Of a stretch of 64,000 nt of DNA, positions 1-64,000 are shown piece by piece. Both the position numbers and the translations under genes were made by a program. Each line of letters begins with the position of its first letter. Positions within the stretch are counted from its first letter, which is position 1. The notes beneath the pieces are model-generated. The model was not told where the DNA came from and made no database searches. It saw nothing but the letters and a program-made list of their open reading frames with translations. The stretch is from positions 1-64,000 of the forward strand of contig MGUI01000035.1 in the NCBI GenBank assembly GCA_001799895.1, written 5' to 3'. Source of the DNA: Elusimicrobia bacterium GWD2_63_28. Its GTDB lineage: Bacteria > Elusimicrobiota > Elusimicrobia > Elusimicrobiales > UBA9959.

Positions 1-1556
1 CGTCACGGTGCTGGCGTTAAAGATATCGCGGCCGGCCAGGTTCAGCGGCTGGATAGCGGTATGGTTGCCCAGATTGTCGCCCTGCGGCAGGCCCACCGCG
101 CCGGACACGTCGCCGTAGATCTTGGCCGCGTAGACATTGCCGGGCGTGTAGATGTGGGAACTGACGTACACGCCGCCGTAATAGCCGGCCGTGGTGGAGG
201 AGATCTCCACATTGGGACTTAAATATGTTTTCGCCAGGGCCGCGCCTGCGGCGTTCGTAACGGTAACGCTGCTGGCGAAAGTCTTAACCCCGGTCAGGGT
301 CTGGCTGACGTTCAGCAGGTCCACGTTGGAGCTGAGGCGCGCGTCGGGCACGGTGCCGCTGGCCAGGGCCGAGGCGTCCAGGTCCGCCAGCCCGGCGCCG
401 CTGCCGCGGTACAGCCCGGCGTTGACCGTGCCCCCCGCCATGTTGAGGCCGGAGCTCAGCCACAGGCTGTAGCCGCCGGGGTCCCTGCCGGTGACGGTCA
501 GGGAGGAAACGTTGATGACCTGGTAGCCCGCCATGTTCAGCGCCTGGACAGCCGTATGGTTGCCCAGGTTATCGCCCTGAGGCAGGCCCTGGGCGTCGGA
601 GATGTCGCCGTAGATCTTGGCCGCGTAGACATTGCCGGGCGTGTAAATGTGGCTGGAAACATACACGCCGCCGTAATTGGCGGCGGTGGTGGAGGAGATC
701 TCCACGTTGGGATTCAGGTAGGCTTTGGGCAGCGAGGCGCCCGCGGCGTTCGTCACCGTTACGCTGCTGGCGAAAGTCTTTACGCCGGTGAGGGTCTGCG
801 CGGCGCTGAGCAGGTCGACGTTGGCGCTGAGGCGCGCGTCGGGCACGGTGCCGCTGGCCAGGGCCGAGGCGTTCAGGCCGGTGAGCGCGGCGCCGCTGCC
901 GCGGTACAGCCCGGCGTTGACCGTGCCCCCCGCCATGTTGAGGCCGGAGCTCAGCCACAGGCTGTAGCCGCCGGGGTCCTTGCCCGTGACGGTCAGGGAG
1001 GAAACGTTGACGACCTGGTAGCCCGCCATGTTCAGCGCCTGGATGGCCGTATGGTTGCCCAGGTTATCGCCCTGCGGCAGGCCCACCGCGCTGGACACGT
1101 CGCCGTAGATCTTGGCGGCGTAGACATTGCCGGGCGTGTAGATGTGGCTGGAAACATACACGCCGCCGTAGAAAGCGGCGGAGGCGGAAGAGAGGCTGAC
1201 GTTCTGCGCCAGGCGGGCGGCCGGCGCCGAGACGCCCAGGGCGGAGGTTACGGTCACGGAACTGGAGAAGGTTTTAAGGCCGGTTATGGTCTGCGCGTTG
1301 TTCGTCATCACCACGTTGCCGGACAGGCGGGCGTCGGGAACCGTGCCTGCAGCCAGGCTGGAGGCGTTAAGCGCGGTGACGGCCGCGCCGTTGCCGATGA
1401 GGCGGCCGGCGTTGACCGTGCCGCCGGCCATATTGATGCCGGAGCTCAGCCACAGGCTGTAGCCGCCGGGGTCCTTGCCGGTGACGGTCAGGGAGGAAAC
1501 GTTGATGACCTGGTAGCCCGCCATGTTCAGCGCCTGTACTGCCGTATGGTTGCCCA
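1..1556 (-). repeat. Tandem 495-bp coding repeats (three full copies plus a partial one)
   Basis: The ten bases atggttgccc (plus strand) occur at 61, 556, 1051 and 1546, exactly 495 bp apart each time. The block around cacaggctgtagccgccggg recurs at 461, 956 and 1451 with the same period. 495 bp is 165 codons, so the repeat is in frame with the surface-protein gene. Units taken from the LGNHTA motif are roughly 1556-1062, 1061-567, 566-72 and 71 to the edge. The copies nearer the left edge look more alike than the one closest to the gene start. Confidence 0.9.
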
Positions 1557-2556
1557 GATTGTCGCCCTGCGGCAGGCCCTGGGCGCCGGACACGTCGCCG
1601 ATGAACCTGTTGGCGTAAATGTAGCCGTCGCTGGTCATCCGGATGACGTTAGAGGCGCCGGTGGACACCATGATCATGTCGCGGGACTCGCCGGGGGCGC
1701 CGCGGGCCTCGAGGCCGCTGCCGTAGAACCAGCCGGCGGAGACGGAGGAGGCGATATTCACCCCGTAGCCCGGGCCGCCCAGGGTCAGCGTGGACCACGG
1801 GTTAATGCTGCCGTTGACCACCAGGTTGGTAGACACCGTCACCGCGGCGCTGCCCGGGCCGGAGGTGATGGAAGTGCCCGCCGACATGGTCAGGGCGCCC
1901 GTCAGCGTGAACGGCCCGAGGCTGTTGATGGCGTCCGACCCGTTGCCCGCGTGGGTGGGGGCGTGCGGTATGACGGAACCCGCCCCGGAGAGGGCCTCCC
2001 AGGTTATCCCGTTCCAGATCTTGAGTATGCGTTGCAGGGTATCCATCCACAGCTCGCCGAGGACGGGGTTGACCGGCGCGGTGGCCGTGTTGGTATAGCG
2101 CTTGCCGGAAAGCATCAGGGTATTGATGGAGTACGGGGTGGAGGTGATCTCCTCGCGCGGGGAAAGTTTAACGCCTTCTATTTCCAGCTCCAGCCAGAGG
2201 CTGCCGGTCTGCCAGTCGGAGATGACCGGCTCCAGGGAGACGCGGAACACGCCGGTGGAGATATGCACCGGCAGGGTGACGCTGGTCCACAGCGGCGCCA
2301 TGGAGGTGGACGAGGAGAAGACGCGGAAAACCATATCGCGGGTGCCGCTGATCAGGAAGCCGCCCTGGCGCAAATTGCCCTGGTAATTGAACTTGGTGGG
2401 AACTTCCGCGGAGGCGGAGGGCGTGAACTGGAGGAGGGCAAGGGCGAAAAACGCCAGGACGAGGGCCGCGCGCGGGCCCGCCCGGAACGCGCCCGGCAGG
2501 AAACCGCGCCAGGCCGGTGCTGCAGCCGCTTCCAACGGAATTTTATGGTTTTCCAT
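1..2556 (-). CDS. Repeat-containing secreted/surface protein, C-terminus beyond window
   Basis: An open frame of 852 codons runs from ATG 2556 to the left edge without a stop, so only the N-terminal part is seen. Residues 21-45 form a hydrophobic stretch ending in SASA, which reads as a signal peptide after an unusually long N-terminal region. Residues about 46-150 (beginning EVPTKFNYQGNLRQGG, ending near STPYS) resemble the N-terminal domain of bacterial fibre-like surface proteins. From about residue 335 the protein is a tandem array of 165-residue repeats rich in G, N, S, T and V, each holding QGDNLGNHTA and NMAGYQV motifs. The start lies 29 bp after the stop of the upstream secreted-protein gene, so the two are probably co-transcribed. 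A surface fibre or adhesin role is inferred; no enzyme motif is visible. Confidence 0.8.
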   Translation of the reverse strand, partial: MENHKIPLEAAAAPAWRGFLPGAFRAGPRAALVLAFFALALLQFTPSASAEVPTKFNYQGNLRQGGFLISGTRDMVFRVFSSSTSMAPLWTSVTLPVHISTGVFRVSLEPVISDWQTGSLWLELEIEGVKLSPREEITSTPYSINTLMLSGKRYTNTATAPVNPVLGELWMDTLQRILKIWNGITWEALSGAGSVIPHAPTHAGNGSDAINSLGPFTLTGALTMSAGTSITSGPGSAAVTVSTNLVVNGSINPWSTLTLGGPGYGVNIASSVSAGWFYGSGLEARGAPGESRDMIMVSTGASNVIRMTSDGYIYANRFIGDVSGAQGLPQGDNLGNHTAVQALNMAGYQVINVSSLTVTGKDPGGYSLWLSSGINMAGGTVNAGRLIGNGAAVTALNASSLAAGTVPDARLSGNVVMTNNAQTITGLKTFSSSVTVTSALGVSAPAARLAQNVSLSSASAAFYGGVYVSSHIYTPGNVYAAKIYGDVSSAVGLPQGDNLGNHTAIQALNMAGYQVVNVSSLTVTGKDPGGYSLWLSSGLNMAGGTVNAGLYRGSGAALTGLNASALASGTVPDARLSANVDLLSAAQTLTGVKTFASSVTVTNAAGASLPKAYLNPNVEISSTTAANYGGVYVSSHIYTPGNVYAAKIYGDISDAQGLPQGDNLGNHTAVQALNMAGYQVINVSSLTVTGRDPGGYSLWLSSGLNMAGGTVNAGLYRGSGAGLADLDASALASGTVPDARLSSNVDLLNVSQTLTGVKTFASSVTVTNAAGAALAKTYLSPNVEISSTTAGYYGGVYVSSHIYTPGNVYAAKIYGDVSGAVGLPQGDNLGNHTAIQPLNLAGRDIFNASTVT

Positions 2557-2585
2557 AATGCCGCCGCCCGTTTTTCCCGTGATTT

Positions 2586-3674
2586 CTACCATATTACCAT
2601 AAGTTTGCCGGTCTTGCTATTGGAACCGGAACTTACGCGCCAGATGTATACGCCGCTGGCCACTTTCTGGCCTGAATCGTTCTTTACGTCCCAGGCCAGC
2701 TTGGGTATCACCAGCCCCGCGGGGATGGGCAATTTCCTGACCAGGCGCCCGTCTATCGTATAGATTTCTATGTTCCCGCGCTGGGGCAGGTCCTTGAAGG
2801 TGATGCCGCCCCCCTCCGTGCCGGTCTGGCCGGCCCCGGGGCCGGCCTCGGGGCCGTTAGGCCTGAACGGCACCGGGTAGGCTATCACGTTCCGGACGGC
2901 CTCGCTGATGGAGCCCATGATGGCGTAAACGCCGGGCATGGTGAACTGGGAGGAGATGCGCTTGCCGCCGCCGCCGACATTGGGCATGCGCACCCAGGTG
3001 TCGTCCGAGGGGTCCAGCACCCAGTTCTGCAGGGTGTCCACGCGCACGGGCGGGTTGGTGCCGTCCATGTTGCCGTCGTTGTCGTCGTCGCGGTAGGACA
3101 TGGACAGCATGCCGCCGTTGTGGAAGCCGCCTTCCCAGCGCACCTCGTCGTCCACCACGTGCAGCTCTTTGAGATTGTTGGACCAGAGCTGCGACCAGGG
3201 GCCCTCGCTGGCCTCTATGCGCCGGGTGGCGTCCACTATGCGGTAGGGCTCGGCGACTATCGGCTCGTTTATCGGGTCCTTGCTCATCACGATGTCGAAC
3301 ATGTCCATGTCCACGAAATCGGCCGGCACGCTCAACTGCACTTCCGAATTCGTGGATTCGATGGAGCCGGACAGGCCCTTCTGGAAAGTCATGCGCGGCG
3401 GGTTGTAAAAGCCCACCCGGTTGGAATAATTTCCGCCGCGGCTGTTGCCCAGGTTATCCGGGGGCATGTGCGACTCGGAAATGCTGCCCCGGGACATGAA
3501 CTCCCCCCCGGTAAGGGCGGCGCCGCCGCCGGCGTCGAAGACCGAGGCTCCCAGCTGGTACCCGCCGCCCGTCATGGCCCGCAGGGGGGCGGGCCCGGCG
3601 TAAACGGCCAGGGCCGCGCCGGCCAGCAGGCCAGCGCAGCGCTTTAAATTAAACTTTCCCCGCGGCATTGCCAT
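2586..3674 (-). CDS. Secreted protein with FlgD-like C-terminal domain
   Basis: A 362-residue secreted protein of unknown role. I start it at ATG 3674, preceded by AGGGG at good spacing, rather than at a more upstream Met, because this start gives a clean signal peptide (basic MAMPRGKFNLKR, hydrophobic core, cleavage near PLRA). The mid-region has acidic turns such as DDDNDGNMDG that could bind calcium. The last ~70 residues have the pattern of FlgD-Ig-like domains: NIEIYTIDGRLVRKL, then WDVKNDSGQKVASGVYIWRV, ending GKLMVIW. Such domains occur at the C-termini of many secreted proteins and act as sorting or anchoring modules in some phyla. The repeat-protein gene starts 29 bp downstream, suggesting that both make one surface structure. 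Confidence 0.8.
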   Translation of the reverse strand: MAMPRGKFNLKRCAGLLAGAALAVYAGPAPLRAMTGGGYQLGASVFDAGGGAALTGGEFMSRGSISESHMPPDNLGNSRGGNYSNRVGFYNPPRMTFQKGLSGSIESTNSEVQLSVPADFVDMDMFDIVMSKDPINEPIVAEPYRIVDATRRIEASEGPWSQLWSNNLKELHVVDDEVRWEGGFHNGGMLSMSYRDDDNDGNMDGTNPPVRVDTLQNWVLDPSDDTWVRMPNVGGGGKRISSQFTMPGVYAIMGSISEAVRNVIAYPVPFRPNGPEAGPGAGQTGTEGGGITFKDLPQRGNIEIYTIDGRLVRKLPIPAGLVIPKLAWDVKNDSGQKVASGVYIWRVSSGSNSKTGKLMVIW

Positions 3675-3829
3675 AGTATCCCCTGATTTATCAAATAGTA
3701 TAACGGCCCGGGCCCCGGAAATCCCGAAGAAATCCCGAAGCCGGTCCGCGCTTAGATGATAGCAGCCGCCCATTTGGCAAAAGATTGCCTATTTGTTAAG
3801 ATAATATTAATGGACAACGAGGGCGGGAC

Positions 3830-4546
3830 GTGATTAAATTCGCGCTTTGGCTTATAACCCCTGACGCCGACCTGTCGGCCAGGTGGTACCGCGTTTTTTC
3901 CCGCGAATGCTTCCAGACCCTGATCTGCGCCTCCGTTGCCGAGTTCAAGCCTGACGCCGACACCTGGGGGCTGGTTTTCGTAGAGGCCGGCGCCGAAGGC
4001 CTGGGGTCCCCCGCCGAGCTGGCCGCCTTCCTGAAGGGCCGCAAGCATATTTCCGCCATAATTTTCTGCCCCCCCGCCAAGGCCTCCAACCAGCTGATCT
4101 CCGCCTTCCTGGAGAGCGGCGCCGACGATTTCATCCTGAGCGACCTCGACGAGAAGGTGCTGATCTCCAAGACCCGGGCCCACATACGCCGCCTGCTGCC
4201 TTCGCTGAACTCGGCCAGGACGCAGATCTGCTCGCGCTGCGGGGACATCGCCCTGGACAAGGCCCGGCGCACGCTGAAGACCGGCGTAGGCTCAAAAAAA
4301 GAAAAGACCATCGAGACGCTGACGCCGAAAGAATTCGACATTTTCTCGCTCCTGCTGGCCCACGAGGAAGAGGTGGTCTCCCGCGGCTACCTGATGGAAG
4401 AGGTCTGGAAGGACAAGTCCGGCAAGGTCAACACCGAAACCATCGACAAGCACGTCGAGACCCTGCGCAACAAGCTCGGCGACTACGGGCGCAAGATAAG
4501 GACCGTGTACGGCTCAGGCTACACATTCAAGGGCGGGGAGCGCTGA
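3830..4546 (+). CDS. OmpR/PhoB-type regulator with degenerate receiver
   Basis: A 238-residue protein with a receiver-like N-terminal half (about 1-120) and a winged-helix DNA-binding domain (about 145-236; ETLTPKEFDIFSLLLAHEEE, then YLMEEVWKD and VYGSGYTFKGG, as in PhoB/OmpR). The position expected for the phosphoacceptor Asp reads VFVEA, so Glu52 seems to replace Asp. A CSRCG pair lies in the linker. Translation probably starts at GTG 3830 after GAGGGCGGG; the nearby ATG at 3810 meets a stop within eight codons. It is the first gene of a plus-strand operon and sits 8 bp before an intact CheY-like receiver. DNA binding without classic phosphorylation is inferred from the missing Asp. Confidence 0.85.
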   Translation: MIKFALWLITPDADLSARWYRVFSRECFQTLICASVAEFKPDADTWGLVFVEAGAEGLGSPAELAAFLKGRKHISAIIFCPPAKASNQLISAFLESGADDFILSDLDEKVLISKTRAHIRRLLPSLNSARTQICSRCGDIALDKARRTLKTGVGSKKEKTIETLTPKEFDIFSLLLAHEEEVVSRGYLMEEVWKDKSGKVNTETIDKHVETLRNKLGDYGRKIRTVYGSGYTFKGGER

Positions 4547-4554
4547 GGAGAATT

Positions 4555-4929
4555 ATGAAAGTCCTGGTGGCTGACGACGACGATATTTTCAGGTCCCTGG
4601 TGACCGAGGTGCTGACCGAGGGCGGCTACGAAGTTTCCGCGCACGAGAACGGCCGCCTGGCCTGGGAACACCTGCAGGCCGAGGGCGCGGACATAGTCGT
4701 GCTCGACGTCAACATGCCCGAGATGGACGGCTTCGGCGTGCTGGCCAACATCCGCGGCGACGCGCGCTACAAGGGCCTGCCGGTGCTGATGCTGACGATC
4801 CGCGCTTTCGCGGAAGACCAGGTGCTGGGCTACGACAGCGGGGCCGACGACTACCTGACGAAGCCTTTCGATAACGACGTGCTGCTGGCCAGGGTAAAGG
4901 TCCTGGAGCGGCGCATACTCAACAGATAG
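4555..4929 (+). CDS. CheY-like single-domain response regulator
   Basis: A 124-residue stand-alone receiver domain with all hallmark residues: the acidic cluster DDDD at 7-10, phosphoacceptor Asp51 in VVLDVNMPEMDG, Thr81 in LMLT, and Lys103 in LTKPF. It has no output domain, so it must act through protein contacts. It lies 8 bp after the DNA-binding protein with the degenerate receiver and 9 bp before a small membrane protein. One reading is that this intact receiver carries the signal for its neighbour. No histidine kinase is encoded in this operon. Confidence 0.93.
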   Translation: MKVLVADDDDIFRSLVTEVLTEGGYEVSAHENGRLAWEHLQAEGADIVVLDVNMPEMDGFGVLANIRGDARYKGLPVLMLTIRAFAEDQVLGYDSGADDYLTKPFDNDVLLARVKVLERRILNR

Positions 4930-4938
4930 GGGAAAAAA

Positions 4939-5190
4939 ATGGACATCATACTCACAGTTTGCCTGATCATAGTGACCCTGGCCTTCGTGGCCCTGGTAGT
5001 GCAGGCCATCCTGACGCTGCAGCAGCTGCGCCACACGGCCAAGGCCGTGGAATACCTGGCGCTCAACGCCGACGGCAAGCTGACCGCGCTCGACCCGCTC
5101 ATCAGCGGGGTCAAGTCGGTCACCGCGGCCGTCTCCAGCGGCTGGTTCAAGGCCGCGCAGACCGTCTATGGCCTTTTCACGAGGGAATAA
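4939..5190 (+). CDS. Small single-span membrane protein (DUF948-like)
   Basis: An 83-residue protein with one N-terminal transmembrane helix (about 3-26, DIILTVCLIIVTLAFVALVV) and then an amphipathic helical stretch ending WFKAAQTVYGLFTRE. The layout resembles DUF948-type membrane proteins; I recognise no motif that gives a function. It is tightly packed in the operon: the next start codon follows its TAA stop directly. Confidence 0.75.
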   Translation: MDIILTVCLIIVTLAFVALVVQAILTLQQLRHTAKAVEYLALNADGKLTALDPLISGVKSVTAAVSSGWFKAAQTVYGLFTRE

Positions 5191-5682
5191 ATGGGCATCC
5201 TTAACCTGCTGAACACCATTTACGACGAGGAGATCCTGGCCAAGCTGGATTTCCTCAAGGGCATCAACCTCTTCGAGGGCATAAAGAAGCGCCAGCTGAT
5301 ACACGTGCTGGAGAGCCTGCAGGAGCGCACCTACCTCAAGGGAGAGACCATCTTCGCGCAGGGCGACATCGGCCGCGCGCTCTTCATAGTCTCCTCGGGG
5401 AAAATAGCGCTGTCGCGCCTGGACGCGGCCGCGCAGAAAGCCGAGGTCATCGCCGAGGTGAACCCCGGCGAGTTCTTCGGTGAGATGGCGCTTCTGGAGG
5501 AAATGCCCCGCACCGCCACCGCTACCGCCGCGGAGGACACCAAGGTCTTCATGCTGTTCAAGATCAAGCTGGATTCGCTGCTCTTCTCGCGCCCCAAGAT
5601 CGGCGTGGTGGTGGCCTCGCAGCTGGCCAGGATCCTTTCCGCCCGCCTGCGGGCCCTCCTGGAAAAGCCGGCGGAGAACTAA
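5191..5682 (+). CDS. Cyclic nucleotide-binding domain protein
   Basis: A 163-residue protein with one cNMP-binding (Crp/Fnr-type) domain at about 20-140. The beta-roll start GETIFAQGDIGRALFIVSSGKI and a phosphate-binding-cassette-like segment FFGEMALLEEMPRTATATA are visible; the Arg that would contact the cyclic phosphate is in PRTA. There is no C-terminal helix-turn-helix, so it is not a Crp-type transcription factor by itself. The ATG follows the preceding gene's TAA without a gap, indicating translational coupling. In this operon it may sense a nucleotide for the membrane proteins or regulators next to it; the partner is unknown. Confidence 0.88.
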   Translation: MGILNLLNTIYDEEILAKLDFLKGINLFEGIKKRQLIHVLESLQERTYLKGETIFAQGDIGRALFIVSSGKIALSRLDAAAQKAEVIAEVNPGEFFGEMALLEEMPRTATATAAEDTKVFMLFKIKLDSLLFSRPKIGVVVASQLARILSARLRALLEKPAEN

Positions 5683-5688
5683 CCCCCC

Positions 5689-6765
5689 ATGGCCTCCGAC
5701 ACCGCCCAGAAAAAGAGCTACGCCCAGTTCCTGCTGCCGGCCGTGATGGGGGCCGCGCTGCTGTATTTCATAGTGATGGCCAAGGGCGCCATCTTCCCCT
5801 TCATCCTCAGCGCGGCGCTGGCCTACGTGCTGAACCCGCTGATCTCCTACTTCGAGGTGCGCGGCATAAAGCGGGGCTACGCCGTGGTCGGGCTGTACCT
5901 GAGCGTGGGCGCGGTGCTGTCCATCGGCGTCTACCTGATGCTGCACTTCCTGTCCTACGACATCGAGTCCCTGCAGAAGTACTGGCCCACCTACGCCGAG
6001 CGGCTGCAGGCCTACGTCACCGACATGAACACGAGGATGGTAGCCAACTATCCCTTCCTCGCCAAGCTGGGGCTGGCGGCCAAGCTGCAGCATTTGCTGG
6101 AAATGGTGCCGCAGCTGCTGCTGTCGCTGCTGCCGGCGCTGACGCTGCTCTTCATCATCCCCTTCGTCACCTTCTTCCTGCTGGTGGGCGGCTCGGCCAT
6201 CATAGATTACCTGCTGGACCACCTGCCCTCGCGCCACGCCGAGCTGATCCTGCACGTGGCCTCGCGCATCGACGGCTCGCTGGGCAATTACCTGCGCGGC
6301 ATCCTGACCGAGGCCTTCGTGATCTTCCTGATAGCCTTCACCGGCCTGATGCTGATGGACCTGAACTACGCCGCGGTGATAGCCGTGCTGATAGGCTTCT
6401 CCAGCCTGATCCCGTACCTGGGCGCCATCGTCGGCGCCCTCCTCTCGTCGGTAGTGGCGTACCTGCAGTTCGGGGCCATTTTGCCCATCATCAAGATCCT
6501 CGCCTTCTTCACCGGCATCCGCTTCTTCGACGACTGGTTTTTGCAGCCCTACATCATGAAGAAAGCGGTGGACCTGAACCCCGCCGTGATCCTGCTGGCG
6601 CTGATGGCCGGCGCGGAGATAGGCGGCATCTGGGGCATAGTCTTCTCCATCCCGGTGACCTGCATCCTCAAGGAGCTGCTGCAGATAGCGGTGGAACTGC
6701 AGGAGACCGAGTTCCGCTGGAAGCCCAAGCCGGAGCCCACCCGCATCAGCATCCCCTACACCTGA
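5689..6765 (+). CDS. AI-2E family transporter (PerM/YdiK-like)
   Basis: A 358-residue integral membrane protein of the AI-2E/PerM family. It has the family layout: two or three N-terminal helices (LPAVMGAALLYFIVMA, FILSAALAYVLNPLISYF), a soluble segment at about 95-140, then a block of helices with the family hallmark FSSLIPYLGAIVGALLSS near residue 240 and DDWFLQPYIMKKAVDLNP after it. Members export autoinducer-2 or have been linked to ion or osmotic transport, so the substrate here is not known. It is the last gene of the operon and is followed by a strong terminator. Confidence 0.9.
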   Translation: MASDTAQKKSYAQFLLPAVMGAALLYFIVMAKGAIFPFILSAALAYVLNPLISYFEVRGIKRGYAVVGLYLSVGAVLSIGVYLMLHFLSYDIESLQKYWPTYAERLQAYVTDMNTRMVANYPFLAKLGLAAKLQHLLEMVPQLLLSLLPALTLLFIIPFVTFFLLVGGSAIIDYLLDHLPSRHAELILHVASRIDGSLGNYLRGILTEAFVIFLIAFTGLMLMDLNYAAVIAVLIGFSSLIPYLGAIVGALLSSVVAYLQFGAILPIIKILAFFTGIRFFDDWFLQPYIMKKAVDLNPAVILLALMAGAEIGGIWGIVFSIPVTCILKELLQIAVELQETEFRWKPKPEPTRISIPYT

Positions 6766-6784
6766 GCCCCGCCGGAAAATAAAA

Positions 6785-6815
6785 AAAGGGAACGTTTTAG
6801 CGTTCCCTTTTTTAT
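6785..6815 (+). terminator. Rho-independent terminator after the AI-2E transporter
   Basis: Stem AAAGGGAACG / CGTTCCCTTT around a short TTTTAG loop, followed by a T-rich tract. It sits 20 bp after the transporter stop. It also lies just past the 3' end of the convergent tRNA-Leu gene, so it may serve both strands. Confidence 0.9.
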
Positions 6816-6828
6816 TGGCCGAAAGTTA

Positions 6829-6912
6829 TGGGCGAGGAGGGAATCGAACCCTCATGACCGTGAGGCCGCAGGTTTTTGAGACCTGTGCGTCTACCAATTC
6901 CGCCACTCGCCC
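6829..6912 (-). tRNA. tRNA-Leu (anticodon CAA)
   Basis: On the minus strand the acceptor arms GGGCGAG and CTCGCCC pair, the D-arm has the GG-rich leucine pattern, and the anticodon arm is CAGGT-CTCAAAA-ACCTG, giving anticodon CAA. A long variable arm makes it a class II tRNA, and the T-loop TTCGATT is standard. Discriminator A73 fits leucine. CCA is not encoded. Confidence 0.95.
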
Positions 6913-6938
6913 GCACCGCTATTTTACAAAATTTACCG

Positions 6939-7646
6939 TTACTTCCCCGGGGCGCCCAGGCCCAGCAGGGCGTCCAGGCGCACCGGCTTCAGCCCCCGCC
7001 GGGCGGCTTCGTCGAGCAGCGCCTCCGTGACCTTGAGGTTTTTGCCTTTGTTCTTTCCCCCGCCGTCGTGCATCAGCAGGATGGCGCCCGGCTTGAGCGC
7101 CTTCAGGTACTCGGCCGCCATCTTGTCGTCGGACTGCCTGACCCAGTCGCTGCCGTAGGTCCAGTTGACCAGCGTGTAACCCAGGCGGCGGGCCGTCTCG
7201 CGCACCCAGGGGCGGTCGTAGCCGTTGGGCATGCGCAGCACCGTCGGGCGGATACCGCAGGCCGCCACCAGTGCCTTCTCAGCCTTATTGAGTTCCCCGG
7301 TCAGCACCGCCTCGCGGTCCTTAGCGTTCCCGATCTTGTACCAGTTCTTGTGCGTATCCGTGTGGCTGGCCACCAGGTGGCCCGCTCCGGCCAGCTTTTT
7401 CACCTGGGCGGGCTTGGCCCGGGCCGAGGACCCCAGGACGAAGAAGGCCGCTTTCACGCCGCGCTTGTCCAGCAGGGCCAGCAACTCGTCGGTGATCTGC
7501 CCGGGGCCGTCGTCGTAGGTGAGGGAGAATTCGTTTACCTTCGGGTCGCCGGCGGAGAAGAACTTGCCGGCGTGCGGGTTGCCGGCGGCGGAGCAGGTGC
7601 CGGCCAGGGCGAGGGTCAATACGGTGAGGATAGTTGTTTTCATCAT
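6939..7646 (-). CDS. Secreted polysaccharide deacetylase (NodB domain)
   Basis: A 235-residue protein with a short signal peptide (about 1-20, ending TCSAA) and a carbohydrate esterase 4 domain. Visible motifs are TYDDGP (catalytic base and metal Asp), SHTDTH (two metal-binding His), LRMPNG in place of the usual R-x-R-P-P motif, and LLMHDGGG with the late catalytic His. Such enzymes remove N-acetyl groups from peptidoglycan or other amino-sugar polymers in the periplasm or at the surface. It ends 26 bp from tRNA-Leu and lies 9 bp after the end of the ABC permease, so it may be the last gene of that operon. Confidence 0.92.
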   Translation of the reverse strand: MMKTTILTVLTLALAGTCSAAGNPHAGKFFSAGDPKVNEFSLTYDDGPGQITDELLALLDKRGVKAAFFVLGSSARAKPAQVKKLAGAGHLVASHTDTHKNWYKIGNAKDREAVLTGELNKAEKALVAACGIRPTVLRMPNGYDRPWVRETARRLGYTLVNWTYGSDWVRQSDDKMAAEYLKALKPGAILLMHDGGGKNKGKNLKVTEALLDEAARRGLKPVRLDALLGLGAPGK

Positions 7647-7655
7647 GTTGTCAGT

Positions 7656-9323
7656 TCACAGCTCGTGTCTCTCCAGGTTCCTTACGCCGGCCTTCCAGGG
7701 GATATAGAAGGCCGCCGCGTTGAGCGCGGCGAAGAGCGCGGCGCTCAACGCCACCGCGCGGGGATCCCACGGGTTGTCCCGGCCGAAGCGCTCGGCGAAG
7801 TGCATCTGCACCGGCCAGGCCTCCACCCCCACCAGCAGCGAGAGGTAGCCCATGGCGCAGGCCATGTAGAGGAAGCCGCCGTAGGACGACTCGAGCTGGT
7901 GTATATTCTCGACGTTAAAATCCGGGAAGACCGCGCCGAAGCCGATGCCCATGACGGTTATCACCACCGCAGCCACCAGGATGGTGAAGGTGGACAGGAC
8001 GGAGATGAAGAGGTCGGCGCCGAGCAGGTGGTTGGAAACGGTGATCAGCAGGAACCCCACTGCCAGCGACGGCAGCAGCGAGACCATGAGCTTCTCGCGC
8101 ATGACCGCGGCGGTGGTGAGGGGCGCCGACTTCAGCAGCCAGTAGCTGCTGCCCTCCAGGCTGATGGCCGGGAAGGTGAAGCGCAGGCCGATGGCGGCCA
8201 TCACGAAGCCCGCCACCCCGACGTTGAGGAAGGAGATGAAGCTTTTGATGTCGGGCGAGTCGAGCGGCAGCTGGCGGATGCTGAACAGGTAGACGGCCAC
8301 CAGCGCGGCTATCAGGATGATCTGCGACCAGTAGCGCGCGTCGCGCGCCAGCATCAGGCGGTCCTTCCAGTAGAGGGTCAGCGAGGGGCGCAGGAACGGG
8401 TACCTGGCGCCCAGGCGCTGCTCGGGCAGCGTCTCCCGCCGCCCCTTGAAGCGCGGCGAGCCCTGCGCGCCGCTGAAGCCGCGCATGTAGAAGCGGCCGG
8501 CCAGGTGGTAGATGAGCAAGTACAGCGCCCCGGCCACGCCGCACAGCACGCCGGCGCTGGCCGCGAAGGCGCCCCAGCTGCCGGCGGAATAGGCCACCAT
8601 GGCCTTGGTCACCCACCACGACGGCATGTAGGGCGCCGTCGGGGACTGCAGGTACTGTATATATTGCGCCACCACTTCCAGCGAATCCGGCCGCAGCAGC
8701 CGCTCGGGCCTGGAGAAGCGGAAGACCACGTAGACGAAGCCCACCGACAGGCTGCCGAGCATCCAGGTGACGTCGCGCGTCTTGGACGACGGGAAGTAGT
8801 ACATCACCAGCATGCTGAAGAAGATGCCGAAAGCCCCGGCCAGCATGACGAAGGGCGCCATCAGGAAGAGGTAGGCCAGGTAGAAGCCGAAGTCCAGGCC
8901 CTTTATGCGCCCCAGGGCTATGATGTAGGGCAGGATGGCCAGGATCAGCGTCCACGACGAGTAGAACACCGTCTCCAGCGCCTTGTCCATGAAGACGGAC
9001 CGGGAATCCAGCGGGCAGGAGAACAGGAATTTCAGGTCGAAGGAATAATAGAGCGTCGTCATGGAGATTATGATCGACGAGACTATCACCATGGAGAAGG
9101 TCATCAGCAGCACCATGGAGGTGAGCTTCCAGGAGAGCATCGGGCCTATCAGCTCGACGCCCTCGAGGTAATTGAGCAGGCGCCAGAAGCCGGTGTAGAG
9201 CGCGGCCAGCATCAGCATGCCCACGCCGGCGAACAGCAGGTTCTTGATGAGCTTCCAGCCGCGCAGGCCCAGCAGCGCGTTGCGCAGGGTGACGGCTTTG
9301 CGGACCAGCAGGACGGGCAGCAT
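7656..9323 (-). CDS. ABC transporter permease (ABC-2-like exporter)
   Basis: A 555-residue polytopic membrane protein with roughly 11-12 predicted helices and no soluble domain. The segment ISLEGSSYWLLKSAPL between helices is typical of a family of putative ABC exporter permeases. Its ATG comes one base after the TAA of the ATP-binding subunit, so translation is coupled and the pair forms one exporter. The substrate cannot be told from sequence. The polysaccharide deacetylase directly downstream may hint at an envelope role, but that is inference. Confidence 0.88.
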   Translation of the reverse strand: MLPVLLVRKAVTLRNALLGLRGWKLIKNLLFAGVGMLMLAALYTGFWRLLNYLEGVELIGPMLSWKLTSMVLLMTFSMVIVSSIIISMTTLYYSFDLKFLFSCPLDSRSVFMDKALETVFYSSWTLILAILPYIIALGRIKGLDFGFYLAYLFLMAPFVMLAGAFGIFFSMLVMYYFPSSKTRDVTWMLGSLSVGFVYVVFRFSRPERLLRPDSLEVVAQYIQYLQSPTAPYMPSWWVTKAMVAYSAGSWGAFAASAGVLCGVAGALYLLIYHLAGRFYMRGFSGAQGSPRFKGRRETLPEQRLGARYPFLRPSLTLYWKDRLMLARDARYWSQIILIAALVAVYLFSIRQLPLDSPDIKSFISFLNVGVAGFVMAAIGLRFTFPAISLEGSSYWLLKSAPLTTAAVMREKLMVSLLPSLAVGFLLITVSNHLLGADLFISVLSTFTILVAAVVITVMGIGFGAVFPDFNVENIHQLESSYGGFLYMACAMGYLSLLVGVEAWPVQMHFAERFGRDNPWDPRAVALSAALFAALNAAAFYIPWKAGVRNLERHEL

Positions 9324-9324
9324 G

Positions 9325-10047
9325 TTATTCGGTGAGTTCCAGGAAGACGTCCTCGAGCGAGCGGACGCCAGGCGCGGCGGTCATCTTCTTGACTTCCTCC
9401 ACGGTGCCCTTGGTGATGAGGCGCCCGCGGTAGATGATGCCCACGGTATGGCAGAGCTTCTCGGCCATGTCGAGGATATGGGTGCACATGAAGACGGCCG
9501 CGCCCTCGCGGGCGATGTCCGCGAGCAGGCCCTTGAAGCGGCGGATGCTCTTGGGGTCCAGCCCCACGGTGGGCTCGTCGAAGAGCACGGCCCTGGGGCG
9601 CCGCAGCAGCACGGAGGCGATCAGCAGCTTCTGCTTCATGCCGTGGGAATAGCTCTCGAGCAGCTCGCCGGAGGCCGCCGTCAGCTCGAACATGTCAAGC
9701 AGCCCGGGGATGCGCTTCTTCTGGTCGTGCAGCGGCACGGCGTAGATGTCGCCGATGAAGCGCATGAACTCCCAGCCTGTCAGCTTGGGGTAGACGAAGG
9801 GCTCGTCGGGGATATAGGCCATGGCGCGCTTGGCGTCCAGCGGGCGGGCCGCCACGTCGAAGCCGGCCACGGAGACCGAGCCCGAGGTGGGGCGCATGAT
9901 GCCGGAAAGGATCTTGACGGTGGTGGTCTTGCCCGCCCCGTTGGGGCCGAGGAAGCCGAAGATCTCGCCGGGCTCGACGCGCAGCGAAAGGCCGTCCACC
10001 GCCTTGAACGAACCGAAAGTCTTGGTGAGGTTGTTAATTTCGATCAT
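9325..10047 (-). CDS. ABC transporter ATP-binding protein
   Basis: A 240-residue ABC ATPase with Walker A GPNGAGKTT, Q-loop region, signature SHGMKQK (a variant of LSGGQ), Walker B AVLFDEPTVGLDP and switch His in MCTHILD. I start at ATG 10047 (MIEINNLTKTFG), because a frame opening further upstream would run through the terminator hairpin. The C-terminal segment ending LEDVFLELTE is common in drug or lipid exporters of the ABC-2 class. It pairs with the permease that starts one base after its stop. The terminator upstream separates it from the SurA-N-type gene, so the exporter probably has its own promoter. Confidence 0.93.
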   Translation of the reverse strand: MIEINNLTKTFGSFKAVDGLSLRVEPGEIFGFLGPNGAGKTTTVKILSGIMRPTSGSVSVAGFDVAARPLDAKRAMAYIPDEPFVYPKLTGWEFMRFIGDIYAVPLHDQKKRIPGLLDMFELTAASGELLESYSHGMKQKLLIASVLLRRPRAVLFDEPTVGLDPKSIRRFKGLLADIAREGAAVFMCTHILDMAEKLCHTVGIIYRGRLITKGTVEEVKKMTAAPGVRSLEDVFLELTE

Positions 10048-10052
10048 CGCTG

Positions 10053-10089
10053 TAAAAAAAGCGCCGACCGGCTTGGGCCTGGTCGGCGC
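10053..10089 (-). terminator. Rho-independent terminator after the SurA-N-type gene
   Basis: On the minus strand GCGCCGACC pairs with GGTCGGCGC around an 11-nt loop and is followed by seven T. It ends the M23/bactofilin/SurA-N operon and separates it from the ABC exporter genes. Confidence 0.92.
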
Positions 10090-10107
10090 GTCCCGCAAAC
10101 CGGGCTG

Positions 10108-10806
10108 TCAGCGGCCCTGCTCGCGCTGCTCCAGGTAGCTCTTAACTTCCTGGCGCGTCGTCAGCTGGCGCAGCAGGTAGTTGGCTATGTTGGCGAACTT
10201 GTCGCGCGCCAGTTCGTCGGTGTACTTGGCGCGCTCCTTCTCGAAATTGCTGAGGTTCCGGTGCTTGGCGAAGTAGTAGGCCTTCACCTCGTCGGGGGTG
10301 ACCTTCACGCTGGTGTAGATGAACTGCTTGAACTTGGTGGCCAGGCGGGCCTTCTTGCGCCAGGCCTCGTACTCGGCCGGGGACATCTGGAACTCGCTGA
10401 AAATGGTCTGGTAGTAGGCGCGCGGGCTGAACTGGCCGTTCTCGCGGAACTGCGGCGTGTTCTGCACCTCGACGGCCACCTCGAAGTCCGGCACCATCAT
10501 GCCCATCTTCTCGCCCTGCTGGCTGAGCAGCTCCTCGATGATCATCTCGCGGAAGACTTCCTGCTTGACGCTCTTGGAAAGGATTTCGTTGACCTCGGCG
10601 CCGGAATCCTTCACGCCGGCCATGACCCGGTTGACCTGGGTGACGAACTGGCGGTAGGGAATCGGGGTGCCGCCCACCTCGGCCACCGAGGTGTCGGCGT
10701 CGGAGGTGAAGACGTAGGCGCCCAGGCCCACGAAGACGCCGACGAGGAAGATGGAGACCGTGCCGATGAAGACTACGCGGCGGTGCTTGGAGAAAAATGA
10801 GATCAT
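10108..10806 (-). CDS. SurA-N/PpiD-like membrane-anchored periplasmic protein
   Basis: A 232-residue protein with a cytoplasmic basic N-terminus, one transmembrane helix (about 11-32) and a periplasmic helical domain. VAEVGGTPIPYRQFVTQVNR and the following helices resemble the SurA N-terminal chaperone domain of PpiD, PrsA and SurA. The parvulin peptidyl-prolyl isomerase domain that normally follows is absent, so it should be a chaperone or scaffold, not an isomerase. Its ATG overlaps the bactofilin stop by four bases (ATGA), implying coupled translation and a link to the cell-shape cluster. A terminator follows. Confidence 0.82.
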   Translation of the reverse strand: MISFFSKHRRVVFIGTVSIFLVGVFVGLGAYVFTSDADTSVAEVGGTPIPYRQFVTQVNRVMAGVKDSGAEVNEILSKSVKQEVFREMIIEELLSQQGEKMGMMVPDFEVAVEVQNTPQFRENGQFSPRAYYQTIFSEFQMSPAEYEAWRKKARLATKFKQFIYTSVKVTPDEVKAYYFAKHRNLSNFEKERAKYTDELARDKFANIANYLLRQLTTRQEVKSYLEQREQGR

Positions 10807-11219
10807 TGCTGTTTAGCCTCTGTTTTTGAATTTTTCGGCTGCGGCTGCTCCGCGGCCTTCCTGGGAACGTCCATCGAGCAGTTGCCGTTGAAAATGGCCC
10901 CTTCCTCGAGCATGATGCGCGGGGCGCGCATGTCGCCGTCCACGCGGGAACCCGAAAAAGCCTCTATGTGGTCGAGCGCGGTGACGTTGCCCTTCACCTC
11001 GCCGGAGACGTAGCAGATCTCGCAGGAGATGTCGCCCTTGACCTTGCCCGACTTGCCCACGGTGACGATCTTGGCGTCTACGATGGAGCCGTCGATGCGG
11101 CCGTCCACGCGCAGCGAGCCCTTGGCCGTCAGCGTGCCCTGGAAATACGCCTCGTTGCCGATGACCGTATCCCCGTTCTTGGTCTCAAAACTGATGTTGG
11201 TGTTCTTGAACATTGCCAT
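10803..11219 (-). CDS. Bactofilin (polymer-forming cytoskeletal protein)
   Basis: A 138-residue bactofilin. The core (about 20-118) shows the repeating short beta-strands of the family's right-handed beta-helix: GNEAYFQGTLTAKGSLRVDGRIDGSI, then VGKSGKVKGDISCE and DMRAPRIMLEEGAIFNG. A flexible lysine- and glutamine-rich tail follows. Bactofilins polymerise without nucleotides and place peptidoglycan hydrolases. Here the gene lies one base after an M23 peptidase, a pairing known from other bacteria, which supports a joint role in cell shape. Confidence 0.93.
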   Translation of the reverse strand: MAMFKNTNISFETKNGDTVIGNEAYFQGTLTAKGSLRVDGRIDGSIVDAKIVTVGKSGKVKGDISCEICYVSGEVKGNVTALDHIEAFSGSRVDGDMRAPRIMLEEGAIFNGNCSMDVPRKAAEQPQPKNSKTEAKQQ

Positions 11220-11220
11220 A

Positions 11221-12201
11221 TCACAGCCCCCCGAAAATTCCGTCGAACAGCCCGGCGAAGTTGCCGGCGCGCTTGCCCCCCACCTGCAGGTACTTCATGG
11301 GGTCGCGCGGCAGGCCGCCGGTCCACACCTCGTAGTGCAGGTGGTTGCCGGTGGAAGTGCCGGTGGAGCCCATGCGGCCTATGGTCTGGCCGCGCCTGAC
11401 GGGCGTGCCTTCCTTGGCGACTATCTCGCTCATGTGGCCGTAAAGGGTGGAATAGCCGAAGCCGTGGTCGACCACGGCGCACATGCCGTAGCCCTGGGCC
11501 CAGCCCGAATGCCGGATGACGCCGTCGGCGGCCGCCAGGACGGGCGTGCCGGCCTCGTTGGCGATGTCGACGCCGCTGTGGTATTCGGTGGACAGGCGCA
11601 GCGGGTGGATGCGGTAGCCGTAGGAAGAGGTGATGCGGCCCTCGGCGGGCCAGATGGACGGCGTGGCGCGCGCGCCGTTATGCTTGTCGGTCAGGTAAAG
11701 GGTAACTTCGGAATAGCTGGAGAGGCGCTTGCGCGACTCTTCCTGCATCTTCTGGATGGAATTGTTGAGCGAGGCCTCTTTTATCTCCGAAGCCTTGGCG
11801 TTGAGCAGCTTGCGGAAATCGGCCAGGTCGGACTCCTGCGGGCCGCCGAGGCCCTCTTCCCTGTTGAAGGCGGCGGGGTCCATGCCCAGCACCTTGCGCA
11901 GCTGGCTGTCGGTGCGCTTGGTCATCTCCAGGTAGGCCAGGCCCTTCTCCACCTGCTCGGAGACGTAGGCCATCTTGGTGCGCAGGATCTTGTTGTCCGC
12001 CTTGGTGACGTAATAGTCGAAATGGCGGCCGGCTATGTAGCCCGCCCAGATGGTCATGCCGGTCCAGGTGACGCCCAGGACCAGCAGGAACATGACCGGC
12101 AGGTTGAACCTGACCGAGGGCATGCCGTTGTGCGGAATTATGAAAACGCTGACCGGTTTAGCCGCGTTCTTGAGGAAGCGCGTAAGGGTTCTAAGCCACA
12201 T
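11221..12201 (-). CDS. Membrane-anchored M23 (LytM) peptidase
   Basis: A 326-residue peptidase with one transmembrane helix (about 35-57), a helical coiled-coil stretch (about 65-165) and a C-terminal M23 domain (about 190-300). The zinc site is visible as H in YHSGVDIA, with Asp two residues on, and as HLHYEV; GWAQGYGMCAVVDHG and YGHM complete the fold. M23 enzymes cut peptide cross-links of peptidoglycan. The gene heads an operon with bactofilin and the SurA-N-type protein. A -35/-10 pair lies so close that the mRNA could begin at or next to the ATG. Confidence 0.93.
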   Translation of the reverse strand: MWLRTLTRFLKNAAKPVSVFIIPHNGMPSVRFNLPVMFLLVLGVTWTGMTIWAGYIAGRHFDYYVTKADNKILRTKMAYVSEQVEKGLAYLEMTKRTDSQLRKVLGMDPAAFNREEGLGGPQESDLADFRKLLNAKASEIKEASLNNSIQKMQEESRKRLSSYSEVTLYLTDKHNGARATPSIWPAEGRITSSYGYRIHPLRLSTEYHSGVDIANEAGTPVLAAADGVIRHSGWAQGYGMCAVVDHGFGYSTLYGHMSEIVAKEGTPVRRGQTIGRMGSTGTSTGNHLHYEVWTGGLPRDPMKYLQVGGKRAGNFAGLFDGIFGGL

Positions 12202-12209
12202 ATCCCTAT

Positions 12210-12238
12210 ATTAAACTAATAATATTATTCACTGTCAA
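12210..12238 (-). promoter_or_regulatory. Promoter of the M23/bactofilin operon
   Basis: On the minus strand a perfect -35 TTGACA (12238-12233) is followed after 17 bp by TTTAAT (12215-12210). Only eight bases separate this -10 from the ATG at 12201, so transcription should begin about at the start codon. The -35 lies beyond the stop codon of the upstream gene, whose last codons are within this promoter. Confidence 0.7.
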
Positions 12239-13064
12239 CCGGGGACGGGACTTTCTTGGTGGCGACGGCGGAGGTTTTGGCCGGCCCGCTGATGGCCGAA
12301 GGGTCGAAGGTCATTTCCCCCTCCTCCTCCGCCTGCTGCCGGGGAGCCGGCTGCGCCGGCGCCGCCGCGCGCGGGGCCGCGGGCATACCGCCCGGCATGC
12401 CCTGCATGAGCGGCTTCATCTCGGGGTCGTTCATTACTTCCATCATCAGGCCGAGGAATTCGGGCCGGGTCGAGTATTTGAGCATGAGCTTGTCCATGCC
12501 CTTGGAGTTCTGCGCCGCGGATAATACGGCAAAGGGGTTGCCACCCTTGCTGGCGGCGAAGGCCTCCGCCATGGCGGGGTCCTTTTGAAGGTCCGCCAGG
12601 AATTCTTTTACAATGGGCCGGTTGGCGTACTTGTTCATGGCTTTTACCGCCTGCTCGCCCCTGGCCATGTCTAGATTGGAGGGCATGCCGGCGGGCAGGC
12701 CGCCCGGAACACCGCCCGAGAAAAGGCCCAGCGTGGAAGCGGGCATGGAGGTGGAGGTGTAGACGCCCTCGCCCGCCAGCATATGGTTCTCCGGCTGGTA
12801 GCCGGCGGCGGGGGCGGGCATGGCGCGGAAGACCTGCTCGATATTGTCCTTGGCGGCGCTGATCTTGGTGTACACCACGTAAACGACGCCGGCCAGTATA
12901 ATGAAAATGATGCCGAGGGCTACGGCTATCCCGGTCATGAGCTTGCTGCGGGAGCGGACCTTGGCCAGTTCGGCGCGCAGTTCGCCCTCCGGCTGTACGG
13001 GCGGGGGCGTCTGCGCCGGCTGAGGCGGAGGAGGAGGTACTGGCGTATTGTTGGCTTCCGGCAT
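12225..13064 (-). CDS. Proline-rich single-span membrane protein, unknown function
   Basis: About 280 residues. I prefer ATG 13064 (MPEANN), which has GGGG five bases upstream; a GTG six bases earlier is possible. A proline/glutamine-rich cytoplasmic segment (about 5-27) precedes one transmembrane helix (about 45-67, GIAVALGIIFIILAGVVYVVY). The periplasmic part is rich in M, P, A and G and has helical segments with recurring patterns such as NKYANRPIVKEFLADLQKDP and LKYSTRPEFLGLMMEVMNDP. This internal repeat is visible by eye and is the only structural clue. No family recognised. Confidence 0.7.
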   Translation of the reverse strand: MPEANNTPVPPPPPQPAQTPPPVQPEGELRAELAKVRSRSKLMTGIAVALGIIFIILAGVVYVVYTKISAAKDNIEQVFRAMPAPAAGYQPENHMLAGEGVYTSTSMPASTLGLFSGGVPGGLPAGMPSNLDMARGEQAVKAMNKYANRPIVKEFLADLQKDPAMAEAFAASKGGNPFAVLSAAQNSKGMDKLMLKYSTRPEFLGLMMEVMNDPEMKPLMQGMPGGMPAAPRAAAPAQPAPRQQAEEEGEMTFDPSAISGPAKTSAVATKKVPSPVDSE

Positions 13065-13179
13065 ATTCACCCCGGGCTGCGCTTAAAATTTGACATCTGC
13101 CGACGGCAATTGCTAAACTATAATTCTACAAAATAAAAGCCGGTGCGCAAGCCGGCTTTAATTGTAGACGCGGTCATGC

Positions 13180-13255
13180 GCCCCCATCGTCTAGCGGTTA
13201 GGACGCTGCCCTTTCAAGGCAGAGATCTGGGGTTCGAATCCCCATGGGGGCGCCA
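13180..13255 (+). tRNA. tRNA-Glu (anticodon TTC)
   Basis: A 76-nt class I tRNA. The acceptor stem GCCCCCA pairs with TGGGGGC, the anticodon arm is CTGCC-CTTTCAA-GGCAG giving anticodon TTC, the T-loop is TTCGAAT, discriminator is G, and CCA is encoded. It borders the accessory region, and a partial copy of its 3' end lies 1.4 kb downstream. Confidence 0.97.
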
Positions 13256-13284
13256 AATTTTTCAGGGTATATACCGGACACACC

Positions 13285-13322
13285 TAAGGCCATCTGGATT
13301 CCAGATGGCCTTAAATTTTATA
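13285..13322. terminator. Bidirectional terminator between tRNA-Glu and fic
   Basis: A 13-bp near-perfect stem TAAGGCCATCTGG / CCAGATGGCCTTA around ATT, followed on the plus strand by AATTTTAT. It can end tRNA-Glu transcripts on the plus strand and the convergent fic transcript on the minus strand. Confidence 0.85.
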
Positions 13323-14319
13323 TCGAGTACTTTCCGGTTTTATGCCCGCCAGTGCGCTTGACCACCCCGGCCTCAAGCAGCGGCTTCAGGACAAAATGCG
13401 CGCCGGGCTTGGTTACCTTCAGCGCAGACATTATTTCCTGTATACCGCGGGGAGCCTCTTTCAGCAAGCCAAGCAGGCGTTCCTGGTTCTTCGTTAATGA
13501 TATCTGCTTGCCGCCGCTGATCGCGCGGATAGAATCTATACGCTTCCAGGTACGCCCAAGGGCCTCGAGCACGGCCTCCGAGGAGTATTCCACCCAACCG
13601 GAAACATCCCCACCCTGCTTCGGGACGCGGTCCAAGGCGCGGTAATACGCCTGCCGGTCCTCGAGGAACACTTCGTCCACGGCGAAGATGTGGCCGGTGT
13701 CGAACTGCTTTCGGTAAAGCTCCCATGTCGCCAGCGCGCGGCCCACGCGTCCGTTCCCGTCGCCAAAGGGATGGATATGCTCAAATTGATAATGCAGGAT
13801 GGCGGAACTTATCAGCGCGGGCCAATCCTTACCGGTGCCATTAAGCCATTCGCACAATTCTTCGGTTAAATACGGGACAGAAGCGGGCGGCGGCGGCGTG
13901 TGGTTGCCGACAAACACCTTATAATCCCGGAAAGCGCCCATAGGCCCCCGGTCCAGCGCGTTCTTGCGGCCTATAATGGCATGAAGTTTCTGGATTTGAG
14001 GCACCTTTATGGTTGCGATACTGGAATTTTTACCGATAAACCGCAGGACCTCGAAATAGTTCATAATTTCCTGTACCGCGCGCGGCCTGGCCCCCGGCAC
14101 GGTTCCGCCAGCCGCAAGCGTCTTAATCTCATAAAGCGACAGCGGATTGCCTTCTATAGCGGTAGAACCGTGCGTCTGCCTGGCCAAGGCCTCGCGTTGC
14201 ATATCGGGCAGCCAGCTAACACCTATTACAGCTCCCTGTATTTTGGATTTAAGCTCGGCCGCCTGCTCTATAACCTTGAGAAGGTGCTGGGTGGGGTTGA
14301 ATTTAGGGTTAAATGCCAT
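13318..14319 (-). CDS. Fic family protein with N-terminal inhibitory helix
   Basis: About 333 residues. I start at ATG 14319 (MAFNPKFNP), the usual beginning of this family; the frame stays open 47 codons further upstream. The N-terminal part has STAIEGNPLSL, the (S/T)xxxE(G/N) inhibitory motif of class II Fic proteins. The catalytic loop HPFGDGNGRVGRA is canonical, so AMP transfer (or another nucleotidyl/phosphoryl transfer) to protein hydroxyls is expected. The C-terminal ~80 residues form a winged-helix-like domain (QEIMSALKVTKPGAHFVLKP). It lies alone between tRNA-Glu and a tRNA 3'-end remnant in a stretch of lower GC than its surroundings, which suggests acquisition. Confidence 0.93.
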   Translation of the reverse strand: MAFNPKFNPTQHLLKVIEQAAELKSKIQGAVIGVSWLPDMQREALARQTHGSTAIEGNPLSLYEIKTLAAGGTVPGARPRAVQEIMNYFEVLRFIGKNSSIATIKVPQIQKLHAIIGRKNALDRGPMGAFRDYKVFVGNHTPPPPASVPYLTEELCEWLNGTGKDWPALISSAILHYQFEHIHPFGDGNGRVGRALATWELYRKQFDTGHIFAVDEVFLEDRQAYYRALDRVPKQGGDVSGWVEYSSEAVLEALGRTWKRIDSIRAISGGKQISLTKNQERLLGLLKEAPRGIQEIMSALKVTKPGAHFVLKPLLEAGVVKRTGGHKTGKYSI

Positions 14320-14325
14320 AAATAC

Positions 14326-14354
14326 AGTATAACAGATAGTAAAGCATAAGTAAA
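14326..14354 (-). promoter_or_regulatory. fic promoter, leaderless geometry
   Basis: On the minus strand TTTACT (14354-14349) and TATACT (14331-14326) are 17 bp apart. Six bases separate TATACT from the ATG at 14319, leaving no room for a ribosome binding site, and none is seen. This supports the chosen start codon. Confidence 0.65.
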
Positions 14355-14403
14355 GTGATGCGTAAAGTGACCAGTAGGTTTTAAGCTCCAGCCTTACATG
14401 AAA

Positions 14404-14575
14404 TGCCAAGTTACTCGGTATATTATGCAAAAAGTTTGTATCCGGTTGTCTACCTGTCAAAGGGATACAAACTTTTTATGATTTATAGGGTTTCAGGCAC
14501 TGCGGAGAGGTTTTTTTTGGCCCCTGTTCCGCCTACGCGGAAGATGTTCAGAGTCAAAATAAAGGGGGCCATGTA
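14404..14575 (+). repeat. Diverged intergenic element, copy A
   Basis: This stretch is similar along its length to 20523-20733. Shared blocks are AGTTACTnGGTATATTAT, a GTTGTCnAnnTGTCAAAGGGAT core, and a CTGCGGA..TACGCGGAAGA block followed by TAnAGGGGGC. Copy A contains a perfect 15-bp inverted repeat, AAAAAGTTTGTATCC at 14430-14444 with its complement at 14463-14477. The element lies upstream of fic here and upstream of the AbiE pair in copy B. Confidence 0.7.
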
Positions 14576-14614
14576 ACTGGTTTTATCAATGAGCGGCTTC
14601 TTTAAAAAGTTCGT

Positions 14615-14638
14615 TTTCGGATCCCCTTGTTCGCGCCA
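14615..14638 (+). other. tRNA 3'-end remnant (possible attachment site)
   Basis: The bases TTTTCGGATCCCC and TGTTCGCGCCA match the T-loop, T-stem, acceptor 3' strand, discriminator G and CCA of tRNA-Glu at 13232-13255 without gaps, with about 22 of 28 identities including flanking bases. There is no matching 5' half. Such partial duplications are left by elements that insert into tRNA genes. No integrase lies between the two copies. Confidence 0.5.
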
Positions 14639-14645
14639 ATTTTAA

Positions 14646-14680
14646 AAAACACCGCCGGGATCTCCGGCGGTGTTTTTTGT
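14646..14680 (-). terminator. Terminator after the B12-binding protein gene
   Basis: Stem AACACCGCCGG / CCGGCGGTGTT with loop GATCT and T/A tracts on both sides. It lies 45 bp past the stop of the minus-strand B12-binding gene. It could work in both directions. Confidence 0.85.
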
Positions 14681-14724
14681 CTACCCCCTTAAAGCTTCCC
14701 GGCGTTCTTCCCTTGTAATCTGAG

Positions 14725-15510
14725 TCATTGTGCCTTAATTCGGTCGAATGGAAAATCTGATATGCTGCGGCAATAGATTATATCTGGTCCCGGGGTAAGT
14801 AGCCCTTCTTTTACCTGACGGCCACCCACCAGCAGCAGCGGCCGCTCTTTCTCCGGAAGTCTGGCGACTTCCCGGGCTAGTTCTTGTATGTTCTTTACCT
14901 GGTCGGGCATGGAGACGGATAAACCAAGAGCTTTGGGTTTAAGTGACCTCGTCTGCGCAATGATCTCGCTTACCGGAATGCCCGGCAGCAGCGTATGGGT
15001 CTTCAGGCCGGCTGTCAGCAGGCTGACTTCGAGGAACTTTACCCCAAGGGTATGATAGTTGCCGTCGGCATTAGCAAGCAGAATGTCCGGGTTTTGAGAC
15101 CGGCTGTTCCTGCTTAATTCCGGGCGCTCCTGGTAGATAGTGCTGATCAGCATTTCAGCGAAGGAGCTGAAACGGTGCTCGGTGGCTACGTTTACTTCGC
15201 CTTTTTGCCAGAGCTCGCCAATTTCATAAAGCGCCGGCTGCACCAGGCCCACAAGAATAGAGTCGGCTTTAATTCCAAGCTCAAAAGCTTTGGTCACCCA
15301 ATCCTTCGGATTAAAATTACTGCCTTCCCTGGCCTCGCGCCTGAGTTTTATGAAAAAATCACTCAGAGGCCGCAGACGCTTTACCGCGTCTCCGGATTCG
15401 GCAATGCCGCTTTCTGCGCATTTGGAGCATAGCCCATGTGAGATGCTGAATTTATCGAACGGTTCGGCTTCTCCGAGGTAGTTCTGGCAATAGGCGCACC
15501 AGCGTATCAT
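14725..15510 (-). CDS. Cobalamin (B12)-binding domain protein with zinc-ribbon N-terminus
   Basis: A 261-residue protein. The first ~35 residues hold two cysteine pairs (CAYC and CSKC) that look like a zinc ribbon. Residues about 50-125 form a helical cap domain with WQKGEVNVATEHRFSS, the W-x9-EH pattern of CarH/MerR-type B12 photoreceptors. Residues about 140-255 form a Rossmann-like B12-binding domain with ANADGNYHTLG, in which the cobalt-ligating His is present though the usual Glu/Asp two residues before is Asn, then LGLSVSMPDQ and LLLVGGR. It starts 137 bp after the hybrid kinase, with AAGGAGA as binding site. A role as B12 or light sensor for that kinase is inferred. It lacks a recognised DNA-binding domain other than the ribbon. 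Confidence 0.88.
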   Translation of the reverse strand: MIRWCAYCQNYLGEAEPFDKFSISHGLCSKCAESGIAESGDAVKRLRPLSDFFIKLRREAREGSNFNPKDWVTKAFELGIKADSILVGLVQPALYEIGELWQKGEVNVATEHRFSSFAEMLISTIYQERPELSRNSRSQNPDILLANADGNYHTLGVKFLEVSLLTAGLKTHTLLPGIPVSEIIAQTRSLKPKALGLSVSMPDQVKNIQELAREVARLPEKERPLLLVGGRQVKEGLLTPGPDIIYCRSISDFPFDRIKAQ

Positions 15511-15646
15511 TTTACGGTCTCCTTAGCATTAAAGCGGCAAGTGCCGCCTCCATTTGCATCTTTAAACATTCCGGATACAAGCAGGAACGCCGGTTATGCC
15601 CCGCAAGCCCGCCAGGGCGGATAGTTCGTCAAAGGGCCCTCCGCGG

Positions 15647-18094
15647 CTAGGCCTGGGCCTTGTCGGCTGGGCCGTCCAGCACCTCCCGCAGTTTTGCCGC
15701 CAGCGCCTCGGCCGAGAACGGTTTATAGATGAGCGCGATACCCGGGTCAAGAGCCCCGTGCTTTACCATGGCCTCGTCGGTATAACCCGACATATAGAGC
15801 GTCCTGCGGATAAGCTTCCTGCTTTCAAGTTGGCGGGCCAGGTCGCGGCCGCTAATCCCGGGCATCACCACATCGCTCAGCAGCAGGTCCACGGGCTTTC
15901 CGTACCGCTCCATCACCTCCAGCGCATTCTTCCCGCTGGAAGCCGTAATAACGGTATAGCCGCCCTCCTTCAGCAGGCGCTCGCCGAGGCGGCGCAGCAT
16001 TTCATCGTCTTCTACCAGCAAAACCGTTTCGGTACTCTTTCCCGCTATAGCTTTGGGCTTACTAATAACGATATCCGCAACGGCTTCTTTCAAAAGCGGA
16101 AGATAGACGGAGAAAGTAGTGCCCTTTCCGGGCTCGCTCTCCACGCTTACCTGGCCATTGCTTTGCTTGATGATCCCGAATACAGTGGATAAACCAAGCC
16201 CTGTCCCTTTGCCCTTCTCTTTAGTTGTGTAGAACGGTTCGAAAATGTGGTTTTTCACCTCGTCGGTCATGCCGCTGCCGGTGTCGCGCACTCTTAAGCG
16301 CACGACAGGCCCGCGCGGCAAGTCAAGGCTGGCCGCGACCATCTCCGGCCCGTCCGCGAGATCCGTCTCCAGATTTAACGTGCCGCCCTTCGGCATGGCG
16401 TCGCGGGCGTTGACCACCAGGTTCATGATCACCTGCTCCAGCTGGCCGGGGTCGACCAGAACAGCGCAGGGCATACTGGTCAGTTTAGTAACCAGCTCGA
16501 TATCTTCGCGCAGCAGGCGTTTCAGCATGTTGGTCATGTCCCCTACTACCCGGTTAAGGTCTACGACCTGCGGGGTCAATATCTGCTTTCTGCTGAAAGC
16601 CAGCAGCTGCCGGGTAAGGGCGGCCGCCCTGTCCGAGGCCGCCAATATCTGCTCCGCGTCCGAGCGCATAGGGTTCCCCGGCAGAAGTGCTTTGTAAATG
16701 AACCCGGCATAGGCCCTGATCGCCGTAAGGATGTTGTTGAAATCATGCGCGACTCCGCCGGCCAACTGGCCCACGGCTTCCATCTTCTGGGACTGCGCCA
16801 GCTGTTCCTCCACCCTCGCGCGGAGGATATCCGCGGCAATAATGTCCGTAACAGCCTGGATAAAATTTTTCTGTTTCGGTGTGAAGGTGACACCCTCTTT
16901 TGTGTAGAGATTCAGAACCCCCAGGGTGGCGCCGGCGGCAATAATGGGCGCGCAGTAATGGCCGTGCCGGGGCATACCTTCATAGCCGATCTCATGCTCC
17001 GGGCCGACGCCGGCCGAGGCCACCACCTTCCCGCTCTCGGCGGCCCTGCCGCACAGACATTTCCCGAACGGTAACCTGGCGCAGGCAGCCAGCAGCGCGG
17101 GCGGCAGCCCCTGCTGCGCCGCCATAGTCAGGCTTTTCCCGTTTACCAGGAAAATGGCCCCTTTTGGCTCCACCGCCAGCCATGGAATGGAAAAAAGATC
17201 GGAAAGCTGGTCGGCCAGTTTCTTCTCCAGAGGAAGGGGCGTTAACGAGTGCTGCCGGATGACGTTGAGCATTCGTTCCATCTCATAAGACTCATGGATA
17301 TCCTTGTCGGCCTTCTTCCGCTCGGTAATGTCGCGTTCCACTGAAATGACCATATGCTTCCCGCCGACCGAGATCTCCCTCACCGAAGCTTCCAGATCAA
17401 AGACTGAACCGTCCTTGCGGCGGTGCCGCACCTCGAATACAGCGCTATTGCCGGTCTTTAGCCGGGCGGTCCGCTCCGCTATTAAGGACGCGGGCGCTTC
17501 CGCGTCAAGAAATGTAACGGGCTTGCCCAGGAGTTCTTCGCGCGTATAGCCATGCGCAAGCAGAGCCGCGGCATTGGCGTCCCTGATAACCGGCGCCCCT
17601 TCCGGCTGCAGTTCAAGCAGCAGGATGGAATCGCGGGCCTGCTCGAAAAGCATCCGTGACCGCTCCTCGCTCTCCTTGAGCGCCAGGCGGGCGGCATCCA
17701 GCCGGCGGGCGGACTCAAGTTCCTCCAGCACTCTTTGTACCGCTGATTTAAGCGGGTCAAAAAAAGAAACGCCTTTAACCAGGTAGTCGCGCGCGCCGGC
17801 CCGCAGCATGGCAACCGCAACCTCTTCGCCGCTGTGGCCGGTCATCACGATAAAAGGCGGACACGTCTCTCCACGGGCTTTGAAGCTCTCCACGAATTCA
17901 AGCCCGTTCTCACCCGGAAGTTTGTAATCAAGCAGGATCAGCGCGGGTACGCGCTCTTTTATGGCGGCACGGGCCGCCCGCGTGTCGGAGACGCATTTTA
18001 TTTCACACCCGAGGTCGGCAAGGCGCCCGGCCGCCAGCTGCGCGATATCCGGGTCGTCTTCCACCAGCAATATATAAGGCTTGTCTTCGCCCAT
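15647..18094 (-). CDS. Hybrid sensor histidine kinase (REC-PAS-GAF-HisKA-HATPase-REC)
   Basis: About 815 residues from ATG 18094, which has an AGGGGGGG run at correct distance; an ATG twelve codons upstream is less likely. Order of domains: receiver (about 5-120; Asp56 in ILLDYKLPG), PAS (about 135-255), GAF (about 275-425), phosphoacceptor helix with GGVAHDFNNILTAIRAYAG, HATPase with VMNLVVNARDAMPKGG and GTGLGLSTVFGIIKQ, and a C-terminal receiver (LLLSDVVMPGISG, then YKPF). There is no transmembrane segment, so it is a soluble kinase that could be driven by its N-terminal receiver. The B12-binding gene follows on the same strand, suggesting a shared pathway. No DNA-binding output protein is adjacent. 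Confidence 0.93.
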   Translation of the reverse strand: MGEDKPYILLVEDDPDIAQLAAGRLADLGCEIKCVSDTRAARAAIKERVPALILLDYKLPGENGLEFVESFKARGETCPPFIVMTGHSGEEVAVAMLRAGARDYLVKGVSFFDPLKSAVQRVLEELESARRLDAARLALKESEERSRMLFEQARDSILLLELQPEGAPVIRDANAAALLAHGYTREELLGKPVTFLDAEAPASLIAERTARLKTGNSAVFEVRHRRKDGSVFDLEASVREISVGGKHMVISVERDITERKKADKDIHESYEMERMLNVIRQHSLTPLPLEKKLADQLSDLFSIPWLAVEPKGAIFLVNGKSLTMAAQQGLPPALLAACARLPFGKCLCGRAAESGKVVASAGVGPEHEIGYEGMPRHGHYCAPIIAAGATLGVLNLYTKEGVTFTPKQKNFIQAVTDIIAADILRARVEEQLAQSQKMEAVGQLAGGVAHDFNNILTAIRAYAGFIYKALLPGNPMRSDAEQILAASDRAAALTRQLLAFSRKQILTPQVVDLNRVVGDMTNMLKRLLREDIELVTKLTSMPCAVLVDPGQLEQVIMNLVVNARDAMPKGGTLNLETDLADGPEMVAASLDLPRGPVVRLRVRDTGSGMTDEVKNHIFEPFYTTKEKGKGTGLGLSTVFGIIKQSNGQVSVESEPGKGTTFSVYLPLLKEAVADIVISKPKAIAGKSTETVLLVEDDEMLRRLGERLLKEGGYTVITASSGKNALEVMERYGKPVDLLLSDVVMPGISGRDLARQLESRKLIRRTLYMSGYTDEAMVKHGALDPGIALIYKPFSAEALAAKLREVLDGPADKAQA

Positions 18095-18770
18095 TCCCCC
18101 CCCCTGCGCAGCTCGACTGTGACTCTTCAACGGCCGATATTATTTATATTAATATTGTAAGCTTCCGCGCCTTTGGCTGCTATGCGGAATTATACGGTCT
18201 GTCATGGGTAAATTCCCATAAGCAGCCGGCTCAACGCCGTATCATGAATAGACGGAGTGAAGCGGGCCAGGCCGGGGGCGGCGGCGCTCCCGTGCGCAAG
18301 ACGCTACCGGCCTGGCCTCCGCTACCTTATTTCCCCGCAGTTCCCCCCCGGTGGCTGCAGAACATTAACAGGAAAGACCAGCGCGGCGGCCGCAGCAGCG
18401 GCGCCGGGCTGGTGTTTTATAATTACGGTTGCCACCGGATAATTCAGGAGATAGATATCAGTAACAGGCCCGCGCCGCTGGTGGCTTCAGCAGAGGCCAC
18501 AGGCGAGCGCGGGCAGAATCTGTATAGATATTGGTTCAACTCTTTGCAGTGGGCGCGGGAAATAATTTTCTGCGTTGTACGGACGCCGAAGGCGGATCGG
18601 GGGTGGAGTACGGCGACACCGCAGCGCGGCCAGCAGGCCGCGCAAAGGAGGTGGCAATAAGATGCAGCCTACCTTCGGAGCAGGTGCGAAGGCGCGTAGT
18701 GCCGAGCCCTGCGGACCCACTTCCAAGCGGCAAGCATGGGCGGCCGCGCTGCGTGGCCGACCGTGCGGCA

Positions 18771-18944
18771 TCTCGCGGATAAGATCGGCCTACCTTTTCG
18801 ATCCCAGGACGGGCGCTGAAGCGGTACTTATAAAGTTACCTCGGGATGTTGCGCAAAGTAGTTTCGAACGATGTCTTGAAAACAGCGCCACAATTTAAAC
18901 AGCAAAAAACCGCCGGCCCCCCGGCGGTTTTCTGTATTTCACCC
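18771..18944 (+). repeat. Diverged direct repeat, left copy (partner 24823-24987)
   Basis: It shares TCTCGCGGATAAGATnnGCC, a core of about 40 nearly identical bases (AGTTACCTCGGGATGTTGCG onward to CGAACGATGTC), GCGCCACAATTT, and the AACCGCCGGC terminator hairpin with the copy at 24823-24987. Both copies have the same orientation and bracket the AbiE and ECF sigma operons. Confidence 0.85.
18905..18934 (-). terminator. Terminator after the small membrane protein gene
   Basis: Stem AAAACCGCCGG / CCGGCGGTTTT with a CCCC loop. It lies 24 bp past the stop of the minus-strand gene at 18958-19263 and within the left direct repeat. Confidence 0.85.
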
Positions 18945-18957
18945 GGTATCAAGCCTG

Positions 18958-19263
18958 TCACTTTCTCCGTTTATGCGCTTTTTCTGTCAGGTACAGTTTC
19001 CCCACAAGATACAGAAGCCCGATGGCATTAAGCGTCTTCCATAACAGCAGCCACCAGGGCCTCCACCACGCGCCACTATAAATCTCAAAAACATCGGATA
19101 CTCCGAAAGCGACGAACAGTATGCCAAGAGCAACAATGTCCGTCCTCGGGTAACGCACTGCCGTCTTTCTTGAACCCCAATAAAGAAAGAATCCGATAGC
19201 GATCCAGATGGCCGCTTCTACGCAGTTAAGCCCGGCCGCGGAATACAACTCAAAGTTGGGCAT
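18958..19263 (-). CDS. Small three-helix membrane protein, unknown function
   Basis: A 101-residue protein with three predicted helices (about 9-29, 42-60 and 66-90), an external segment EIYSGAWWRPWW rich in Trp, and a basic tail EKAHKRRK. No family recognised. It begins 17 bp after the AbiE toxin gene stop, so it may be the third gene of that operon, and it is followed by a terminator. Whether it serves in defence or is a passenger is unknown. Confidence 0.7.
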   Translation of the reverse strand: MPNFELYSAAGLNCVEAAIWIAIGFFLYWGSRKTAVRYPRTDIVALGILFVAFGVSDVFEIYSGAWWRPWWLLLWKTLNAIGLLYLVGKLYLTEKAHKRRK

Positions 19264-19280
19264 ACGTTAGAGCTCCGCTG

Positions 19281-19949
19281 TCATACGCTTTTCAAATAAA
19301 ACCGGTTCAGTATGTCAAAACCGGCTTCCAGGTCCGCCTTCAGGCCGCAATCCCCGGCCATTTCAGAGAAGCGTTTCCCCCATGCCGCCGGGGCCGGCGC
19401 AAGGGCCGCAGGAACGGGATGACTTTTCCTCCGGTCGAACACGGACCTCAAGGCATCCTTTGTTTTAGCCGTGGAAAGGCTGCCTTCTTTGATCAGCAGC
19501 ACCATATCCACCAAGTCCCGCACGCGGGAGTTCGGCACGGAGCGCGGCATGGTATAGGAGTGCAGTTTCTCGGCGAACTGTACTTCCTTAGGAAGCAGCG
19601 GGAAAGCCGCCGGCTTGATACCGGCGAAAGACAGCAGCCCCTGCTCATATGCGGTCTCAAGTTTCTCCGGGATAAAGTCGCCTACGGCCACATCTACATG
19701 AAAAGATACGAACAGCCGGTCGTCTACTATCGCGCGTACCGGATACCTTGCCCCGCCGTAAATCGGACCGTCCAACTCCATCTGAACGCCGCCAATCTCA
19801 AACCCGAAGAAATCTCCGAGGTCAGCCGTCGCGGCGCCGGCCAGCAGCCGCTGCAGGTTGAGGCCCGAATCCGCAGCATGCTTCTGCAACCGGCGCTCCA
19901 GTGCCACGCGAAAATCCTTGGCCGATTTATAAGACTTTGCTTTAGTCAT
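19281..19949 (-). CDS. AbiEii-type nucleotidyltransferase toxin, internally shortened
   Basis: A 222-residue member of the AbiEii/AbiGii toxin family by its ends: AKDFRVALERRLQKHAADSG at the N-terminus, then FHVDVAVGD, QFAEKLHSYTMPR, NSRVRDLVDMVLL and FDRRKSHPVP. From my knowledge of this subfamily (usually near 290-300 residues), the segment after residue 35 should hold LKGGxALExR and the acidic TKDIDL motif of the nucleotidyltransferase centre. Here NLQRL joins directly to LAGAATADLGDFF, so about 75 residues are missing in frame, around 19840. It should lack catalysis. Its ATG overlaps the antitoxin stop (ATGA). It may be a decayed toxin or an altered partner. Confidence 0.8.
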   Translation of the reverse strand: MTKAKSYKSAKDFRVALERRLQKHAADSGLNLQRLLAGAATADLGDFFGFEIGGVQMELDGPIYGGARYPVRAIVDDRLFVSFHVDVAVGDFIPEKLETAYEQGLLSFAGIKPAAFPLLPKEVQFAEKLHSYTMPRSVPNSRVRDLVDMVLLIKEGSLSTAKTKDALRSVFDRRKSHPVPAALAPAPAAWGKRFSEMAGDCGLKADLEAGFDILNRFYLKSV

Positions 19950-20512
19950 TTTTCAGGTGAAACCATATCCGCCTCAGCGGGCGTCATAATCCCCAGCCGG
20001 ACAGCCTGCTTAGCCGCCAGCTTGATCTCATTGGCGTCCATCAGTTGGGCGGAAAACATATCCTGCAGCGTTTTTAGCGGGGTCGTCACAAAATAGCCCT
20101 GTCGTTTTTTTATTTCCGACTCTTTGAGTTCAGCGCGATGCATGACGATCCCCTTCGGTGGGGAATTAAATTTACGGAACTTTGGCGGGACTGTCATATG
20201 AAGCTTGGCGGGATTAGCGTCAGTGATCTCATAAAGGGAAAGGGCCGTCTGGTAGGAATAAACCCCCTGTACTTTTCCGCCACGGTCCATAGACCAAAGC
20301 GACCACAGCACCAGGTCCGGGCGGTCGGATACAGGGAACTTGGCGAGACGATAGATACCGCGCTGTTCACGCAGCCATTCTCCGGATTTGGCATGAAAAT
20401 AGGCGGCATCCCGGTAATAGCCGGCGGATAGCGCCTGTTTATAGGTGAAATAGCCCTGCTGACTTTCGGCTAGTTCAAACAGTTTTTCTGAGGCTGTGCG
20501 ATTCTTTGACAT
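19946..20512 (-). CDS. AbiEi-type antitoxin/transcriptional regulator
   Basis: A 188-residue protein of the AbiEi family. The N-terminal ~75 residues form a winged helix-turn-helix (GYFTYKQALSAGYYRDAAYFHAK, then LREQRGIYRLAKFP), and the rest is the AbiEi C-terminal domain with SYQTALSLYEITDANP and TTPLKTLQDMF. In type IV abortive-infection systems this protein neutralises the toxin without direct binding and represses its own promoter at inverted repeats. A perfect short palindrome lies in its promoter. No ribosome binding site is apparent before ATG 20512. The intact antitoxin next to a shortened toxin suggests it persists as a regulator. Confidence 0.9.
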   Translation of the reverse strand: MSKNRTASEKLFELAESQQGYFTYKQALSAGYYRDAAYFHAKSGEWLREQRGIYRLAKFPVSDRPDLVLWSLWSMDRGGKVQGVYSYQTALSLYEITDANPAKLHMTVPPKFRKFNSPPKGIVMHRAELKESEIKKRQGYFVTTPLKTLQDMFSAQLMDANEIKLAAKQAVRLGIMTPAEADMVSPEK

Positions 20513-20518
20513 ACATGA

Positions 20519-20566
20519 TATACCGAGTTACTAGGTATATTATATATCACAAAAAAACTTTGGCAA
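20519..20566 (-). promoter_or_regulatory. Promoter and palindromic operator of the AbiE pair
   Basis: On the minus strand TTGCCA (20566-20561) and TATAAT (20544-20539) are 16 bp apart. A perfect inverted repeat, TATACC-N9-GGTATA (20519-20539), abuts the -10 box. AbiEi proteins are known to repress by binding inverted repeats in their promoters, so this is the expected operator. Confidence 0.7.
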
Positions 20567-20733
20567 GGGGTAAAAATGCGAATCCAGTTGTCCAGGTGTC
20601 AAAGGGATTCTAACTTTTATGGATTTAGCGGTAGTCCGGGTCTGCGGAAAGATTTATCCCGGCACCATTGCCGCTTACGCGGAAGAGGCCCAGGTTGAGG
20701 ATTATAGGGGGCAGGCAGTAGACTTTAGCGCAG
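20523..20733 (+). repeat. Diverged intergenic element, copy B
   Basis: It is homologous to 14404-14575. The stem seen in copy A (GTATCC/GGATAC next to the loop) is GAATCC/GGATTC here, so both sides changed together. The loop with GTTGTCCAGGTGTCAAAG is conserved. About 30 bp are inserted between the GGTATATTAT block and the stem. Confidence 0.7.
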
Positions 20734-20766
20734 TGATATCTTCAGTATTTAACCGGTCAGGCCCGG

Positions 20767-21315
20767 TCATAGATATTCGATAAAATCCACGTATATGCGG
20801 AAACTGCGCGCTCCCGCAAACTCGTCCGTCTTGAACTTTTTTATCACCACCAGAGCGCTCCCACAAGTTTCATGCATCGAACCCCGTAAGCGGAACATCT
20901 CTCCTGAATTCTCCACATACACAGACTTGCCCTCCTCCCCATTATACAGCGCCTTATCCTCCCCGACACTTCTTAAACACCAGATAGCCGGCTTGCCCAG
21001 GGTATCAACCGGGGCGGTAGTGAGAACGGTCTCATAAGTAAGGTCCAAACGCTTAGCCTGTTCGCGCAGGGGGGCTATGACTTTCCTGCGGGCGCGCTCT
21101 TCCCTGAAGGCAGGAAGCCACGACTGAACCCAGAGGTTCGCCAGCATACCGATAAGTATCAGCAGCAGCCCTTCGAACGAGAAGAAGAGGATATTCTTCA
21201 CGTCAAGCCGCTTTAGTGGTTCCCCAGGGACGCGCAGAAGATACCAACACGACCAGAGAGCGGACCCATCCCGGGATCCTCCAAGAGAAGTTGGGGGCGA
21301 CTCGCCGCGTTCCAT
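20767..21315 (-). CDS. Membrane-anchored protein of unknown function
   Basis: A 182-residue protein with one probable transmembrane helix (about 42-65, ILFFSFEGLLLILIGMLANLW), then a soluble domain ending SFRIYVDFIEYL. The start is uncertain: ATG 21315 has a weak AGAGAA site, and a GTG at 21201 just before the helix is possible. It begins 18 bp after the stop of the O-antigen-ligase-like gene and so looks like the last gene of the ECF sigma operon. I do not recognise a family. Confidence 0.6.
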   Translation of the reverse strand: MERGESPPTSLGGSRDGSALWSCWYLLRVPGEPLKRLDVKNILFFSFEGLLLILIGMLANLWVQSWLPAFREERARRKVIAPLREQAKRLDLTYETVLTTAPVDTLGKPAIWCLRSVGEDKALYNGEEGKSVYVENSGEMFRLRGSMHETCGSALVVIKKFKTDEFAGARSFRIYVDFIEYL

Positions 21316-21333
21316 ACGGTTCTCTGCGCGCGC

Positions 21334-23625
21334 TCAGAAAAACCCTGAAGCAGCGATATACTTTATGGCCGCTTCATGATCGGTATCATCTGGCAGGGTC
21401 CTCACACTGACTCGCTCCAGTTGCACCACGCGCACGCGGCCGCGCCAGCCGGGGCCCGCGTCTTCAGGCGACCTGGCTTTGTTCCTCCCGGATCCGGGCC
21501 ATACTGTCAGCGTCAATTTTGTTCCAGCTTCGCCAGTCAATGCGCGGGCAGCTTCCTCCGCGGTGAATTTCCTGGGAACGAAGATCTTGTCCTCACCTTT
21601 GTAATTGTGCGGTTCGCGGGGAGTAATATCGAAGATCTGGTCCCCTGGCCTAAGACCGGCCTTATCCGCGGGAGCGTTTGGGGAAACTTCGGAGATAATC
21701 ATCATTCCATCGGTGAATGAGACCCGCATTCCTATACCGCCGAGCAGCCCTGATTTCTGCGCCGCCCGTGTATCCCGGGACTTCTCCGCGGGGTTCTTTA
21801 GCATTTCTTCCGCTTTATTTTCAGCGTACTCCGCTTTTTCCAGGTCCCCCTCGGCCTTATAGACACCGGCCAGCGCCGTCCAGGCCTCCGGCCATACCGG
21901 GTCCAGCAGAACCTGCCGCTCAAGGCGCTCAACGGCCTCCTTGTAGCGGCCCAGTTTTTGGAGCGCGATGCCTTCCCTGTAGTGCACCTGCACGTAGTCG
22001 GGAGCTAGTGCCCTTACCTGCCGGTAATATTCAAGTGCTCTCTGCGGGTTCCCGGTACCGGCGTCCATAGAAACGTTGCCCAGAAAATATCTGCTCATAA
22101 TATAACTCCCTGCCCACGGAACTTCCCGCCCATAGGTCCACATGGCCTGATCCCACTGCATCGTTTTGGAATGGAATATAGCCATGTTATGGTCGAGGTC
22201 CGACTGGAACGCGCGCAGCGAACCGTATCCCAGCAAAACCGCCGCCGCGACGACAGGCAACACCAGGATGTGTCTGGTTTTATTCAGAGGGAGCGGCAGA
22301 GCGAACACTTTTCCCTCTCCATCCTCCCCCTCCGCCGCCAGCACGGCCAGAAGCCCCGCGGCAAAATATATATGCCACCCGGGAGCAGGGAACCGGGAAG
22401 AAATGGATCCCAGCATAAGTATGACGCTTCCGCTGACCGCGGCGAATAGCCCTGCGCTATACGGGTTTACACTTCCGGCACCGTTCCTGACTAAAACCTT
22501 GGCGCTCTTGATGAGCAGGCCGCCGAAAAGCCAGAGCCACAGGATCAGCCCCGGCAAACCGCCGTCCGCCCACTGCTCCAGAAATTCGTTTTCAGGATGA
22601 TCGGTCTCGTTATTATGCTTGCCTTCTATGGCGAAGACCTCCGCACGCCTGAAAGCCGGGTAATGTACCCAGAATGAACCAGGCCCGGAACCCAGAAAAG
22701 GCTGCGATTTGATAAGCTCCGCTGTGCCCTTCCAGGTTTCGGACAGGAACGCGTAATGCCTGTTGTTGGCCGGTGTCGGGACCGGACCGGCCAATGGGAT
22801 AGACGCGGCCAGCGCGGATATCCCGGACAACACAAGGACCGCCGTGCGCAGCCGCGTCCCGAGTCCCCTCCAGGATATTGCCGCGAATATGCCTACAGAG
22901 AAGATGAACGCCCACCTGCCGACGACCTCGCCGGTCCGCTGCAGCAGGAACGCGCCGGCCACGGCGAGGATCCCTGCGGCAACGCGCAGCCATATCGGCT
23001 CCGCTTTATCCGACGCGAAAGCAAGACCTAGCGGCACGCAGATGATCAGATAAGCGGCGAACAGGGTAGGATTCGCCAGCGTGGAGAATACTCTGGCGCC
23101 GAACGCGCCCCGCCAGACGAACGGGTCCAGCCCGAAATATTGCACGAACCCGTATATCACGGAAACGGTCCACGCGCCCATGAGCATAAGCAGCGCCTTA
23201 CGCATGTCAGCTCTGGAAAAGCTCAACAACACCAATATGAACGTCAGAAGGAATATCTCCTGCATAAGAAAACCATGGAGAGCGGCCAGCCGGTAATCCG
23301 AAACGGCAAAACGCAGCGCGTTCCAGGAGAGCAGGAGAACGGCAGGCAGCACCAACGGGACAGCCTTCTCCGGGAGCTCAAAGCGCCCATCCGTGACACT
23401 CCCGATCAGCCAGATCGCCACCGCGGACAGCGCGCCAAGTTGAAGCATAGTGATCTTCACCATTGCGGAGTCATAGGTGCGCAGATAAAAAGCCAGCGGC
23501 AGCATTATTGCCAGGAAGTAAAACGCCGCTTTTAACAGAGCACGCCAGTTAGGCATCTCAGGGAACCTGGAGATCGCAGGTTCCGGGTTCAGAGTGATAT
23601 CCTTAAGGTCCATGTTCGTCTCCAT
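21334..23625 (-). CDS. O-antigen ligase/polymerase-like protein fused to TPR and PDZ domains
   Basis: A 763-residue protein. The first ~490 residues are polytopic (about 12 helices) with Wzy/WaaL-type features: a loop with SQPFLGSGPGSFWVHYP and the HPENEFLEQWADGGLPGLILW segment typical of the Wzy_C domain. Residues about 520-610 hold TPR-like helices (LEYYRQVRALAPDYVQVHYR, KLGRYKEAVERLERQVLLDP). Residues about 625-735 are a PDZ-like domain (VSPNAPADKAGLRPGDQIFD). The family joins glycans to lipid or protein acceptors. The added PDZ is unusual and suggests recognition of a protein C-terminus. It starts one base after the anti-sigma gene, so it is part of the sigma operon. Confidence 0.87.
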   Translation of the reverse strand: METNMDLKDITLNPEPAISRFPEMPNWRALLKAAFYFLAIMLPLAFYLRTYDSAMVKITMLQLGALSAVAIWLIGSVTDGRFELPEKAVPLVLPAVLLLSWNALRFAVSDYRLAALHGFLMQEIFLLTFILVLLSFSRADMRKALLMLMGAWTVSVIYGFVQYFGLDPFVWRGAFGARVFSTLANPTLFAAYLIICVPLGLAFASDKAEPIWLRVAAGILAVAGAFLLQRTGEVVGRWAFIFSVGIFAAISWRGLGTRLRTAVLVLSGISALAASIPLAGPVPTPANNRHYAFLSETWKGTAELIKSQPFLGSGPGSFWVHYPAFRRAEVFAIEGKHNNETDHPENEFLEQWADGGLPGLILWLWLFGGLLIKSAKVLVRNGAGSVNPYSAGLFAAVSGSVILMLGSISSRFPAPGWHIYFAAGLLAVLAAEGEDGEGKVFALPLPLNKTRHILVLPVVAAAVLLGYGSLRAFQSDLDHNMAIFHSKTMQWDQAMWTYGREVPWAGSYIMSRYFLGNVSMDAGTGNPQRALEYYRQVRALAPDYVQVHYREGIALQKLGRYKEAVERLERQVLLDPVWPEAWTALAGVYKAEGDLEKAEYAENKAEEMLKNPAEKSRDTRAAQKSGLLGGIGMRVSFTDGMMIISEVSPNAPADKAGLRPGDQIFDITPREPHNYKGEDKIFVPRKFTAEEAARALTGEAGTKLTLTVWPGSGRNKARSPEDAGPGWRGRVRVVQLERVSVRTLPDDTDHEAAIKYIAASGFF

Positions 23626-23626
23626 G

Positions 23627-24043
23627 TTATTTATTGAGATTCAAAAAGTTCGCTTGAGGAACCCGCCCGGTCCAAACAGGCCCCGGGATACCCGGCCCCA
23701 ACAGCGAACTGGAAAGCGAAAAAATGAACGCCAGGAAGCTAAAGGCCAGCGACAGGGAAGGGGTGCGGGCCGGGAACAACTCATAGGAAAACCCCAAGTC
23801 CGGCTCAGCCGCAGCCCGGCCTGAAACAACGGCTTTCCGTATTGAAGCGGCAAGATCAGCCGGAGGCTGCGGAACAGGCAATGCACGCAGGGCGAACAAG
23901 AGACGGCGCATCGAGGCAACCCGCTCAGCACAGGCGGGGCAGGAGCCCAAATGACGTTCCACCCAGCGCGCCTGCGAGGCGGCAAGCCGGCCATCCGCAT
24001 ACAGATCCAGCATGTTTTCAACGCACGCGCATACCATGTTCAT
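23627..24043 (-). CDS. Anti-sigma factor with zinc-finger (zf-HC2) domain
   Basis: A 138-residue protein. Residues about 5-45 hold the anti-sigma zinc domain: C-x-C near the start and HLGSCPAC, the H-x3-C-x2-C signature. A central linker is followed by one transmembrane helix (about 95-116, SLAFSFLAFIFSLSSSLLG) and a short external tail. It overlaps the upstream sigma gene by four bases, the usual arrangement for an anti-sigma factor that holds its sigma partner at the membrane. Confidence 0.9.
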   Translation of the reverse strand: MNMVCACVENMLDLYADGRLAASQARWVERHLGSCPACAERVASMRRLLFALRALPVPQPPADLAASIRKAVVSGRAAAEPDLGFSYELFPARTPSLSLAFSFLAFIFSLSSSLLGPGIPGPVWTGRVPQANFLNLNK

Positions 24044-24561
24044 ATTCCATCCCCTCGTTGCAGCATATCCCGGAGTAGTCTTCGCGCCCGGAACAGCCTG
24101 CCGGACACGCTTCCTACCGGCCAGCCGAGTATTTCCGCTGCTTGTACGTAGTCATGGCCCTCCACATCCACCAAGACTACGCAGGCGCGCAGCTCCGGCG
24201 GCAGGGTGTTAAGGGCCGACGCAAGCTTATCTCTGAGCTCGGCAGCTTCGGAGAGTTTCTCAGGAGACTCGCCATTCCCGGCCTCCGGCCCCTGGAACGA
24301 AGACTCATCCCCCTGCAAAGTCTCAAGTGGGACCTCCCGCCTGCGGCTCTGCGCGCGGCGGCTGTTCAGATAGACGCGGAACAGCATACGGTGGAGCCAG
24401 CCGCCAAAATCAAAAGTCTCATCGTAAAGCTCCGCTTTCTCAATAACCCGCACAAAAGTTTCCTGCACCAGATCGCAGGCGTCGGTCTGATTCCCGGTCA
24501 GGCGGTAGGCGGCGACATATGCCTTGCCGCTGTACGCTTCAATTAAGCTGTTTATATCCAC
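24040..24561 (-). CDS. ECF-type RNA polymerase sigma factor
   Basis: A 173-residue sigma factor with region 2 (about 5-70; AYRLTGNQTDACDLVQETFVRV, with the core-binding DLVQETF pattern) and region 4 (about 112-165; LPPELRACVVLVDVEGHDYVQAAEILGWPVGSVSGRLFRAR). No extracytoplasmic sensor is attached. It heads an operon with its anti-sigma factor, the O-antigen-ligase-like fusion and a small membrane protein, so it probably controls an envelope-glycan response, including its own operon. Confidence 0.94.
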   Translation of the reverse strand: MDINSLIEAYSGKAYVAAYRLTGNQTDACDLVQETFVRVIEKAELYDETFDFGGWLHRMLFRVYLNSRRAQSRRREVPLETLQGDESSFQGPEAGNGESPEKLSEAAELRDKLASALNTLPPELRACVVLVDVEGHDYVQAAEILGWPVGSVSGRLFRARRLLRDMLQRGDGI

Positions 24562-25129
24562 TAGATATCCCGTTCGCGGAGAATTACCGCATAGTTGCCC
24601 GCACTATAACTACACCGGCGGCAGTCAAAAAAATACAGCCAATGCCGGACGACTTAAAAAAGATTCTTGAGTTGTTTAATGCTGAAGAACCTATACCTCG
24701 ACATATCCCTTAACTTAACAGGGCTATTTTACAAAACCAGAATTGGCTTTAGCGGCATTATTCCTGGTCGGGTGATTACGCCATATTGGGAACAGTTCAG
24801 GCGGGCCAGGCAGGGGACGGCTTCTCGCGGATAAGATCCGCCTACCGCAGCTCCAGGGGAAAAGCGTAACCTGTTAAGTTACCTCGGGATGTTGCGCAAA
24901 GTAGTTCCGAACGATGTCCAAAAAACGGCGCCACAATTTCAACAGCACAAACCGCCGGCATTCCCGGCGGTTTTGTATTTCTCCCCCAGGCTATCAGTTT
25001 ACGCCCGGGATAACGTAAATCATTAAAAGGTAGAATTAGTTCAGGCCGGAGGCAGGGACGCGGGTTTACAAAGCGAACGGTTAATAAAGCACGAGCTATG
25101 GCTAAAAAGATTTCTACGGGAGACGCCGC
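24562..25129. other. 568-bp gap between divergent sigma and YqaA-like genes
   Basis: No convincing gene. It should contain the promoters of the sigma operon (leftward) and of the YqaA-like gene (rightward). It also holds the right copy of the 170-bp direct repeat with an orphan terminator hairpin (about 24948-24975) that no adjacent gene points into. Confidence 0.6.
24823..24987 (+). repeat. Diverged direct repeat, right copy (partner 18771-18944)
   Basis: It has the same order of blocks as the left copy, including AGTTACCTCGGGATGTTGCG and the AAACCGCCGGC/CCGGCGGTTT hairpin. In the left copy this hairpin ends a gene; here neither flanking gene ends nearby, which marks this copy as displaced or relic sequence. 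Confidence 0.85.
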
Positions 25130-25525
25130 TTGATCGGCGCCGAGGCCAGCCTCCTGGGGCTGCTGGGCGCGAGCTTTCTGGCCTCCACGCTGGTCCCGGT
25201 CAGTTCCGAGGCGGCGCTGTTCGCGGTGCTGAAGCTGGACTCCGCCCTGCTCTGGCCGGCGCTCGGCGTGGCCACGCTGGGCAATACCGCCGGAGGCCTT
25301 ACTACCTACCTCATAGGGCGCTACGCGGGCTCGAAGAAACCGCTGACCCAGCTGGACCGCGTGAAGCGCTACGGAGCCCCGCTGCTGCTGTTCGCATGGC
25401 TGCCAGTAGTGGGCGACGCGTTCTGCCTTGCCGCGGGCTGGGCCAGGCTCAACTGGCTGGCCGTGGCGCTGTTCTCCGCCGCCGGGCGGTTCTTGCGGTA
25501 CTGGGTAGTAGCTCAGATCGGCTAA
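25130..25525 (+). CDS. YqaA-like small membrane protein (VTT/SNARE-associated family)
   Basis: A 131-residue membrane protein with three or four helices and the YqaA/DedA-type hallmarks: ASFLASTLVPVSSEAAL near the start, TLGNTAGGLTTYLIGRYAG, and LPVVGDAFCLAAGWARLNW. Relatives are thought to act as lipid scramblases or membrane homeostasis proteins. Translation probably begins at TTG 25130, with GGGAGA seven bases before it; an in-frame stop at 25103 rules out a far upstream start. A terminator follows directly. Confidence 0.82.
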   Translation: MIGAEASLLGLLGASFLASTLVPVSSEAALFAVLKLDSALLWPALGVATLGNTAGGLTTYLIGRYAGSKKPLTQLDRVKRYGAPLLLFAWLPVVGDAFCLAAGWARLNWLAVALFSAAGRFLRYWVVAQIG

Positions 25526-25526
25526 T

Positions 25527-25560
25527 AAAAACCGCCGGTCACCCGGCGGTTTTCAATTTT
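25527..25560. terminator. Bidirectional terminator between convergent genes
   Basis: AAAACCGCCGG / CCGGCGGTTTT around TCA C, followed by CAATTTTT. It lies 2 bp past the YqaA-like stop and 30 bp from the stop of the convergent OmpA-like gene. Confidence 0.88.
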
Positions 25561-25589
25561 TCCCCGGCCGTTCGCCGGGCATTTACAGC

Positions 25590-26201
25590 TTACTCGGGCG
25601 AGATGAGCTGTATCTCTATGCGCCGGTTGGTTCCCCGTCCCTCAACCGTATCATTATCGGCAATGGGGCGGAATTTACCGTAGCCTACCGCCGAGAGGCG
25701 CGTCGGCTCCACCTTTGCGACATCCTGCAGGTAACGCGCGATTTCAGTCGCGCGCGCGGCGGACAGGCCCCAGTTGCTCGGATATTTGTATTTAAGCTTC
25801 TCGCCGATGGGCACGCTGTCGGTATGTCCCTCGATGCGGATGTCCTTGTCGGCGATCGTATTTAAAAAGGCGCCCACCCTGTCCATCACGTCCCGCGCCT
25901 GAGGGAGCAGTTCCGCCTCGCCGGAATTGAAGAGTATCTTCTCCACCAGGTTGACCGATAAGCGTCCCTTCAGTTCAGACACCCGCGCGTGGCCGGAGTT
26001 GATCTCCGCCCTCAGGCTGGCCTCGATTATCTGGCGGTTCTTTTTGAGCCTGGCCAGTTCCGCGTCGCGGGAGACCTGCAGCACTGTTTTTTCCGCCTCG
26101 CACGATTCGGCGCGCCTGCGATAGTCCGCGGATTTCAACTGGGTAGAACAACTTGCCAGGAAAGGCACCAGCACCAGCAGCATAAGACCATTGATCTTCA
26201 T
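25590..26201 (-). CDS. OmpA/Pal-type lipoprotein
   Basis: A 203-residue lipoprotein. ATG 26201 follows GGAGG at ideal spacing. The signal sequence MKINGLMLLVLVPFLASC ends in a lipobox (LASC). Residues about 30-80 are a charged helical, probably coiled-coil, stretch. The C-terminal ~110 residues form an OmpA-like peptidoglycan-binding domain: LFNSGEAELLPQA, IRIEGHTDSVPI, NWGLSAARATEIARYL, LSAVGYGKFRPIADN and GRGTNRRIEI. It should tether the outer membrane to peptidoglycan, or couple a motor complex to it. Confidence 0.93.
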   Translation of the reverse strand: MKINGLMLLVLVPFLASCSTQLKSADYRRRAESCEAEKTVLQVSRDAELARLKKNRQIIEASLRAEINSGHARVSELKGRLSVNLVEKILFNSGEAELLPQARDVMDRVGAFLNTIADKDIRIEGHTDSVPIGEKLKYKYPSNWGLSAARATEIARYLQDVAKVEPTRLSAVGYGKFRPIADNDTVEGRGTNRRIEIQLISPE

Positions 26202-26467
26202 ATAATCCTCCAATAAATCCGGATAACTTCTTTACCGACTCTTCCGCCCTGTTAATACGATAGCATTCCGCTCCTCCGGCCGATATGCGGAGTTATCCCC
26301 TGGTCCATACGTAGTTTCGGGTCGCTCTGTGATGCTATTGAAGCCGGCGCAAAAAAAGCCCGGCGGGAAAGAATTTCTTGCCGCTTTGGAAGGCAGGCGG
26401 GCCTAAGGCTGGATAAACGGCGTCCAGGCCCTAAGCCTGGAAAAACGGGATGAAGCTCGGTGTCACC

Positions 26468-26935
26468 TTAACTTTGGCTGGCGGCGAGGGCGGCCAGGTA
26501 GGCCGCGAACTCAGGGTCTTCCCCCCGCAGCAGGGCCGGCAGGGCGGCCCTGAAATCGGAACGGCGGCACCAGTCGCGCATGTAGTCCTCCCAGGAGGAC
26601 CAGCGCCGGGCCTGCATCTCCGTCATCTTCTCCTCGTAAAGCAGCAGGTAAGCGCGCTCGAACAGGGAGATGAGCATTTCGAAGATAATGGCCATGCGCT
26701 CCCGCTGCTCCTGGTTCAATTCCCTTACATTGCCGTCGGCGAACAGGTGCAGGTCCGGGTTGGCCAGGGCAATCTTGAGGAACTCCTGGTAATTGTCTGA
26801 AAGCGACTGGTAGACCTCGTCCTCCTCGTTCTCGCGCCCCTTGCGCTGCTCGAACATGAACACCCAGATGGCCACCGGCAGACCGATTACGGTCACCACG
26901 TAGCTCAGCATTTCCCAGGTTTCAAGGTTAAACAT
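26468..26935 (-). CDS. Membrane-anchored hypothetical protein
   Basis: About 155 residues from ATG 26935, which has GAGGAGGG at good distance. One N-terminal helix (about 7-27, WEMLSYVVTVIGLPVAIWVFMF) is followed by a soluble helical domain with NYQEFLKIALANPDLHLF, ERMAIIFEMLISLFERAYLL and WEDYMRDWCRRSDFRAALP. Similar proteins are annotated only as hypothetical, as far as I know. It lies 69 bp downstream of the methyltransferase gene on the same strand and may be co-transcribed. Confidence 0.75.
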   Translation of the reverse strand: MFNLETWEMLSYVVTVIGLPVAIWVFMFEQRKGRENEEDEVYQSLSDNYQEFLKIALANPDLHLFADGNVRELNQEQRERMAIIFEMLISLFERAYLLLYEEKMTEMQARRWSSWEDYMRDWCRRSDFRAALPALLRGEDPEFAAYLAALAASQS

Positions 26936-27004
26936 TGTACCCTCCTCGCACGGCTGGTTCCAGCGAACCCGGCGGCCGCCGGGCGCCGCCGTCAAGAGCG
27001 TTGA

Positions 27005-28021
27005 TCACACTTCGCAGACCGCTATTTTCAGCGGCGGCTTGCCGTCAAAAGACGGGAAGTCGGCGTCCACCGGGACCGGCTCTATATTCTTTATCGGCCG
27101 CCCGGTTTTAATGGCGCAGCGCCGCAGCGCCTCGGTCCAGGCGGCGTAGTCTACGGCGGCCACGTGGTTGGTGGCGATCACGCGCCCGCCCGGTTTTGCG
27201 GCCAGCACGGCGGGCTTGAACATGCTCTGGTAGTCGCCCACCACGTCCACCGCGCTCATGGGGCCTTTAGCCCAGGCCGGCGGGTCCAGAAAAACCAAAT
27301 CAAAAGAACGCGGCTCGAACCGCTGGTAGCGCCGCTTCTGGCCGTAGCGTCCCGCCACGGGCAGGCCCGCCAATTGGCGCACCACCGTCAGGCAGTCTTC
27401 GTTGACCAGTTTAAAAACATTCTCAGGAATACCATTGAGGACGGCGTTCTGCCGGCCTACTTCCAGGCTGGACTGGGCGAAGTCCACATTCCAGACTTCG
27501 CTCGCCCCGCCCGCGGCGGCGCACACGCCGACGCCGCAGGTGTAAGAGAAAAGGTTCAGCACGCTCGCCCCTTTAGAAGCGGCCCGCACCGCCCGCCTGC
27601 CGGCGCGCAGGTCCAGGAAAAGCCAGGGGTCTATGCCGCGGTGCCGGGCCCTGATGGCATACTTCAGGCCGCCCTCGAGGCAGGTAAAGTCCGCCAGCGC
27701 GTCGGGGGCGGGCCGGTGCCACTTGTCGAAAGATTCTACGGCCTTCTTGCCGCGGTGATTGTAGGCGAAAGCGAAAGGCCCCGGCAGCGCGCTCCTCAGG
27801 CAGTCCTGCGCCGCCTGTATCTCCGCCGGGGAGAAGGGTTCGCGGAAAGTCTGCATCAGCACCAGCCCGCCGTAGCGGTCAACCGTCAGCCCCGGGAGGC
27901 CTTCGGCTATGCCGTTAAAGAGCCTGCAGCAGTCCGTTCCCTCTGCGGCAAGCGCGGCCAGCAGCGGAGCGCGTCTTTCAAGCGCTTTCTGCAGCAATTG
28001 GGCAAAATTATCGGTCAGCAT
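27005..28021 (-). CDS. Class I SAM-dependent rRNA (cytosine) methyltransferase, RlmI-like
   Basis: A 338-residue protein with the RlmI/YccW layout minus a clear PUA domain. The N-terminal part has RLFNGIAEGLPGLTVDRYGGLVLMQ, and the Rossmann methyltransferase domain has VLNLFSYTCGVGVCAAAGGA (SAM motif I), NVDFAQSSLE, the catalytic-type motif LDPPAWAKG and a C-terminal GGRVIATNH. Members methylate cytosine C5 in 23S rRNA; the exact site cannot be predicted. The Cys of the SYTCG motif is conserved in the family. Confidence 0.87.
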   Translation of the reverse strand: MLTDNFAQLLQKALERRAPLLAALAAEGTDCCRLFNGIAEGLPGLTVDRYGGLVLMQTFREPFSPAEIQAAQDCLRSALPGPFAFAYNHRGKKAVESFDKWHRPAPDALADFTCLEGGLKYAIRARHRGIDPWLFLDLRAGRRAVRAASKGASVLNLFSYTCGVGVCAAAGGASEVWNVDFAQSSLEVGRQNAVLNGIPENVFKLVNEDCLTVVRQLAGLPVAGRYGQKRRYQRFEPRSFDLVFLDPPAWAKGPMSAVDVVGDYQSMFKPAVLAAKPGGRVIATNHVAAVDYAAWTEALRRCAIKTGRPIKNIEPVPVDADFPSFDGKPPLKIAVCEV

Positions 28022-28188
28022 AAGCCATTGTTAGGCTATTCTATCAAACCCGCGGGCGGGCGTTGACTTTTTTGGCATAGTTTCATAAAGTTATCCTCGT
28101 CAGGTAAGGGGTTTGGGTTCAGCTATAAATTAACTCGGCACTAAGCGCGCTGCGCTTGTGTTGTTATTTGTTGCCGAAAAAGGGGCTT

Positions 28189-28983
28189 ATGGAAAACAAG
28201 AACAGCGGAAATAACCTTTTTGTACAGCTGCAGATGCTGGAAAACCAGCTGACGGCGCTGGAAAGAAGCTACGGGGTTACGGAGGCGGACAGGAAGGGCC
28301 GCGCCCCCCTCCCCGGCCAGCCGGCGGCCGCGCCCGGGGCCCCGGCCGGCAATACCGCCGTGCAGGCGCCCAATGCTATAGAGGAGATGCGCCAGCTGCT
28401 GCTGCGCATAAAAGAAGAATCCTCGGCGACGCTGTGCGAGTCGGTCCTGAAGGAGAAGGAAGTCTCCGACATTAAAAAAGAAGTGGACGACGCCAGGGAC
28501 CACATTACCGCGCTTGAGCACAAAATGCAGGAGAAAGAGCAGAGCGCGGCGGCGGAGCGCGCCCCGGGCCCCTTCTCCAACGGCCAGGTAAAGGCCAACC
28601 TCCCGCTTACCGCGCAGGAAGACAGGGCCCACAACGTGCTGGAAGGCGAGCGGCAGGAATTCAGGGCGCATTACGACGCCCTGGAGAAAGACTTTGAGGC
28701 CACCGAAAAGAGGCTGCTCGACGAGATCCGCGACCTGCGGGAAAACGACACGAAGCGGGAGCTGGAGCTGGAAAAGATGAAGACGGAGCTGGAGCTGGCG
28801 CTGGAAAGAAAGCAGGCGGCCGAGTCTAAGGCTTCCTCGCTGACCATAGAGATGATGGAGCTGAACGTCTACAATAAATCGGCGGCCGCGGCCATCCGGG
28901 ATAAGGACCTGGAGATCAGCGACCTGAAAGACGCGCTGGAGAAAGCAAGAGCCGAGGCCCTCAAGAACGGGCACAAGCCTTAA
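28189..28983 (+). CDS. Coiled-coil protein, unknown function
   Basis: About 264 residues from ATG 28189, preceded by AAAGGGG. It has no signal peptide or transmembrane helix. An N-terminal helix (LQMLENQLTALERSYGV) precedes a proline/alanine-rich linker (about 45-65). The rest is highly charged heptad-like sequence from about residue 70 to the end (for example EEMRQLLLRIKEE, KRELELEKMKTELELALERKQ). It probably forms a long parallel coiled coil as a cytoplasmic scaffold or spacer. No family recognised. A terminator follows. Confidence 0.8.
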   Translation: MENKNSGNNLFVQLQMLENQLTALERSYGVTEADRKGRAPLPGQPAAAPGAPAGNTAVQAPNAIEEMRQLLLRIKEESSATLCESVLKEKEVSDIKKEVDDARDHITALEHKMQEKEQSAAAERAPGPFSNGQVKANLPLTAQEDRAHNVLEGERQEFRAHYDALEKDFEATEKRLLDEIRDLRENDTKRELELEKMKTELELALERKQAAESKASSLTIEMMELNVYNKSAAAAIRDKDLEISDLKDALEKARAEALKNGHKP

Positions 28984-29003
28984 AGCCGCCGCCTTACCTG
29001 CCG

Positions 29004-29040
29004 CAAAAAAACCGCCGGGCTGCCCCGGCGGTTTTCATTT
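29004..29040 (+). terminator. Terminator after the coiled-coil gene
   Basis: AAAAAAACCGCCGGG / CCCGGCGGTTTT type hairpin with loop CTGC and a T-rich tail, 21 bp after the stop codon. Confidence 0.9.
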
Positions 29041-29086
29041 AAGCTTTAGCGCGGATAAAATACCGCTATTCAAGTTCCGCGCCGCG

Positions 29087-30121
29087 CTAGAGCCCTAGTT
29101 TCTTTGCCAGGGCGAGCTCGGCCGCGCGGCCGGCGTAGCCCTCGTGCGAAACCGGGGGCGGGGCGGCCAAATGCGCGGAGACCACGGCCGGCAGGTACTC
29201 TCTGGGACTGCGCGCGGTGAAACCCAGCGCCAGCGCGGCCGCGGGGTCGGGCCGCGAGCACCAGCGGCCCCAGTAGGGCGCGCAGGTCTCGGAAACGCCG
29301 GCCGCCGCCAGATCCGCGGCGCTCACCGGCACGAATTTGGGGCTGAGCCCGCCGCACGCGGCGGCCAGCCGGAGAAATTCAAGCAGGGTGCTCTCTCCGG
29401 GCTGTGCCAGGTTCAGCGCGGGCAGCGCCGGCCAGGCCTCCGTTCCGGCCAGGCGCAGCAGCGCCCGGGCCGCGTCATCGGCGTAAACAAAACGAACCAC
29501 CTGCGCGCCGCCGTCGGGCAGCAGCACCGGTCCGCCGTCGCGCATGCGCTCGAGCCAGGCCCACAGGCGCCGTGAGTTGAAGCCGTCCTCCTCTCCCTGC
29601 ACCACCGGCAGGCGCAGCGCCAGGGCGGGCAAGCCCCGCGCCCCCGCCTCCCGGGCCAGGGCGGCCTCGGCGGCGCGCTTGCCCATGCCGTAGCTCCACT
29701 CCCGCCAGTCGCGCGTGCCCTGCGCCGGCTCGGGCATAACGGCGGCGGCCGAGTCGGCCTCGCGGTAAGGCGGGCGCCCCCCTGTGGTCACCAGGTACAC
29801 CTGCCCGCTGGAGATCATGACCAGCCGCCCCGGGGCGAAGCCGGGAACTGAAAGCAGGCGTTCCACGTCGGCCCCGTCGTAAGCCAGGAAATCGGCGGTA
29901 AAGTCGAAGCGCTGCCCGCGCAGGGCCGCGGCCAGCGATCCGGCGTCGCGGCGGTCGGCCTTAAGCAGCCGCAGCCGCCCGTGCGGAGGCAGCTCGCGCA
30001 GGCCGCGGGACAGCACGGTCACTTCGTGGCCGGCGGAAAGGAAAGCCTTGCGCGCGGCCCCGCTCAGCAGGCCGGAGCCGCCGAGCAGCAGGATTTTAAG
30101 GGAGCGGGGCGAGGTTGCCAT
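29087..30121 (-). CDS. NAD-dependent epimerase/reductase (extended SDR fold)
   Basis: A 344-residue extended short-chain dehydrogenase-like protein. The N-terminal Rossmann motif is KILLLGGSGLLSG, a variant of the GxxGxxG cofactor loop. VMISSGQVY and YGMGKRAAE give the catalytic Ser/Tyr-x3-Lys pattern, followed by LRLPVVQGEEDG and VRFVYADDAARALL, which are typical of sugar-nucleotide epimerases and isoflavone-reductase-like enzymes. The substrate is unknown. It begins 5 bp after the stop of the large hybrid kinase, so the two may be expressed together, although their jobs look unrelated. Confidence 0.86.
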   Translation of the reverse strand: MATSPRSLKILLLGGSGLLSGAARKAFLSAGHEVTVLSRGLRELPPHGRLRLLKADRRDAGSLAAALRGQRFDFTADFLAYDGADVERLLSVPGFAPGRLVMISSGQVYLVTTGGRPPYREADSAAAVMPEPAQGTRDWREWSYGMGKRAAEAALAREAGARGLPALALRLPVVQGEEDGFNSRRLWAWLERMRDGGPVLLPDGGAQVVRFVYADDAARALLRLAGTEAWPALPALNLAQPGESTLLEFLRLAAACGGLSPKFVPVSAADLAAAGVSETCAPYWGRWCSRPDPAAALALGFTARSPREYLPAVVSAHLAAPPPVSHEGYAGRAAELALAKKLGL

Positions 30122-30126
30122 AAGCC

Positions 30127-32724
30127 TTAGCCCCAGGGAGGCTCTTTGCCGGTCACTTTCAGCCAGGCCATGTCGCGAAACCGCTCGGGGCTGTGGCCGG
30201 TAGTCAGGGTCAGGTCGGAAAAGCCTTTGCCGCGCAAATCCTGCGCTATAGCCTCGCCTTTAACCCCGGCGCCCAGCTCGGAATCTATGTAGAGCGGCGT
30301 GTCCTTAGGCAGGCCTTCCAGGCCCGCGGCGAACTCTCCGGGGGTTTCGAAGGCGCTGAACTCCACGCCGGCGGCCCTGGCGGCCAGCTGCCAGTTCATC
30401 TGCACCAGCATGTCGTCGTCGAGCAGGACCGCGCGCGCCGCCCCCGCTGGCGCCTTTACCGAGACAGGCACCAGCCCGGCCAGGCCTTTAGGTATTATCC
30501 GGACCTTCAGCCGCCTGGCTTCGTCCAGTATCCGCTTCTCTTCGTGCCGGCTGGTCACCAGTATTACCTTGGCGCCCAGGCCCAGTTCCTGCGCCAGGCT
30601 CAGACCGGTGTCGGCGTGGCCCAGCAGTTCGTAGTCGAAAAGGTAAACCGCTTCCCCGGCCTTGTCCGGGTTGCCGCGGACCCATTTTTTCAGGCGGACC
30701 GGCTCTATGAAATGGATGATGTCGATGTCCCGCTCAGGCGCGCCGGCGGCCTTGAACCGGCCCTGCCAGACATGGTGGATGGTGGAATCGTCGTCGAGCA
30801 CTACCACGGGCCTGCCCGGGACCAGCTCCAGCTTCTGCACGAAATTATCGGGGGCCTCCGCCCGGGGCAGCTTCACGGTGACCGTGGTACCCTTGCCCTG
30901 CTCCGACGCTATCTCGACGCTACCGCCCCAGCCTTCGACGGTGGTCCTGGCGTGGAACAGGCCCAGCCCGTAGCCGCCGGCCTTGCCGTGGGTTTCCCCC
31001 CGCTGGCCGAGCCGGTCGATGAGCTCCGGCGGTATGCCCCTGCCATTGTCGGTTACGGTCAGCAGGATGTGCCCGTTATCGTGCGCCAGGCCCAGCCTGA
31101 CGAAGCCTTTGTCGCTGAGCACCTCCACGGCGTTGTTGACCAGGTTGGAGATTATGCGGCCCAGCTCCACCGGCTGTATCCTGGCGAACAGGCCGTAGGA
31201 CTCTTTGGTCAGCTCGAAATCGATGTGTATGCCCGGCTTGTACTCGAACTGCAGCCGCTTTTCGGTGACCACGGGGTCTATCACGCCGGAAAGCAGGTGC
31301 AGCTCCAGCTGGTCGCCGCCGGCGGGAGCGCCGGCCGCCGGGGCCGCGGGCTGGCGCCGAGTCTTCTCGAGCAGGTTGTTGGCGATGTCGCGTATCCTGT
31401 TGACGGCGTGCCGCACCATGACGCGCTGCTCTTCCGGCAGCTGCGCCATGCTTTTAAGCGCCGCGTCCAGGGCGGCCAGCGGAGAGCGGATGTCATGCGC
31501 GACCTGGGAGGCCATCTGCCCTACGGCGGCGACGCCGGCCACGCGCGTCAGGTCTTCCTGCAGCTTATTGCGCTCCCTGACGGCGAAATCAGTCTTGGAC
31601 GCCGCCAGGTAGATCTGCTCCATGTCGGTCAGCACGATGAACACGAAAGCGAAGAGCACGATGAAGATGCCGAAAGGGATCAGGTTGGCGCCGGAGGCGA
31701 GGTCGACGTAGACCAGGATGTCGTGGGTGAGGGCGCCCACCAGGATGCCTACGCCGAGGGCGCGGCTCAGGTAGTCCGGCAGCTGTTTGCGGTTTACCAG
31801 CGTATGGCCGAGGACCAGCAGCAGGTTGGCGTACACGAAGAACAGCCAGGCGGCGTAGAAGTCCGCCGTGCCCTTCAGCGTGCGGCTCAGGAGTATCCCG
31901 GCCAGGAACAGCGCGGTGCCGGCGGCGTTCACCCGGTTGAGATAGCGGGCGGTGCGCAGGTTGCCGTAAAAATATTTAACGAAGAAATAGAAGAACAGCA
32001 CGCCGACCGTGCAGTTGTATTTGAAGATGGCCGCGTAGTCGCTGATGAAGAAATACAGCACCCGGGAGAGCGACAGCGAGAACATGGCGCCGGTGAGGCA
32101 GGCGAACGAGAAGGTCCGGTAGCTGCTGAAGTTAGGGTGCCGCCTGAACAGGCCGAGTATGAGCACGCTGACGAAGGCGAACAGGATGGACAGCAGCATC
32201 AGCAAATCCGTCTGCAGGTAGTTATGGTACCTGGTCTTTCGCCGTATGTCGTCCCAGCTGCCGATCCCGATGCTGTCGAGCGGGCCGGAGCCGGCCCGGA
32301 AGAATTTATGCACCTTCAGCGTTATGTCGTTCTTCTCGCCGAGCAGGGCCGGCGGCAGGTAGTAGGAGCTGTGCAGCGCGTGCAGGTGCCAGCCGGCGGC
32401 CGGGATACGGCTGGTAAGCCCTATCTTTTTCCCGTCGAGGTAGAACTCGCTCACGTCACCGACCCGGCCGAGGTAAATAGCCGGGTCGCCGAATTCAGAG
32501 TGGTCTTTCTTTACGAGCGTCCAGTTTATGCAGTAGATGCCCGTCTTGCCGACCAGGTGTTTTTTTAATTCGGCCAGGCTGCCTATTTCAGCGCGGCCGG
32601 CGGTTTTTTTCTCGCAGGCGTCCCCTTCCGTCACAAAGAATGTTTTGCCGGCCAGGTCGCCCGCGGCGGCGGGCAGCGCCGGCGGCATTGTAAGAGAAAA
32701 GAAAAGCAGGTATTTAAATGTCAT
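30127..32724 (-). CDS. Membrane hybrid histidine kinase with 7TM-type sensor and two receivers
   Basis: An 865-residue kinase. A signal peptide (about 1-21) and an extracellular beta-rich domain (about 30-175) with GRVGDVSEFYLDGKKIG are followed by seven or so helices (about 185-375), a layout like 7TMR-DISM receptors. The kinase core has SQVAHDIRSPLAALDAALK (phospho-His), IISNLVNNAVEVLSD and GYGLGLFHARTTVEGWGG. Two C-terminal receiver domains follow: one with YLFDYELLG and a late Lys (IIPKGL), and one with LYIDSELGAG. Both keep the acidic cluster and Asp. The ligand is unknown. It is divergent from the M28 peptidase gene. Confidence 0.92.
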   Translation of the reverse strand: MTFKYLLFFSLTMPPALPAAAGDLAGKTFFVTEGDACEKKTAGRAEIGSLAELKKHLVGKTGIYCINWTLVKKDHSEFGDPAIYLGRVGDVSEFYLDGKKIGLTSRIPAAGWHLHALHSSYYLPPALLGEKNDITLKVHKFFRAGSGPLDSIGIGSWDDIRRKTRYHNYLQTDLLMLLSILFAFVSVLILGLFRRHPNFSSYRTFSFACLTGAMFSLSLSRVLYFFISDYAAIFKYNCTVGVLFFYFFVKYFYGNLRTARYLNRVNAAGTALFLAGILLSRTLKGTADFYAAWLFFVYANLLLVLGHTLVNRKQLPDYLSRALGVGILVGALTHDILVYVDLASGANLIPFGIFIVLFAFVFIVLTDMEQIYLAASKTDFAVRERNKLQEDLTRVAGVAAVGQMASQVAHDIRSPLAALDAALKSMAQLPEEQRVMVRHAVNRIRDIANNLLEKTRRQPAAPAAGAPAGGDQLELHLLSGVIDPVVTEKRLQFEYKPGIHIDFELTKESYGLFARIQPVELGRIISNLVNNAVEVLSDKGFVRLGLAHDNGHILLTVTDNGRGIPPELIDRLGQRGETHGKAGGYGLGLFHARTTVEGWGGSVEIASEQGKGTTVTVKLPRAEAPDNFVQKLELVPGRPVVVLDDDSTIHHVWQGRFKAAGAPERDIDIIHFIEPVRLKKWVRGNPDKAGEAVYLFDYELLGHADTGLSLAQELGLGAKVILVTSRHEEKRILDEARRLKVRIIPKGLAGLVPVSVKAPAGAARAVLLDDDMLVQMNWQLAARAAGVEFSAFETPGEFAAGLEGLPKDTPLYIDSELGAGVKGEAIAQDLRGKGFSDLTLTTGHSPERFRDMAWLKVTGKEPPWG

Positions 32725-32794
32725 TCAGTGGTTCCGGGCTGATATTCCTAATGCTAATAATAACAAAAAGCGGCCGTTTTTTGAGTTTTTCCGC

Positions 32795-32800
32795 TATAAT
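32795..32800 (+). promoter_or_regulatory. -10 box of the M28 peptidase gene, near-leaderless
   Basis: TATAAT is followed by eight bases (AAGGCCAT) and then the ATG at 32809. A convincing -35 at 17 bp is not seen. The AAGG could be a poor ribosome site but would be too close to the likely transcription start. Confidence 0.5.
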
Positions 32801-32808
32801 AAGGCCAT

Positions 32809-34368
32809 ATGGGAATATACAACGGCAGGCTCGGGTCAGGCGCTGAAGGGGCGCTCTCGCTGCTGGCGCTGGCAAATTTCGCGGGCGCCGCGGCGCACTC
32901 GGGGCTTCTCTACGGCCCCCCCTGGTACGCCCTGGCGGCCGGCTGGGCCGGGCTGTTCTCAGGGCTTGTTTTCTGGGCCGGTTCCCGGCGGAGCGGGGCT
33001 TTCTGGGACCCGCTGCGCCTGCGCCTGGGGGCCATGGCCTGCGGCCTCTGGGGGCTTTACCTCCTGTTTTTCAGCCTCGGCTACTCTTACTGGCTGCTCG
33101 ATATAATCTTCTCCATACTGGCGCTGCTGCTGTGGCTGGGCCGCGGCCGCGCGGTTTTCTTCATCTCCGCGCTCGGGATCTTCGCCGTTATCGGCATACG
33201 GCACACCGGCAACGGCTTCGTCATGGCTCTGCTGAACCTGCTGCTGTTGGCGCTGGCGCTGTGGGGCGGTGATTTTGCCGAAGAGCGGCTGGCACGCAAG
33301 GCGGCAGCCGCCGCCGGAGCGCCCCGGCGCAGAAAAAGCCCGGCGCTGGCCTGGGCCACAGCCGCCCTGTTCGTCCTGCTGGCGATTTACGTAGCGCGGC
33401 CTGTGTACCTTATGGTAAACCCGCCGGCCCGGCATAAAGCGCTGCTGGCCCTGGCGCCCTCTTTCCCCATACAGCCGCCGGAAACGCTGTCCCCCCAGGG
33501 AGCGCGCCTGCGCGCGCATGTGGTGGAACTGGCGGACAAGATCGGGGAAAGGTCCGCCTATCAGCCCGACGAGCAGGACCAGGCCCGGGATTATATCGTC
33601 GCGCAGCTGCGCGCCGACGGGTACGAGACGAAAATAATGGAGTACGCGGCGCAGCGCAAGAGCGCTTCGGGGCGCACCCGGCCTTATTACAATATCGAGG
33701 CGCGCCTCTTGCCGGCTAATCCCGCTCCGGACGGCGCGTGGGTGCTGGGCGCGCATTACGACACCGCTCCCGGCACCCCGGGCGCCGACGATAACGCCAG
33801 CGCTGTAGCCGTGATGCTGGAAGCCGCCCGCCTGCTGCGCAGCCAGGCCCCGGCGCGCGAGATCCGCTTTGTCGCCTACAGCACCGAAGAGCCGCCGTCC
33901 TTCACCACGCGCGACATGGGCAGTTTCCGCTACATGAGATATCTTAAAGAGAGCGGCGTGAAGGTCTACGGCCTGCTCAATTTGGAAATGCTGGGATATT
34001 TCAATGCCAAACCCAAGTCGCAGCTGTTCCCCCCTTTCATGAGCCTCATCCATCCCGATCGGGGAGACTTCGTCTCTTTGACCAGCAACCTGGGCAGCTA
34101 CGGCCTGCTGAAATCGGTGGAGAAGACCTGGCGGCAGGGCTCGGCCTTCCCCCTGGAGACGGTTTTCCTCCCCGCCGTGCCGTCGGCCCTGTTCATCTCG
34201 GACCATTTGAATTTCTGGTTCTCCGGCGAGCGAGCCCTGATGCTTACGGATACCGCTTATTTCCGCAACCCCTTCTACCACCAGTACGGCGACACGCCCG
34301 ACAAGCTGGACTACGAAAGAATGGCCGCCGTAACGGGCGCCGTGACTTTCGTCCTAAAAACTCAGTAG
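32809..34368 (+). CDS. M28 family peptidase with multi-span membrane N-terminus
   Basis: A 519-residue protein. The first ~205 residues contain six or seven transmembrane helices, and the remainder is an M28 zinc aminopeptidase domain on the outer side. Metal ligands are visible: His in LGAHYDTAPGTPGADDNAS (with the bridging Asp in ADDNAS), Glu in YSTEEPPSF (catalytic Glu next to the ligand), Glu in LNLEMLGY and His near the end in NPFYHQYGDTPDKLDYERM. M28 enzymes release N-terminal residues from peptides. Fusion to a membrane block is seen in some envelope-anchored members. A bidirectional terminator follows. Confidence 0.9.
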   Translation: MGIYNGRLGSGAEGALSLLALANFAGAAAHSGLLYGPPWYALAAGWAGLFSGLVFWAGSRRSGAFWDPLRLRLGAMACGLWGLYLLFFSLGYSYWLLDIIFSILALLLWLGRGRAVFFISALGIFAVIGIRHTGNGFVMALLNLLLLALALWGGDFAEERLARKAAAAAGAPRRRKSPALAWATAALFVLLAIYVARPVYLMVNPPARHKALLALAPSFPIQPPETLSPQGARLRAHVVELADKIGERSAYQPDEQDQARDYIVAQLRADGYETKIMEYAAQRKSASGRTRPYYNIEARLLPANPAPDGAWVLGAHYDTAPGTPGADDNASAVAVMLEAARLLRSQAPAREIRFVAYSTEEPPSFTTRDMGSFRYMRYLKESGVKVYGLLNLEMLGYFNAKPKSQLFPPFMSLIHPDRGDFVSLTSNLGSYGLLKSVEKTWRQGSAFPLETVFLPAVPSALFISDHLNFWFSGERALMLTDTAYFRNPFYHQYGDTPDKLDYERMAAVTGAVTFVLKTQ

Positions 34369-34390
34369 CCGCAGCGGCGCGGCCGCAAAT

Positions 34391-34424
34391 GACGAAGGGC
34401 GGACATTAAAGTCCGCCCTTCGTC
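34391..34424. terminator. Bidirectional terminator between M28 peptidase and mscL
   Basis: A perfect 14-bp stem GACGAAGGGCGGAC / GTCCGCCCTTCGTC with loop ATTAAA, placed between two convergent genes. Confidence 0.88.
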
Positions 34425-34442
34425 TTCTCCGCGCTAGCTGGA

Positions 34443-34886
34443 TTATTTAAGGTCCGAGGCGCAGTGCGCGCATTTCACGGCTTTGAGCGGGACGACCGAG
34501 AGGCACAGCGGGCATTCCTTGGTGTTCGGCTCGGCGGCGGGCGCCGGCTTGTCGAATTTGGCTTTCAGCCTGTTCATCTGGCTGATCATCAGGAAGATAG
34601 CCCCGGCGACTATCAGGAAGTTGATGATGGTGTTGAGGAACAGCCCGTAGTTGATGGTGGCGGCGCCGGCCTTCTGGGCCTCGGCCAGGCTGGCGTAGGC
34701 CACGCCGGAGAGGTTGATATAGAGGCTGGAGAAATCCACGCCCCCGGTCAGCCGGCCTATGGGCGGCATTATCACATCGCTCACCAGCGAAGTGACTATC
34801 TTGCCGAAAGCGCCGCCTATGATGACGCCGACGGCCATGTCCACCACATTGCCGCGCATTATGAATTCTTTGAAGTCTTTAAGCAT
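34443..34886 (-). CDS. mscL: Large-conductance mechanosensitive channel MscL with zinc-ribbon tail
   Basis: A 147-residue MscL. The N-terminal helix [28 protein letters not shown] is canonical, followed by TM1 with the pore residues, a periplasmic loop (about 45-78) and TM2 (about 82-104). The C-terminus carries CPLC and CAHC pairs about 12 residues apart, a zinc-ribbon-like tail in place of the simple helical bundle end; this type occurs in many bacteria. It relieves hypo-osmotic stress by opening under membrane tension. Confidence 0.97.
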
Positions 34887-35026
34887 TTTTCCCCTGGTAC
34901 TTTATTGAACCGGCCTTCAGTCCTGCGGATAGAAAGAAGAGCCTGTAAAGAATCCTACAAAAATTAGCGCGCAGTCTGCCAAGAGCTTCCCCGGCCGTCC
35001 CGGCGCTCCGGGCCTCCCCGCCTAAT

Positions 35027-35035
35027 TGATATAAT
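35027..35035 (+). promoter_or_regulatory. Extended -10 promoter of metG, leaderless geometry
   Basis: TGATATAAT is an extended -10 box (TG-n-TATAAT). It is followed by six bases (TCACTT) and then ATG 35042, with no room for a ribosome binding site. No good -35 is seen, as is common with extended -10 boxes. Confidence 0.65.
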
Positions 35036-35041
35036 TCACTT

Positions 35042-36733
35042 ATGTCCAAATACCTCATCACCAGCGCCCTGCCCTACGCCAACGGCCCCATCCACTTCGG
35101 CCATATCGCCGGGGCCTACCTGCCGGCCGACATCTTTACCCGCTTCCTGCGGCAGAACGGCGAGGACGCGCTCTACATCTGCGGCACCGACGAGCACGGC
35201 GTGGCCATCACCATCGGCGCCGAGAAGGCCGGCGTGCCGTACCAGCAGTACGTCGACGGGCATCACAAGACCATCAAGGCCTTCTTCGACAAGCTCAATA
35301 TCCGCTTCGACCATTTTTCCCGCACCACCCTGCCCGAGCATTTCCCGCTGTGCCAGGAATTTTTCCTGGACCTCCACAAGAAAGGCTTCATCAAGCCCGC
35401 CGTGGAGGCGCAGTTCTTCTGCGTCAAGTGCAACCGCTTCCTGGCGGACCGCTACGTCACCGGCGCCTGCCCCAAGTGCGGCGCGGGCGAGGTGCGCGGC
35501 GATGAGTGCACCAAGTGCGGCGAGTGGCTGGAGCCGTCCAAGATCATCGCCCCCTCCTGCAAGGTCTGCGGCAGCGTGCCGGAGATCCGCAAGGTCACCC
35601 AGTATTTCCTCGACCTTACCGCTTTCGCCCCCCGCCTGAAGGAATGGCTGGGCGCGAAGACCGACTGGAAGCCGAACGTCCGCAACAAGGCGCTCTCCAT
35701 GATTGAGGAGGGCCTGGTGCAGCGCTCCATCACCCGCGAGCTCACCTGGGGCGTGCCGGTGCCGCTGCCCGAAGCCAAGGGCAAGGTGCTCTATGTCTGG
35801 TTCGACGCGCCCATCGGCTATATCTCGGCTACGATGGAATGGGCCAAGCTCAAGGGCGAGCCCGAGGCCTGGAAGGACTGGTGGCAGAACAAGGACAGCA
35901 AGCTCATCCATTTCATCGGCAAGGACAATATCATCTTCCATACCATTATCTGGCCGGCCATGCTGATGGGCCAGGACAAGCCGTGGATCCTGCCCGACAA
36001 TGTGCCGGGCAACGAGTTCTACAACCTGGAGAACCGCAAGTTCTCCAAGTCAGAGGGCTGGTACATAGATACCGACGACTTCTTCTCTAAGTATTCCGTG
36101 GACGCACTGCGCTACGCCATCGCCTCCAACGGGCCCGAGACCGCGGACTCGCAGTTCCTGTGGGAAGACTTCGCCGCCCGCAACAACGAGCTGGCCGACA
36201 CCCTGGGCAACCTGGTCAACCGCTGTTTCTCTTTCATGAAGAAGAACTTCGACGGCAAGATCCCCGCCGCCGGCGAGCTGAAGCCCGAGGACAGAGCACT
36301 GCTCGACGGCATGGCCCCCGCCTTCGAGGAAACCGGCGCCTTCTACCGCTCGTACAAGGTGCGGCAGGCCGTTTCCCGCGCCATGGCGCTGGCCATGGCC
36401 GCCAATAAGTACGTCAACGACACGGCCCCCTGGACGTTGCGAAAGACCGACATTGTCCGCTGCGCCACGGTGCTCAACGTGGCCTCGCGCGCCATCATAA
36501 ACGCCGCGGTGCTGCTCTACCCGGTGATCCCGGACACGGCGCTGAAGATCCTGGCCAAGGCCGGCCTGCCGCCCGGCGACAAACCGCCGGACTTCAAGCC
36601 TTACGAGCCCAGCCTCGACAACATGGCGCTGGGCGAGGATAGCTCGCTGCTGTTCGCGAAGATACTGCCGGAGCAGGTGAAGGCCGAAGTGGAGAAGCTG
36701 AAAGCCATGGGAGAAGCGGCGCAGGCGAAATAA
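35042..36733 (+). CDS. metG: Methionyl-tRNA synthetase
   Basis: A 563-residue class I synthetase. It has the HIGH motif variant HFGH in YANGPIHFGHIAGAYLPADI, the KMSKS variant KFSKS in NRKFSKSEGW, and a zinc-knuckle insert with four CxxC pairs (CVKC, CPKC, CTKC, CKVC), the two-zinc type. WFDAPIGYISAT and the anticodon-binding helical domain (about 400-540) follow. There is no C-terminal dimerisation (tRBD) domain; the protein ends KAMGEAAQAK. It charges tRNA-Met. It is a single-gene unit with its own promoter and terminator. Confidence 0.97.
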   Translation: MSKYLITSALPYANGPIHFGHIAGAYLPADIFTRFLRQNGEDALYICGTDEHGVAITIGAEKAGVPYQQYVDGHHKTIKAFFDKLNIRFDHFSRTTLPEHFPLCQEFFLDLHKKGFIKPAVEAQFFCVKCNRFLADRYVTGACPKCGAGEVRGDECTKCGEWLEPSKIIAPSCKVCGSVPEIRKVTQYFLDLTAFAPRLKEWLGAKTDWKPNVRNKALSMIEEGLVQRSITRELTWGVPVPLPEAKGKVLYVWFDAPIGYISATMEWAKLKGEPEAWKDWWQNKDSKLIHFIGKDNIIFHTIIWPAMLMGQDKPWILPDNVPGNEFYNLENRKFSKSEGWYIDTDDFFSKYSVDALRYAIASNGPETADSQFLWEDFAARNNELADTLGNLVNRCFSFMKKNFDGKIPAAGELKPEDRALLDGMAPAFEETGAFYRSYKVRQAVSRAMALAMAANKYVNDTAPWTLRKTDIVRCATVLNVASRAIINAAVLLYPVIPDTALKILAKAGLPPGDKPPDFKPYEPSLDNMALGEDSSLLFAKILPEQVKAEVEKLKAMGEAAQAK

Positions 36734-36753
36734 GCCGCGGCTCCCTTAAAACA

Positions 36754-36780
36754 GAAAACCCCCCGGCGGGGTTTTTTGTT
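36754..36780 (+). terminator. Terminator after metG
   Basis: AAAACCCC / GGGGTTTT hairpin with a short CCGGC loop and a run of T, 20 bp after the stop. It lies next to the stop of the convergent peptidase gene and may serve both. Confidence 0.88.
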
Positions 36781-36782
36781 TT

Positions 36783-37640
36783 TCAGGACTTGGTTCTTGA
36801 GTTCTTTTGTGAGGCGGTGCGGGCCGGGGCTGTTTTTTTGCCGGCCGCGGTTTTAGCGGCGCCGGGCTTGCGGGCCGCCGAGCGGGCGGCGGGTTTTTTA
36901 CGGCGGGTCTTGCGGCGCACGGGGCGGCGCATCACCCAGTAGCGGCTCTTGCCCACGTCGAGGTGGGTGAAGCCCTTGTACGGGTAATAGCCTATGCCGC
37001 CGGCCCCCAGCTTGCGGCCGAAAGTCTTTACCTTGGTGGAACTGTAGCCGGGGATGCGGATGTCGGCCGCCCAGCCCAGCATGTGCAGGCTTTCCCTGGC
37101 CGCGCCGCGTATGCGGTGATTGTTCGTGGGCGTGCGGTAGCCGCTCAGGAGAGTGAGTCCCCTCTTGCCGAATTTATCCTCTACGGCGTCGAGCAGCTCT
37201 ATCAGCTTCACCGACATCTGTATCTCGCGGCCGGTAAGGCTGCAGCGCATGGCTTTATCCAGCCTGGCCAGCTCGGCCCCGTCGTAGGAGCCGTCCTCGC
37301 GGCGGTAGCGCGCGGTGATCTTCTCGCCGTTGTCGGCGCGCGTGAGGGTGAGGCTGCCGTTGCCGCCCAGGTTCACCGGCTGCGGCGCATGCGCCAGGCC
37401 GCTGCTGATGTAGAGGTATTCCTCGCCGTCTTCGCCCTCTTCCAGGGCCACCACTTCGGCCTCTGTAACGGGCGCGGTGTCGGACTCCACGGCGTAGTCG
37501 GGAATATAGGCCAGCTGCTCCAGCAGCGCGGGCGACCGCACTTCCAGCGGGTCCTCGCTGACGGGACCAAGGCCCTGCGCGGCCGCGTAAGGCGCCGGAA
37601 GCGTACCCAGTAAGATAGAAATGATGAGGAGGTATCTCAT
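36783..37640 (-). CDS. YcbK-like M15 peptidase/DUF882 protein with basic tail
   Basis: A 285-residue secreted protein with a signal peptide (about 1-21). The C-terminal core (about 125-230) is of the M15_3/DUF882 type: LLSGYRTPTNNHRIRGAARE, then SLHMLGWAADIRI and FTHLDVG supply the zinc-binding His-Asp-His. Family members act on peptidoglycan peptides. The last ~50 residues are almost all K, R, A, P, S and T (for example RRKTRRKKPAARSAARKPGA), resembling a histone-H1-like tail. The tail could bind an anionic polymer. The middle part (about 35-120) is unknown. Confidence 0.85.
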   Translation of the reverse strand: MRYLLIISILLGTLPAPYAAAQGLGPVSEDPLEVRSPALLEQLAYIPDYAVESDTAPVTEAEVVALEEGEDGEEYLYISSGLAHAPQPVNLGGNGSLTLTRADNGEKITARYRREDGSYDGAELARLDKAMRCSLTGREIQMSVKLIELLDAVEDKFGKRGLTLLSGYRTPTNNHRIRGAARESLHMLGWAADIRIPGYSSTKVKTFGRKLGAGGIGYYPYKGFTHLDVGKSRYWVMRRPVRRKTRRKKPAARSAARKPGAAKTAAGKKTAPARTASQKNSRTKS

Positions 37641-37717
37641 GCGGTAGGAAGGTATTATTTTACCAAAATACCGCCGTCCCCGCTCCGCTTTTCTTGATAT
37701 CGGTCAACGCCGCTCCG

Positions 37718-40700
37718 TCAGGCCGGCCGCTCCCCCTTCGAGAAATAGCCGTACAGGGCCGGCAGCACCAGCAAGGTCAGCACGGTTGAGGTAAGCAGCC
37801 CGCCTATCACCACCACGGCCAGCGGCCGCTGCACCTCCGAGCCGGGGCCCGATGCGAACAGCATGGGCACCAGGCTGGCCACGGTTATCAGAGCCGTCAT
37901 CAGCACCGGCCGCAGGCGGCGCAGGCAGCCCTCGGGGATGGCCTCAGCCATGGGCAGCCCTTTGGCGCGCAGCTGGTTGATATGCGTCACCAGCACCACG
38001 CCGTTAAGCACCGCCACGCCGAACAGGGCGATGAACCCGACGGCGGCGGGAACTGAAAGATACTGCCCCGAGACATACAGCGCCGCTATGCCGCCGGCCA
38101 GCGCCAGCGGCAGATTCAGCAGCACCAGCACAGCCTGCCGCAGGGAGTTGAACGTAAGCGCCAACAGCAGGAAGATCAGCAGGATGGCCGCCGGGACTAT
38201 CACGCCCAGCTTCTTCATGGCCCTCTGCTGGTTCTCGAACTGCCCGCCCCAGGTCAGGTAATAGCCGGCCGGCAGCGGCACGCTGCTGCGTATCTTCTCC
38301 TGGGCCTCGGCGACAAAACCGCCCAGGTCCCGGCCGCTCACATTGGCTTCCACCAAAATACGCCGCTTGCCGAATTCGCGCCCTATCTGCACCGGGCCCT
38401 GCACGCGCTTAATGTCGGCCAGCATGGACAGCGGCACCCGCGCCCCTGACGGAGCGGTGATAACGATCTTCCCGAGCGCCCCCAGGGAATCCCGTTCGGT
38501 CTCGGGCAGCCGCACGGTGATGTCGAAGGCCCTGTCTCCCTCGTAGACCACGCCCGCCGGGCGGCCGCCCAGCGCGGTCTCTATCACGTCGTTGATGTCG
38601 GAGACATTGAGGCCGTAGCGGGAGATCATGCTGCGGTTGAGCTCGATGTTCACATAGGCCTGCCCGCCCTGGCGCTCCATGGCCACGTCGGTAGCGCCGC
38701 GCACCTGGCCCAGCGCGGCCGCTATGCCGGCGCCTTTCCGGGTGAGCAGGTCCAGGTCGTCGCCGTAAAGGCGTATGGCCAGCTGCGACCTGGTGCCGGC
38801 CACCAGCTCGTCTATGCGGCACTGGATGGGCTGGCTGAAGCCCACCACCACGCCCGGGATCACCGCCAGCGCGGCCCGCATCTTTTCAAAGAGCTCGTCG
38901 CGGGTTTTGGCGGTCTTCCACTCCCCGCGCGGCTTCAGCACGCCGAGGAAGCCGGTCTTCTCCACGCCGCGGGCCTCGATGGCCCGGCCGGTCCAGCCGG
39001 TCTTGGAAACCACGGTGACCAGCTCCGGGAATTTAGCTTTCAGTATCTGCTCCATCTTCTTCGCCGTCCCGGCCGAGGTGGCCAGCGAAGCCCCGGGCAG
39101 GATGGCGGTGTCCATGTCGAAGGAGCCCTCGTCCATCACCGGCACGAACTCGGTGCCCAGAAAGGGAACCAGCGCCAGGCTCCCGGCCAGCAGCAGGGAG
39201 CCGCCGGCGAGCACCATTTTCTTATGCGCTATGCTCCAGGCCAGCGCGGGCCGGTACAGCCGCATCGCAAAGCCCAGCAGCGGGCTTTGTTTGTCCGGCG
39301 CGGGGCGCAGCGCGGCCGCGCACAGCGCCGGTATCACGGTGAGGGACAGCAGCAGCGAAGAGAACAGCGCCAGCATCACCGTCAGCGCCAGCGGCCCGAA
39401 CATCTTGCCCTCTATGCCCTCCAGCGCGAGTATCGGGATGAAAGTCAGCGCGATGATAAGCTCGCCGAAGATGCTGGGCTTGCGCACCTCTATTATGGCC
39501 TCGGCCACGGACTTTTCGCGGTGCGCGGGGTCCCGGTCAAGGCTCAGGTGATGCAGCGCGTTCTCCACCTGTATAATGGTCGAGTCTATGATCATGCCGA
39601 TGGAGATGGCGAGCCCGCCCAGCGACATCAGATTGGCGGTCATGCCGAACCAGCGCATGGCCAGGAAGGTCAGCAGCATGGCCAGCGGCAGCGCCAGGAT
39701 GGTTACAAACGAGCCGCGGAAGCTCAGCAGGAACAAGTATAGAACTACGACCACTATCGCCGAGCCCTCGGCGAGCGCCTTGACGATGGTCTTAACGCTG
39801 CTGTCGATGACGGTGTCGCGCGTGTAGAACGGCGCTATCTTCAGGCCGGCGGGCAACAGCGTGCCCGAGTTTATCTCGGCCACTTTCTCCTGCACGCGGG
39901 CCACCACGGCCCGGCTGTTCTCGCCCTTGAGCATCATCACCACGCCGCCCACCGCCTCCTTTTTGCCGTCTATGTAGGAGGCGCCCTGCCGCACGGCGTG
40001 GCCTTCCTGTACGCGGGCCACGTCCTTCACCAGTACCGGGGAGCCGCCGCGGTCCGCTACCACTATCTCGCCCAGTTCCGCCGCGTTCTTTATCAGGCCC
40101 AGGCCGCGTATCAGCAGCTGTTCGCCGGCGGTCTCCAGCAGGCCGCCGCCCACGTTGGAATTATTGCGCCCGATGGCGTCATAAAGTTCTTTAAGGCTGA
40201 CGCCGTACTGCGTCATGCGCCCGGGCAGGGCCACCACCTGGTATTCCTTGATGTACCCGCCGAAAGAGTTGATCTCGCCCACGCCCGCCACGCTTTTAAG
40301 TATCGGCGCCACCACCCAGTCTTCCAGGGTGCGCAGCTCGGCCAGCTGCTCCGGCGTTTCGTCTCCGCTCCCGGTCTCGAGCGTGTACTGGTAGATCTCG
40401 CCCATGGCCGTGGCCGGCGGGCCCATGGCTATCTCTATCCCTTCGCCCAGCTTCTCGCGCGCCTCGGTGAGGCGCTCGGAAACCTGCTGCCTGGCGAAAT
40501 AAAGGTCCGTGCCGTCTTTAAAAACCACCGTGACTACCGAAATGCCGTACTTGGAGGCGGAGCGCAGCTGCGTCAGGCCCGGCAGGCCGCGCAGCACGTT
40601 CTCCACCTGGTAGGTCACCAGCTTCTCCACTTCCAGCGGGGACTTGCCCGGCGCCACCGAAACTATCTCCACCTGCACGCTGGTCACGTCGGGAAAGGCG

Positions 40701-40816
40701 TCTATGGGCAGCGTGCGCAGCGCGGCCGCGCCCACCGCGGCTATGATAAAGGCGGCCGACAGCACCAGCCATTTATGGCGGATGGAAAAATAGATGGAAT
40801 TAATGAGCATGCTCAT
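37718..40816 (-). CDS. Heavy-metal efflux RND transporter (CusA/CzcA family)
   Basis: A 1032-residue RND pump with the two-fold layout of 12 helices and large periplasmic loops. N-terminal TLPIDAFPDVTSVQVEI is typical of metal RND pumps. The TM4 motif LAISIGMIIDSTIIQVEN carries one Asp and the VEN end, closer to the CusA-like group than to CzcA, which has DFG and DGA. The C-terminal VLNGVVLV and the final helices are intact. Its start overlaps the end of the membrane-fusion gene by 17 bp. It exports a metal ion from periplasm or cytoplasm to the outside; given the neighbouring nikR-linked genes, nickel or cobalt is possible, copper or silver also. Confidence 0.92.
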   Translation of the reverse strand: MSMLINSIYFSIRHKWLVLSAAFIIAAVGAAALRTLPIDAFPDVTSVQVEIVSVAPGKSPLEVEKLVTYQVENVLRGLPGLTQLRSASKYGISVVTVVFKDGTDLYFARQQVSERLTEAREKLGEGIEIAMGPPATAMGEIYQYTLETGSGDETPEQLAELRTLEDWVVAPILKSVAGVGEINSFGGYIKEYQVVALPGRMTQYGVSLKELYDAIGRNNSNVGGGLLETAGEQLLIRGLGLIKNAAELGEIVVADRGGSPVLVKDVARVQEGHAVRQGASYIDGKKEAVGGVVMMLKGENSRAVVARVQEKVAEINSGTLLPAGLKIAPFYTRDTVIDSSVKTIVKALAEGSAIVVVVLYLFLLSFRGSFVTILALPLAMLLTFLAMRWFGMTANLMSLGGLAISIGMIIDSTIIQVENALHHLSLDRDPAHREKSVAEAIIEVRKPSIFGELIIALTFIPILALEGIEGKMFGPLALTVMLALFSSLLLSLTVIPALCAAALRPAPDKQSPLLGFAMRLYRPALAWSIAHKKMVLAGGSLLLAGSLALVPFLGTEFVPVMDEGSFDMDTAILPGASLATSAGTAKKMEQILKAKFPELVTVVSKTGWTGRAIEARGVEKTGFLGVLKPRGEWKTAKTRDELFEKMRAALAVIPGVVVGFSQPIQCRIDELVAGTRSQLAIRLYGDDLDLLTRKGAGIAAALGQVRGATDVAMERQGGQAYVNIELNRSMISRYGLNVSDINDVIETALGGRPAGVVYEGDRAFDITVRLPETERDSLGALGKIVITAPSGARVPLSMLADIKRVQGPVQIGREFGKRRILVEANVSGRDLGGFVAEAQEKIRSSVPLPAGYYLTWGGQFENQQRAMKKLGVIVPAAILLIFLLLALTFNSLRQAVLVLLNLPLALAGGIAALYVSGQYLSVPAAVGFIALFGVAVLNGVVLVTHINQLRAKGLPMAEAIPEGCLRRLRPVLMTALITVASLVPMLFASGPGSEVQRPLAVVVIGGLLTSTVLTLLVLPALYGYFSKGERPA

Positions 40817-41792
40817 CTCCCCCCATCTCGGCCTTCAGCATTTCGGATTTCAGCAGGAAGGCCCCTTCCACCACCACCTTATCCCCCGGCGACAGGCCCT
40901 TCTTTATTTCCACCAGCCCGTCCTTCTCGCGGCCGGTCGCCACGGGCCTGGCGGTAAATACGGTTTTCCCGGTCTTGACGAAGACGAAGGCGCCCTCCGG
41001 CCCGTTCTGCACGGCGTCGGCGCGCACCGCCACGCCCTGAAAATAGCTCCCGGTGCGCACGGAGGCGTCTATAAACATGCCGAACTTCAGCAGTCCGTCT
41101 GGGTTCTCTATCGAGACCCGCGCCTTTACCGTGCGGCTCAGCGTGTCTATCTCCGGCGAGAGCGAGACCACCGTGCCGCTGAACACCGCGTTCGGATAGG
41201 CGGCCGTCCTGATGCCGGCTTTCTGCCCGGGCTTCACCAGTTCGAGGTTCCGCTCGGGGATATCCAGCACGCCCCAGAGCGGGTCCACGTCGGTCAGGGT
41301 GACCAGGAAGCTCATCTCGTTGACCTGGTCTCCGGCGGCGGCGTGCACCGCCGTTACGAGCCCCTTGTGCGGGGCCGTCACCTGCGTTTCGGCGCCGGCG
41401 GAGGTTGTTATTACCGCCAGCACCTCGCCGGGCCGCACCGCGGCCCCGAGCGCGGCTGGCAGGGCCTTCACCCTGCCGGTACCGCCGGCGGTCACATGCT
41501 GCGGCTTCTGCGCGTCCTGCAGAACCCGGCCCATGGCCTGGAAGGTCTCGGCCACCGCCGCCCGGCGCATGACCTCCGTTTTTATCCCAGCTTCTGCCTG
41601 AGCCGCGGCCGTTATTTCTACGAGCCCGCCGCCCCCGGCGTGTCCGTCCTCGTCCTCGTGCCCGTCATGACCGGCCTCCCCGGCCGCTTCATCATGCCCG
41701 GAGTGCTCTTCCGCTGGCGCCGCGGGCTTGTCGCCGCAGGCGTAAGCGCCCAGCAAAGCCGCCGCCAGGAAAAGGTTTATCAGGATCTTCAT
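40800..41792 (-). CDS. Membrane-fusion (adaptor) protein of metal efflux system (CusB/CzcB family)
   Basis: A 330-residue adaptor with an N-terminal signal and probable lipobox (LLGAYAC, so a lipoprotein). A His/Asp/Glu-rich stretch follows (about 28-55, with GHDEAAGEAGHDGHEDEDGH) and could bind metal. The lipoyl/barrel-sandwich and beta-barrel domains follow (GTGRVKALPAALGAAVRPGEVL, FVKTGKTVFTARPVATGREKDG). It bridges the RND pump with the outer-membrane factor. It overlaps both flanking genes by a few bases, so the three are one operon. Confidence 0.9.
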   Translation of the reverse strand: MKILINLFLAAALLGAYACGDKPAAPAEEHSGHDEAAGEAGHDGHEDEDGHAGGGGLVEITAAAQAEAGIKTEVMRRAAVAETFQAMGRVLQDAQKPQHVTAGGTGRVKALPAALGAAVRPGEVLAVITTSAGAETQVTAPHKGLVTAVHAAAGDQVNEMSFLVTLTDVDPLWGVLDIPERNLELVKPGQKAGIRTAAYPNAVFSGTVVSLSPEIDTLSRTVKARVSIENPDGLLKFGMFIDASVRTGSYFQGVAVRADAVQNGPEGAFVFVKTGKTVFTARPVATGREKDGLVEIKKGLSPGDKVVVEGAFLLKSEMLKAEMGGDEHAH

Positions 41793-43009
41793 ATTGCCTC
41801 CCCGCCGTTCGTCGCCGCGCCCAGCTGCGCGGTCTTCTCGTAATACTCTTTCAGCGCGTCCAGGTAGCTGATATTTTCCTCGAGGAAAACCCGGTTGGTC
41901 TCGTAGAAAGCCGCCAGGCCGGTCTTGCCGGACAGGTAGTCCTGCGCCGCCGAGCGCCGCAGGTCGTTGAGCAGGAAAACGGTTTCGCGCGCGGCCGCAA
42001 GGCGCGCCAGGGCCAGGTCCAGCTGCAGCCAGGCGTCGTAAACCTCGCCGCGTACCTGCTGTTCGAGGAGTTTTGCCTCCAAGCCCAGGGCGGCCCTGTT
42101 GGCCAGAGCCCTGTCTACGCCGCGGCCGCCGCCGTACCAGAGCGGCAGTTCCAGCCCCAGGAAGAGCCTGGTGTAACCGGCCCCGCCGTCGCGGCCGCGG
42201 ATGAAACCGAGTTCGGGCACGGGCAGGCGGCGGTTGCGCTGCAGGGCCGTCTCCAGGTCCGCGGCTGCGCCGTTAAGCGCCAGGGCGCGGAGTTCGGGGC
42301 GGCGCTCCAGGGCCAGGGCCGTATATTTTTCCAGCGGCCCGAGCGCCGGCGGCACCGGCGCGAGGCTTAGCCCGCCATTCCCGGCCAGCAGCAGCGGCTC
42401 GTCGGGCCGGCGGCCCATCAGGGCGTTCAGCTCTCCGGCCGCCGCGCTGACGGCCGCCTCGGCTTCCCGCAAATGAAGCCGGCCGCGGGCCGCCTCCACC
42501 TTGGCCCGGGCCAGGTCGGAGTTGCCGGCCTCTCCGGTTTCCAGCCGCTGCCCTATCTTTACCTGTATGTCCATGGAAGACTTAAGGTGGTTTTCCTCGA
42601 AAGCGCGGCGCTCTTTGGCTATGAGCAGCGCATACCAGGCCTTGCGGGCGGAACTGGTCAAGGTATTTTCAAGCGCCTCCAGTTCTTTCCGGGCGGCTTC
42701 GGCCGCGGCGCGGGCGGCGGCGCCGGCGGCGCGGGAACTGCGCGTAAGCGGCACCGGCTGCACCAGCTTGAACTCGGTGAACCCGGCTTCTCCCGGCGCG
42801 GCCAGCACCGCCTCCAGCGACGGGTTGGGATAGGCGGCTGCGATGCCCGCCCCGGCCTCGAGGACGGCGAGGCGGCTGCGGGCCAGGGCCAGCGCCGGGT
42901 TGGCGGCCCTGGTCTCGGCCAGCGCGCCAGGCAGGGTCAGTTCGGCGGCGGCCTCGGCGGCAGGCAGGGCCGTTACGGCGCAAAAGAGTATTGCGGCTAA
43001 TTTATTCAC
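41789..43009 (-). CDS. TolC-family outer-membrane factor of metal efflux system (CzcC-like)
   Basis: A 406-residue outer-membrane efflux protein with a signal peptide (about 1-21). The two long helical repeats (about 25-200 and 220-395) are alanine-, leucine- and glutamate-rich, as in the CzcC/CusC family, with PGALAETRAANPALALARSR at the start of the first repeat and FLEENISYLDALKEYYEKT in the second. It forms the exit duct. It is the first gene of the three-gene operon, 90 bp after the small Cys/His-rich protein gene. Confidence 0.9.
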   Translation of the reverse strand: MNKLAAILFCAVTALPAAEAAAELTLPGALAETRAANPALALARSRLAVLEAGAGIAAAYPNPSLEAVLAAPGEAGFTEFKLVQPVPLTRSSRAAGAAARAAAEAARKELEALENTLTSSARKAWYALLIAKERRAFEENHLKSSMDIQVKIGQRLETGEAGNSDLARAKVEAARGRLHLREAEAAVSAAAGELNALMGRRPDEPLLLAGNGGLSLAPVPPALGPLEKYTALALERRPELRALALNGAAADLETALQRNRRLPVPELGFIRGRDGGAGYTRLFLGLELPLWYGGGRGVDRALANRAALGLEAKLLEQQVRGEVYDAWLQLDLALARLAAARETVFLLNDLRRSAAQDYLSGKTGLAAFYETNRVFLEENISYLDALKEYYEKTAQLGAATNGGEAI

Positions 43010-43099
43010 ACGGCCTCCAGGGCTATGCGGGAACCTGTTAGATGCTGGGCCCGGACCAATGGCCGGGGGATGGATTCTACGGAGTTTTACTGCGGCGGT

Positions 43100-43357
43100 T
43101 TAAACTACGGGAGGGTGGAAGATCTCGTCTTCGAAGACTACGGGCACAAAATCGGCGGAGAAAGCCGCAAGGGAGGGCTTCTCCTGCTCTTCGGGAGCCG
43201 CCCAGCGGGAAGCGGCAGCGTCGCAGCAGTTCCCGTACTGAGTCCCCAGGCAGACGGCCGGGCAGGGAGCGTCGCAGGAATCCTCATGCGCGTGCGTCGT
43301 CTCCGCCAGGGCGGTGAAGACGAGGAACAGCGACATGAAAAGGACTGGCAACTTCAT
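43100..43357 (-). CDS. Small secreted Cys/His-rich protein of metal operon
   Basis: An 85-residue protein from ATG 43357, read as MKLPVLFMSLFLVFTALAET, a signal peptide. The mature part begins THAHEDSCDAPCPAVC and has a CC pair and a conserved-looking end IFHPPVV. Small proteins with a Cys/His patch and a final (I/F)xxPP motif are often found beside metal RND operons; their role is thought to be periplasmic metal sensing or binding. The gene lies between the NicO permease and the efflux operon, with a -10 only six bases before its ATG. Confidence 0.72.
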   Translation of the reverse strand: MKLPVLFMSLFLVFTALAETTHAHEDSCDAPCPAVCLGTQYGNCCDAAASRWAAPEEQEKPSLAAFSADFVPVVFEDEIFHPPVV

Positions 43358-43363
43358 AGAGTG

Positions 43364-43369
43364 AGTATA
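43364..43369 (-). promoter_or_regulatory. -10 box of the small Cys/His protein, leaderless geometry
   Basis: TATACT on the minus strand, six bases before ATG 43357, the same spacing and box as at fic. The -35 is weak (TTGCGC at 18 bp). No ribosome binding site fits. Confidence 0.55.
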
Positions 43370-43409
43370 CCCGAAATTTTCCCCGCGGCGCAAGGGGCCG
43401 GGGAGAGCC

Positions 43410-44108
43410 TCAGAGCCCGGCCTTGACCGCCGCGCCGCAGGCGAAGATGGCGAAACCGGCCAGCGCATGGGCGTAGCGCTCAAGCTTCTCCGCGGGGAAA
43501 AGTTTTATCCCCCGCAGCAGCAGGAAGACGGAGGCCAGCATGGTAGCGATCGTTACCGCTGAAAAGACCGCCGCGGCGGCCGCGGCCAGCCACAGGCCGG
43601 TATTCAGCGCCGGGTACATCAGCACGGGGATGAGCGGCTCGCAGGGACCGAAGACAAAAATGATGAAAAGCGTCCAAGGCGTGACCGAGGACCTGCCGTC
43701 GTGCGGGTGGGCGTGCGCTGTTTCGTGACCGTGGCCGTGGGAATGGGGCTGCCCGCCGTCATGGGCGTGCAGGTGCGAGTGTTTCTCCCCCCTGACGGCT
43801 TTCTTTACGCCCCAGGCCATGTAGGCGAGGCCGAAGGAGAGCAGCAGCCAGCCGGCGGCGCCGCCGCGCAGGCTTTCCAGCCATTCCAATTTTCCGACGG
43901 CCGTGCCAAGCGCGATGCCGGCGAACCCTATCAGCACGGAACTCAGCACATGGCCGAGCCCGCACAGGAAGGTAATCAGCGCGGTCTTCGCGCCGGACCA
44001 GTTCCTGGCCTTTGAGAGCGCGACGAAAGGTATGTAATGGTCTGGCCCCAGCACCGTGTGGATGAACCCGAGAGAGGCGGCTGTAAGAAGAATAGCTCCG
44101 TTTTCCAT
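43410..44108 (-). CDS. NicO/RcnA-like nickel/cobalt permease
   Basis: A 232-residue membrane protein with about six helices. TM1 carries FIHTVLGPDHYIPFVAL, the H-x4-GPDH motif shared by NiCoT/RcnA/UreH-type nickel transporters and TauE-like relatives. A cytoplasmic loop (about 110-140) has 12 or more His residues (HSHLHAHDGGQPHSHGHGHE), a metal-binding patch. FGPCEPLIPVLMYPA is a second conserved helix. It is the third gene of the nikR operon, so nickel uptake or export under NikR control is likely; direction cannot be told from sequence. Confidence 0.87.
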   Translation of the reverse strand: MENGAILLTAASLGFIHTVLGPDHYIPFVALSKARNWSGAKTALITFLCGLGHVLSSVLIGFAGIALGTAVGKLEWLESLRGGAAGWLLLSFGLAYMAWGVKKAVRGEKHSHLHAHDGGQPHSHGHGHETAHAHPHDGRSSVTPWTLFIIFVFGPCEPLIPVLMYPALNTGLWLAAAAAAVFSAVTIATMLASVFLLLRGIKLFPAEKLERYAHALAGFAIFACGAAVKAGL

Positions 44109-44123
44109 TATCGCTCCTGTTGC

Positions 44124-44861
44124 TTACATCCGCAGCGTCAGGCCCAGCAGCAGGCCGGCGTCCTCGGCGGTTTTGGTCAGGCCCATTTTAAAACCTGCGT
44201 CCAGGTCCAGCGTCGGGTAAGGTGACCAGACCAGGCCCAGCACCGACGAGACCGGGTGGGAGGGAGAGCTCTTGTCCTTATTGGTTTCGGCGCCCAGCTC
44301 CGCTGAAACCATAACCTTAGGCATGACCTCCAGCACGGCGGCGGCCGAGCCTTTGAAGATATTCTTCTGCTCGTTTACAGAGTTGCGGTTCAACTGGTAG
44401 GCGGCGTTGAGATAGAACTGCCAGGGGCCGGCCTGCCGCCCCGCGATGCCGTAGAGCCACACGCCTCCCTCGCCGGCGCCGAGGCTGCGGGACTCGTCTC
44501 CGGCGGGCAGCGAGAAGCCGGGCTTCAGCGCCAGGGTCCAGCCGGCCTTTTCCGCCACGGGGAACTTGGCCTCCAGCGAGACGTCGCCTATGCCGCTTTC
44601 GGAAAGCCCCTGCGAGTTCCAGCCGTGCCAGACGGCGCTGAGCAGCACGTCCACGCGCTCGAACAACCCGTAAGAAAGTTCTGCGTTCCCGGAATTGGCG
44701 TATCGGTCGGCGCCTTCGTGCGAGACCATGTGCCCGAAGCCCAGTTCCACCTGCTTGACGTCCTTGCCGAGAAAGGCGGTATCCTCGCCGATCAAAGGGT
44801 GGAAAGCGCGCGCCTCCGTGCAGGACAGGGCGAAGGCGGCCGCGAAGAATATTTTTTTCAT
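44124..44861 (-). CDS. Outer-membrane beta-barrel protein in nikR operon
   Basis: A 245-residue protein with a signal peptide (about 1-19, ending ARA) and alternating beta-strand pattern to the C-terminal LLLGLTLRM. It begins FHPLIGEDTAFLGKDVKQVELG, as in a family of outer-membrane proteins found near metal and aromatic-compound genes (PF13557-like). It lies 15 bp after nikR and 15 bp before the nickel permease, so it may be an outer-membrane channel for nickel complexes. Confidence 0.75.
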   Translation of the reverse strand: MKKIFFAAAFALSCTEARAFHPLIGEDTAFLGKDVKQVELGFGHMVSHEGADRYANSGNAELSYGLFERVDVLLSAVWHGWNSQGLSESGIGDVSLEAKFPVAEKAGWTLALKPGFSLPAGDESRSLGAGEGGVWLYGIAGRQAGPWQFYLNAAYQLNRNSVNEQKNIFKGSAAAVLEVMPKVMVSAELGAETNKDKSSPSHPVSSVLGLVWSPYPTLDLDAGFKMGLTKTAEDAGLLLGLTLRM

Positions 44862-44876
44862 TTCGATCCCCTCATG

Positions 44877-45287
44877 TTATTTGCCCGCCGTGGTAACGCT
44901 CAGCGTGGAGTGCTTTACGCCCTTCACGGACTTGAGCGAATCGGCGAGGGCCTTAACTTTGGCGCCCGGGCCCTTTACGGCGACGATCTCCAGGCAGTTG
45001 TCATGGTCCAGGTGCACGTGCTGGGCGGAGATTATTATGCCGCCGTGGTCGTGCTGAATGTCGAGCAGCCTGTTCACGGTCTCGCGGCGGTGATGGTCGT
45101 AGACTATGGTGACGGCGCCGGCCACGGCCCCGCCTTTTTCGAAGAGATCCGAGACGAACTCCTTGCGGATGAGGTCCGCGATGGCCTTGGAGCGGTTGTC
45201 GTAGCCGCCCGCGCCGATATGGGAGTCGAACTTCCGGAGGAGCTCCCCCTCCAGCGATACGCCGAACCTGACAAGCTTGTCTTTCAT
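44877..45287 (-). CDS. nikR: Nickel-responsive regulator NikR
   Basis: A 136-residue ribbon-helix-helix/ACT-domain regulator. The N-terminal RHH (about 1-45) has VRFGVSLEGELLRKFDSHI and NRSKAIADLIRKEF. The C-terminal nickel domain has VYDHHRRE, HVHLDHDNCLE, giving the His/His/His/Cys square-planar site. NikR binds DNA when nickel-loaded and usually represses nickel uptake. A perfect palindrome overlaps its own start codon, so it is autoregulated, together with the outer-membrane protein and permease genes downstream. Confidence 0.97.
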   Translation of the reverse strand: MKDKLVRFGVSLEGELLRKFDSHIGAGGYDNRSKAIADLIRKEFVSDLFEKGGAVAGAVTIVYDHHRRETVNRLLDIQHDHGGIIISAQHVHLDHDNCLEIVAVKGPGAKVKALADSLKSVKGVKHSTLSVTTAGK

Positions 45288-45320
45288 ATGTGTTACCTTT
45301 CCACAGATAGTAACACATAT
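45286..45320 (-). promoter_or_regulatory. NikR operator, perfect 11-bp inverted repeat
   Basis: ATATGTGTTAC (45286-45296) and its exact complement GTAACACATAT (45310-45320) are separated by 13 bp. The GTGTTAC-N13-GTAACAC core is the NikR motif described for several phyla. The proximal arm touches the nikR ATG. Confidence 0.9.
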
Positions 45321-45350
45321 TTCCGGAGGATGTCAAAACAGCGGCCCGGG

Positions 45351-47174
45351 TCAGACGAACCGGAAGGTCAGCCCGGCGTAGAAAGTGCGCCCCGGCTGCG
45401 GAAACCAGCCGTTAAAGGCGTCAGCGGTGCCGGCGTAATGCCGGTCGAGGGCGTTCGAGACCCCGGCCTTGACTTCCGCCGGGCCGAAGCCCCGGGAAAC
45501 CGCCGCGCCGAAGACCCAGTATTCCGGCAGGCGCAGCCCCGTGCGGCCACGCCCCGTATATTGCTCGGTGACGCCGCGCCCGTCCAGCGCCAAGGTGAAT
45601 CCTCCCCCCGAAGCGGAGAGCGAACCGGTGCAGCGGTCCCTGGGGCTGAAATTCAGCGCCTCGTGCGGGCCGGCGCCTGTGCGCACCCTGCTCCTGTTGC
45701 GGGCGCAGCCGGCGGCGGCGCCGAACACCTCCCCCTTGTAACCGGCCTGCGCCTCCAGCCCGGAGTTGACGCCGGAGTCCAGGTTGGACGCGGCCCAGGT
45801 GGCGGGATCCAGCGCTATTCGGTTCTTGATGGCGGAATAGTAACCGGCCAGGCCCGCGTACCAGCCCTGCGGGGCCCCATAGTAGACCGCGGCGCTGGAG
45901 TTCAGGCTGGTTTCCGGCTTGAGGCCCGGCGCCGGCGCGGCCCAGGGGTTATAGAGGTCGGCGAAAGTGGGAGGCTGGAAGCCGCGGCCGGCCGAGACGG
46001 AGAACTTCCACTTCTCGTCCGGCGCGTAGACGGCCGAAATTTTGGGGCTTACGCGCTCCTTGTAAATGCCGCTGCGGTCCAGCCGGGCGGCCGGCGTAAT
46101 TTCCAGCCCCGCCGCTGGCCGGAAAGTTTTTTGGGCGAAGAAGCCGGCCGAATGCAGCGCGTGATCCCCGTAGGTCTCGGACGCCAGAGAGGAAACGCCG
46201 CTCTCTCCCCCCAGCACCCAGTCCCCGTACAGCGTCAGCCGCCCGTAGACGGACCTGTCGGCAACTTTGGCTGCGCTGAGTGAGCCGTACTGGAACGCCT
46301 CTATGTCGTTGGAAGAGCGCGAGGCGCCGGCCTTCAGGCCGAACTCGGCGTCCCCGACGCTCCAGGAGGCGGCGGCGAACTCCCGCCTGGAGGTCTGCCA
46401 GTCGGTGAAGGAATTCGGCGCCTTCTCCTTCTCACCGTCCCAATCCGCCGCCGGGACCGGCGTGCCCGAAGGCAGGCCGGTCTTTAACCTTGAAAAGAGC
46501 CCGGTCACCCCCAGCCGCCCGGCGGCGCCGAGGTCCAGGGACGCCCGGCCGCTGACCGAACCTTTGTCCACCCGGGAATTTTTCTGAAAGCCGTCCGAAG
46601 CCACGGAAGAGCCGGCCAGGAAAAGGTCGCCGGCCCGCCCGGCCGCCCCCGCCCTGGCGGTGTAGGTACGGGTGTCATAGGAGGAGAATTCCGCGCCTGC
46701 CTGCGCCAGCCGCGCGCCCGGGGAGAGGCGGCGCGTGAAGAGGTGCACCACCCCGCCTGCGGCGCCGGCGCCGTAGGCCGCGGCGGCGGAGCCCGGCAGG
46801 ATCTCGGCCCGGCCCAGTCCGGCCGCCGGCAGCACCGACAGGTCCACGGTGCCGGTGATGTCGGCCGGAAGCCTTACGTCGTCGAGGTAAACGGCGGTCT
46901 GCTTGGCCTGGAAACCGCGCATGGAAACCGTAGCCAGCCCCAGCGGGCCGTTGAGCCGCCGCAGTTGCAGCGGCGCGGCTTGTTCCAGCAGGCCGGCCAC
47001 GGAATCGGAACTTTCGCCCCGGGGAACTTCCAGCGCCAGCGCGTCGGCCGGCGGCAGGCAGCGCCGCGCGGCGGCGCGCGAAACCGAGAAGTAGACCTCG
47101 GGGTCCTTGTTGTCAGCGCAATAGGCTTGGTAAGAAGGCAGGCACAACAGCAGCGGCAGCAGGCAGCGTTTCAT
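45351..47174 (-). CDS. TonB-dependent receptor, BtuB-like (cobalamin)
   Basis: A 607-residue receptor from ATG 47174, which has GGGAGG at ideal distance and a clean signal peptide (MKRCLLPLLLCLPSYQAYCA). The plug domain has VSMRGFQAKQTAVYLDDVRL and AEILPGSAAAAYGAGAAGGVVHL; the barrel ends in AGLTFRFV with a terminal aromatic-x-hydrophobic end. Length and plug resemble BtuB. A cobalamin riboswitch in its leader makes vitamin B12 the likely cargo. There is no TonB, ExbB or ABC importer for B12 in the window. Confidence 0.92.
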   Translation of the reverse strand: MKRCLLPLLLCLPSYQAYCADNKDPEVYFSVSRAAARRCLPPADALALEVPRGESSDSVAGLLEQAAPLQLRRLNGPLGLATVSMRGFQAKQTAVYLDDVRLPADITGTVDLSVLPAAGLGRAEILPGSAAAAYGAGAAGGVVHLFTRRLSPGARLAQAGAEFSSYDTRTYTARAGAAGRAGDLFLAGSSVASDGFQKNSRVDKGSVSGRASLDLGAAGRLGVTGLFSRLKTGLPSGTPVPAADWDGEKEKAPNSFTDWQTSRREFAAASWSVGDAEFGLKAGASRSSNDIEAFQYGSLSAAKVADRSVYGRLTLYGDWVLGGESGVSSLASETYGDHALHSAGFFAQKTFRPAAGLEITPAARLDRSGIYKERVSPKISAVYAPDEKWKFSVSAGRGFQPPTFADLYNPWAAPAPGLKPETSLNSSAAVYYGAPQGWYAGLAGYYSAIKNRIALDPATWAASNLDSGVNSGLEAQAGYKGEVFGAAAGCARNRSRVRTGAGPHEALNFSPRDRCTGSLSASGGGFTLALDGRGVTEQYTGRGRTGLRLPEYWVFGAAVSRGFGPAEVKAGVSNALDRHYAGTADAFNGWFPQPGRTFYAGLTFRFV

Positions 47175-47256
47175 TTTCCCTCCCGCGAAGATAAGCCGTG
47201 CCGGCACAGGGCGGCCTACCCTTGGAAGGGCGCCGTCCCGCGCAGGCTGCAGCTTC

Positions 47257-47336
47257 CAGGCGGTAGACCGGGCTTAGTCCTTGCGGACATCACCGTTGCG
47301 GGGCAGCCCCGGATTTACACCGGGTTCCTCCGCCTG
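47257..47336 (-). promoter_or_regulatory. Cobalamin riboswitch, compact form
   Basis: On the minus strand the leader has the core GGAACCCGGTGTAAATCCGG, then CTGCCCCGCAACGGTGA and AAGCCCGGTCTACCGCC, matching the conserved B12 riboswitch blocks. The closing stem is CAGGCGG with CCGCCTG. Only a short hairpin (GTCC..GGAC) separates the core from the B12 box, so peripheral lobes are reduced to about 80 nt in all. No terminator lies before the receptor gene, so translational control is likely. Confidence 0.9.
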
Positions 47337-47388
47337 AATATTCAAATTATACAACAAGCCGAAAGGCCGCGGGTTGACCGCCGTCATA

Positions 47389-47484
47389 GGCCCAAAGTCC
47401 CCCGGAGGCCTGGGCCAAATAACTCCGGCCGGGTGGGTCCATGAGCCCATAAGAAAAGGAGGAGAAATGAATATTATTATATAA
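47389..47484 (+). other. Structured leader with a five-codon upstream frame before the clostripain gene
   Basis: GGCCCA (47389-47394) and TGGGCC (47411-47416) form an inverted repeat. CCGGAG and CTCCGG within it could form an alternative stem. At 47467-47484 an ideal site (AAAGGAGGAG) precedes ATG and four codons, Asn-Ile-Ile-Ile, then TAA. The real gene begins 33 bp later with its own AAGGAG. The tiny frame may be a leader peptide or chance. Confidence 0.45.
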
Positions 47485-47516
47485 GCCGTTCATCCGATAT
47501 CAAGGAGCGCTACAGA

Positions 47517-48956
47517 ATGAAAAAAGTTGAACTTAGCAAGCTGCTGCTGGCCTCGGCATTCCTGGCCGCCCCCGCCGCGGCGCTCGACTTCGACAGCCTG
47601 CCTTCCGTCAAGGAAATAGTCAGCCAGGCCAAAACCGCCGAGGTCTCCGCACCCGCCCCGTCCGCCCGGCAGGACGCCAAGGCCGTTAAAGAATGGACCA
47701 TCATGGTCTTCATGAACGGCAAGAACAACCTGTCCTCCTACGTCATCTCCGACATGAACGAGATGGAAGTGTTCGGCCCGACCGAGAACATCAATATCAT
47801 CACCCAGGCCGCCCGCATGAAGTACACCCCGCCCTCCAACCCGGGCGGCTACCCCGGCGGCGGTTACGACGATTACCCCTGGGGCGGCGGCGTGGTGCCG
47901 CATCCCGGCTGGCCCAACCCCTACTGGGGCGGCATGCCTCCCATGATGATGAAGGGCGGCGACACCAAGGACGCCTCCACCGACTGGTCCGGCGTGCGCC
48001 GCTACCTGGTCACCAAGGACGGCGAGAACGGCTCCCTCTCGTCCACCCTGCTCAATGACATGGGCACCGTGGACATGGGCGACTGGAAGCAGCTGGCCGA
48101 GTTCGGCAAATGGGTTAAAGCCAATTACCCCGCCAAGAAGTACATGCTCGTCGGCTGGAACCACGGCTCCGGCTGGGAGAAGGGCCTGGACCTCTTCCCC
48201 GTCGTGAAGGGCATCTCTTATGACGACGAGAGCGGCAACCACATCTCCACCCCGCAGCTGGCGCAGGCCATCCGCGAGATGGGCGGCGTGGACATCTACG
48301 CCTCCGACGCCTGCCTGATGCAGATGGCCGAAGTGGCCTATGAGCTCAAGGACACCGCCAAGCTCACCGTCGGTTCCGAAGAGAACGAGCCCGGCGACGG
48401 CTGGGGCTACCACGAGTTCCTCGCGCGGGTGCACTCCAACCAGACCAACCTGACTCCCGACGTGATGGCCGCCGCGGCCGTGCAGGGCTACAAGGCCTTC
48501 TACGCGCCCAAGGGCACCGCCACCACGCAGAGCGCCATCCGCACCGCCAACCTGGTCGGCTTCCGCGCCGTGCTGGACCGCTGGGTGGACCTGGTGATGC
48601 AGGAAGACAAGAAGCTGGCGACCGACGCCCGCGCCGCGGCCGTGGGTTTCGGCGGGGCCGGGTCCAAGGACCTGACCCACTTCATGGAACTGGTGCACGC
48701 CAATACCAAGTCGGCCGCGCTGAAGACCCAGACCGTGAAGGTGATGAATTACTTCTACGACCACGTGCTGGTGGACAATGCCACGACCGGCGACAAGTTC
48801 AAGAAGGCCTACGGCCTGGGCGTGTACCTGCCCGGCTGGAGCTTCGACGCGGACTACAACGAACTGTCCTGGGCCAAAGACGGCCGGTGGGACGAGTTCA
48901 TGCAGTGGCTCACCGCCAAGGACGCCGCGCCCGCGGCGACAACCGCCGCCCGTTAA
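47517..48956 (+). CDS. Clostripain-family (C11) cysteine peptidase
   Basis: A 479-residue secreted peptidase with a signal peptide (about 1-22). Caspase-like fold markers are visible: WTIMVFMNGKNNLSSYV at the first strand, catalytic His in VGWNHGSGWEKG and catalytic Cys in IYASDACLMQM. An insert at about 102-150 is rich in G, P, Y, W and M (NPGGYPGGGYDDYPWGG). The C-terminus has further conserved helices (YGLGVYLPGWSFDADY). Clostripain enzymes usually cut after Arg or Lys and may self-process. It is a single-gene unit with its own leader and terminator. Confidence 0.92.
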   Translation: MKKVELSKLLLASAFLAAPAAALDFDSLPSVKEIVSQAKTAEVSAPAPSARQDAKAVKEWTIMVFMNGKNNLSSYVISDMNEMEVFGPTENINIITQAARMKYTPPSNPGGYPGGGYDDYPWGGGVVPHPGWPNPYWGGMPPMMMKGGDTKDASTDWSGVRRYLVTKDGENGSLSSTLLNDMGTVDMGDWKQLAEFGKWVKANYPAKKYMLVGWNHGSGWEKGLDLFPVVKGISYDDESGNHISTPQLAQAIREMGGVDIYASDACLMQMAEVAYELKDTAKLTVGSEENEPGDGWGYHEFLARVHSNQTNLTPDVMAAAAVQGYKAFYAPKGTATTQSAIRTANLVGFRAVLDRWVDLVMQEDKKLATDARAAAVGFGGAGSKDLTHFMELVHANTKSAALKTQTVKVMNYFYDHVLVDNATTGDKFKKAYGLGVYLPGWSFDADYNELSWAKDGRWDEFMQWLTAKDAAPAATTAAR

Positions 48957-48977
48957 CGGCCGGCACGCGCAAAAAAG

Positions 48978-49012
48978 AACAGCCCCTCTCCGGAGGGGCT
49001 GTTTTTTTTAGG
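48978..49012 (+). terminator. Terminator after the clostripain gene
   Basis: AACAGCCCCTC / GAGGGGCTGTT hairpin with a short TCCG loop and eight T. It lies 21 bp past the stop and could also end the convergent hypF transcript. Confidence 0.92.
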
Positions 49013-49024
49013 GAATGCTGCTTC

Positions 49025-51310
49025 CTAGGCCTGCCTGTAGCCCGCCAGGGCGTACCAGGCCTGGCCCAGCGAGAGGCCGCCGTCATTGGCCGGCACCTGC
49101 AGGTTGGAATAGACCTTAAAGCCGCTCTCCTTGAGAGCCGCGGTCAAACCCTCCAACAGGGCCCTGTTCTGAAATACTCCCCCTGAAAGGCAGATGGTAT
49201 CCAGCCCGGCGTCCTTTGCTATGGAGGCGGCCGCGCTAGCGGCGACCCCTATTATCCCGGCGTGCAGGCGGGCGGAGATATAGGCCGGGGTTTTCCCCGC
49301 CAGCCTGTCCGCCGCAGCGGCCTTCACGGCCGGGGAGGGATCTATCTGCAAATCGTCTTCACCGCCGCAGAGCCCGAAGGCATAGGGCGCGGCGGCGGGG
49401 CCGGGCAGCAGGCTCTCCAGCTCCATGGGGCCCTGCGCCTCGTAAGTGGCCTCGGTCCTGACACCGGCTATGAAGCTGAAGGCGTCGAAGAGCCGGCCCA
49501 TGCTGCAGGTCCGCGGCGAATTCACCCCGGCGTCTATCATGCGCTCAACCGTGTGCAGCGCCGCGGCGGGTACGGCTTTAAAAAGGCCGGCGGCCTGCGC
49601 CCCCCACTCCGGCCCGTAAGCCGCTTTGACCAGGGCCAGGGCGGGGCGCCAGATCTCCAGCGCGCCGATATCCCCCCCGGGCAGGGCGAAATACTTCAGG
49701 TGCCCGGCGCGGCGCCAGGTCTGTTTTTCAAACACGAGGAATTCGGAGCCCCAGATCTGCCCGTCGGTACCGTAGCCGGTCCCGTCGAAGGCCACGCCGA
49801 GAAAAGACCCGGCCAGGCCGTATTCGGCGGCCACGGAGAGCGCGTGCGCGGCGTGGTGCTGCACCGCGATCTTCCTGCCGGGCAGCGAACGCGCGATGGC
49901 CGAGGAGGCATAATCCGGGTGCAGGTCGTGCGCTATCACTGACGGAGAAATTTTAAGGAGGCGCCTGTAATTGGCCAGCGTCTCCCTGAAGAAAGCCTGG
50001 TTGAGCGGCTCTGCCAGGTCGCCGATATGCTGGGAGAGGAAGGCCTCGGTGCCCCGGGTAAGGCAGAAGGTGTTCTTAAGGTCGGCGCCGCAGGCCAGCA
50101 CGGCGGCGCCGCCCGCGGGCAGTTTCACGGCGGAGGGCACATAGCCCCGCGCCCGCCGCGCCAGCCGCAGTTCGCCGCAGGCCTCGAAGGCCACGCTGTC
50201 GTCGCACCTGTTATGTATGGGCCTGTCGTGGGAGAGCGAGAAGGCGGCCACGCCGGCCAGGCGCGCCCGCACGTCGGGGCCGTCCTTGCAGATGGGCTCG
50301 TCGCGGAAATTGCCGGAGGTCATCAGCAGCGGGCCGGAGAAACCTTTTTTCTCCAGCAGGGCGAAGAGGGCGGCGTGCAGGGGCGTATAGGGCAGCATTA
50401 CGCCGAGGCGGGACAGGCCGGGGGCCGGCTCTTTGAATTTACCAGGGCGGCGGCGCAGCATGACCACCGGCGCTTCGGGGGAACCGAGGGCGGCGGCTTC
50501 AGCCGGGGAGATAAAACAATATTTTTTAACCGCCGCCAGCGACGGAGCCATAACGGCGAAAGGCTTGTGGGGCCTGCGCTTGGCTCCGCGCAGCTTCCTT
50601 ATGGCGGAAGGGTCGTCGGCGCGGCAGGCCAGGTGGAAGCCTCCCAGGCTGCGCAGCGCGCCTATCTTCCCGGCTATCAGCAGCTTTGCCGCTGCCTCCA
50701 GAGCCGCCGGGCCGGCAAAGTTTTTTCCGCCGGCCTCCAGTTTCACCGCCGGGCCGCATACCGGGCAGGCGTTAGGCTGGGCGTGAAAGCGGCGGTCCAG
50801 CGGGTCTCCGTATTCCCGCAGGCACTCCGGGCACATTTTGAAACCGGCCATGGTGGTATACGGCCGGTCATAAGGAATGCTTTTAACGATGGTGAAGCGC
50901 GGGCCGCAATTGGTGCAGTTGGTGAAAGGGTAAAGATAACGCCGGTTTCGCGGAGAGGAGAGCTCACGGCGGCAGTCGGCGCAGAGGGCCAGGTCCGCCG
51001 GTATGATGGCCACGGCGAGCGCCTTGCCCCCGCTCTTCGCAATGATGAATTTTTTATCGCCGGCCGTTGGCAGGGCGCGGCTGACTACCGAGTCCACCCG
51101 GGCGGCGGCGGGGCGGCGGCCGGCGAGGTCCCTGATAAAGGCTTCCACGTCCGGGCCGGGACCCTCGGCCTCTATGGTAACTCCGGAAGCGTCGTTCTTA
51201 ACCCAGCCTGACAGAGAATACTCGGCGGCCAGCTTATAGACGTGCGGCCTGAAGCCGACGCCCTGCACTACGCCCTGCACCAGGATCTGTTTTCTTACGA
51301 GGGGAGGCAT
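49025..51310 (-). CDS. hypF: Carbamoyltransferase HypF
   Basis: A 761-residue HypF. Order: acylphosphatase domain (VQGVVQGVGFRPHVYKLA), two zinc fingers (CADC, CTNCG, CPEC, CPVCG), YrdC-like domain (SLGGFHLACRADD), and the Kae1-like domain with HHAAH in AVQHHAAHALSVAAEYG and GVAFDGTGYGTDGQIWG. It makes the carbamoyl group, from carbamoyl phosphate and ATP, used for cyanide ligands of [NiFe] hydrogenase. It is the last gene of the hyp operon; its ATG shares one base with the stop of the membrane protein gene. Confidence 0.97.
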   Translation of the reverse strand: MPPLVRKQILVQGVVQGVGFRPHVYKLAAEYSLSGWVKNDASGVTIEAEGPGPDVEAFIRDLAGRRPAAARVDSVVSRALPTAGDKKFIIAKSGGKALAVAIIPADLALCADCRRELSSPRNRRYLYPFTNCTNCGPRFTIVKSIPYDRPYTTMAGFKMCPECLREYGDPLDRRFHAQPNACPVCGPAVKLEAGGKNFAGPAALEAAAKLLIAGKIGALRSLGGFHLACRADDPSAIRKLRGAKRRPHKPFAVMAPSLAAVKKYCFISPAEAAALGSPEAPVVMLRRRPGKFKEPAPGLSRLGVMLPYTPLHAALFALLEKKGFSGPLLMTSGNFRDEPICKDGPDVRARLAGVAAFSLSHDRPIHNRCDDSVAFEACGELRLARRARGYVPSAVKLPAGGAAVLACGADLKNTFCLTRGTEAFLSQHIGDLAEPLNQAFFRETLANYRRLLKISPSVIAHDLHPDYASSAIARSLPGRKIAVQHHAAHALSVAAEYGLAGSFLGVAFDGTGYGTDGQIWGSEFLVFEKQTWRRAGHLKYFALPGGDIGALEIWRPALALVKAAYGPEWGAQAAGLFKAVPAAALHTVERMIDAGVNSPRTCSMGRLFDAFSFIAGVRTEATYEAQGPMELESLLPGPAAAPYAFGLCGGEDDLQIDPSPAVKAAAADRLAGKTPAYISARLHAGIIGVAASAAASIAKDAGLDTICLSGGVFQNRALLEGLTAALKESGFKVYSNLQVPANDGGLSLGQAWYALAGYRQA

Positions 51311-52119
51311 TACTTTCCTGTCACCACTTCGCCTTTCTTATAATCCAGCTCGCTGCCGAACAGGCTGTGCGGCACCAGATACACCGCGGCGGTGACGGCG
51401 AAAGCCAGGTTCAGCCAGAGGCGGGCCTTCCGCTCCTTGAGCACGGCCCAGAGAGCCGGCAGCCAGGCCAGCAGCAGCAGCAGCGTCTTATTGTCGGTAA
51501 GGTCGTAGCCGAAAGGAAAGCCGGTCCAGGCCTGGCCGAAAGCGTAATACTGGGTGATCGGCCCGAAGACGAAGCCCCCGGCGAGCAGGAACATGACGGT
51601 GGCGGGCACGGAATGTTTTACCGGCGGCGCGCCGAAGGCGGCCGTCAGGAAGATGCGCACAGAGAACAGCATGAACAGGAACATCAGCACGATGTGCGGG
51701 ATAAGGACCCAGCCCGGCACCGCGCCCTTGAAACGGGTCACTACCGGCCGTTCGGACGGCTCGAACTTATTATCCGGGTGCTCGAGGAAGACGCGGTATT
51801 CCAGTTTGCCGGCCGGCGGCTGGTCGGGCAACAGGAAAGAAAGCTCCCCGTCGCCGGCTTGCAGCGCCGCAGCCGAGAAGCCGTCGCCTGTCTTGTAGCG
51901 GCGCCACTCTATGCGGCCTTCAAGCGGGCCCTTGTATTTCACCCTGACTACGCAGTCCCCGGCGCCGATGGTGCAGCTGCGGGGCAGGCGGTAGCCCTGT
52001 ATCCCGGTCCCGTCCACCGCACCGCCCTTAATAGGATAGGTAGGCCCTGTCTTGCGCTGGTAGACGGCGAAGGACAGCGTAATGACGAGGCTGAGCAGCC
52101 AGAGCAGCGCTTTGTTCAT
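51310..52119 (-). CDS. Membrane protein of the hyp operon, unknown function
   Basis: A 269-residue protein with an N-terminal signal-anchor (about 3-20), a beta-rich extracellular domain (about 30-135; CTIGAGDCVVRVKYKGPLEG, LEYRVFLEHPDNKFEPS) and four C-terminal helices (about 140-255). I recognise no family name. It sits between hypE and hypF with no gaps, so it probably takes part in hydrogenase biogenesis or membrane attachment, but that rests on context only. Confidence 0.7.
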   Translation of the reverse strand: MNKALLWLLSLVITLSFAVYQRKTGPTYPIKGGAVDGTGIQGYRLPRSCTIGAGDCVVRVKYKGPLEGRIEWRRYKTGDGFSAAALQAGDGELSFLLPDQPPAGKLEYRVFLEHPDNKFEPSERPVVTRFKGAVPGWVLIPHIVLMFLFMLFSVRIFLTAAFGAPPVKHSVPATVMFLLAGGFVFGPITQYYAFGQAWTGFPFGYDLTDNKTLLLLLAWLPALWAVLKERKARLWLNLAFAVTAAVYLVPHSLFGSELDYKKGEVVTGK

Positions 52120-52120
52120 A

Positions 52121-53131
52121 TCAGCAGATGCGCGGCAGCTGCTCGCCTTCCAGCATCAGCATGATGCGCGAGCCGCCGATGGCGGTGAGCAGCCGCACCT
52201 GCGGCTTTTTCTCTTTGACCATGCGGCCGACCACTGCGGCGTGTTTGCCGTAGCGATGGGCGCGCATGGCCTTCAGTATCTTAGGCGCGGCGGCAGGGGA
52301 AACGAAAACGGCTATCTTGCCCTCGTTGGCCACGTAGAGCGGGTCCAGGCCCAGCAGGGCGCAGGCGTTCTTAACCTGTACCGAGACGGGCACCGCTTCT
52401 TCTTCCACCTCGGCGCTGAGTTTGCAGGCGCCGGAAACCTCGTTGAGCACGGTGGCGAGCCCCCCCCGCGTGATATCGCGCATGGCGCGCACGCCGGGAA
52501 ATTTAAGGATGGCTTCCGCCAGGCCGTTGAGCGGGGCGGCGTCGCTCTTAATGCCGCCCTCCAGCCCCAGGCGGTCGCGGGCGTTCATCACGGCCACGCC
52601 GTGGTCGGCCAGGCCGCCGCTGACTATAATAACGTCGCCGGCCTTCACCGCCGCGGAGGTCAGGCTGCGGCCCTTGGGGATAAGCCCCACGCCGGCCGTG
52701 TTTATAAAGATGCCGTCTGCCTTGCCGCGCTCCACCACCTTGGTGTCGCCGGTGACTATCCTGACCCCGGCCTCGTCGGCGGCGCGGCGCATGGAGGCCG
52801 TTATGCGCTCCAGCAGGGCCCCGGGAAAACCTTCCTCCAGGATGAAGCCGGCGGAAAGCGCCAGCGGCCGGGCGCCCTTGACGGCCAGGTCGTTGACCGT
52901 GCCGCAGACGGCCACGCGGCCTATGTCCGCCCCCGGGAACTCCACGGGCGTGACCACGTAGGAGTCGGTGGTGAAAGCGAGCGTCGCGCCGGGTATCCTC
53001 ACCTCGGCGGCGTCCTCCAGCGGCTTCAGCGCCGGGTTGGAGAAACTTTTAAGGAAAACGTTTTCCACCAGCTCCCGGCTGAGCCTGCCGCCGCTGCCGT
53101 GGGCCAGAACTACTTTTTCCAGAACAGCCAT
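52121..53131 (-). CDS. hypE: Hydrogenase expression/formation protein HypE
   Basis: A 336-residue HypE with the AIR-synthase-like fold: VVLAHGSGGRLSRELVENVF at the N-terminus, DSYVVTPVEFPGADIGRVAVCGTVNDLAVKGA (ATP and substrate loop) and TRGGLATVLNE. It ends in LPRIC, the signature C-terminal Cys that is carbamoylated and dehydrated to thiocyanate, the donor of the cyanide ligand. It overlaps the LysR gene by one base. Confidence 0.97.
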   Translation of the reverse strand: MAVLEKVVLAHGSGGRLSRELVENVFLKSFSNPALKPLEDAAEVRIPGATLAFTTDSYVVTPVEFPGADIGRVAVCGTVNDLAVKGARPLALSAGFILEEGFPGALLERITASMRRAADEAGVRIVTGDTKVVERGKADGIFINTAGVGLIPKGRSLTSAAVKAGDVIIVSGGLADHGVAVMNARDRLGLEGGIKSDAAPLNGLAEAILKFPGVRAMRDITRGGLATVLNEVSGACKLSAEVEEEAVPVSVQVKNACALLGLDPLYVANEGKIAVFVSPAAAPKILKAMRAHRYGKHAAVVGRMVKEKKPQVRLLTAIGGSRIMLMLEGEQLPRIC

Positions 53132-54036
53132 CAGGTCCTCCCCGCGGTTTTTTTAACGCCGTCAAAGATGTTCATAAAACTGCGCGCCACCGAAGAGAGC
53201 TTGCGCGACCTGCTATAGACCAGGTAGATAGGGCGCAGGAATTCGGCGTCGGAGATCTTCAGCGCGTGCAGGCTGACGCCGTTCTCGTCGTCCCGGATGG
53301 CGGTGCGCGGCAGCAGCGAAACGCCGGCGCCGGAGGCCACGGCCGTCTTTATGGTCTCGATGTTGTCCAGCTCCATCTTCACGTGCGGCTTAACGCCGTG
53401 GCGGCGCAGGAAGGAATCTATGTAGCGCCTCGACGGGAAGGCCCGGTCGAAGAAGATGAAATCCATGGCTTCCAGGTCCCGGACGCTGACCGACTTGCGG
53501 CCCGCCAGCGGCGAGGAGGAGCCGGCGATCAGCGCCATCTCGTCCTTGGCCACGGGCAGCATGGCCAGCCCCGGCGCCTTGCGGTAGGGGCAGGCCATGA
53601 AGCCGAAATCGGCCCGGCCCGAGGTGATGTCCGAATAGATCTGCGAGAACTGCCGGTACTCCACGCTGACGCGCGCGCCGGGGGTCTGCGCCAGGAACTG
53701 CTTTATGAAGTTCTGGATGATATAGATGCCGGCGCTATAGATGGTGGAGATCTTTATCTCGTCGCCCTGCCGGTCGCGGGCCAGCGCGCGGATGGTGCGC
53801 AGCGCGCCGTCGTAGACGGAGGAGACCTTTTTGGCGGCGTCGTAGAATTTCTCGCCGCAGGGCGTCAGCAGGATCCTGCCGGCCTGGCGGTGATAGAGCT
53901 TGCATTTGAGCACCAGCTCCAGCTTTTTCACCTGCTGGCTGACGGCGGACTGGGAGATATAATTGAGCTCGGCGGTCTTTGAAAAACTGCCGGTATCCGA
54001 CAGGTCGCGGAAAACCTTAAGGGTTTCGATGTTCAC
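53131..54036 (-). CDS. LysR-type transcriptional regulator within the hyp operon
   Basis: A 301-residue LysR protein. The N-terminal winged helix (about 1-60; NIETLKVFRDLSDTGSFSKTAELNYISQSAVSQQVKKLE) and the effector domain (about 90-295; DFGFMACPYRKAPGL, GAGVSLLPRTAI) are complete. It starts at GTG 54036, the base right after the hypD stop. Regulators are not usual between hypD and hypE, so a hydrogenase-linked signal is likely; the effector is unknown. It may act elsewhere and on its own operon. Confidence 0.9.
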   Translation of the reverse strand: MNIETLKVFRDLSDTGSFSKTAELNYISQSAVSQQVKKLELVLKCKLYHRQAGRILLTPCGEKFYDAAKKVSSVYDGALRTIRALARDRQGDEIKISTIYSAGIYIIQNFIKQFLAQTPGARVSVEYRQFSQIYSDITSGRADFGFMACPYRKAPGLAMLPVAKDEMALIAGSSSPLAGRKSVSVRDLEAMDFIFFDRAFPSRRYIDSFLRRHGVKPHVKMELDNIETIKTAVASGAGVSLLPRTAIRDDENGVSLHALKISDAEFLRPIYLVYSRSRKLSSVARSFMNIFDGVKKTAGRT

Positions 54037-55158
54037 TCAGCCTCCGTACTTGAACCAGGCGGCGCAGGCCCCTTCCGAGGAGACCATGCAGGGTCCGACG
54101 GCGTTGGACGGCGTGCAGGCCTTGCCGAACAACCGGCAGTCCGGCGGCAGCGCCTTGCCGAGCAGTATAGCCCCGCAAAGGCAGCCCTTCGGCTCGGGCG
54201 CGTCGGAATAGGGGATCTTGAAGCGCTTCACCGCGTCGAAAGCCTCGTAGGCCTTCGAAAATTCCAGGCCTGTGTCCTTGACGGTGCCGATGGCGCGCCA
54301 GGAGGCCGCGCAGACGGTGAACACCTCCGCCAGCAGCGCCTGCGCCGCGGGGTTGCCGCCCGCCCGCACCGCGCGGAAATATTCGTCCTCCACGGCGGGC
54401 TTGCCGGACAGGATCTGCCTGAGCAGCATATTGACGCCGCTGAGGATATCCAGCGGCTCGAAGCCGGTGACCGCGCAGGGCACGCGGTATTTCTCGGCGA
54501 CGAAGCGGTAAGGCTCCAGCCCGATGATGGCGCTGACGTGGCCGGGCAGCATGAAGCCGTGGATCTTGTTCTCCGGGTCGGAGAGCAGCAGTTCCAGCGC
54601 CGGCGGGACCAGCTTGAAGAAGGCGGTGGAAGAAAAGTTCTTAAGCCCCGCTTTTTTGGCGCGGGCCACGGCGCCGGCTATCACCGGGGCGGTGGTTTCG
54701 AAGCCGACGCCGATGAAGACCACCTGCCGGCCGGGCTCGGCGGCGGCCAGCGCCACCGCGTCGAGCGGGGAATAGACCACGCGGATGTCCGACCCGCGCT
54801 CGCGCATGGCGTGCAGGTCCAGGCCCTTCGAGCCCTTCACCTTCAGCATGTCGCCGAAGGTGGTAATGATAACGCCGGGGATTTCCGCCAGGGCCAGCAC
54901 GCGGTCGATGTCGCCCTGGGAGGTGACGCAGACGGGGCAGCCGGGGCCGGAGAGCATCTTGAGCTCTTTGGGGAACAGGCGGCGCATGCCGCTGGCGGCT
55001 ATGGCCATGGTGTGCGTGCCGCAGACTTCCATGAAGTTTACGCGCCCGCCCGTCTTCTGCGCGGCGGCGGAGGCGAGCCGCTCCATCTCGGAGAGGGCGG
55101 CGGAGGCCAGGGCGCGGTCGCGCCACAGGGGCGAGGAGAACTGTTCGGCGGCCTTCAT
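54037..55158 (-). CDS. hypD: Hydrogenase maturation protein HypD
   Basis: A 373-residue HypD. Key features are MEVCGTHTMAIAASGMRRLFP, GPGCPVCVTSQGDIDRVLALA (conserved Cys pair), GFETTAPVIA and the C-terminal Cys-rich [4Fe-4S] region with PKGCLCGAILLGKALPPDC and ACTPSNAVGPCMVSSEGACAAW. It builds the Fe(CN)2CO moiety with HypC. It overlaps hypC by four bases. Confidence 0.97.
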   Translation of the reverse strand: MKAAEQFSSPLWRDRALASAALSEMERLASAAAQKTGGRVNFMEVCGTHTMAIAASGMRRLFPKELKMLSGPGCPVCVTSQGDIDRVLALAEIPGVIITTFGDMLKVKGSKGLDLHAMRERGSDIRVVYSPLDAVALAAAEPGRQVVFIGVGFETTAPVIAGAVARAKKAGLKNFSSTAFFKLVPPALELLLSDPENKIHGFMLPGHVSAIIGLEPYRFVAEKYRVPCAVTGFEPLDILSGVNMLLRQILSGKPAVEDEYFRAVRAGGNPAAQALLAEVFTVCAASWRAIGTVKDTGLEFSKAYEAFDAVKRFKIPYSDAPEPKGCLCGAILLGKALPPDCRLFGKACTPSNAVGPCMVSSEGACAAWFKYGG

Positions 55159-55412
55159 GGCTTGTTATGCCCGAGCGGGCCGGAGGCGTCGGCGTGGTCC
55201 TTGCCGAAGACCTCGGCGAAGACCTTCAGCGTCTCCTGGGCGTCTTTCGGGTCCAGCACCTGTATGGCGAAGCCGGCGTGGACGAGGACGTAGTCGTTCT
55301 TCTTGGCGTCCGGCACCAGGTCCAGCGAGACCTGGCGCCTGACTCCGCTGAAATCCACTTCGGCGTTGTTGTTCTTGAGGGAGGTGATCTTACCGGGGAC
55401 GGCGAGGCACAT
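55155..55412 (-). CDS. hypC: Hydrogenase maturation chaperone HypC
   Basis: An 85-residue HypC/HupF. It begins MCLAVPGKI with the catalytic Cys2, and has VSLDLVPDAKKNDYVLVHAGFAIQVLD. It delivers the iron-cyanide-CO unit to the hydrogenase large subunit. It is the first gene of the operon, with AGGAAGGA before its ATG. A TATAAT at 55457-55462 (minus) may be its -10. hypA and hypB are not in this window. Confidence 0.95.
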   Translation of the reverse strand: MCLAVPGKITSLKNNNAEVDFSGVRRQVSLDLVPDAKKNDYVLVHAGFAIQVLDPKDAQETLKVFAEVFGKDHADASGPLGHNKP

Positions 55413-55632
55413 GTTGTCCTTCCTGGCTATTAGATTTATTAATATTGCCTTTAATAATTATACTATTTCATGACGATAGAATAGGAACGCACCAGGCTGG
55501 CCGTGGGCAGCATGACGGCGCGGTCCGGCTCTCCGGGAGCGATTTTAGTGCGGAGGACCGCAGGCCCTCTTCTGCCGCGCACGCTTATGAGCGAGCGGCG
55601 AGCCGGAACGCGCGAGGCTTTTGGCCGAGACA

Positions 55633-55667
55633 TAAAAAAAAGATCGTAGCTTTCGCTACGATCTTAA
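55633..55667 (-). terminator. Terminator after the tRNA-Tyr/tRNA-Leu genes
   Basis: On the minus strand AAGATCGTAGC pairs with GCTACGATCTT around GAAA and is followed by eight T. It lies just past the 3' end of tRNA-Leu. Confidence 0.92.
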
Positions 55668-55670
55668 ATT

Positions 55671-55754
55671 TGCGCGGGAAGGGAGTTGAACCCATAAGAC
55701 CTTTCGGTCACACGGTCCTGAGCCGTGCGCGTCTGCCAGTTCCGCCACCCGCGC
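55671..55754 (-). tRNA. tRNA-Leu (anticodon CAG)
   Basis: Acceptor GCGCGGG / CCCGCGC, anticodon arm CACGG-CTCAGGA-CCGTG giving CAG, a long variable arm, T-loop TTCAACT, discriminator A. CCA is not encoded. It follows tRNA-Tyr by 16 bp and is likely made from the same transcript. Confidence 0.95.
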
Positions 55755-55770
55755 TTAAATTCGATTAGTA

Positions 55771-55854
55771 TGGTTGGGATAGGATTCGAACCTATGTAGG
55801 GCGTAGCCCGACGGTTTTACAGACCGTTGCTTTTGACCGCTCAGCCACCCAACC
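55771..55854 (-). tRNA. tRNA-Tyr (anticodon GTA)
   Basis: Acceptor GGTTGGG / CCCAACC, anticodon arm ACGGT-CTGTAAA-ACCGT giving GTA, a long variable arm (class II), T-loop TTCGAAT and discriminator A. CCA is not encoded. Confidence 0.96.
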
Positions 55855-55923
55855 AAAATATAAAGAGCAAAACTTCAGACAAATAGTATAGCAAAAAAAG
55901 CCGCCGCCCCCAAAATCCCCGTC

Positions 55924-56709
55924 CTAAAACGGCAGCGTGAAAAAGAAATCCTCGGGAGTGAACAGCGAGTAAAGGTTGATGGCCGCGCCCAGCGCCAGGA
56001 AAGGGCCGAAGGGCATATGGGACATGCGGTCCGCCCGTTTGAGCAGCAGCAGCGTCACGCCGTAGACCGAGCCGAAAAAAGAGGCCATGATGACCGCGGT
56101 AAGCACGCCCTGCCAGCCGCACAGGGCGCCGATGCCGCCCATCAGGAAGATGTCCCCCTCCCCGACCGCGTCCTTCTTGTAAATTTTCTTACCCAGCAGC
56201 GCCAGGCCCCAGATAAAGCCCGCCCCGGCGGCCGCCCCGCCCGCCGAAGAGGCCAGGCGCGCCGCCCAGCTCCCCTCGAAATACGGGTTGACCAGGCTGC
56301 CGCCCAGGCCCAGCGCGAAGAGCGCCAGCGAAAAGGCGTCGGAGATGAGCATCGTCTCGAAATCAATAACGCTGACCAGTATCAGCACGTAGACGGCCAG
56401 CAGGCTGACCCCCAGCCAGGCCGGACTGCCCTGCCACTTATGGACGAAGAGCACCGTCAGCGCGGCCGTCAGAAGTTCCACGAAGGGGTACCTGGGAGAG
56501 ATGGGCTCCTTGCAGGAGCGGCAGCGCCCGCGCAGCAGCAGGTAGCTGAGGACGGGGATATTGTCATAGAGCTTTATCGGGGCCAGGCACTTGGGACAGC
56601 GCGAGGGCGGGAAATTGATGGACTCGTCCTTGGGCAGCCGGCCTATGCAGACATTGAGGAAACTCCCGAAGGCCAGGCCGAGGATAAAAGCCATTATCAG
56701 CGTTACCAT
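55924..56709 (-). CDS. Prepilin peptidase (PilD/GspO family)
   Basis: A 261-residue membrane enzyme that cuts and N-methylates type IV prepilins. The N-terminal domain has two CxxC pairs (CPKC, CRSC) of the methylase/zinc part, preceded by GSFLNVCIGRLP. The aspartyl protease Asp residues lie in VSVIDFETMLI and GEGDIFLMGGIG. Seven or eight helices are predicted. It lies 80 bp downstream of the pilin gene, its likely substrate, beyond a terminator. Confidence 0.95.
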   Translation of the reverse strand: MVTLIMAFILGLAFGSFLNVCIGRLPKDESINFPPSRCPKCLAPIKLYDNIPVLSYLLLRGRCRSCKEPISPRYPFVELLTAALTVLFVHKWQGSPAWLGVSLLAVYVLILVSVIDFETMLISDAFSLALFALGLGGSLVNPYFEGSWAARLASSAGGAAAGAGFIWGLALLGKKIYKKDAVGEGDIFLMGGIGALCGWQGVLTAVIMASFFGSVYGVTLLLLKRADRMSHMPFGPFLALGAAINLYSLFTPEDFFFTLPF

Positions 56710-56737
56710 TGCAATATTCTAACAATTGCCGGGGCAT

Positions 56738-56775
56738 AAAAAAACCCCGCGCCTTGCGACGCGGGGTCTTTTTTC
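56738..56775 (-). terminator. Terminator after the pilin gene
   Basis: AAAAGACCCCGCG / CGCGGGGTTTTTTT-type hairpin on the minus strand, 15 bp past the pilin stop. Read-through would reach the prepilin peptidase gene. Confidence 0.9.
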
Positions 56776-56789
56776 TGTTCAGCCTTTGA

Positions 56790-57251
56790 TTAGAAGGTCG
56801 ACCAGGGGGTAAGGATCGCGGTATCGCCGCGGCCCTTTATGTCCTCGTGGGTGCAGCCCACGATGAAGTTGCCCCAGGTGGCGGAATGGCTGGAGTCATT
56901 GTAGTAAGCCCAACCAGCGCCGTCAGTCGGAGCCACGCCGGCGGTGACAGCGGTCACGGTGCGGGCATCGGCGTGCGTCGTGCCGGGAGCCTTGGCAAGC
57001 GGGATCTCGGCGATATACTTCGCGTTCAGGGTGATGCAGGCGAGCGTGTCGGCCGGGAACCAGCCTTCGTTGTCGCCGTAGTACACCTGGATAGCGCTGC
57101 GGACCGAGGAGAGAGCGCCCTTCGTGGCGCCTTCCTTGGACTTGTTGATCAGGTCGGCGAACTTCGGTATGGCGATGGCAGCCAGAATACCGATGATGGC
57201 GACGACGATCATGAGCTCTATCAGGGTGAAGCCCTTCTTATTGTTTTTCAT
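56790..57251 (-). CDS. Type IV pilin/GspG-like pseudopilin
   Basis: A 153-residue prepilin. The leader MKNNKKG is cut before [20 protein letters not shown], the class III signal with Glu5, and the long helix continues to about residue 50. The globular part has two Cys (CITLN and VGCTH) that may form a disulphide. A strong AAGGAGGA site precedes the ATG. It is a major-pilin candidate given its stand-alone place and strong translation signals, though a minor role cannot be excluded. Confidence 0.93.
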
Positions 57252-57388
57252 TAATATACTTCCTCCTTAACTGTCCCCCCATGGATGATATACAAGATAA
57301 TGCCCTCAGGGGTTTCTATAAATCTACATAACTACCCAAAACCTTGTCAACAATAAATACGGCCTGTTAGTCACATTCCACTAGCAAT

Positions 57389-57416
57389 AAAATAATCCCC
57401 CGCTTTCGGGGGATCT
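57389..57416 (-). terminator. Terminator after tRNA-Ser
   Basis: On the minus strand ATCCCCC pairs with GGGGGAT around GAAAGC, followed by TATTTTATT. It lies 17 bp past the tRNA-Ser 3' end. Confidence 0.85.
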
Positions 57417-57432
57417 ATCTTAGGAAAAAAGT

Positions 57433-57520
57433 CCGGAGAGGAAGGGATTCGAACCCTTGATACCCTTTCGAGTATACAGACTTTCCAGGTCTGCGCCTTC
57501 AACCGCTCGGCCACCTCTCC
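57433..57520 (-). tRNA. tRNA-Ser (anticodon GGA)
   Basis: Acceptor GGAGAGG / CCTCTCC, anticodon arm CAGAC-CTGGAAA-GTCTG giving GGA, a long variable arm (TATACTC..GGGTAT), T-loop TTCGAAT and discriminator G, as in serine tRNAs. CCA is not encoded. Confidence 0.96.
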
Positions 57521-57548
57521 ATCTGATACCGCGCCCCTGCGCTGCGCT

Positions 57549-57674
57549 CCGGGGGCTTCGCCCCGGCCTTCGTCGGCCGGGCGCTTCTACAAGGGGAACC
57601 CAGGTTCCCCGTTTCATCGTCGCTCGCTCCGCCGCCTTCGGCGGCCCGCTCGCTGAACCCCTCCTGAGAGGAGT
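57549..57674. repeat. Cluster of GC-rich hairpins upstream of tRNA-Ser
   Basis: Five palindromes follow one another: CCGGGG-GCTTCG-CCCCGG (57549-57566), CCGGCC-TTCGTC-GGCCGG (57563-57580), GGGGAACC-CA-GGTTCCCC (57593-57610), GCCGCC-TTC-GGCGGC (57631-57645) and CTCCT-GAGAGGAG (57661-57674). They occupy most of the gap between tRNA-Ser and smpB and do not look like simple terminators, as no T tracts follow. Confidence 0.8.
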
Positions 57675-57734
57675 TCCTGACAATGACACTACTTAACCGT
57701 TTTACAATTTTAGGATATTTGGTAACATGAAACA

Positions 57735-58214
57735 ATGGCGAAAGAGGAAAAGGCGGAAAAGATCGAGGCCGTGGCCACCAACCGCAAGGCCAGGCACGAC
57801 TACTTCATAACCGACACCTACGAGGCCGGCCTGGCGCTGGAAGGCCCGGAAGTGAAATCCCTGCGGCTCAAGCAGGCCACCATGACCTCCTCCTTCGCCA
57901 GGGCGGAAAAGGACGGCCTGTATCTTTACGGCCTGCATATCGCCCCCTACGCCTACAACACCCTTACGGAGATAGACCCCATCCGCACCAGGAAGCTACT
58001 GCTTAAGCGGCAGGAAATAAAGCGCCTCACTGGGGCCCTTACCACCAAGGGCATGTCGCTGGTGGCGCTGGAACTTTATTTCAAGAACGGCTGGGCCAAA
58101 GTGCTGCTGGGCCTGGCGAAGGGCAAGAAAGCCGCGGACAAGCACGAAACCATAAAGAAGCGGGACCTGGACCGCGAGATACGCCGGGAGCACAAGGACA
58201 AGTTCAAAGGCTGA
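57735..58214 (+). CDS. smpB: SsrA-binding protein SmpB
   Basis: A 159-residue SmpB. NRKARHDYFITDTYEAGLALEGPEVKSLR is the family N-terminal region, followed by YNTLTEIDPIRTRKLLLKRQEI, LYFKNGWAKVLLGLAKGKK and the basic C-terminal tail KRDLDREIRREHKDKFKG. It binds tmRNA in trans-translation. It is a single-gene unit with a terminator; tmRNA itself is not in the window. Confidence 0.97.
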   Translation: MAKEEKAEKIEAVATNRKARHDYFITDTYEAGLALEGPEVKSLRLKQATMTSSFARAEKDGLYLYGLHIAPYAYNTLTEIDPIRTRKLLLKRQEIKRLTGALTTKGMSLVALELYFKNGWAKVLLGLAKGKKAADKHETIKKRDLDREIRREHKDKFKG

Positions 58215-58230
58215 GCCCCCGCCGCTCCCA

Positions 58231-58264
58231 ATAAAAAGGCCCCGCGCATGCGGGGCCTTTTTAT
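58231..58264 (+). terminator. Terminator after smpB
   Basis: AAAAAGGCCCCGC / GCGGGGCCTTTTT around GCAT, 16 bp after the smpB stop. It may also end the convergent outer-membrane protein gene. Confidence 0.92.
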
Positions 58265-58279
58265 TGGCGGAAAACTGCC

Positions 58280-58996
58280 CTAGAAGCGGAAGCCGGCGCT
58301 GGCGTTCACCAGCGCCCGGTCGTGGGTATAAGTAAGCCCGGCCGCTATATAGCCGAGCTTCATCTTGGCGCGCAGCCCGGCGGTAAACCGCGGCTCGGAA
58401 ACGCGCACCTGCCTGCCGGCCAGCGACGCGTCGCCCACGGTCTGGGCCTCGAGGCGCGTGAAGTCGTAGCCGGCGCCGATAAAAGGCGACAGCACGGGCA
58501 CGTTCACCGAGCAGACGAAGCTGGTGTTAAAATGGACGGCGTAAAAATACTTGTGGGTGGCCATGTTGGCCATGCCCACCAGCGTGGCGTTCACCTTGTA
58601 TTTTTCGTCGGAGACGTTCCACAGGCCGTAGCGCAGGCCGCCGCCGGCCACCGAGATCCCCTCGAAAGAGCCGCCGCGCACGAAGCCGTCGATCCGGTAA
58701 GGCATGCCGATCTCGGCCTGAACCACGCCCAGCCCGAACAGCCTGTTCTTTTTAAGGACGGTGTTGCCGTGGGACGGCCTGAACTGCGCCATGCCGCGCA
58801 CCCCCAGATCGAAGCCGGCGAAGCCGAGCGGGCGCGCCGTCTGGTTGGAGCCCGACCCGAGCAGGCTGCCCAGGTCCCGGGCGAAAGGCCCGAGGGCCTC
58901 CGCCGAGACGCCGTAGAAATTGCCGTAGTCCGCCGCGGAAACGCCGCCGGCCGCGGACAGGAAAAGAGCAGCTGTTATAAAGAGTTTTGGAAACAT
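58280..58996 (-). CDS. Outer-membrane beta-barrel protein, unknown function
   Basis: A 238-residue protein with a signal peptide (about 1-21, ending SAADY) and alternating hydrophobic strands ending in ALVNASAGFRF, a typical barrel end with terminal Phe. VPVLSPFIGAGYDFTRLEAQ is a typical strand pair. It starts 18 bp after the pilB stop, so it may be made with it. A link to pilus assembly is possible but not shown. Confidence 0.78.
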   Translation of the reverse strand: MFPKLFITAALFLSAAGGVSAADYGNFYGVSAEALGPFARDLGSLLGSGSNQTARPLGFAGFDLGVRGMAQFRPSHGNTVLKKNRLFGLGVVQAEIGMPYRIDGFVRGGSFEGISVAGGGLRYGLWNVSDEKYKVNATLVGMANMATHKYFYAVHFNTSFVCSVNVPVLSPFIGAGYDFTRLEAQTVGDASLAGRQVRVSEPRFTAGLRAKMKLGYIAAGLTYTHDRALVNASAGFRF

Positions 58997-59014
58997 TTGC
59001 TGAACCTCATCAGA

Positions 59015-60817
59015 TCAATCCCCGGTACCGCCGAGCACTTCTTTCACCGTGGTAAGCCCCATCAGCACCTTCTCCAGGCCGTCCATGGCTATGGTGCGCA
59101 TCCCGTTCTTCATGGCTATTTCCTTCACGGGGATGGCGGAAGGGTCCTTGAGCAGCTGCAGGCGGATCTCGTCGTTGAGGATGAGCAGCTCGTGCATACC
59201 GCAGCGGCCCTTGAAGCCCGTGCCCTTGCAGATGTCGCAGCCCTTGGGCTTGAACACCTTGGCGCCGGCCGGCACCTTGACGTTGTTGGCCTCGAAAACG
59301 GCTATTTCCTCCGGCGACATGTCCACCTCTTCCTTGCAGTCCTTGCAGAGCCGGCGCGCGAGGCGCTGGGCCAGCACGGCCTTCATGGTATTGGCCACCA
59401 CGAAGCGCGGCAGGCCCATCTGCGTGAGGCGCTCGAGGGCCGAGGGCGCGTCGTTGGTATGGATGGTGGAGAACACGAGGTGGCCGGTCATGGCGGCTTC
59501 CAGCGCTATGTGCGCCGTTTCCTCGTCGCGGATTTCGCCGACCATGATGACGTCGGGATCGAGGCGCATGAACGAGCGCAGGGCGCTGGCGAAGTCGAAT
59601 TTCTTATTGCCGCCCAGGCTCACGTCGGGATTGACCGGCACCTGGATGATGCCGTCGATGTTGTACTCCACGGGGTTCTCGGCGGTGATGATCTTGATGT
59701 CGGGGCGGTTGACATAGTTGAGGCAGCCGTAAAGCGTGGTGGATTTGCCCGAGCCGGTCGGGCCGCAGACCAGCATCAGGCCGAAGTTCTTCTTGCCGCC
59801 GATGCCCTTGAACTGGTCCAGCAGCTTCTTCTCGGTGTCGGGCAGGAAGCCCATGATCTTGATGTCGACGCGCACCGAGGCGCGGTCGAGGATACGCATG
59901 ACGCAGGACTCGCCGAACACCGTCGGAACCATCTCTACGCGGAACTCTATGGGCGCGCCCTTGGCGATGATCTGGATGCGGCCGCTCTGCGGGATGCGCC
60001 GCTCCGTGATGTTCATGGAGTTCGACATGATCTTGATCTTGGCGCTGATGGCCTGGCGGAACACCCACGGGATGGTGAAGGAGGCGGGGCGCAGCATGCC
60101 GTCCACGCGGTAGCGCACCATCACCTTGGAAGTCTTGCCATTGGGATCCTCGAACGGTTCAATATGGATGTCCGAGGCCTTTATGCTGAGGGCGCCCAGG
60201 ATGATGGCGTTGACGAGCTTTTCCACTTCGGGGGCGCTCGCGTCCACGTCGCTGATATCTTTTTTGTCTTCGGAGGCCAGCGAGATCGAGCCCTCTTCCC
60301 CTTCGGGAATGGCCTGGGACTGCGACTGCGCCACCTGCTCCACCAGCTCCGCCACCTGCGCGCTGTCCTGCTTGCCGTAAACTTTGTCCAGCACCGCCAG
60401 GATGCCCGGCGCCAGGGCCAGGTAGGGCTTCACGTCGAGGCCGGTGCGCAGGCTGATGTCCTCGACTATCAGGAAGTCGCGGGGGTCGGCCATGGCCAGG
60501 GCCATGGCGTTGCCGTCGCGGGCGAAAGGCACGCACAGCTGCTTTTTGGCGATCTGCTCCTGCAGCAGCTCCACCACCTCGGGCGGCGGCTCCATCTTGG
60601 ACAGGTCCACCGCCTTGAAGCCCCATTCGTCCGCCAGGATCTTCAGCAGCTTCAGGTCCGGGATGAGCTTCATCTCCAGCAGCACCTGCTGTATGTGCCT
60701 GCCCTCTTTCTTGGCGGTTTCTTCGGCGGCTTTGAGCTGTTCTTCAGGGATGAGTTTATCCTCTATGAGGATCTCCCTCATGTTACGCTTGCGCTTTAAT
60801 CCCTGTGGCGGAGGCAT
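59015..60817 (-). CDS. Type IV pilus/type II secretion assembly ATPase (PilB/GspE family)
   Basis: A 600-residue hexameric ATPase. The N-terminal MshE/GspE-type domain (IPEEQLKAAEETAKKEGRHI; LRTGLDVKPYLALAPGI) precedes the motor: Walker A GPTGSGKSTT, the Asp box (ITAENPVEYN), Walker B-like RSFMRLDPDVIMVGEIRDEETA with the catalytic Glu, and His box. A C-terminal zinc site has CKDC and CDIC pairs. It powers pilin assembly. ATG 60817 lies eight bases from a TATAAT, so it may be translated leaderless; ATG 60781 is an alternative. It is remote from the prepilin peptidase and pilin genes (55.9-57.3 kb). Confidence 0.96.
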   Translation of the reverse strand: MPPPQGLKRKRNMREILIEDKLIPEEQLKAAEETAKKEGRHIQQVLLEMKLIPDLKLLKILADEWGFKAVDLSKMEPPPEVVELLQEQIAKKQLCVPFARDGNAMALAMADPRDFLIVEDISLRTGLDVKPYLALAPGILAVLDKVYGKQDSAQVAELVEQVAQSQSQAIPEGEEGSISLASEDKKDISDVDASAPEVEKLVNAIILGALSIKASDIHIEPFEDPNGKTSKVMVRYRVDGMLRPASFTIPWVFRQAISAKIKIMSNSMNITERRIPQSGRIQIIAKGAPIEFRVEMVPTVFGESCVMRILDRASVRVDIKIMGFLPDTEKKLLDQFKGIGGKKNFGLMLVCGPTGSGKSTTLYGCLNYVNRPDIKIITAENPVEYNIDGIIQVPVNPDVSLGGNKKFDFASALRSFMRLDPDVIMVGEIRDEETAHIALEAAMTGHLVFSTIHTNDAPSALERLTQMGLPRFVVANTMKAVLAQRLARRLCKDCKEEVDMSPEEIAVFEANNVKVPAGAKVFKPKGCDICKGTGFKGRCGMHELLILNDEIRLQLLKDPSAIPVKEIAMKNGMRTIAMDGLEKVLMGLTTVKEVLGGTGD

Positions 60818-60825
60818 GCTTGATT

Positions 60826-60854
60826 ATTATAAATATATTAGCCGAAAGTTACAA
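60826..60854 (-). promoter_or_regulatory. Promoter of pilB, near-leaderless geometry
   Basis: TTGTAA (60854-60849) and TATAAT (60831-60826) on the minus strand are 17 bp apart. The -10 ends eight bases before ATG 60817, and no ribosome binding site is seen. Confidence 0.65.
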
Positions 60855-60873
60855 GGGCGGAATAGTACGCACC

Positions 60874-61215
60874 CTAAGGCCTGAAAACCAGGAGGTCCCC
60901 CTCCTCCAGCCGGCCGGAGCAGCGGCCCGCCGGGAGTTCCAGCACCCCGCGGGCCCCGCGGACCCAGGGCGAGAAGCGCCAGGGCCTGAAATTTTCCAGC
61001 ACCCGGAGCACCTTAAACTCCCGGTCCAAAAAAACCGCATCTATCGCAAAACTCATAAAACACATGTGGATCATCGCGCAGGGTTCCAGCCAGAGCCCCT
61101 CTTCAGCCCCCAGGGAGCGCCTGGGGATCAGCCCGAACAGCCGCGTGGAAAAGGTGTCGGCGCGGGAGGCCGAGGCGCTGACCCTGAGATTCTTTGTCGT
61201 GTTGAGGATTTCCAT
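60874..61215 (-). CDS. DUF192 family protein
   Basis: A 113-residue DUF192 protein. The hallmark is MIHMCFMSFAIDAVFLD, with the preceding LFGLIPRRSLGAEEGLW and the following RFSPWVRGARGVLELPAGRC. The family is widespread, and its function is poorly known. Many members have a signal peptide; this one has none, so it may be cytoplasmic. It starts 4 bp after the subtilase stop. Confidence 0.9.
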   Translation of the reverse strand: MEILNTTKNLRVSASASRADTFSTRLFGLIPRRSLGAEEGLWLEPCAMIHMCFMSFAIDAVFLDREFKVLRVLENFRPWRFSPWVRGARGVLELPAGRCSGRLEEGDLLVFRP

Positions 61216-61219
61216 CTGG

Positions 61220-62818
61220 TCAGCGGATCAGCGCGAATTTCCCCACCGCCGAGTCCGAATCCGTCTTCACCCTGAAAATATAGACGCCGCTGGCCACGGC
61301 GGCCCCGGCCTGGTTCTTGCCGTCCCAGGTCAGCCCGTCGAGCTTGCGCACCTGCTCGCCTTCCGAAGTGTAGATCTTTATTTCTATCCCGCCCGTGTCG
61401 AAGCCGGGCGCCGTCTTGAAGGCCAGGAGGTTATGCGTTTTAGGGCGGAAAGGGTTGGGATAGGCCGAGGCCTTTTTCTCGCCGGCGGCGTAGCTGCGGC
61501 AGGGCACGGCGGAGCAGAGCGCCCTGTAGGCGTTCACGCGCCCCCAGCCGAACTCGGCGTCATGGCCGGCGCCGCCCAGGTCGTCGGCGGAATTCCCGAT
61601 GTAGCCCCAGATATCGCCGGCCGTCTTTTCCGGTTTGGCCGACCAGAGCAGGGCCGCCAGGCCGGCGGTCAGCGGCGAGGAGAAAGAGGTGCCTGTGGCC
61701 GAGGCGTAGCCGCCGCCCGCGTCGGTGGTGTACAGGTCCACCCCGGGCGCGGTCACGCCCTTGGTGGTCATGTAGGCGCCGGTGTTGGAGAAGGAGGCCA
61801 GTTTATCCTGCATGTCCGTAGCGCCGACGGCGATGACCCCGGTACAGTTGGCCGGAGTATCCACGTTTGTGCCTCCGCCGTTGCCGGCCGCGGCGACCAG
61901 CAGCAGGCCGGCGCTCACGGCATTGGCCACCACGGGCTGGAGCAAGGCGCCGCAGGGGTTGTACTCCCCGATGCTCATGTTCACTATTATTTTGCCATAG
62001 GCGGCGGTATTGTGCTTCGGGATCACGTAATTGAGAGCCGATATAATGGCGTTGTCGCTGGTGGTGCAGGAGTACAGGCCGGCCTCGTCAGAACAGTCCG
62101 GCAGGCAATCCGAATCGGCGAAGATCTTAAGCGAGAGGAGTTTTGCCCCCCAGGACATGCCGGCCACGCCGGAAGAATTGTCGGAAGAGGCGGCCGCCAC
62201 CCCCGCCACGCGGGTGGCGTGGTTGCAGGCCGGCGTCGGCGGGCTGTCGGGGGATTCCGCGCCGCTGCCGGGATCGAAAGCCCGGCTGATACCGGTCAGT
62301 TTACCGGCCAGTTCCGGGTGCGCGGCGTCTATGCCGGTATCCATCACGGCCACCGTGACGCGGCTGGAGCTCCCGGTCTCGTATTCCCAGGCCCCGAAAG
62401 CCTGCACCTTGGCCAGCGCGTACTGCCTGGCCGCGTAAATATCGTTTGGCGCGCGCTTTACCCGGTAAGCCCCATTGGGCTCGGCGGCTTCCACCTGGGG
62501 CATAGCCTTCAGCAGGCTCAGGCCCGACGAGACAGCCATGCCGCCCGGCAGCCGCACCGCGTACAGCCCGAACCGCTCGAAACTGTTGACGATGCCGAAG
62601 CCGGCGCCGGCCAGCGCGGCGGCGGCCGCGGCGGTGGAGACGCCGGTCTTGAACTTGACGAGGGCCGAGCCTGAGACTACTTCCACATAGGCCGGCCCTC
62701 CGGCGGAGGCGGCGAAGCGGTGCAGGCGCTCGGTTTTCACGGCGGAAGCGCGCGGAACGGCCAGCAGGCACAATAGGCCCGCCAGCAGGATCCGCGCCGG
62801 AGCGCCGGTCATGGTCAT
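61220..62818 (-). CDS. Secreted subtilisin-like serine peptidase (S8) with FlgD-like C-terminus
   Basis: A 532-residue protease. A signal peptide (about 1-26) and a short propeptide-like part (about 40-105) precede the S8 domain: Asp in VAVMDTGIDAAHPEL, His in CNHATRVAGVAAASS (an NHATRV context in place of the usual HGTHVAG), Asn in VAAAGNGGG, and Ser in ATGTSFSSPLTAG. The last ~85 residues are FlgD-Ig-like (KIYTSEGEQVRKLDGLTWDG, then AVASGVYIFRVKTDS), like the secreted protein at 2586-3674. It probably acts at or beyond the cell surface. Confidence 0.93.
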   Translation of the reverse strand: MTMTGAPARILLAGLLCLLAVPRASAVKTERLHRFAASAGGPAYVEVVSGSALVKFKTGVSTAAAAAALAGAGFGIVNSFERFGLYAVRLPGGMAVSSGLSLLKAMPQVEAAEPNGAYRVKRAPNDIYAARQYALAKVQAFGAWEYETGSSSRVTVAVMDTGIDAAHPELAGKLTGISRAFDPGSGAESPDSPPTPACNHATRVAGVAAASSDNSSGVAGMSWGAKLLSLKIFADSDCLPDCSDEAGLYSCTTSDNAIISALNYVIPKHNTAAYGKIIVNMSIGEYNPCGALLQPVVANAVSAGLLLVAAAGNGGGTNVDTPANCTGVIAVGATDMQDKLASFSNTGAYMTTKGVTAPGVDLYTTDAGGGYASATGTSFSSPLTAGLAALLWSAKPEKTAGDIWGYIGNSADDLGGAGHDAEFGWGRVNAYRALCSAVPCRSYAAGEKKASAYPNPFRPKTHNLLAFKTAPGFDTGGIEIKIYTSEGEQVRKLDGLTWDGKNQAGAAVASGVYIFRVKTDSDSAVGKFALIR

Positions 62819-62819
62819 A

Positions 62820-63341
62820 TTATTTCTTCTTGGTCCAGGCCGCTATCACGGCCGACTCCACCGCGCTTTTGAAAGCGGGGTCGGTGAAGACCAGGTCGGG
62901 CGGGAAGGCCACCCAGAAGGCGCCCTCCTCTTTCCTGGAAGCCATCACGCCGGCCACCACCAGCAGTTCCCCGTCGAAGGAGAGCTCGGCGTTGGCTACG
63001 CGCGCGGTGGACTTCAGGGGCTTGAGCGCCTCCACTTTTAGAACGGGCCGGGCCGGGGCCTTGGCGGGTTTGGCGCAGCCGTTCTTGAAGCAGGCCTCGA
63101 GCCTGGCGTAAATGCCCCTGGAGAGCAGCTTGATATTGGCGTAGCTCCTGTCGCCGCTCTCGGTCAGGGGCATCACCACCGCGCCCCTGTCCCAGGCCAC
63201 CGACTTAACGGTGAGGAGCCCGAAGGAGAAGTCGCCTTTAGAGGCGCCCTTGATCCCGGCCGGGGTCACGCCGGTGACCTCCAGCGCGGCGGCGGCCTGC
63301 GCGGCCAGGCAGAACAGGACGGCGCTAACGAGCTTTTTCAT
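62820..63341 (-). CDS. Small secreted protein, unknown function
   Basis: A 173-residue protein with a signal peptide (about 1-20, AQAAAALE) and a compact domain with one possible disulphide (ACFKNGCAKP). It starts within the last codons of the HAD gene (17-bp overlap) and ends one base before the subtilase start, so the three are co-transcribed. It could be a cofactor or inhibitor of the protease, which is context only. No family recognised. Confidence 0.75.
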   Translation of the reverse strand: MKKLVSAVLFCLAAQAAAALEVTGVTPAGIKGASKGDFSFGLLTVKSVAWDRGAVVMPLTESGDRSYANIKLLSRGIYARLEACFKNGCAKPAKAPARPVLKVEALKPLKSTARVANAELSFDGELLVVAGVMASRKEEGAFWVAFPPDLVFTDPAFKSAVESAVIAAWTKKK

Positions 63342-64000
63342 TTTCCCTCCGCACGATGGCGACCAGGTTGTAGATGTCGTCGAGCTCGTAGTCCGCGCCG
63401 GAGACCGGCGTGTCGAACTCGTTGCCGTACTTGGCCCAGGCCGTCTTCATGCCAAACGCCTTGGCGCCCTTGATGTCGCGCTCGGCCCAGTCCCCCACCA
63501 TGATCGCGGCGGCGGGCTCCACTTCCATCAGCGACAGGATCTTCTTGAACGGCTTGGGGGACGGCTTCTTCTCGCCGGTGTCCTCGAAGGTGACCACGTG
63601 CTCGAAGTAATGGTGCAGGCCCAGGCCGACGATGCGCATCCAGACGGACAGGCGCGGCGCGTCGGAGACCACGCCCATGCGCACCCCCATCTTCAGCAGG
63701 TCGGTCAGCGCCATCTTCACGTGCGGGTAGAGGGTCATATGTCCCTCCTTGGCGCGCTTGTAGCCGATAATGCCGGCGGCGAGGATCTTGGGATCCACCT
63801 TGCCGAACTCCTTCATCAGCACCTTGTCGAAGATGTTCTGGTCCTCGATGCCTTCCTTCCAGTAGATCTCGAAGATCTTCTCCCGGAGGTGATCCTTATG
63901 CATGGGCAGGCCGGCGTCTATCATGGCGTCCACGGCCGCGTCCACCGCGGCGCGCTTCATGCGCATGAAGTCCATCAGCGTGTTGTCTATGTCCAGGATT
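63325..64000 (-). CDS. HAD-superfamily hydrolase, N-terminus beyond window
   Basis: An open frame runs from the right edge to the stop at 63325, giving at least 225 residues. Motif I is visible at the very edge as ILDIDNTLMD, so the ATG at 63975 (MDFMRMK) is internal and the start lies a few codons outside. Motif II is VVSDA, motif III Lys in KKPSPKPFK, and motif IV VGDWAERDIKGAK. A helical cap (about 20-90) suggests a phosphatase of the HAD type I class on a small phosphorylated metabolite. The substrate is not known. Confidence 0.9.
   Translation of the reverse strand, partial: ILDIDNTLMDFMRMKRAAVDAAVDAMIDAGLPMHKDHLREKIFEIYWKEGIEDQNIFDKVLMKEFGKVDPKILAAGIIGYKRAKEGHMTLYPHVKMALTDLLKMGVRMGVVSDAPRLSVWMRIVGLGLHHYFEHVVTFEDTGEKKPSPKPFKKILSLMEVEPAAAIMVGDWAERDIKGAKAFGMKTAWAKYGNEFDTPVSGADYELDDIYNLVAIVRRENEKAR

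Follow-up and report, generated by a model that had tools for sequence, protein, structure and literature searches.

An ECF sigma factor and its anti-sigma factor are encoded immediately upstream of an O-antigen-ligase-like protein that carries TPR and PDZ domains in the window, that is, the whole 64,000 nt stretch of Elusimicrobia bacterium GWD2_63_28 analyzed here. This raises the question of what the sigma factor controls, and of what a ligase-like membrane protein does with a PDZ domain. A sequence-only reading had proposed a protein O-glycosylation enzyme under envelope-stress control, with the PDZ domain recognizing protein C-termini.

Gene order, conservation and promoter of the cassette

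The three genes expected from that reading were confirmed by their ORFs and Pfam matches; they are all on the minus strand and span positions 21334–24561. The sigma factor (24040–24561) contains regions 2 (Sigma70_r2, E 1.7e-13) and 4 (Sigma70_r4_2, E 5e-14) only, as assigned from Pfam/NCBIfam models and from its orthologs in other cassettes. The anti-sigma factor (23627–24043) has a zf-HC2 domain (E 6e-8) with an HxxxCxxC zinc motif and, according to hydropathy, one transmembrane segment (TM) near residues 97–115 followed by a periplasmic stub of around 20 residues, as corresponds to a membrane-anchored zinc-finger (ZAS) anti-sigma factor; alignment of the family revealed a conserved GxP(S)Q element in the stub. 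A cysteine pair of the CSDxxxxVC type follows the TM in the anti-sigma factors from G186, G230, G028 and G022, and is absent from those of G000 (the genome of the window) and its relatives; redox sensing is possible in the lineages that carry the pair.

The third ORF (21334–23625, 763 residues) matches Wzy_C (E 7e-7), TPR_19 (1e-9) and PDZ_6 (5e-7). We prefer as its start the ATG at 23613, which is preceded 7 nt upstream by GGAG and agrees with the start of the ortholog from G042, resulting in a fusion of 759 aa (21334–23613) from whose start all residues are numbered here. The sigma and anti-sigma ORFs have 4 nt in common (24040–24043), whereas the anti-sigma and fusion ORFs are separated by 1 nt if the ATG at 23625 is taken as the start, or by 13 nt with that at 23613; the proposed coupling of the genes by overlaps thus holds for the first junction and not for the second.

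The order sigma/anti-sigma/Wzy_C-TPR occurs in 17 of 341 Elusimicrobiota genomes, a count that takes in G210, whose sigma gene is cut by the contig end. The other bearers belong to families f1 (G000, G042, G026, G011, G028, G022, and G033), f14 (G186) and f15 (G230, G231, G227, G195, G196, G203, G206, and G207), making three families in all, and the sigma orthologs upstream of the ligase are 37–81% identical. The named relatives found were Elusimicrobia MAGs. Additionally, the ligase lies at a contig edge in G013, and is present without the sigma pair in G041. An upstream gene and a gene further downstream are common to the loci of G000 and G042.

The gene following the fusion (20767–21315, minus strand) codes for a one-TM protein of a lineage-specific family. 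It had been taken as the last gene of the operon and as a membrane protein of no known family: a Pfam search indeed gave no significant match, but the gene lies outside of the three-ORF span, and members of its family occur in 35 of 336 genomes of the phylum, mostly elsewhere than beside the cassette. Since this family is scattered and adjoins the cassette only in G000 and G026, we rejected it as a dedicated cassette part. An AbiEi antitoxin/AbiEii toxin pair (type IV toxin-antitoxin; 19281–20512, minus strand) is located just downstream of the operon, and was not seen in the stretch that separates the ligase from the next shared gene in G042.

The sequence TGTATTT-N13-CGGTGTA precedes the sigma gene in eight cassettes, with zero or one substitution and an invariant N13 spacing, and its −10-like element ends 36–49 nt before the sigma start codon. 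In the window it occupies positions 24611–24637 (minus strand), with the −35-like element at 24631–24637 and the −10-like element at 24611–24617, 49 nt upstream of the sigma start. G186 contains a weaker form, and a changed form is found in the f15 group, whose sigmas are only around 37% identical. Genome-wide pattern scans retrieved a single exact site, and none with one mismatch, in G000, G026 and G028, and a single one-mismatch site in G042, G230 and G231, each of them at the operon. There was one extra one-mismatch match in G022 and two in G011, all inside ORFs, and two-mismatch matches were about as frequent as matches to the reversed pattern. Of 11 near-matches inspected in G000, G022, G011 and G013, 10 overlap an ORF and one has no downstream gene.

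Because the promoter is the sole genome-wide match with up to one mismatch in six genomes, the sigma factor appears to control only its own operon, as far as recognizable matches go, since a pattern scan would overlook further targets whose promoter is more degenerate. The presence of this footprint at its own operon, together with the restriction to regions 2 and 4, points to an autoregulated ECF sigma factor. The sequence-only reading had advised looking for the promoter upstream of 24561 and genome-wide, and the finding of a conserved site only at this operon supports its claim that the sigma controls the fusion. The frequency of sites with one or two mismatches, at about the reversed-pattern rate, and the location of the inspected near-matches lend no support to a large envelope-stress regulon; envelope stress would be the signal by analogy with the ECF/ZAS type of the pair, and no wider regulon was found. 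With the operon as the only recognizable target, the product of its third gene should therefore be the output of the switch. The pair thus resembles known ECF/ZAS pairs in its sigma regions, HxxxCxxC motif, single TM and putatively autoregulated promoter, and differs from them in having its own operon as single recognizable target, a very short stub, and a WaaL-fold/TPR protein as the third gene product.

Fold and signature residues of the membrane domain

An AlphaFold2 model of the fusion (pLDDT 79.8) had WaaL, 7tpg, as its top PDB match (Foldseek E 1e-5, probability 1.00). Likewise, 7tpg was the only entry matched (E 4e-6) in a profile search of the PDB with a core-only alignment, used instead of the full alignment because the latter was swamped by TPR matches. 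Both results predict a polytopic WaaL O-antigen-ligase fold for residues 23–470 (22204–23547, minus strand). Similarity to the Pfam model PF04932 (Wzy_C) is borderline, with 29.5–29.9 bits in hmmscan vs. a cut-off of 31.7, and 32.6 bits in another search done with its neighbors; 16 of 20 family members matched Wzy_C at E ≤ 0.01. The membrane domain is followed by a TPR domain (residues 487–606; 21796–22155, minus strand), supported by Pfam and by AlphaFold2 helices mostly with pLDDT >90.

Residues R215, R288 and H338 are important in WaaL from Escherichia coli and are conserved in PglL (PMC3643930). Their counterparts in 7tpg, matched by sequence profile and motif position, are R191, R265 and H313, which align with Val230, Leu290 and Glu341 of the fusion. 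In place of the WaaL catalytic Arg/Arg/His set, the fusion and the other cassette ligases have a motif HNxxTxHxxNE (H333-N-N-E-T-D-H339-P-E341-N342-E343; 22585–22617, minus strand), with E341 at the position of the catalytic His. The core set shows no or almost no variation in this motif, which is also widespread among the housekeeping TPR-Wzy_C paralogs of the phylum, and most other Wzy_C proteins from G000 retain an H[NS] motif. HNxxTxHxxNE is partly or fully lost, with the operon persisting, in G022, G013, G028, G033 and a group of f15 (G195, G196, G203, G206, G207, and G227). The window protein therefore shares with WaaL (PF04932; 7tpg/7tpj) the membrane fold, the order of helices, the GxGxGxF motif and the first His of the HAHN region, and differs in the V230/L290/E341 replacements, the added TPR and PDZ domains, and an operon with its own sigma/anti-sigma pair. 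HNxxTxHxxNE may be an alternative active site.

The explanation that we favor, and that we hold to be about evenly balanced between right and wrong, is that the operon produces an inducible and self-limited glycan-handling protein with a periplasmic TPR(-PDZ) arm for docking proteins. At rest, the zinc-finger anti-sigma factor would retain the sigma factor at the inner membrane, and an envelope signal received via its single TM and short periplasmic stub would release it. The freed sigma would then transcribe, as far as visible, its own operon only, yielding more sigma, more anti-sigma, which would make the response self-limiting, and the WaaL-fold protein. This protein would handle a lipid-linked glycan at the periplasmic face via the Elusimicrobiota-type HNxxTxHxxNE site, serving instead of the Arg/Arg/His set, and its periplasmic TPR domain, plus in a few species an S41-derived PDZ, could serve to dock a partner or acceptor protein, probably through binding of C-terminal peptides. 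Counting against glycan handling, Arg/Arg/His are all substituted, the HNxxTxHxxNE signature decays in several cassettes with a persisting operon, genes for glycan synthesis were not recognized beside that of the window, and no acceptor was identified.

The lack of WaaL-type catalytic residues and the decay of the signature in several lineages with an intact cassette also favor the main rival explanation, according to which the WaaL-fold/TPR(/PDZ) protein has no catalytic activity and acts on the anti-sigma factor as a sensor or co-regulator. It would sense lipid-linked glycan or the C-termini of unfolded proteins and control sigma release, by analogy with the DegS PDZ on RseA. A partner sensor is plausible because the anti-sigma factor has so few periplasmic residues, and the tight spacing and constant order of the genes also speak for it. 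However, a pure sensor would leave the circuit without an output if its own operon is the only target, the cassette encodes no protease, most cassettes are devoid of a PDZ, and G041 retains the ligase in spite of having no sigma pair; we regard this model as possible and rather unlikely.

Paralogs beside pilus genes

In five f1 genomes (G000, G042, G050, G012 and G021), a housekeeping pair of TPR-Wzy_C genes immediately adjoins an OmpA-like/PilM/PilO(/secretin) block encoded in the same direction, which suggests a pilus-linked glycan ligase in Elusimicrobiota. The pair from G000 is at L052 (C58) 181–11883 (minus strand), with equivalents in L173, L174, L175, and L178; one of its members contains Glu in place of the WaaL His. 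A second pair of ECF sigma and zf-HC2 anti-sigma genes lies around 4.7 kb from these ligase genes (L052, 16540–17977, plus strand), divergent from a gene for a VIT-VWA protein. In L039 and L042, TPR-Wzy_C relatives were also found in the vicinity of type IV pilin genes; these pilin genes (L042:5732, minus strand; L039:2981, minus strand, and 9894, plus strand) are from Elusimicrobiaceae and relatives. The evidence for the TPR-Wzy_C family serving pili or proteins is thus circumstantial, coming from gene neighborhoods, and genes of this kind are absent from beside the sigma cassette.

The pilus-operon or near-pilin setting of these signature-sharing paralogs is that described for PglL genes (PMC3643930), and it favors, together with the carboxylate loop retained by the PDZ, the original proposal of a protein O-oligosaccharyltransferase under envelope-stress control that picks its acceptors by their C-termini. 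Nevertheless, the PglL_A model PF15864 did not match the fusion ORF at E ≤ 1 and was absent from the matches of the 20 family members at E ≤ 0.01, among the matches listed (25 of 29 families); the R, R and H residues of WaaL/PglL are all replaced; and there is no adjacent acceptor gene, as a prepilin-motif scan of the cassette loci found none near any examined cassette except for one 34 kb off in the window. The latter is a type IV pilin gene at 57236 (minus strand), far from the operon. Furthermore, most orthologs are without PDZ, and therefore the choice of acceptor cannot generally depend on this domain. The window protein is thus akin to the PglL/PilO O-oligosaccharyltransferases in belonging to the Wzy_C superfamily and in having paralogs in pilus operons, and unlike them in the absence of a PF15864 match, the replaced catalytic His, and the lack of a pilin beside the cassette. 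As it was put forward, the glycosylation claim is not supported by these results, and we consider it improbable.

The PDZ domain and the C-terminal tail

The PDZ domain (residues 625–733; 21415–21741, minus strand) aligns with the PDZs of S41 C-terminal processing proteases (CTP) from the same phylum; the glycines of the GxG carboxylate loop (G9 and G11 in the alignment) and a PA..AG..P.D pattern are invariant, while the fusion PDZs have around 15 extra residues in the middle. The PDZ was of low confidence in the full AlphaFold2 model, and when S41 PDZs were added to the alignment the domain model had a mean pLDDT of 73 (80–91 in its best blocks). Foldseek matched this model to Prc, the V. cholerae CTP PDZ and CtpA (E 4e-6 to 9e-6), as well as to D1P, leading us to reject a different fold. 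With the GGIG carboxylate-binding loop at 625–628, these results uphold the earlier identification of the domain as a PDZ, and specify it as of the S41/CTP type. The protein has no Ser/Lys core and the ORF ends 26 residues past the PDZ. Compared with S41 proteases (Prc, CtpA, D1P) and their TPR adaptors (NlpI, LbcA), in which TPR and CTP-type PDZ work together (solved complexes 5wql and 8sxe-8sxh), the window protein has the same type of PDZ, but lacks the protease domain and has TPR and PDZ fused in one polytopic membrane protein.

We found the PDZ in four genomes only (G000, G026, G011, and G186). A search for other Wzy_C-TPR-PDZ fusions, as recommended initially and covering Elusimicrobiota, thus retrieved three more, one of them from another family; they are continuous and show 43–53% identity to the window fusion, ruling out an assembly chimera. 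The ligase from G042, the nearest relative (78% identical), stops about where the PDZ would begin, and in a tree G000 groups with G042 (100/100), the distribution of the PDZ requiring three changes. Because of this tree and of the identity to the other fusions, the sequence comparisons point to an old PDZ fusion that was lost in places, the alternative being repeated gain. Since the PDZ is missing from most orthologous cassettes, it is accessory rather than central to the system. G050, which belongs to the genus of G042, retains a decayed relic of the C-terminal tail of the PDZ protein, away from any ligase (L074, 9255–9371, minus strand). In G026, the PDZ-coding end is found a second time, in almost identical form and with no clear start (L044, 5257–5754, minus strand), preceded by a short stretch resembling transposase remnants.

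C-terminal hydrophobic residues are typical PDZ ligands. A conserved AI..IA.S..F tail with Phe as its last residue (residues 745–759 of the fusion; 21337–21381, minus strand) is common to the four PDZ bearers and the G050 relic, the C-termini of the four bearers being SGFF, SRSF, SRSF, and SAHF. Self-binding is therefore possible, although that the PDZ is a module for binding the protein's own C-terminal Phe, within or between molecules, leading to auto-inhibition or oligomerization instead of client recognition, seems to us very improbable, considering that the shared tail is known from only five, partly related sequences and that it could simply pack into the fold, as in the low-confidence AlphaFold2 helix at 746–755. 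A composite of these ideas is speculative and quite improbable: an ECF circuit confined to one operon would have as its sole output, and possibly as its feedback sensor, a repurposed WaaL-type glycan ligase fold without the classical catalytic residues, whose PDZ, derived from a protease, would be gated by the C-terminal Phe of the same protein until the C-terminus of another protein competes it away.

Each part of the system is of a known kind. The literature search returned nothing on Wzy_C-TPR-PDZ fusions or ECF-controlled O-antigen ligases, and the combination of an ECF circuit limited to one operon, a WaaL fold lacking the classical residues and a protease-less S41 PDZ was not found in the literature searched. 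If our favored explanation is right, this would be a branch of the WaaL superfamily with a different active-site signature, or with none, under a sigma factor of its own, apparently serving a single operon. It would also provide a clean and simple ECF circuit whose promoter could be used as a marker, as well as an example, open to testing, of the transfer of a PDZ from a protease to a membrane protein that handles glycans. More generally, the phylum-wide HNxxTxHxxNE signature and its linkage to pilus operons may point to how Elusimicrobiota glycosylate their pili or surface structures.
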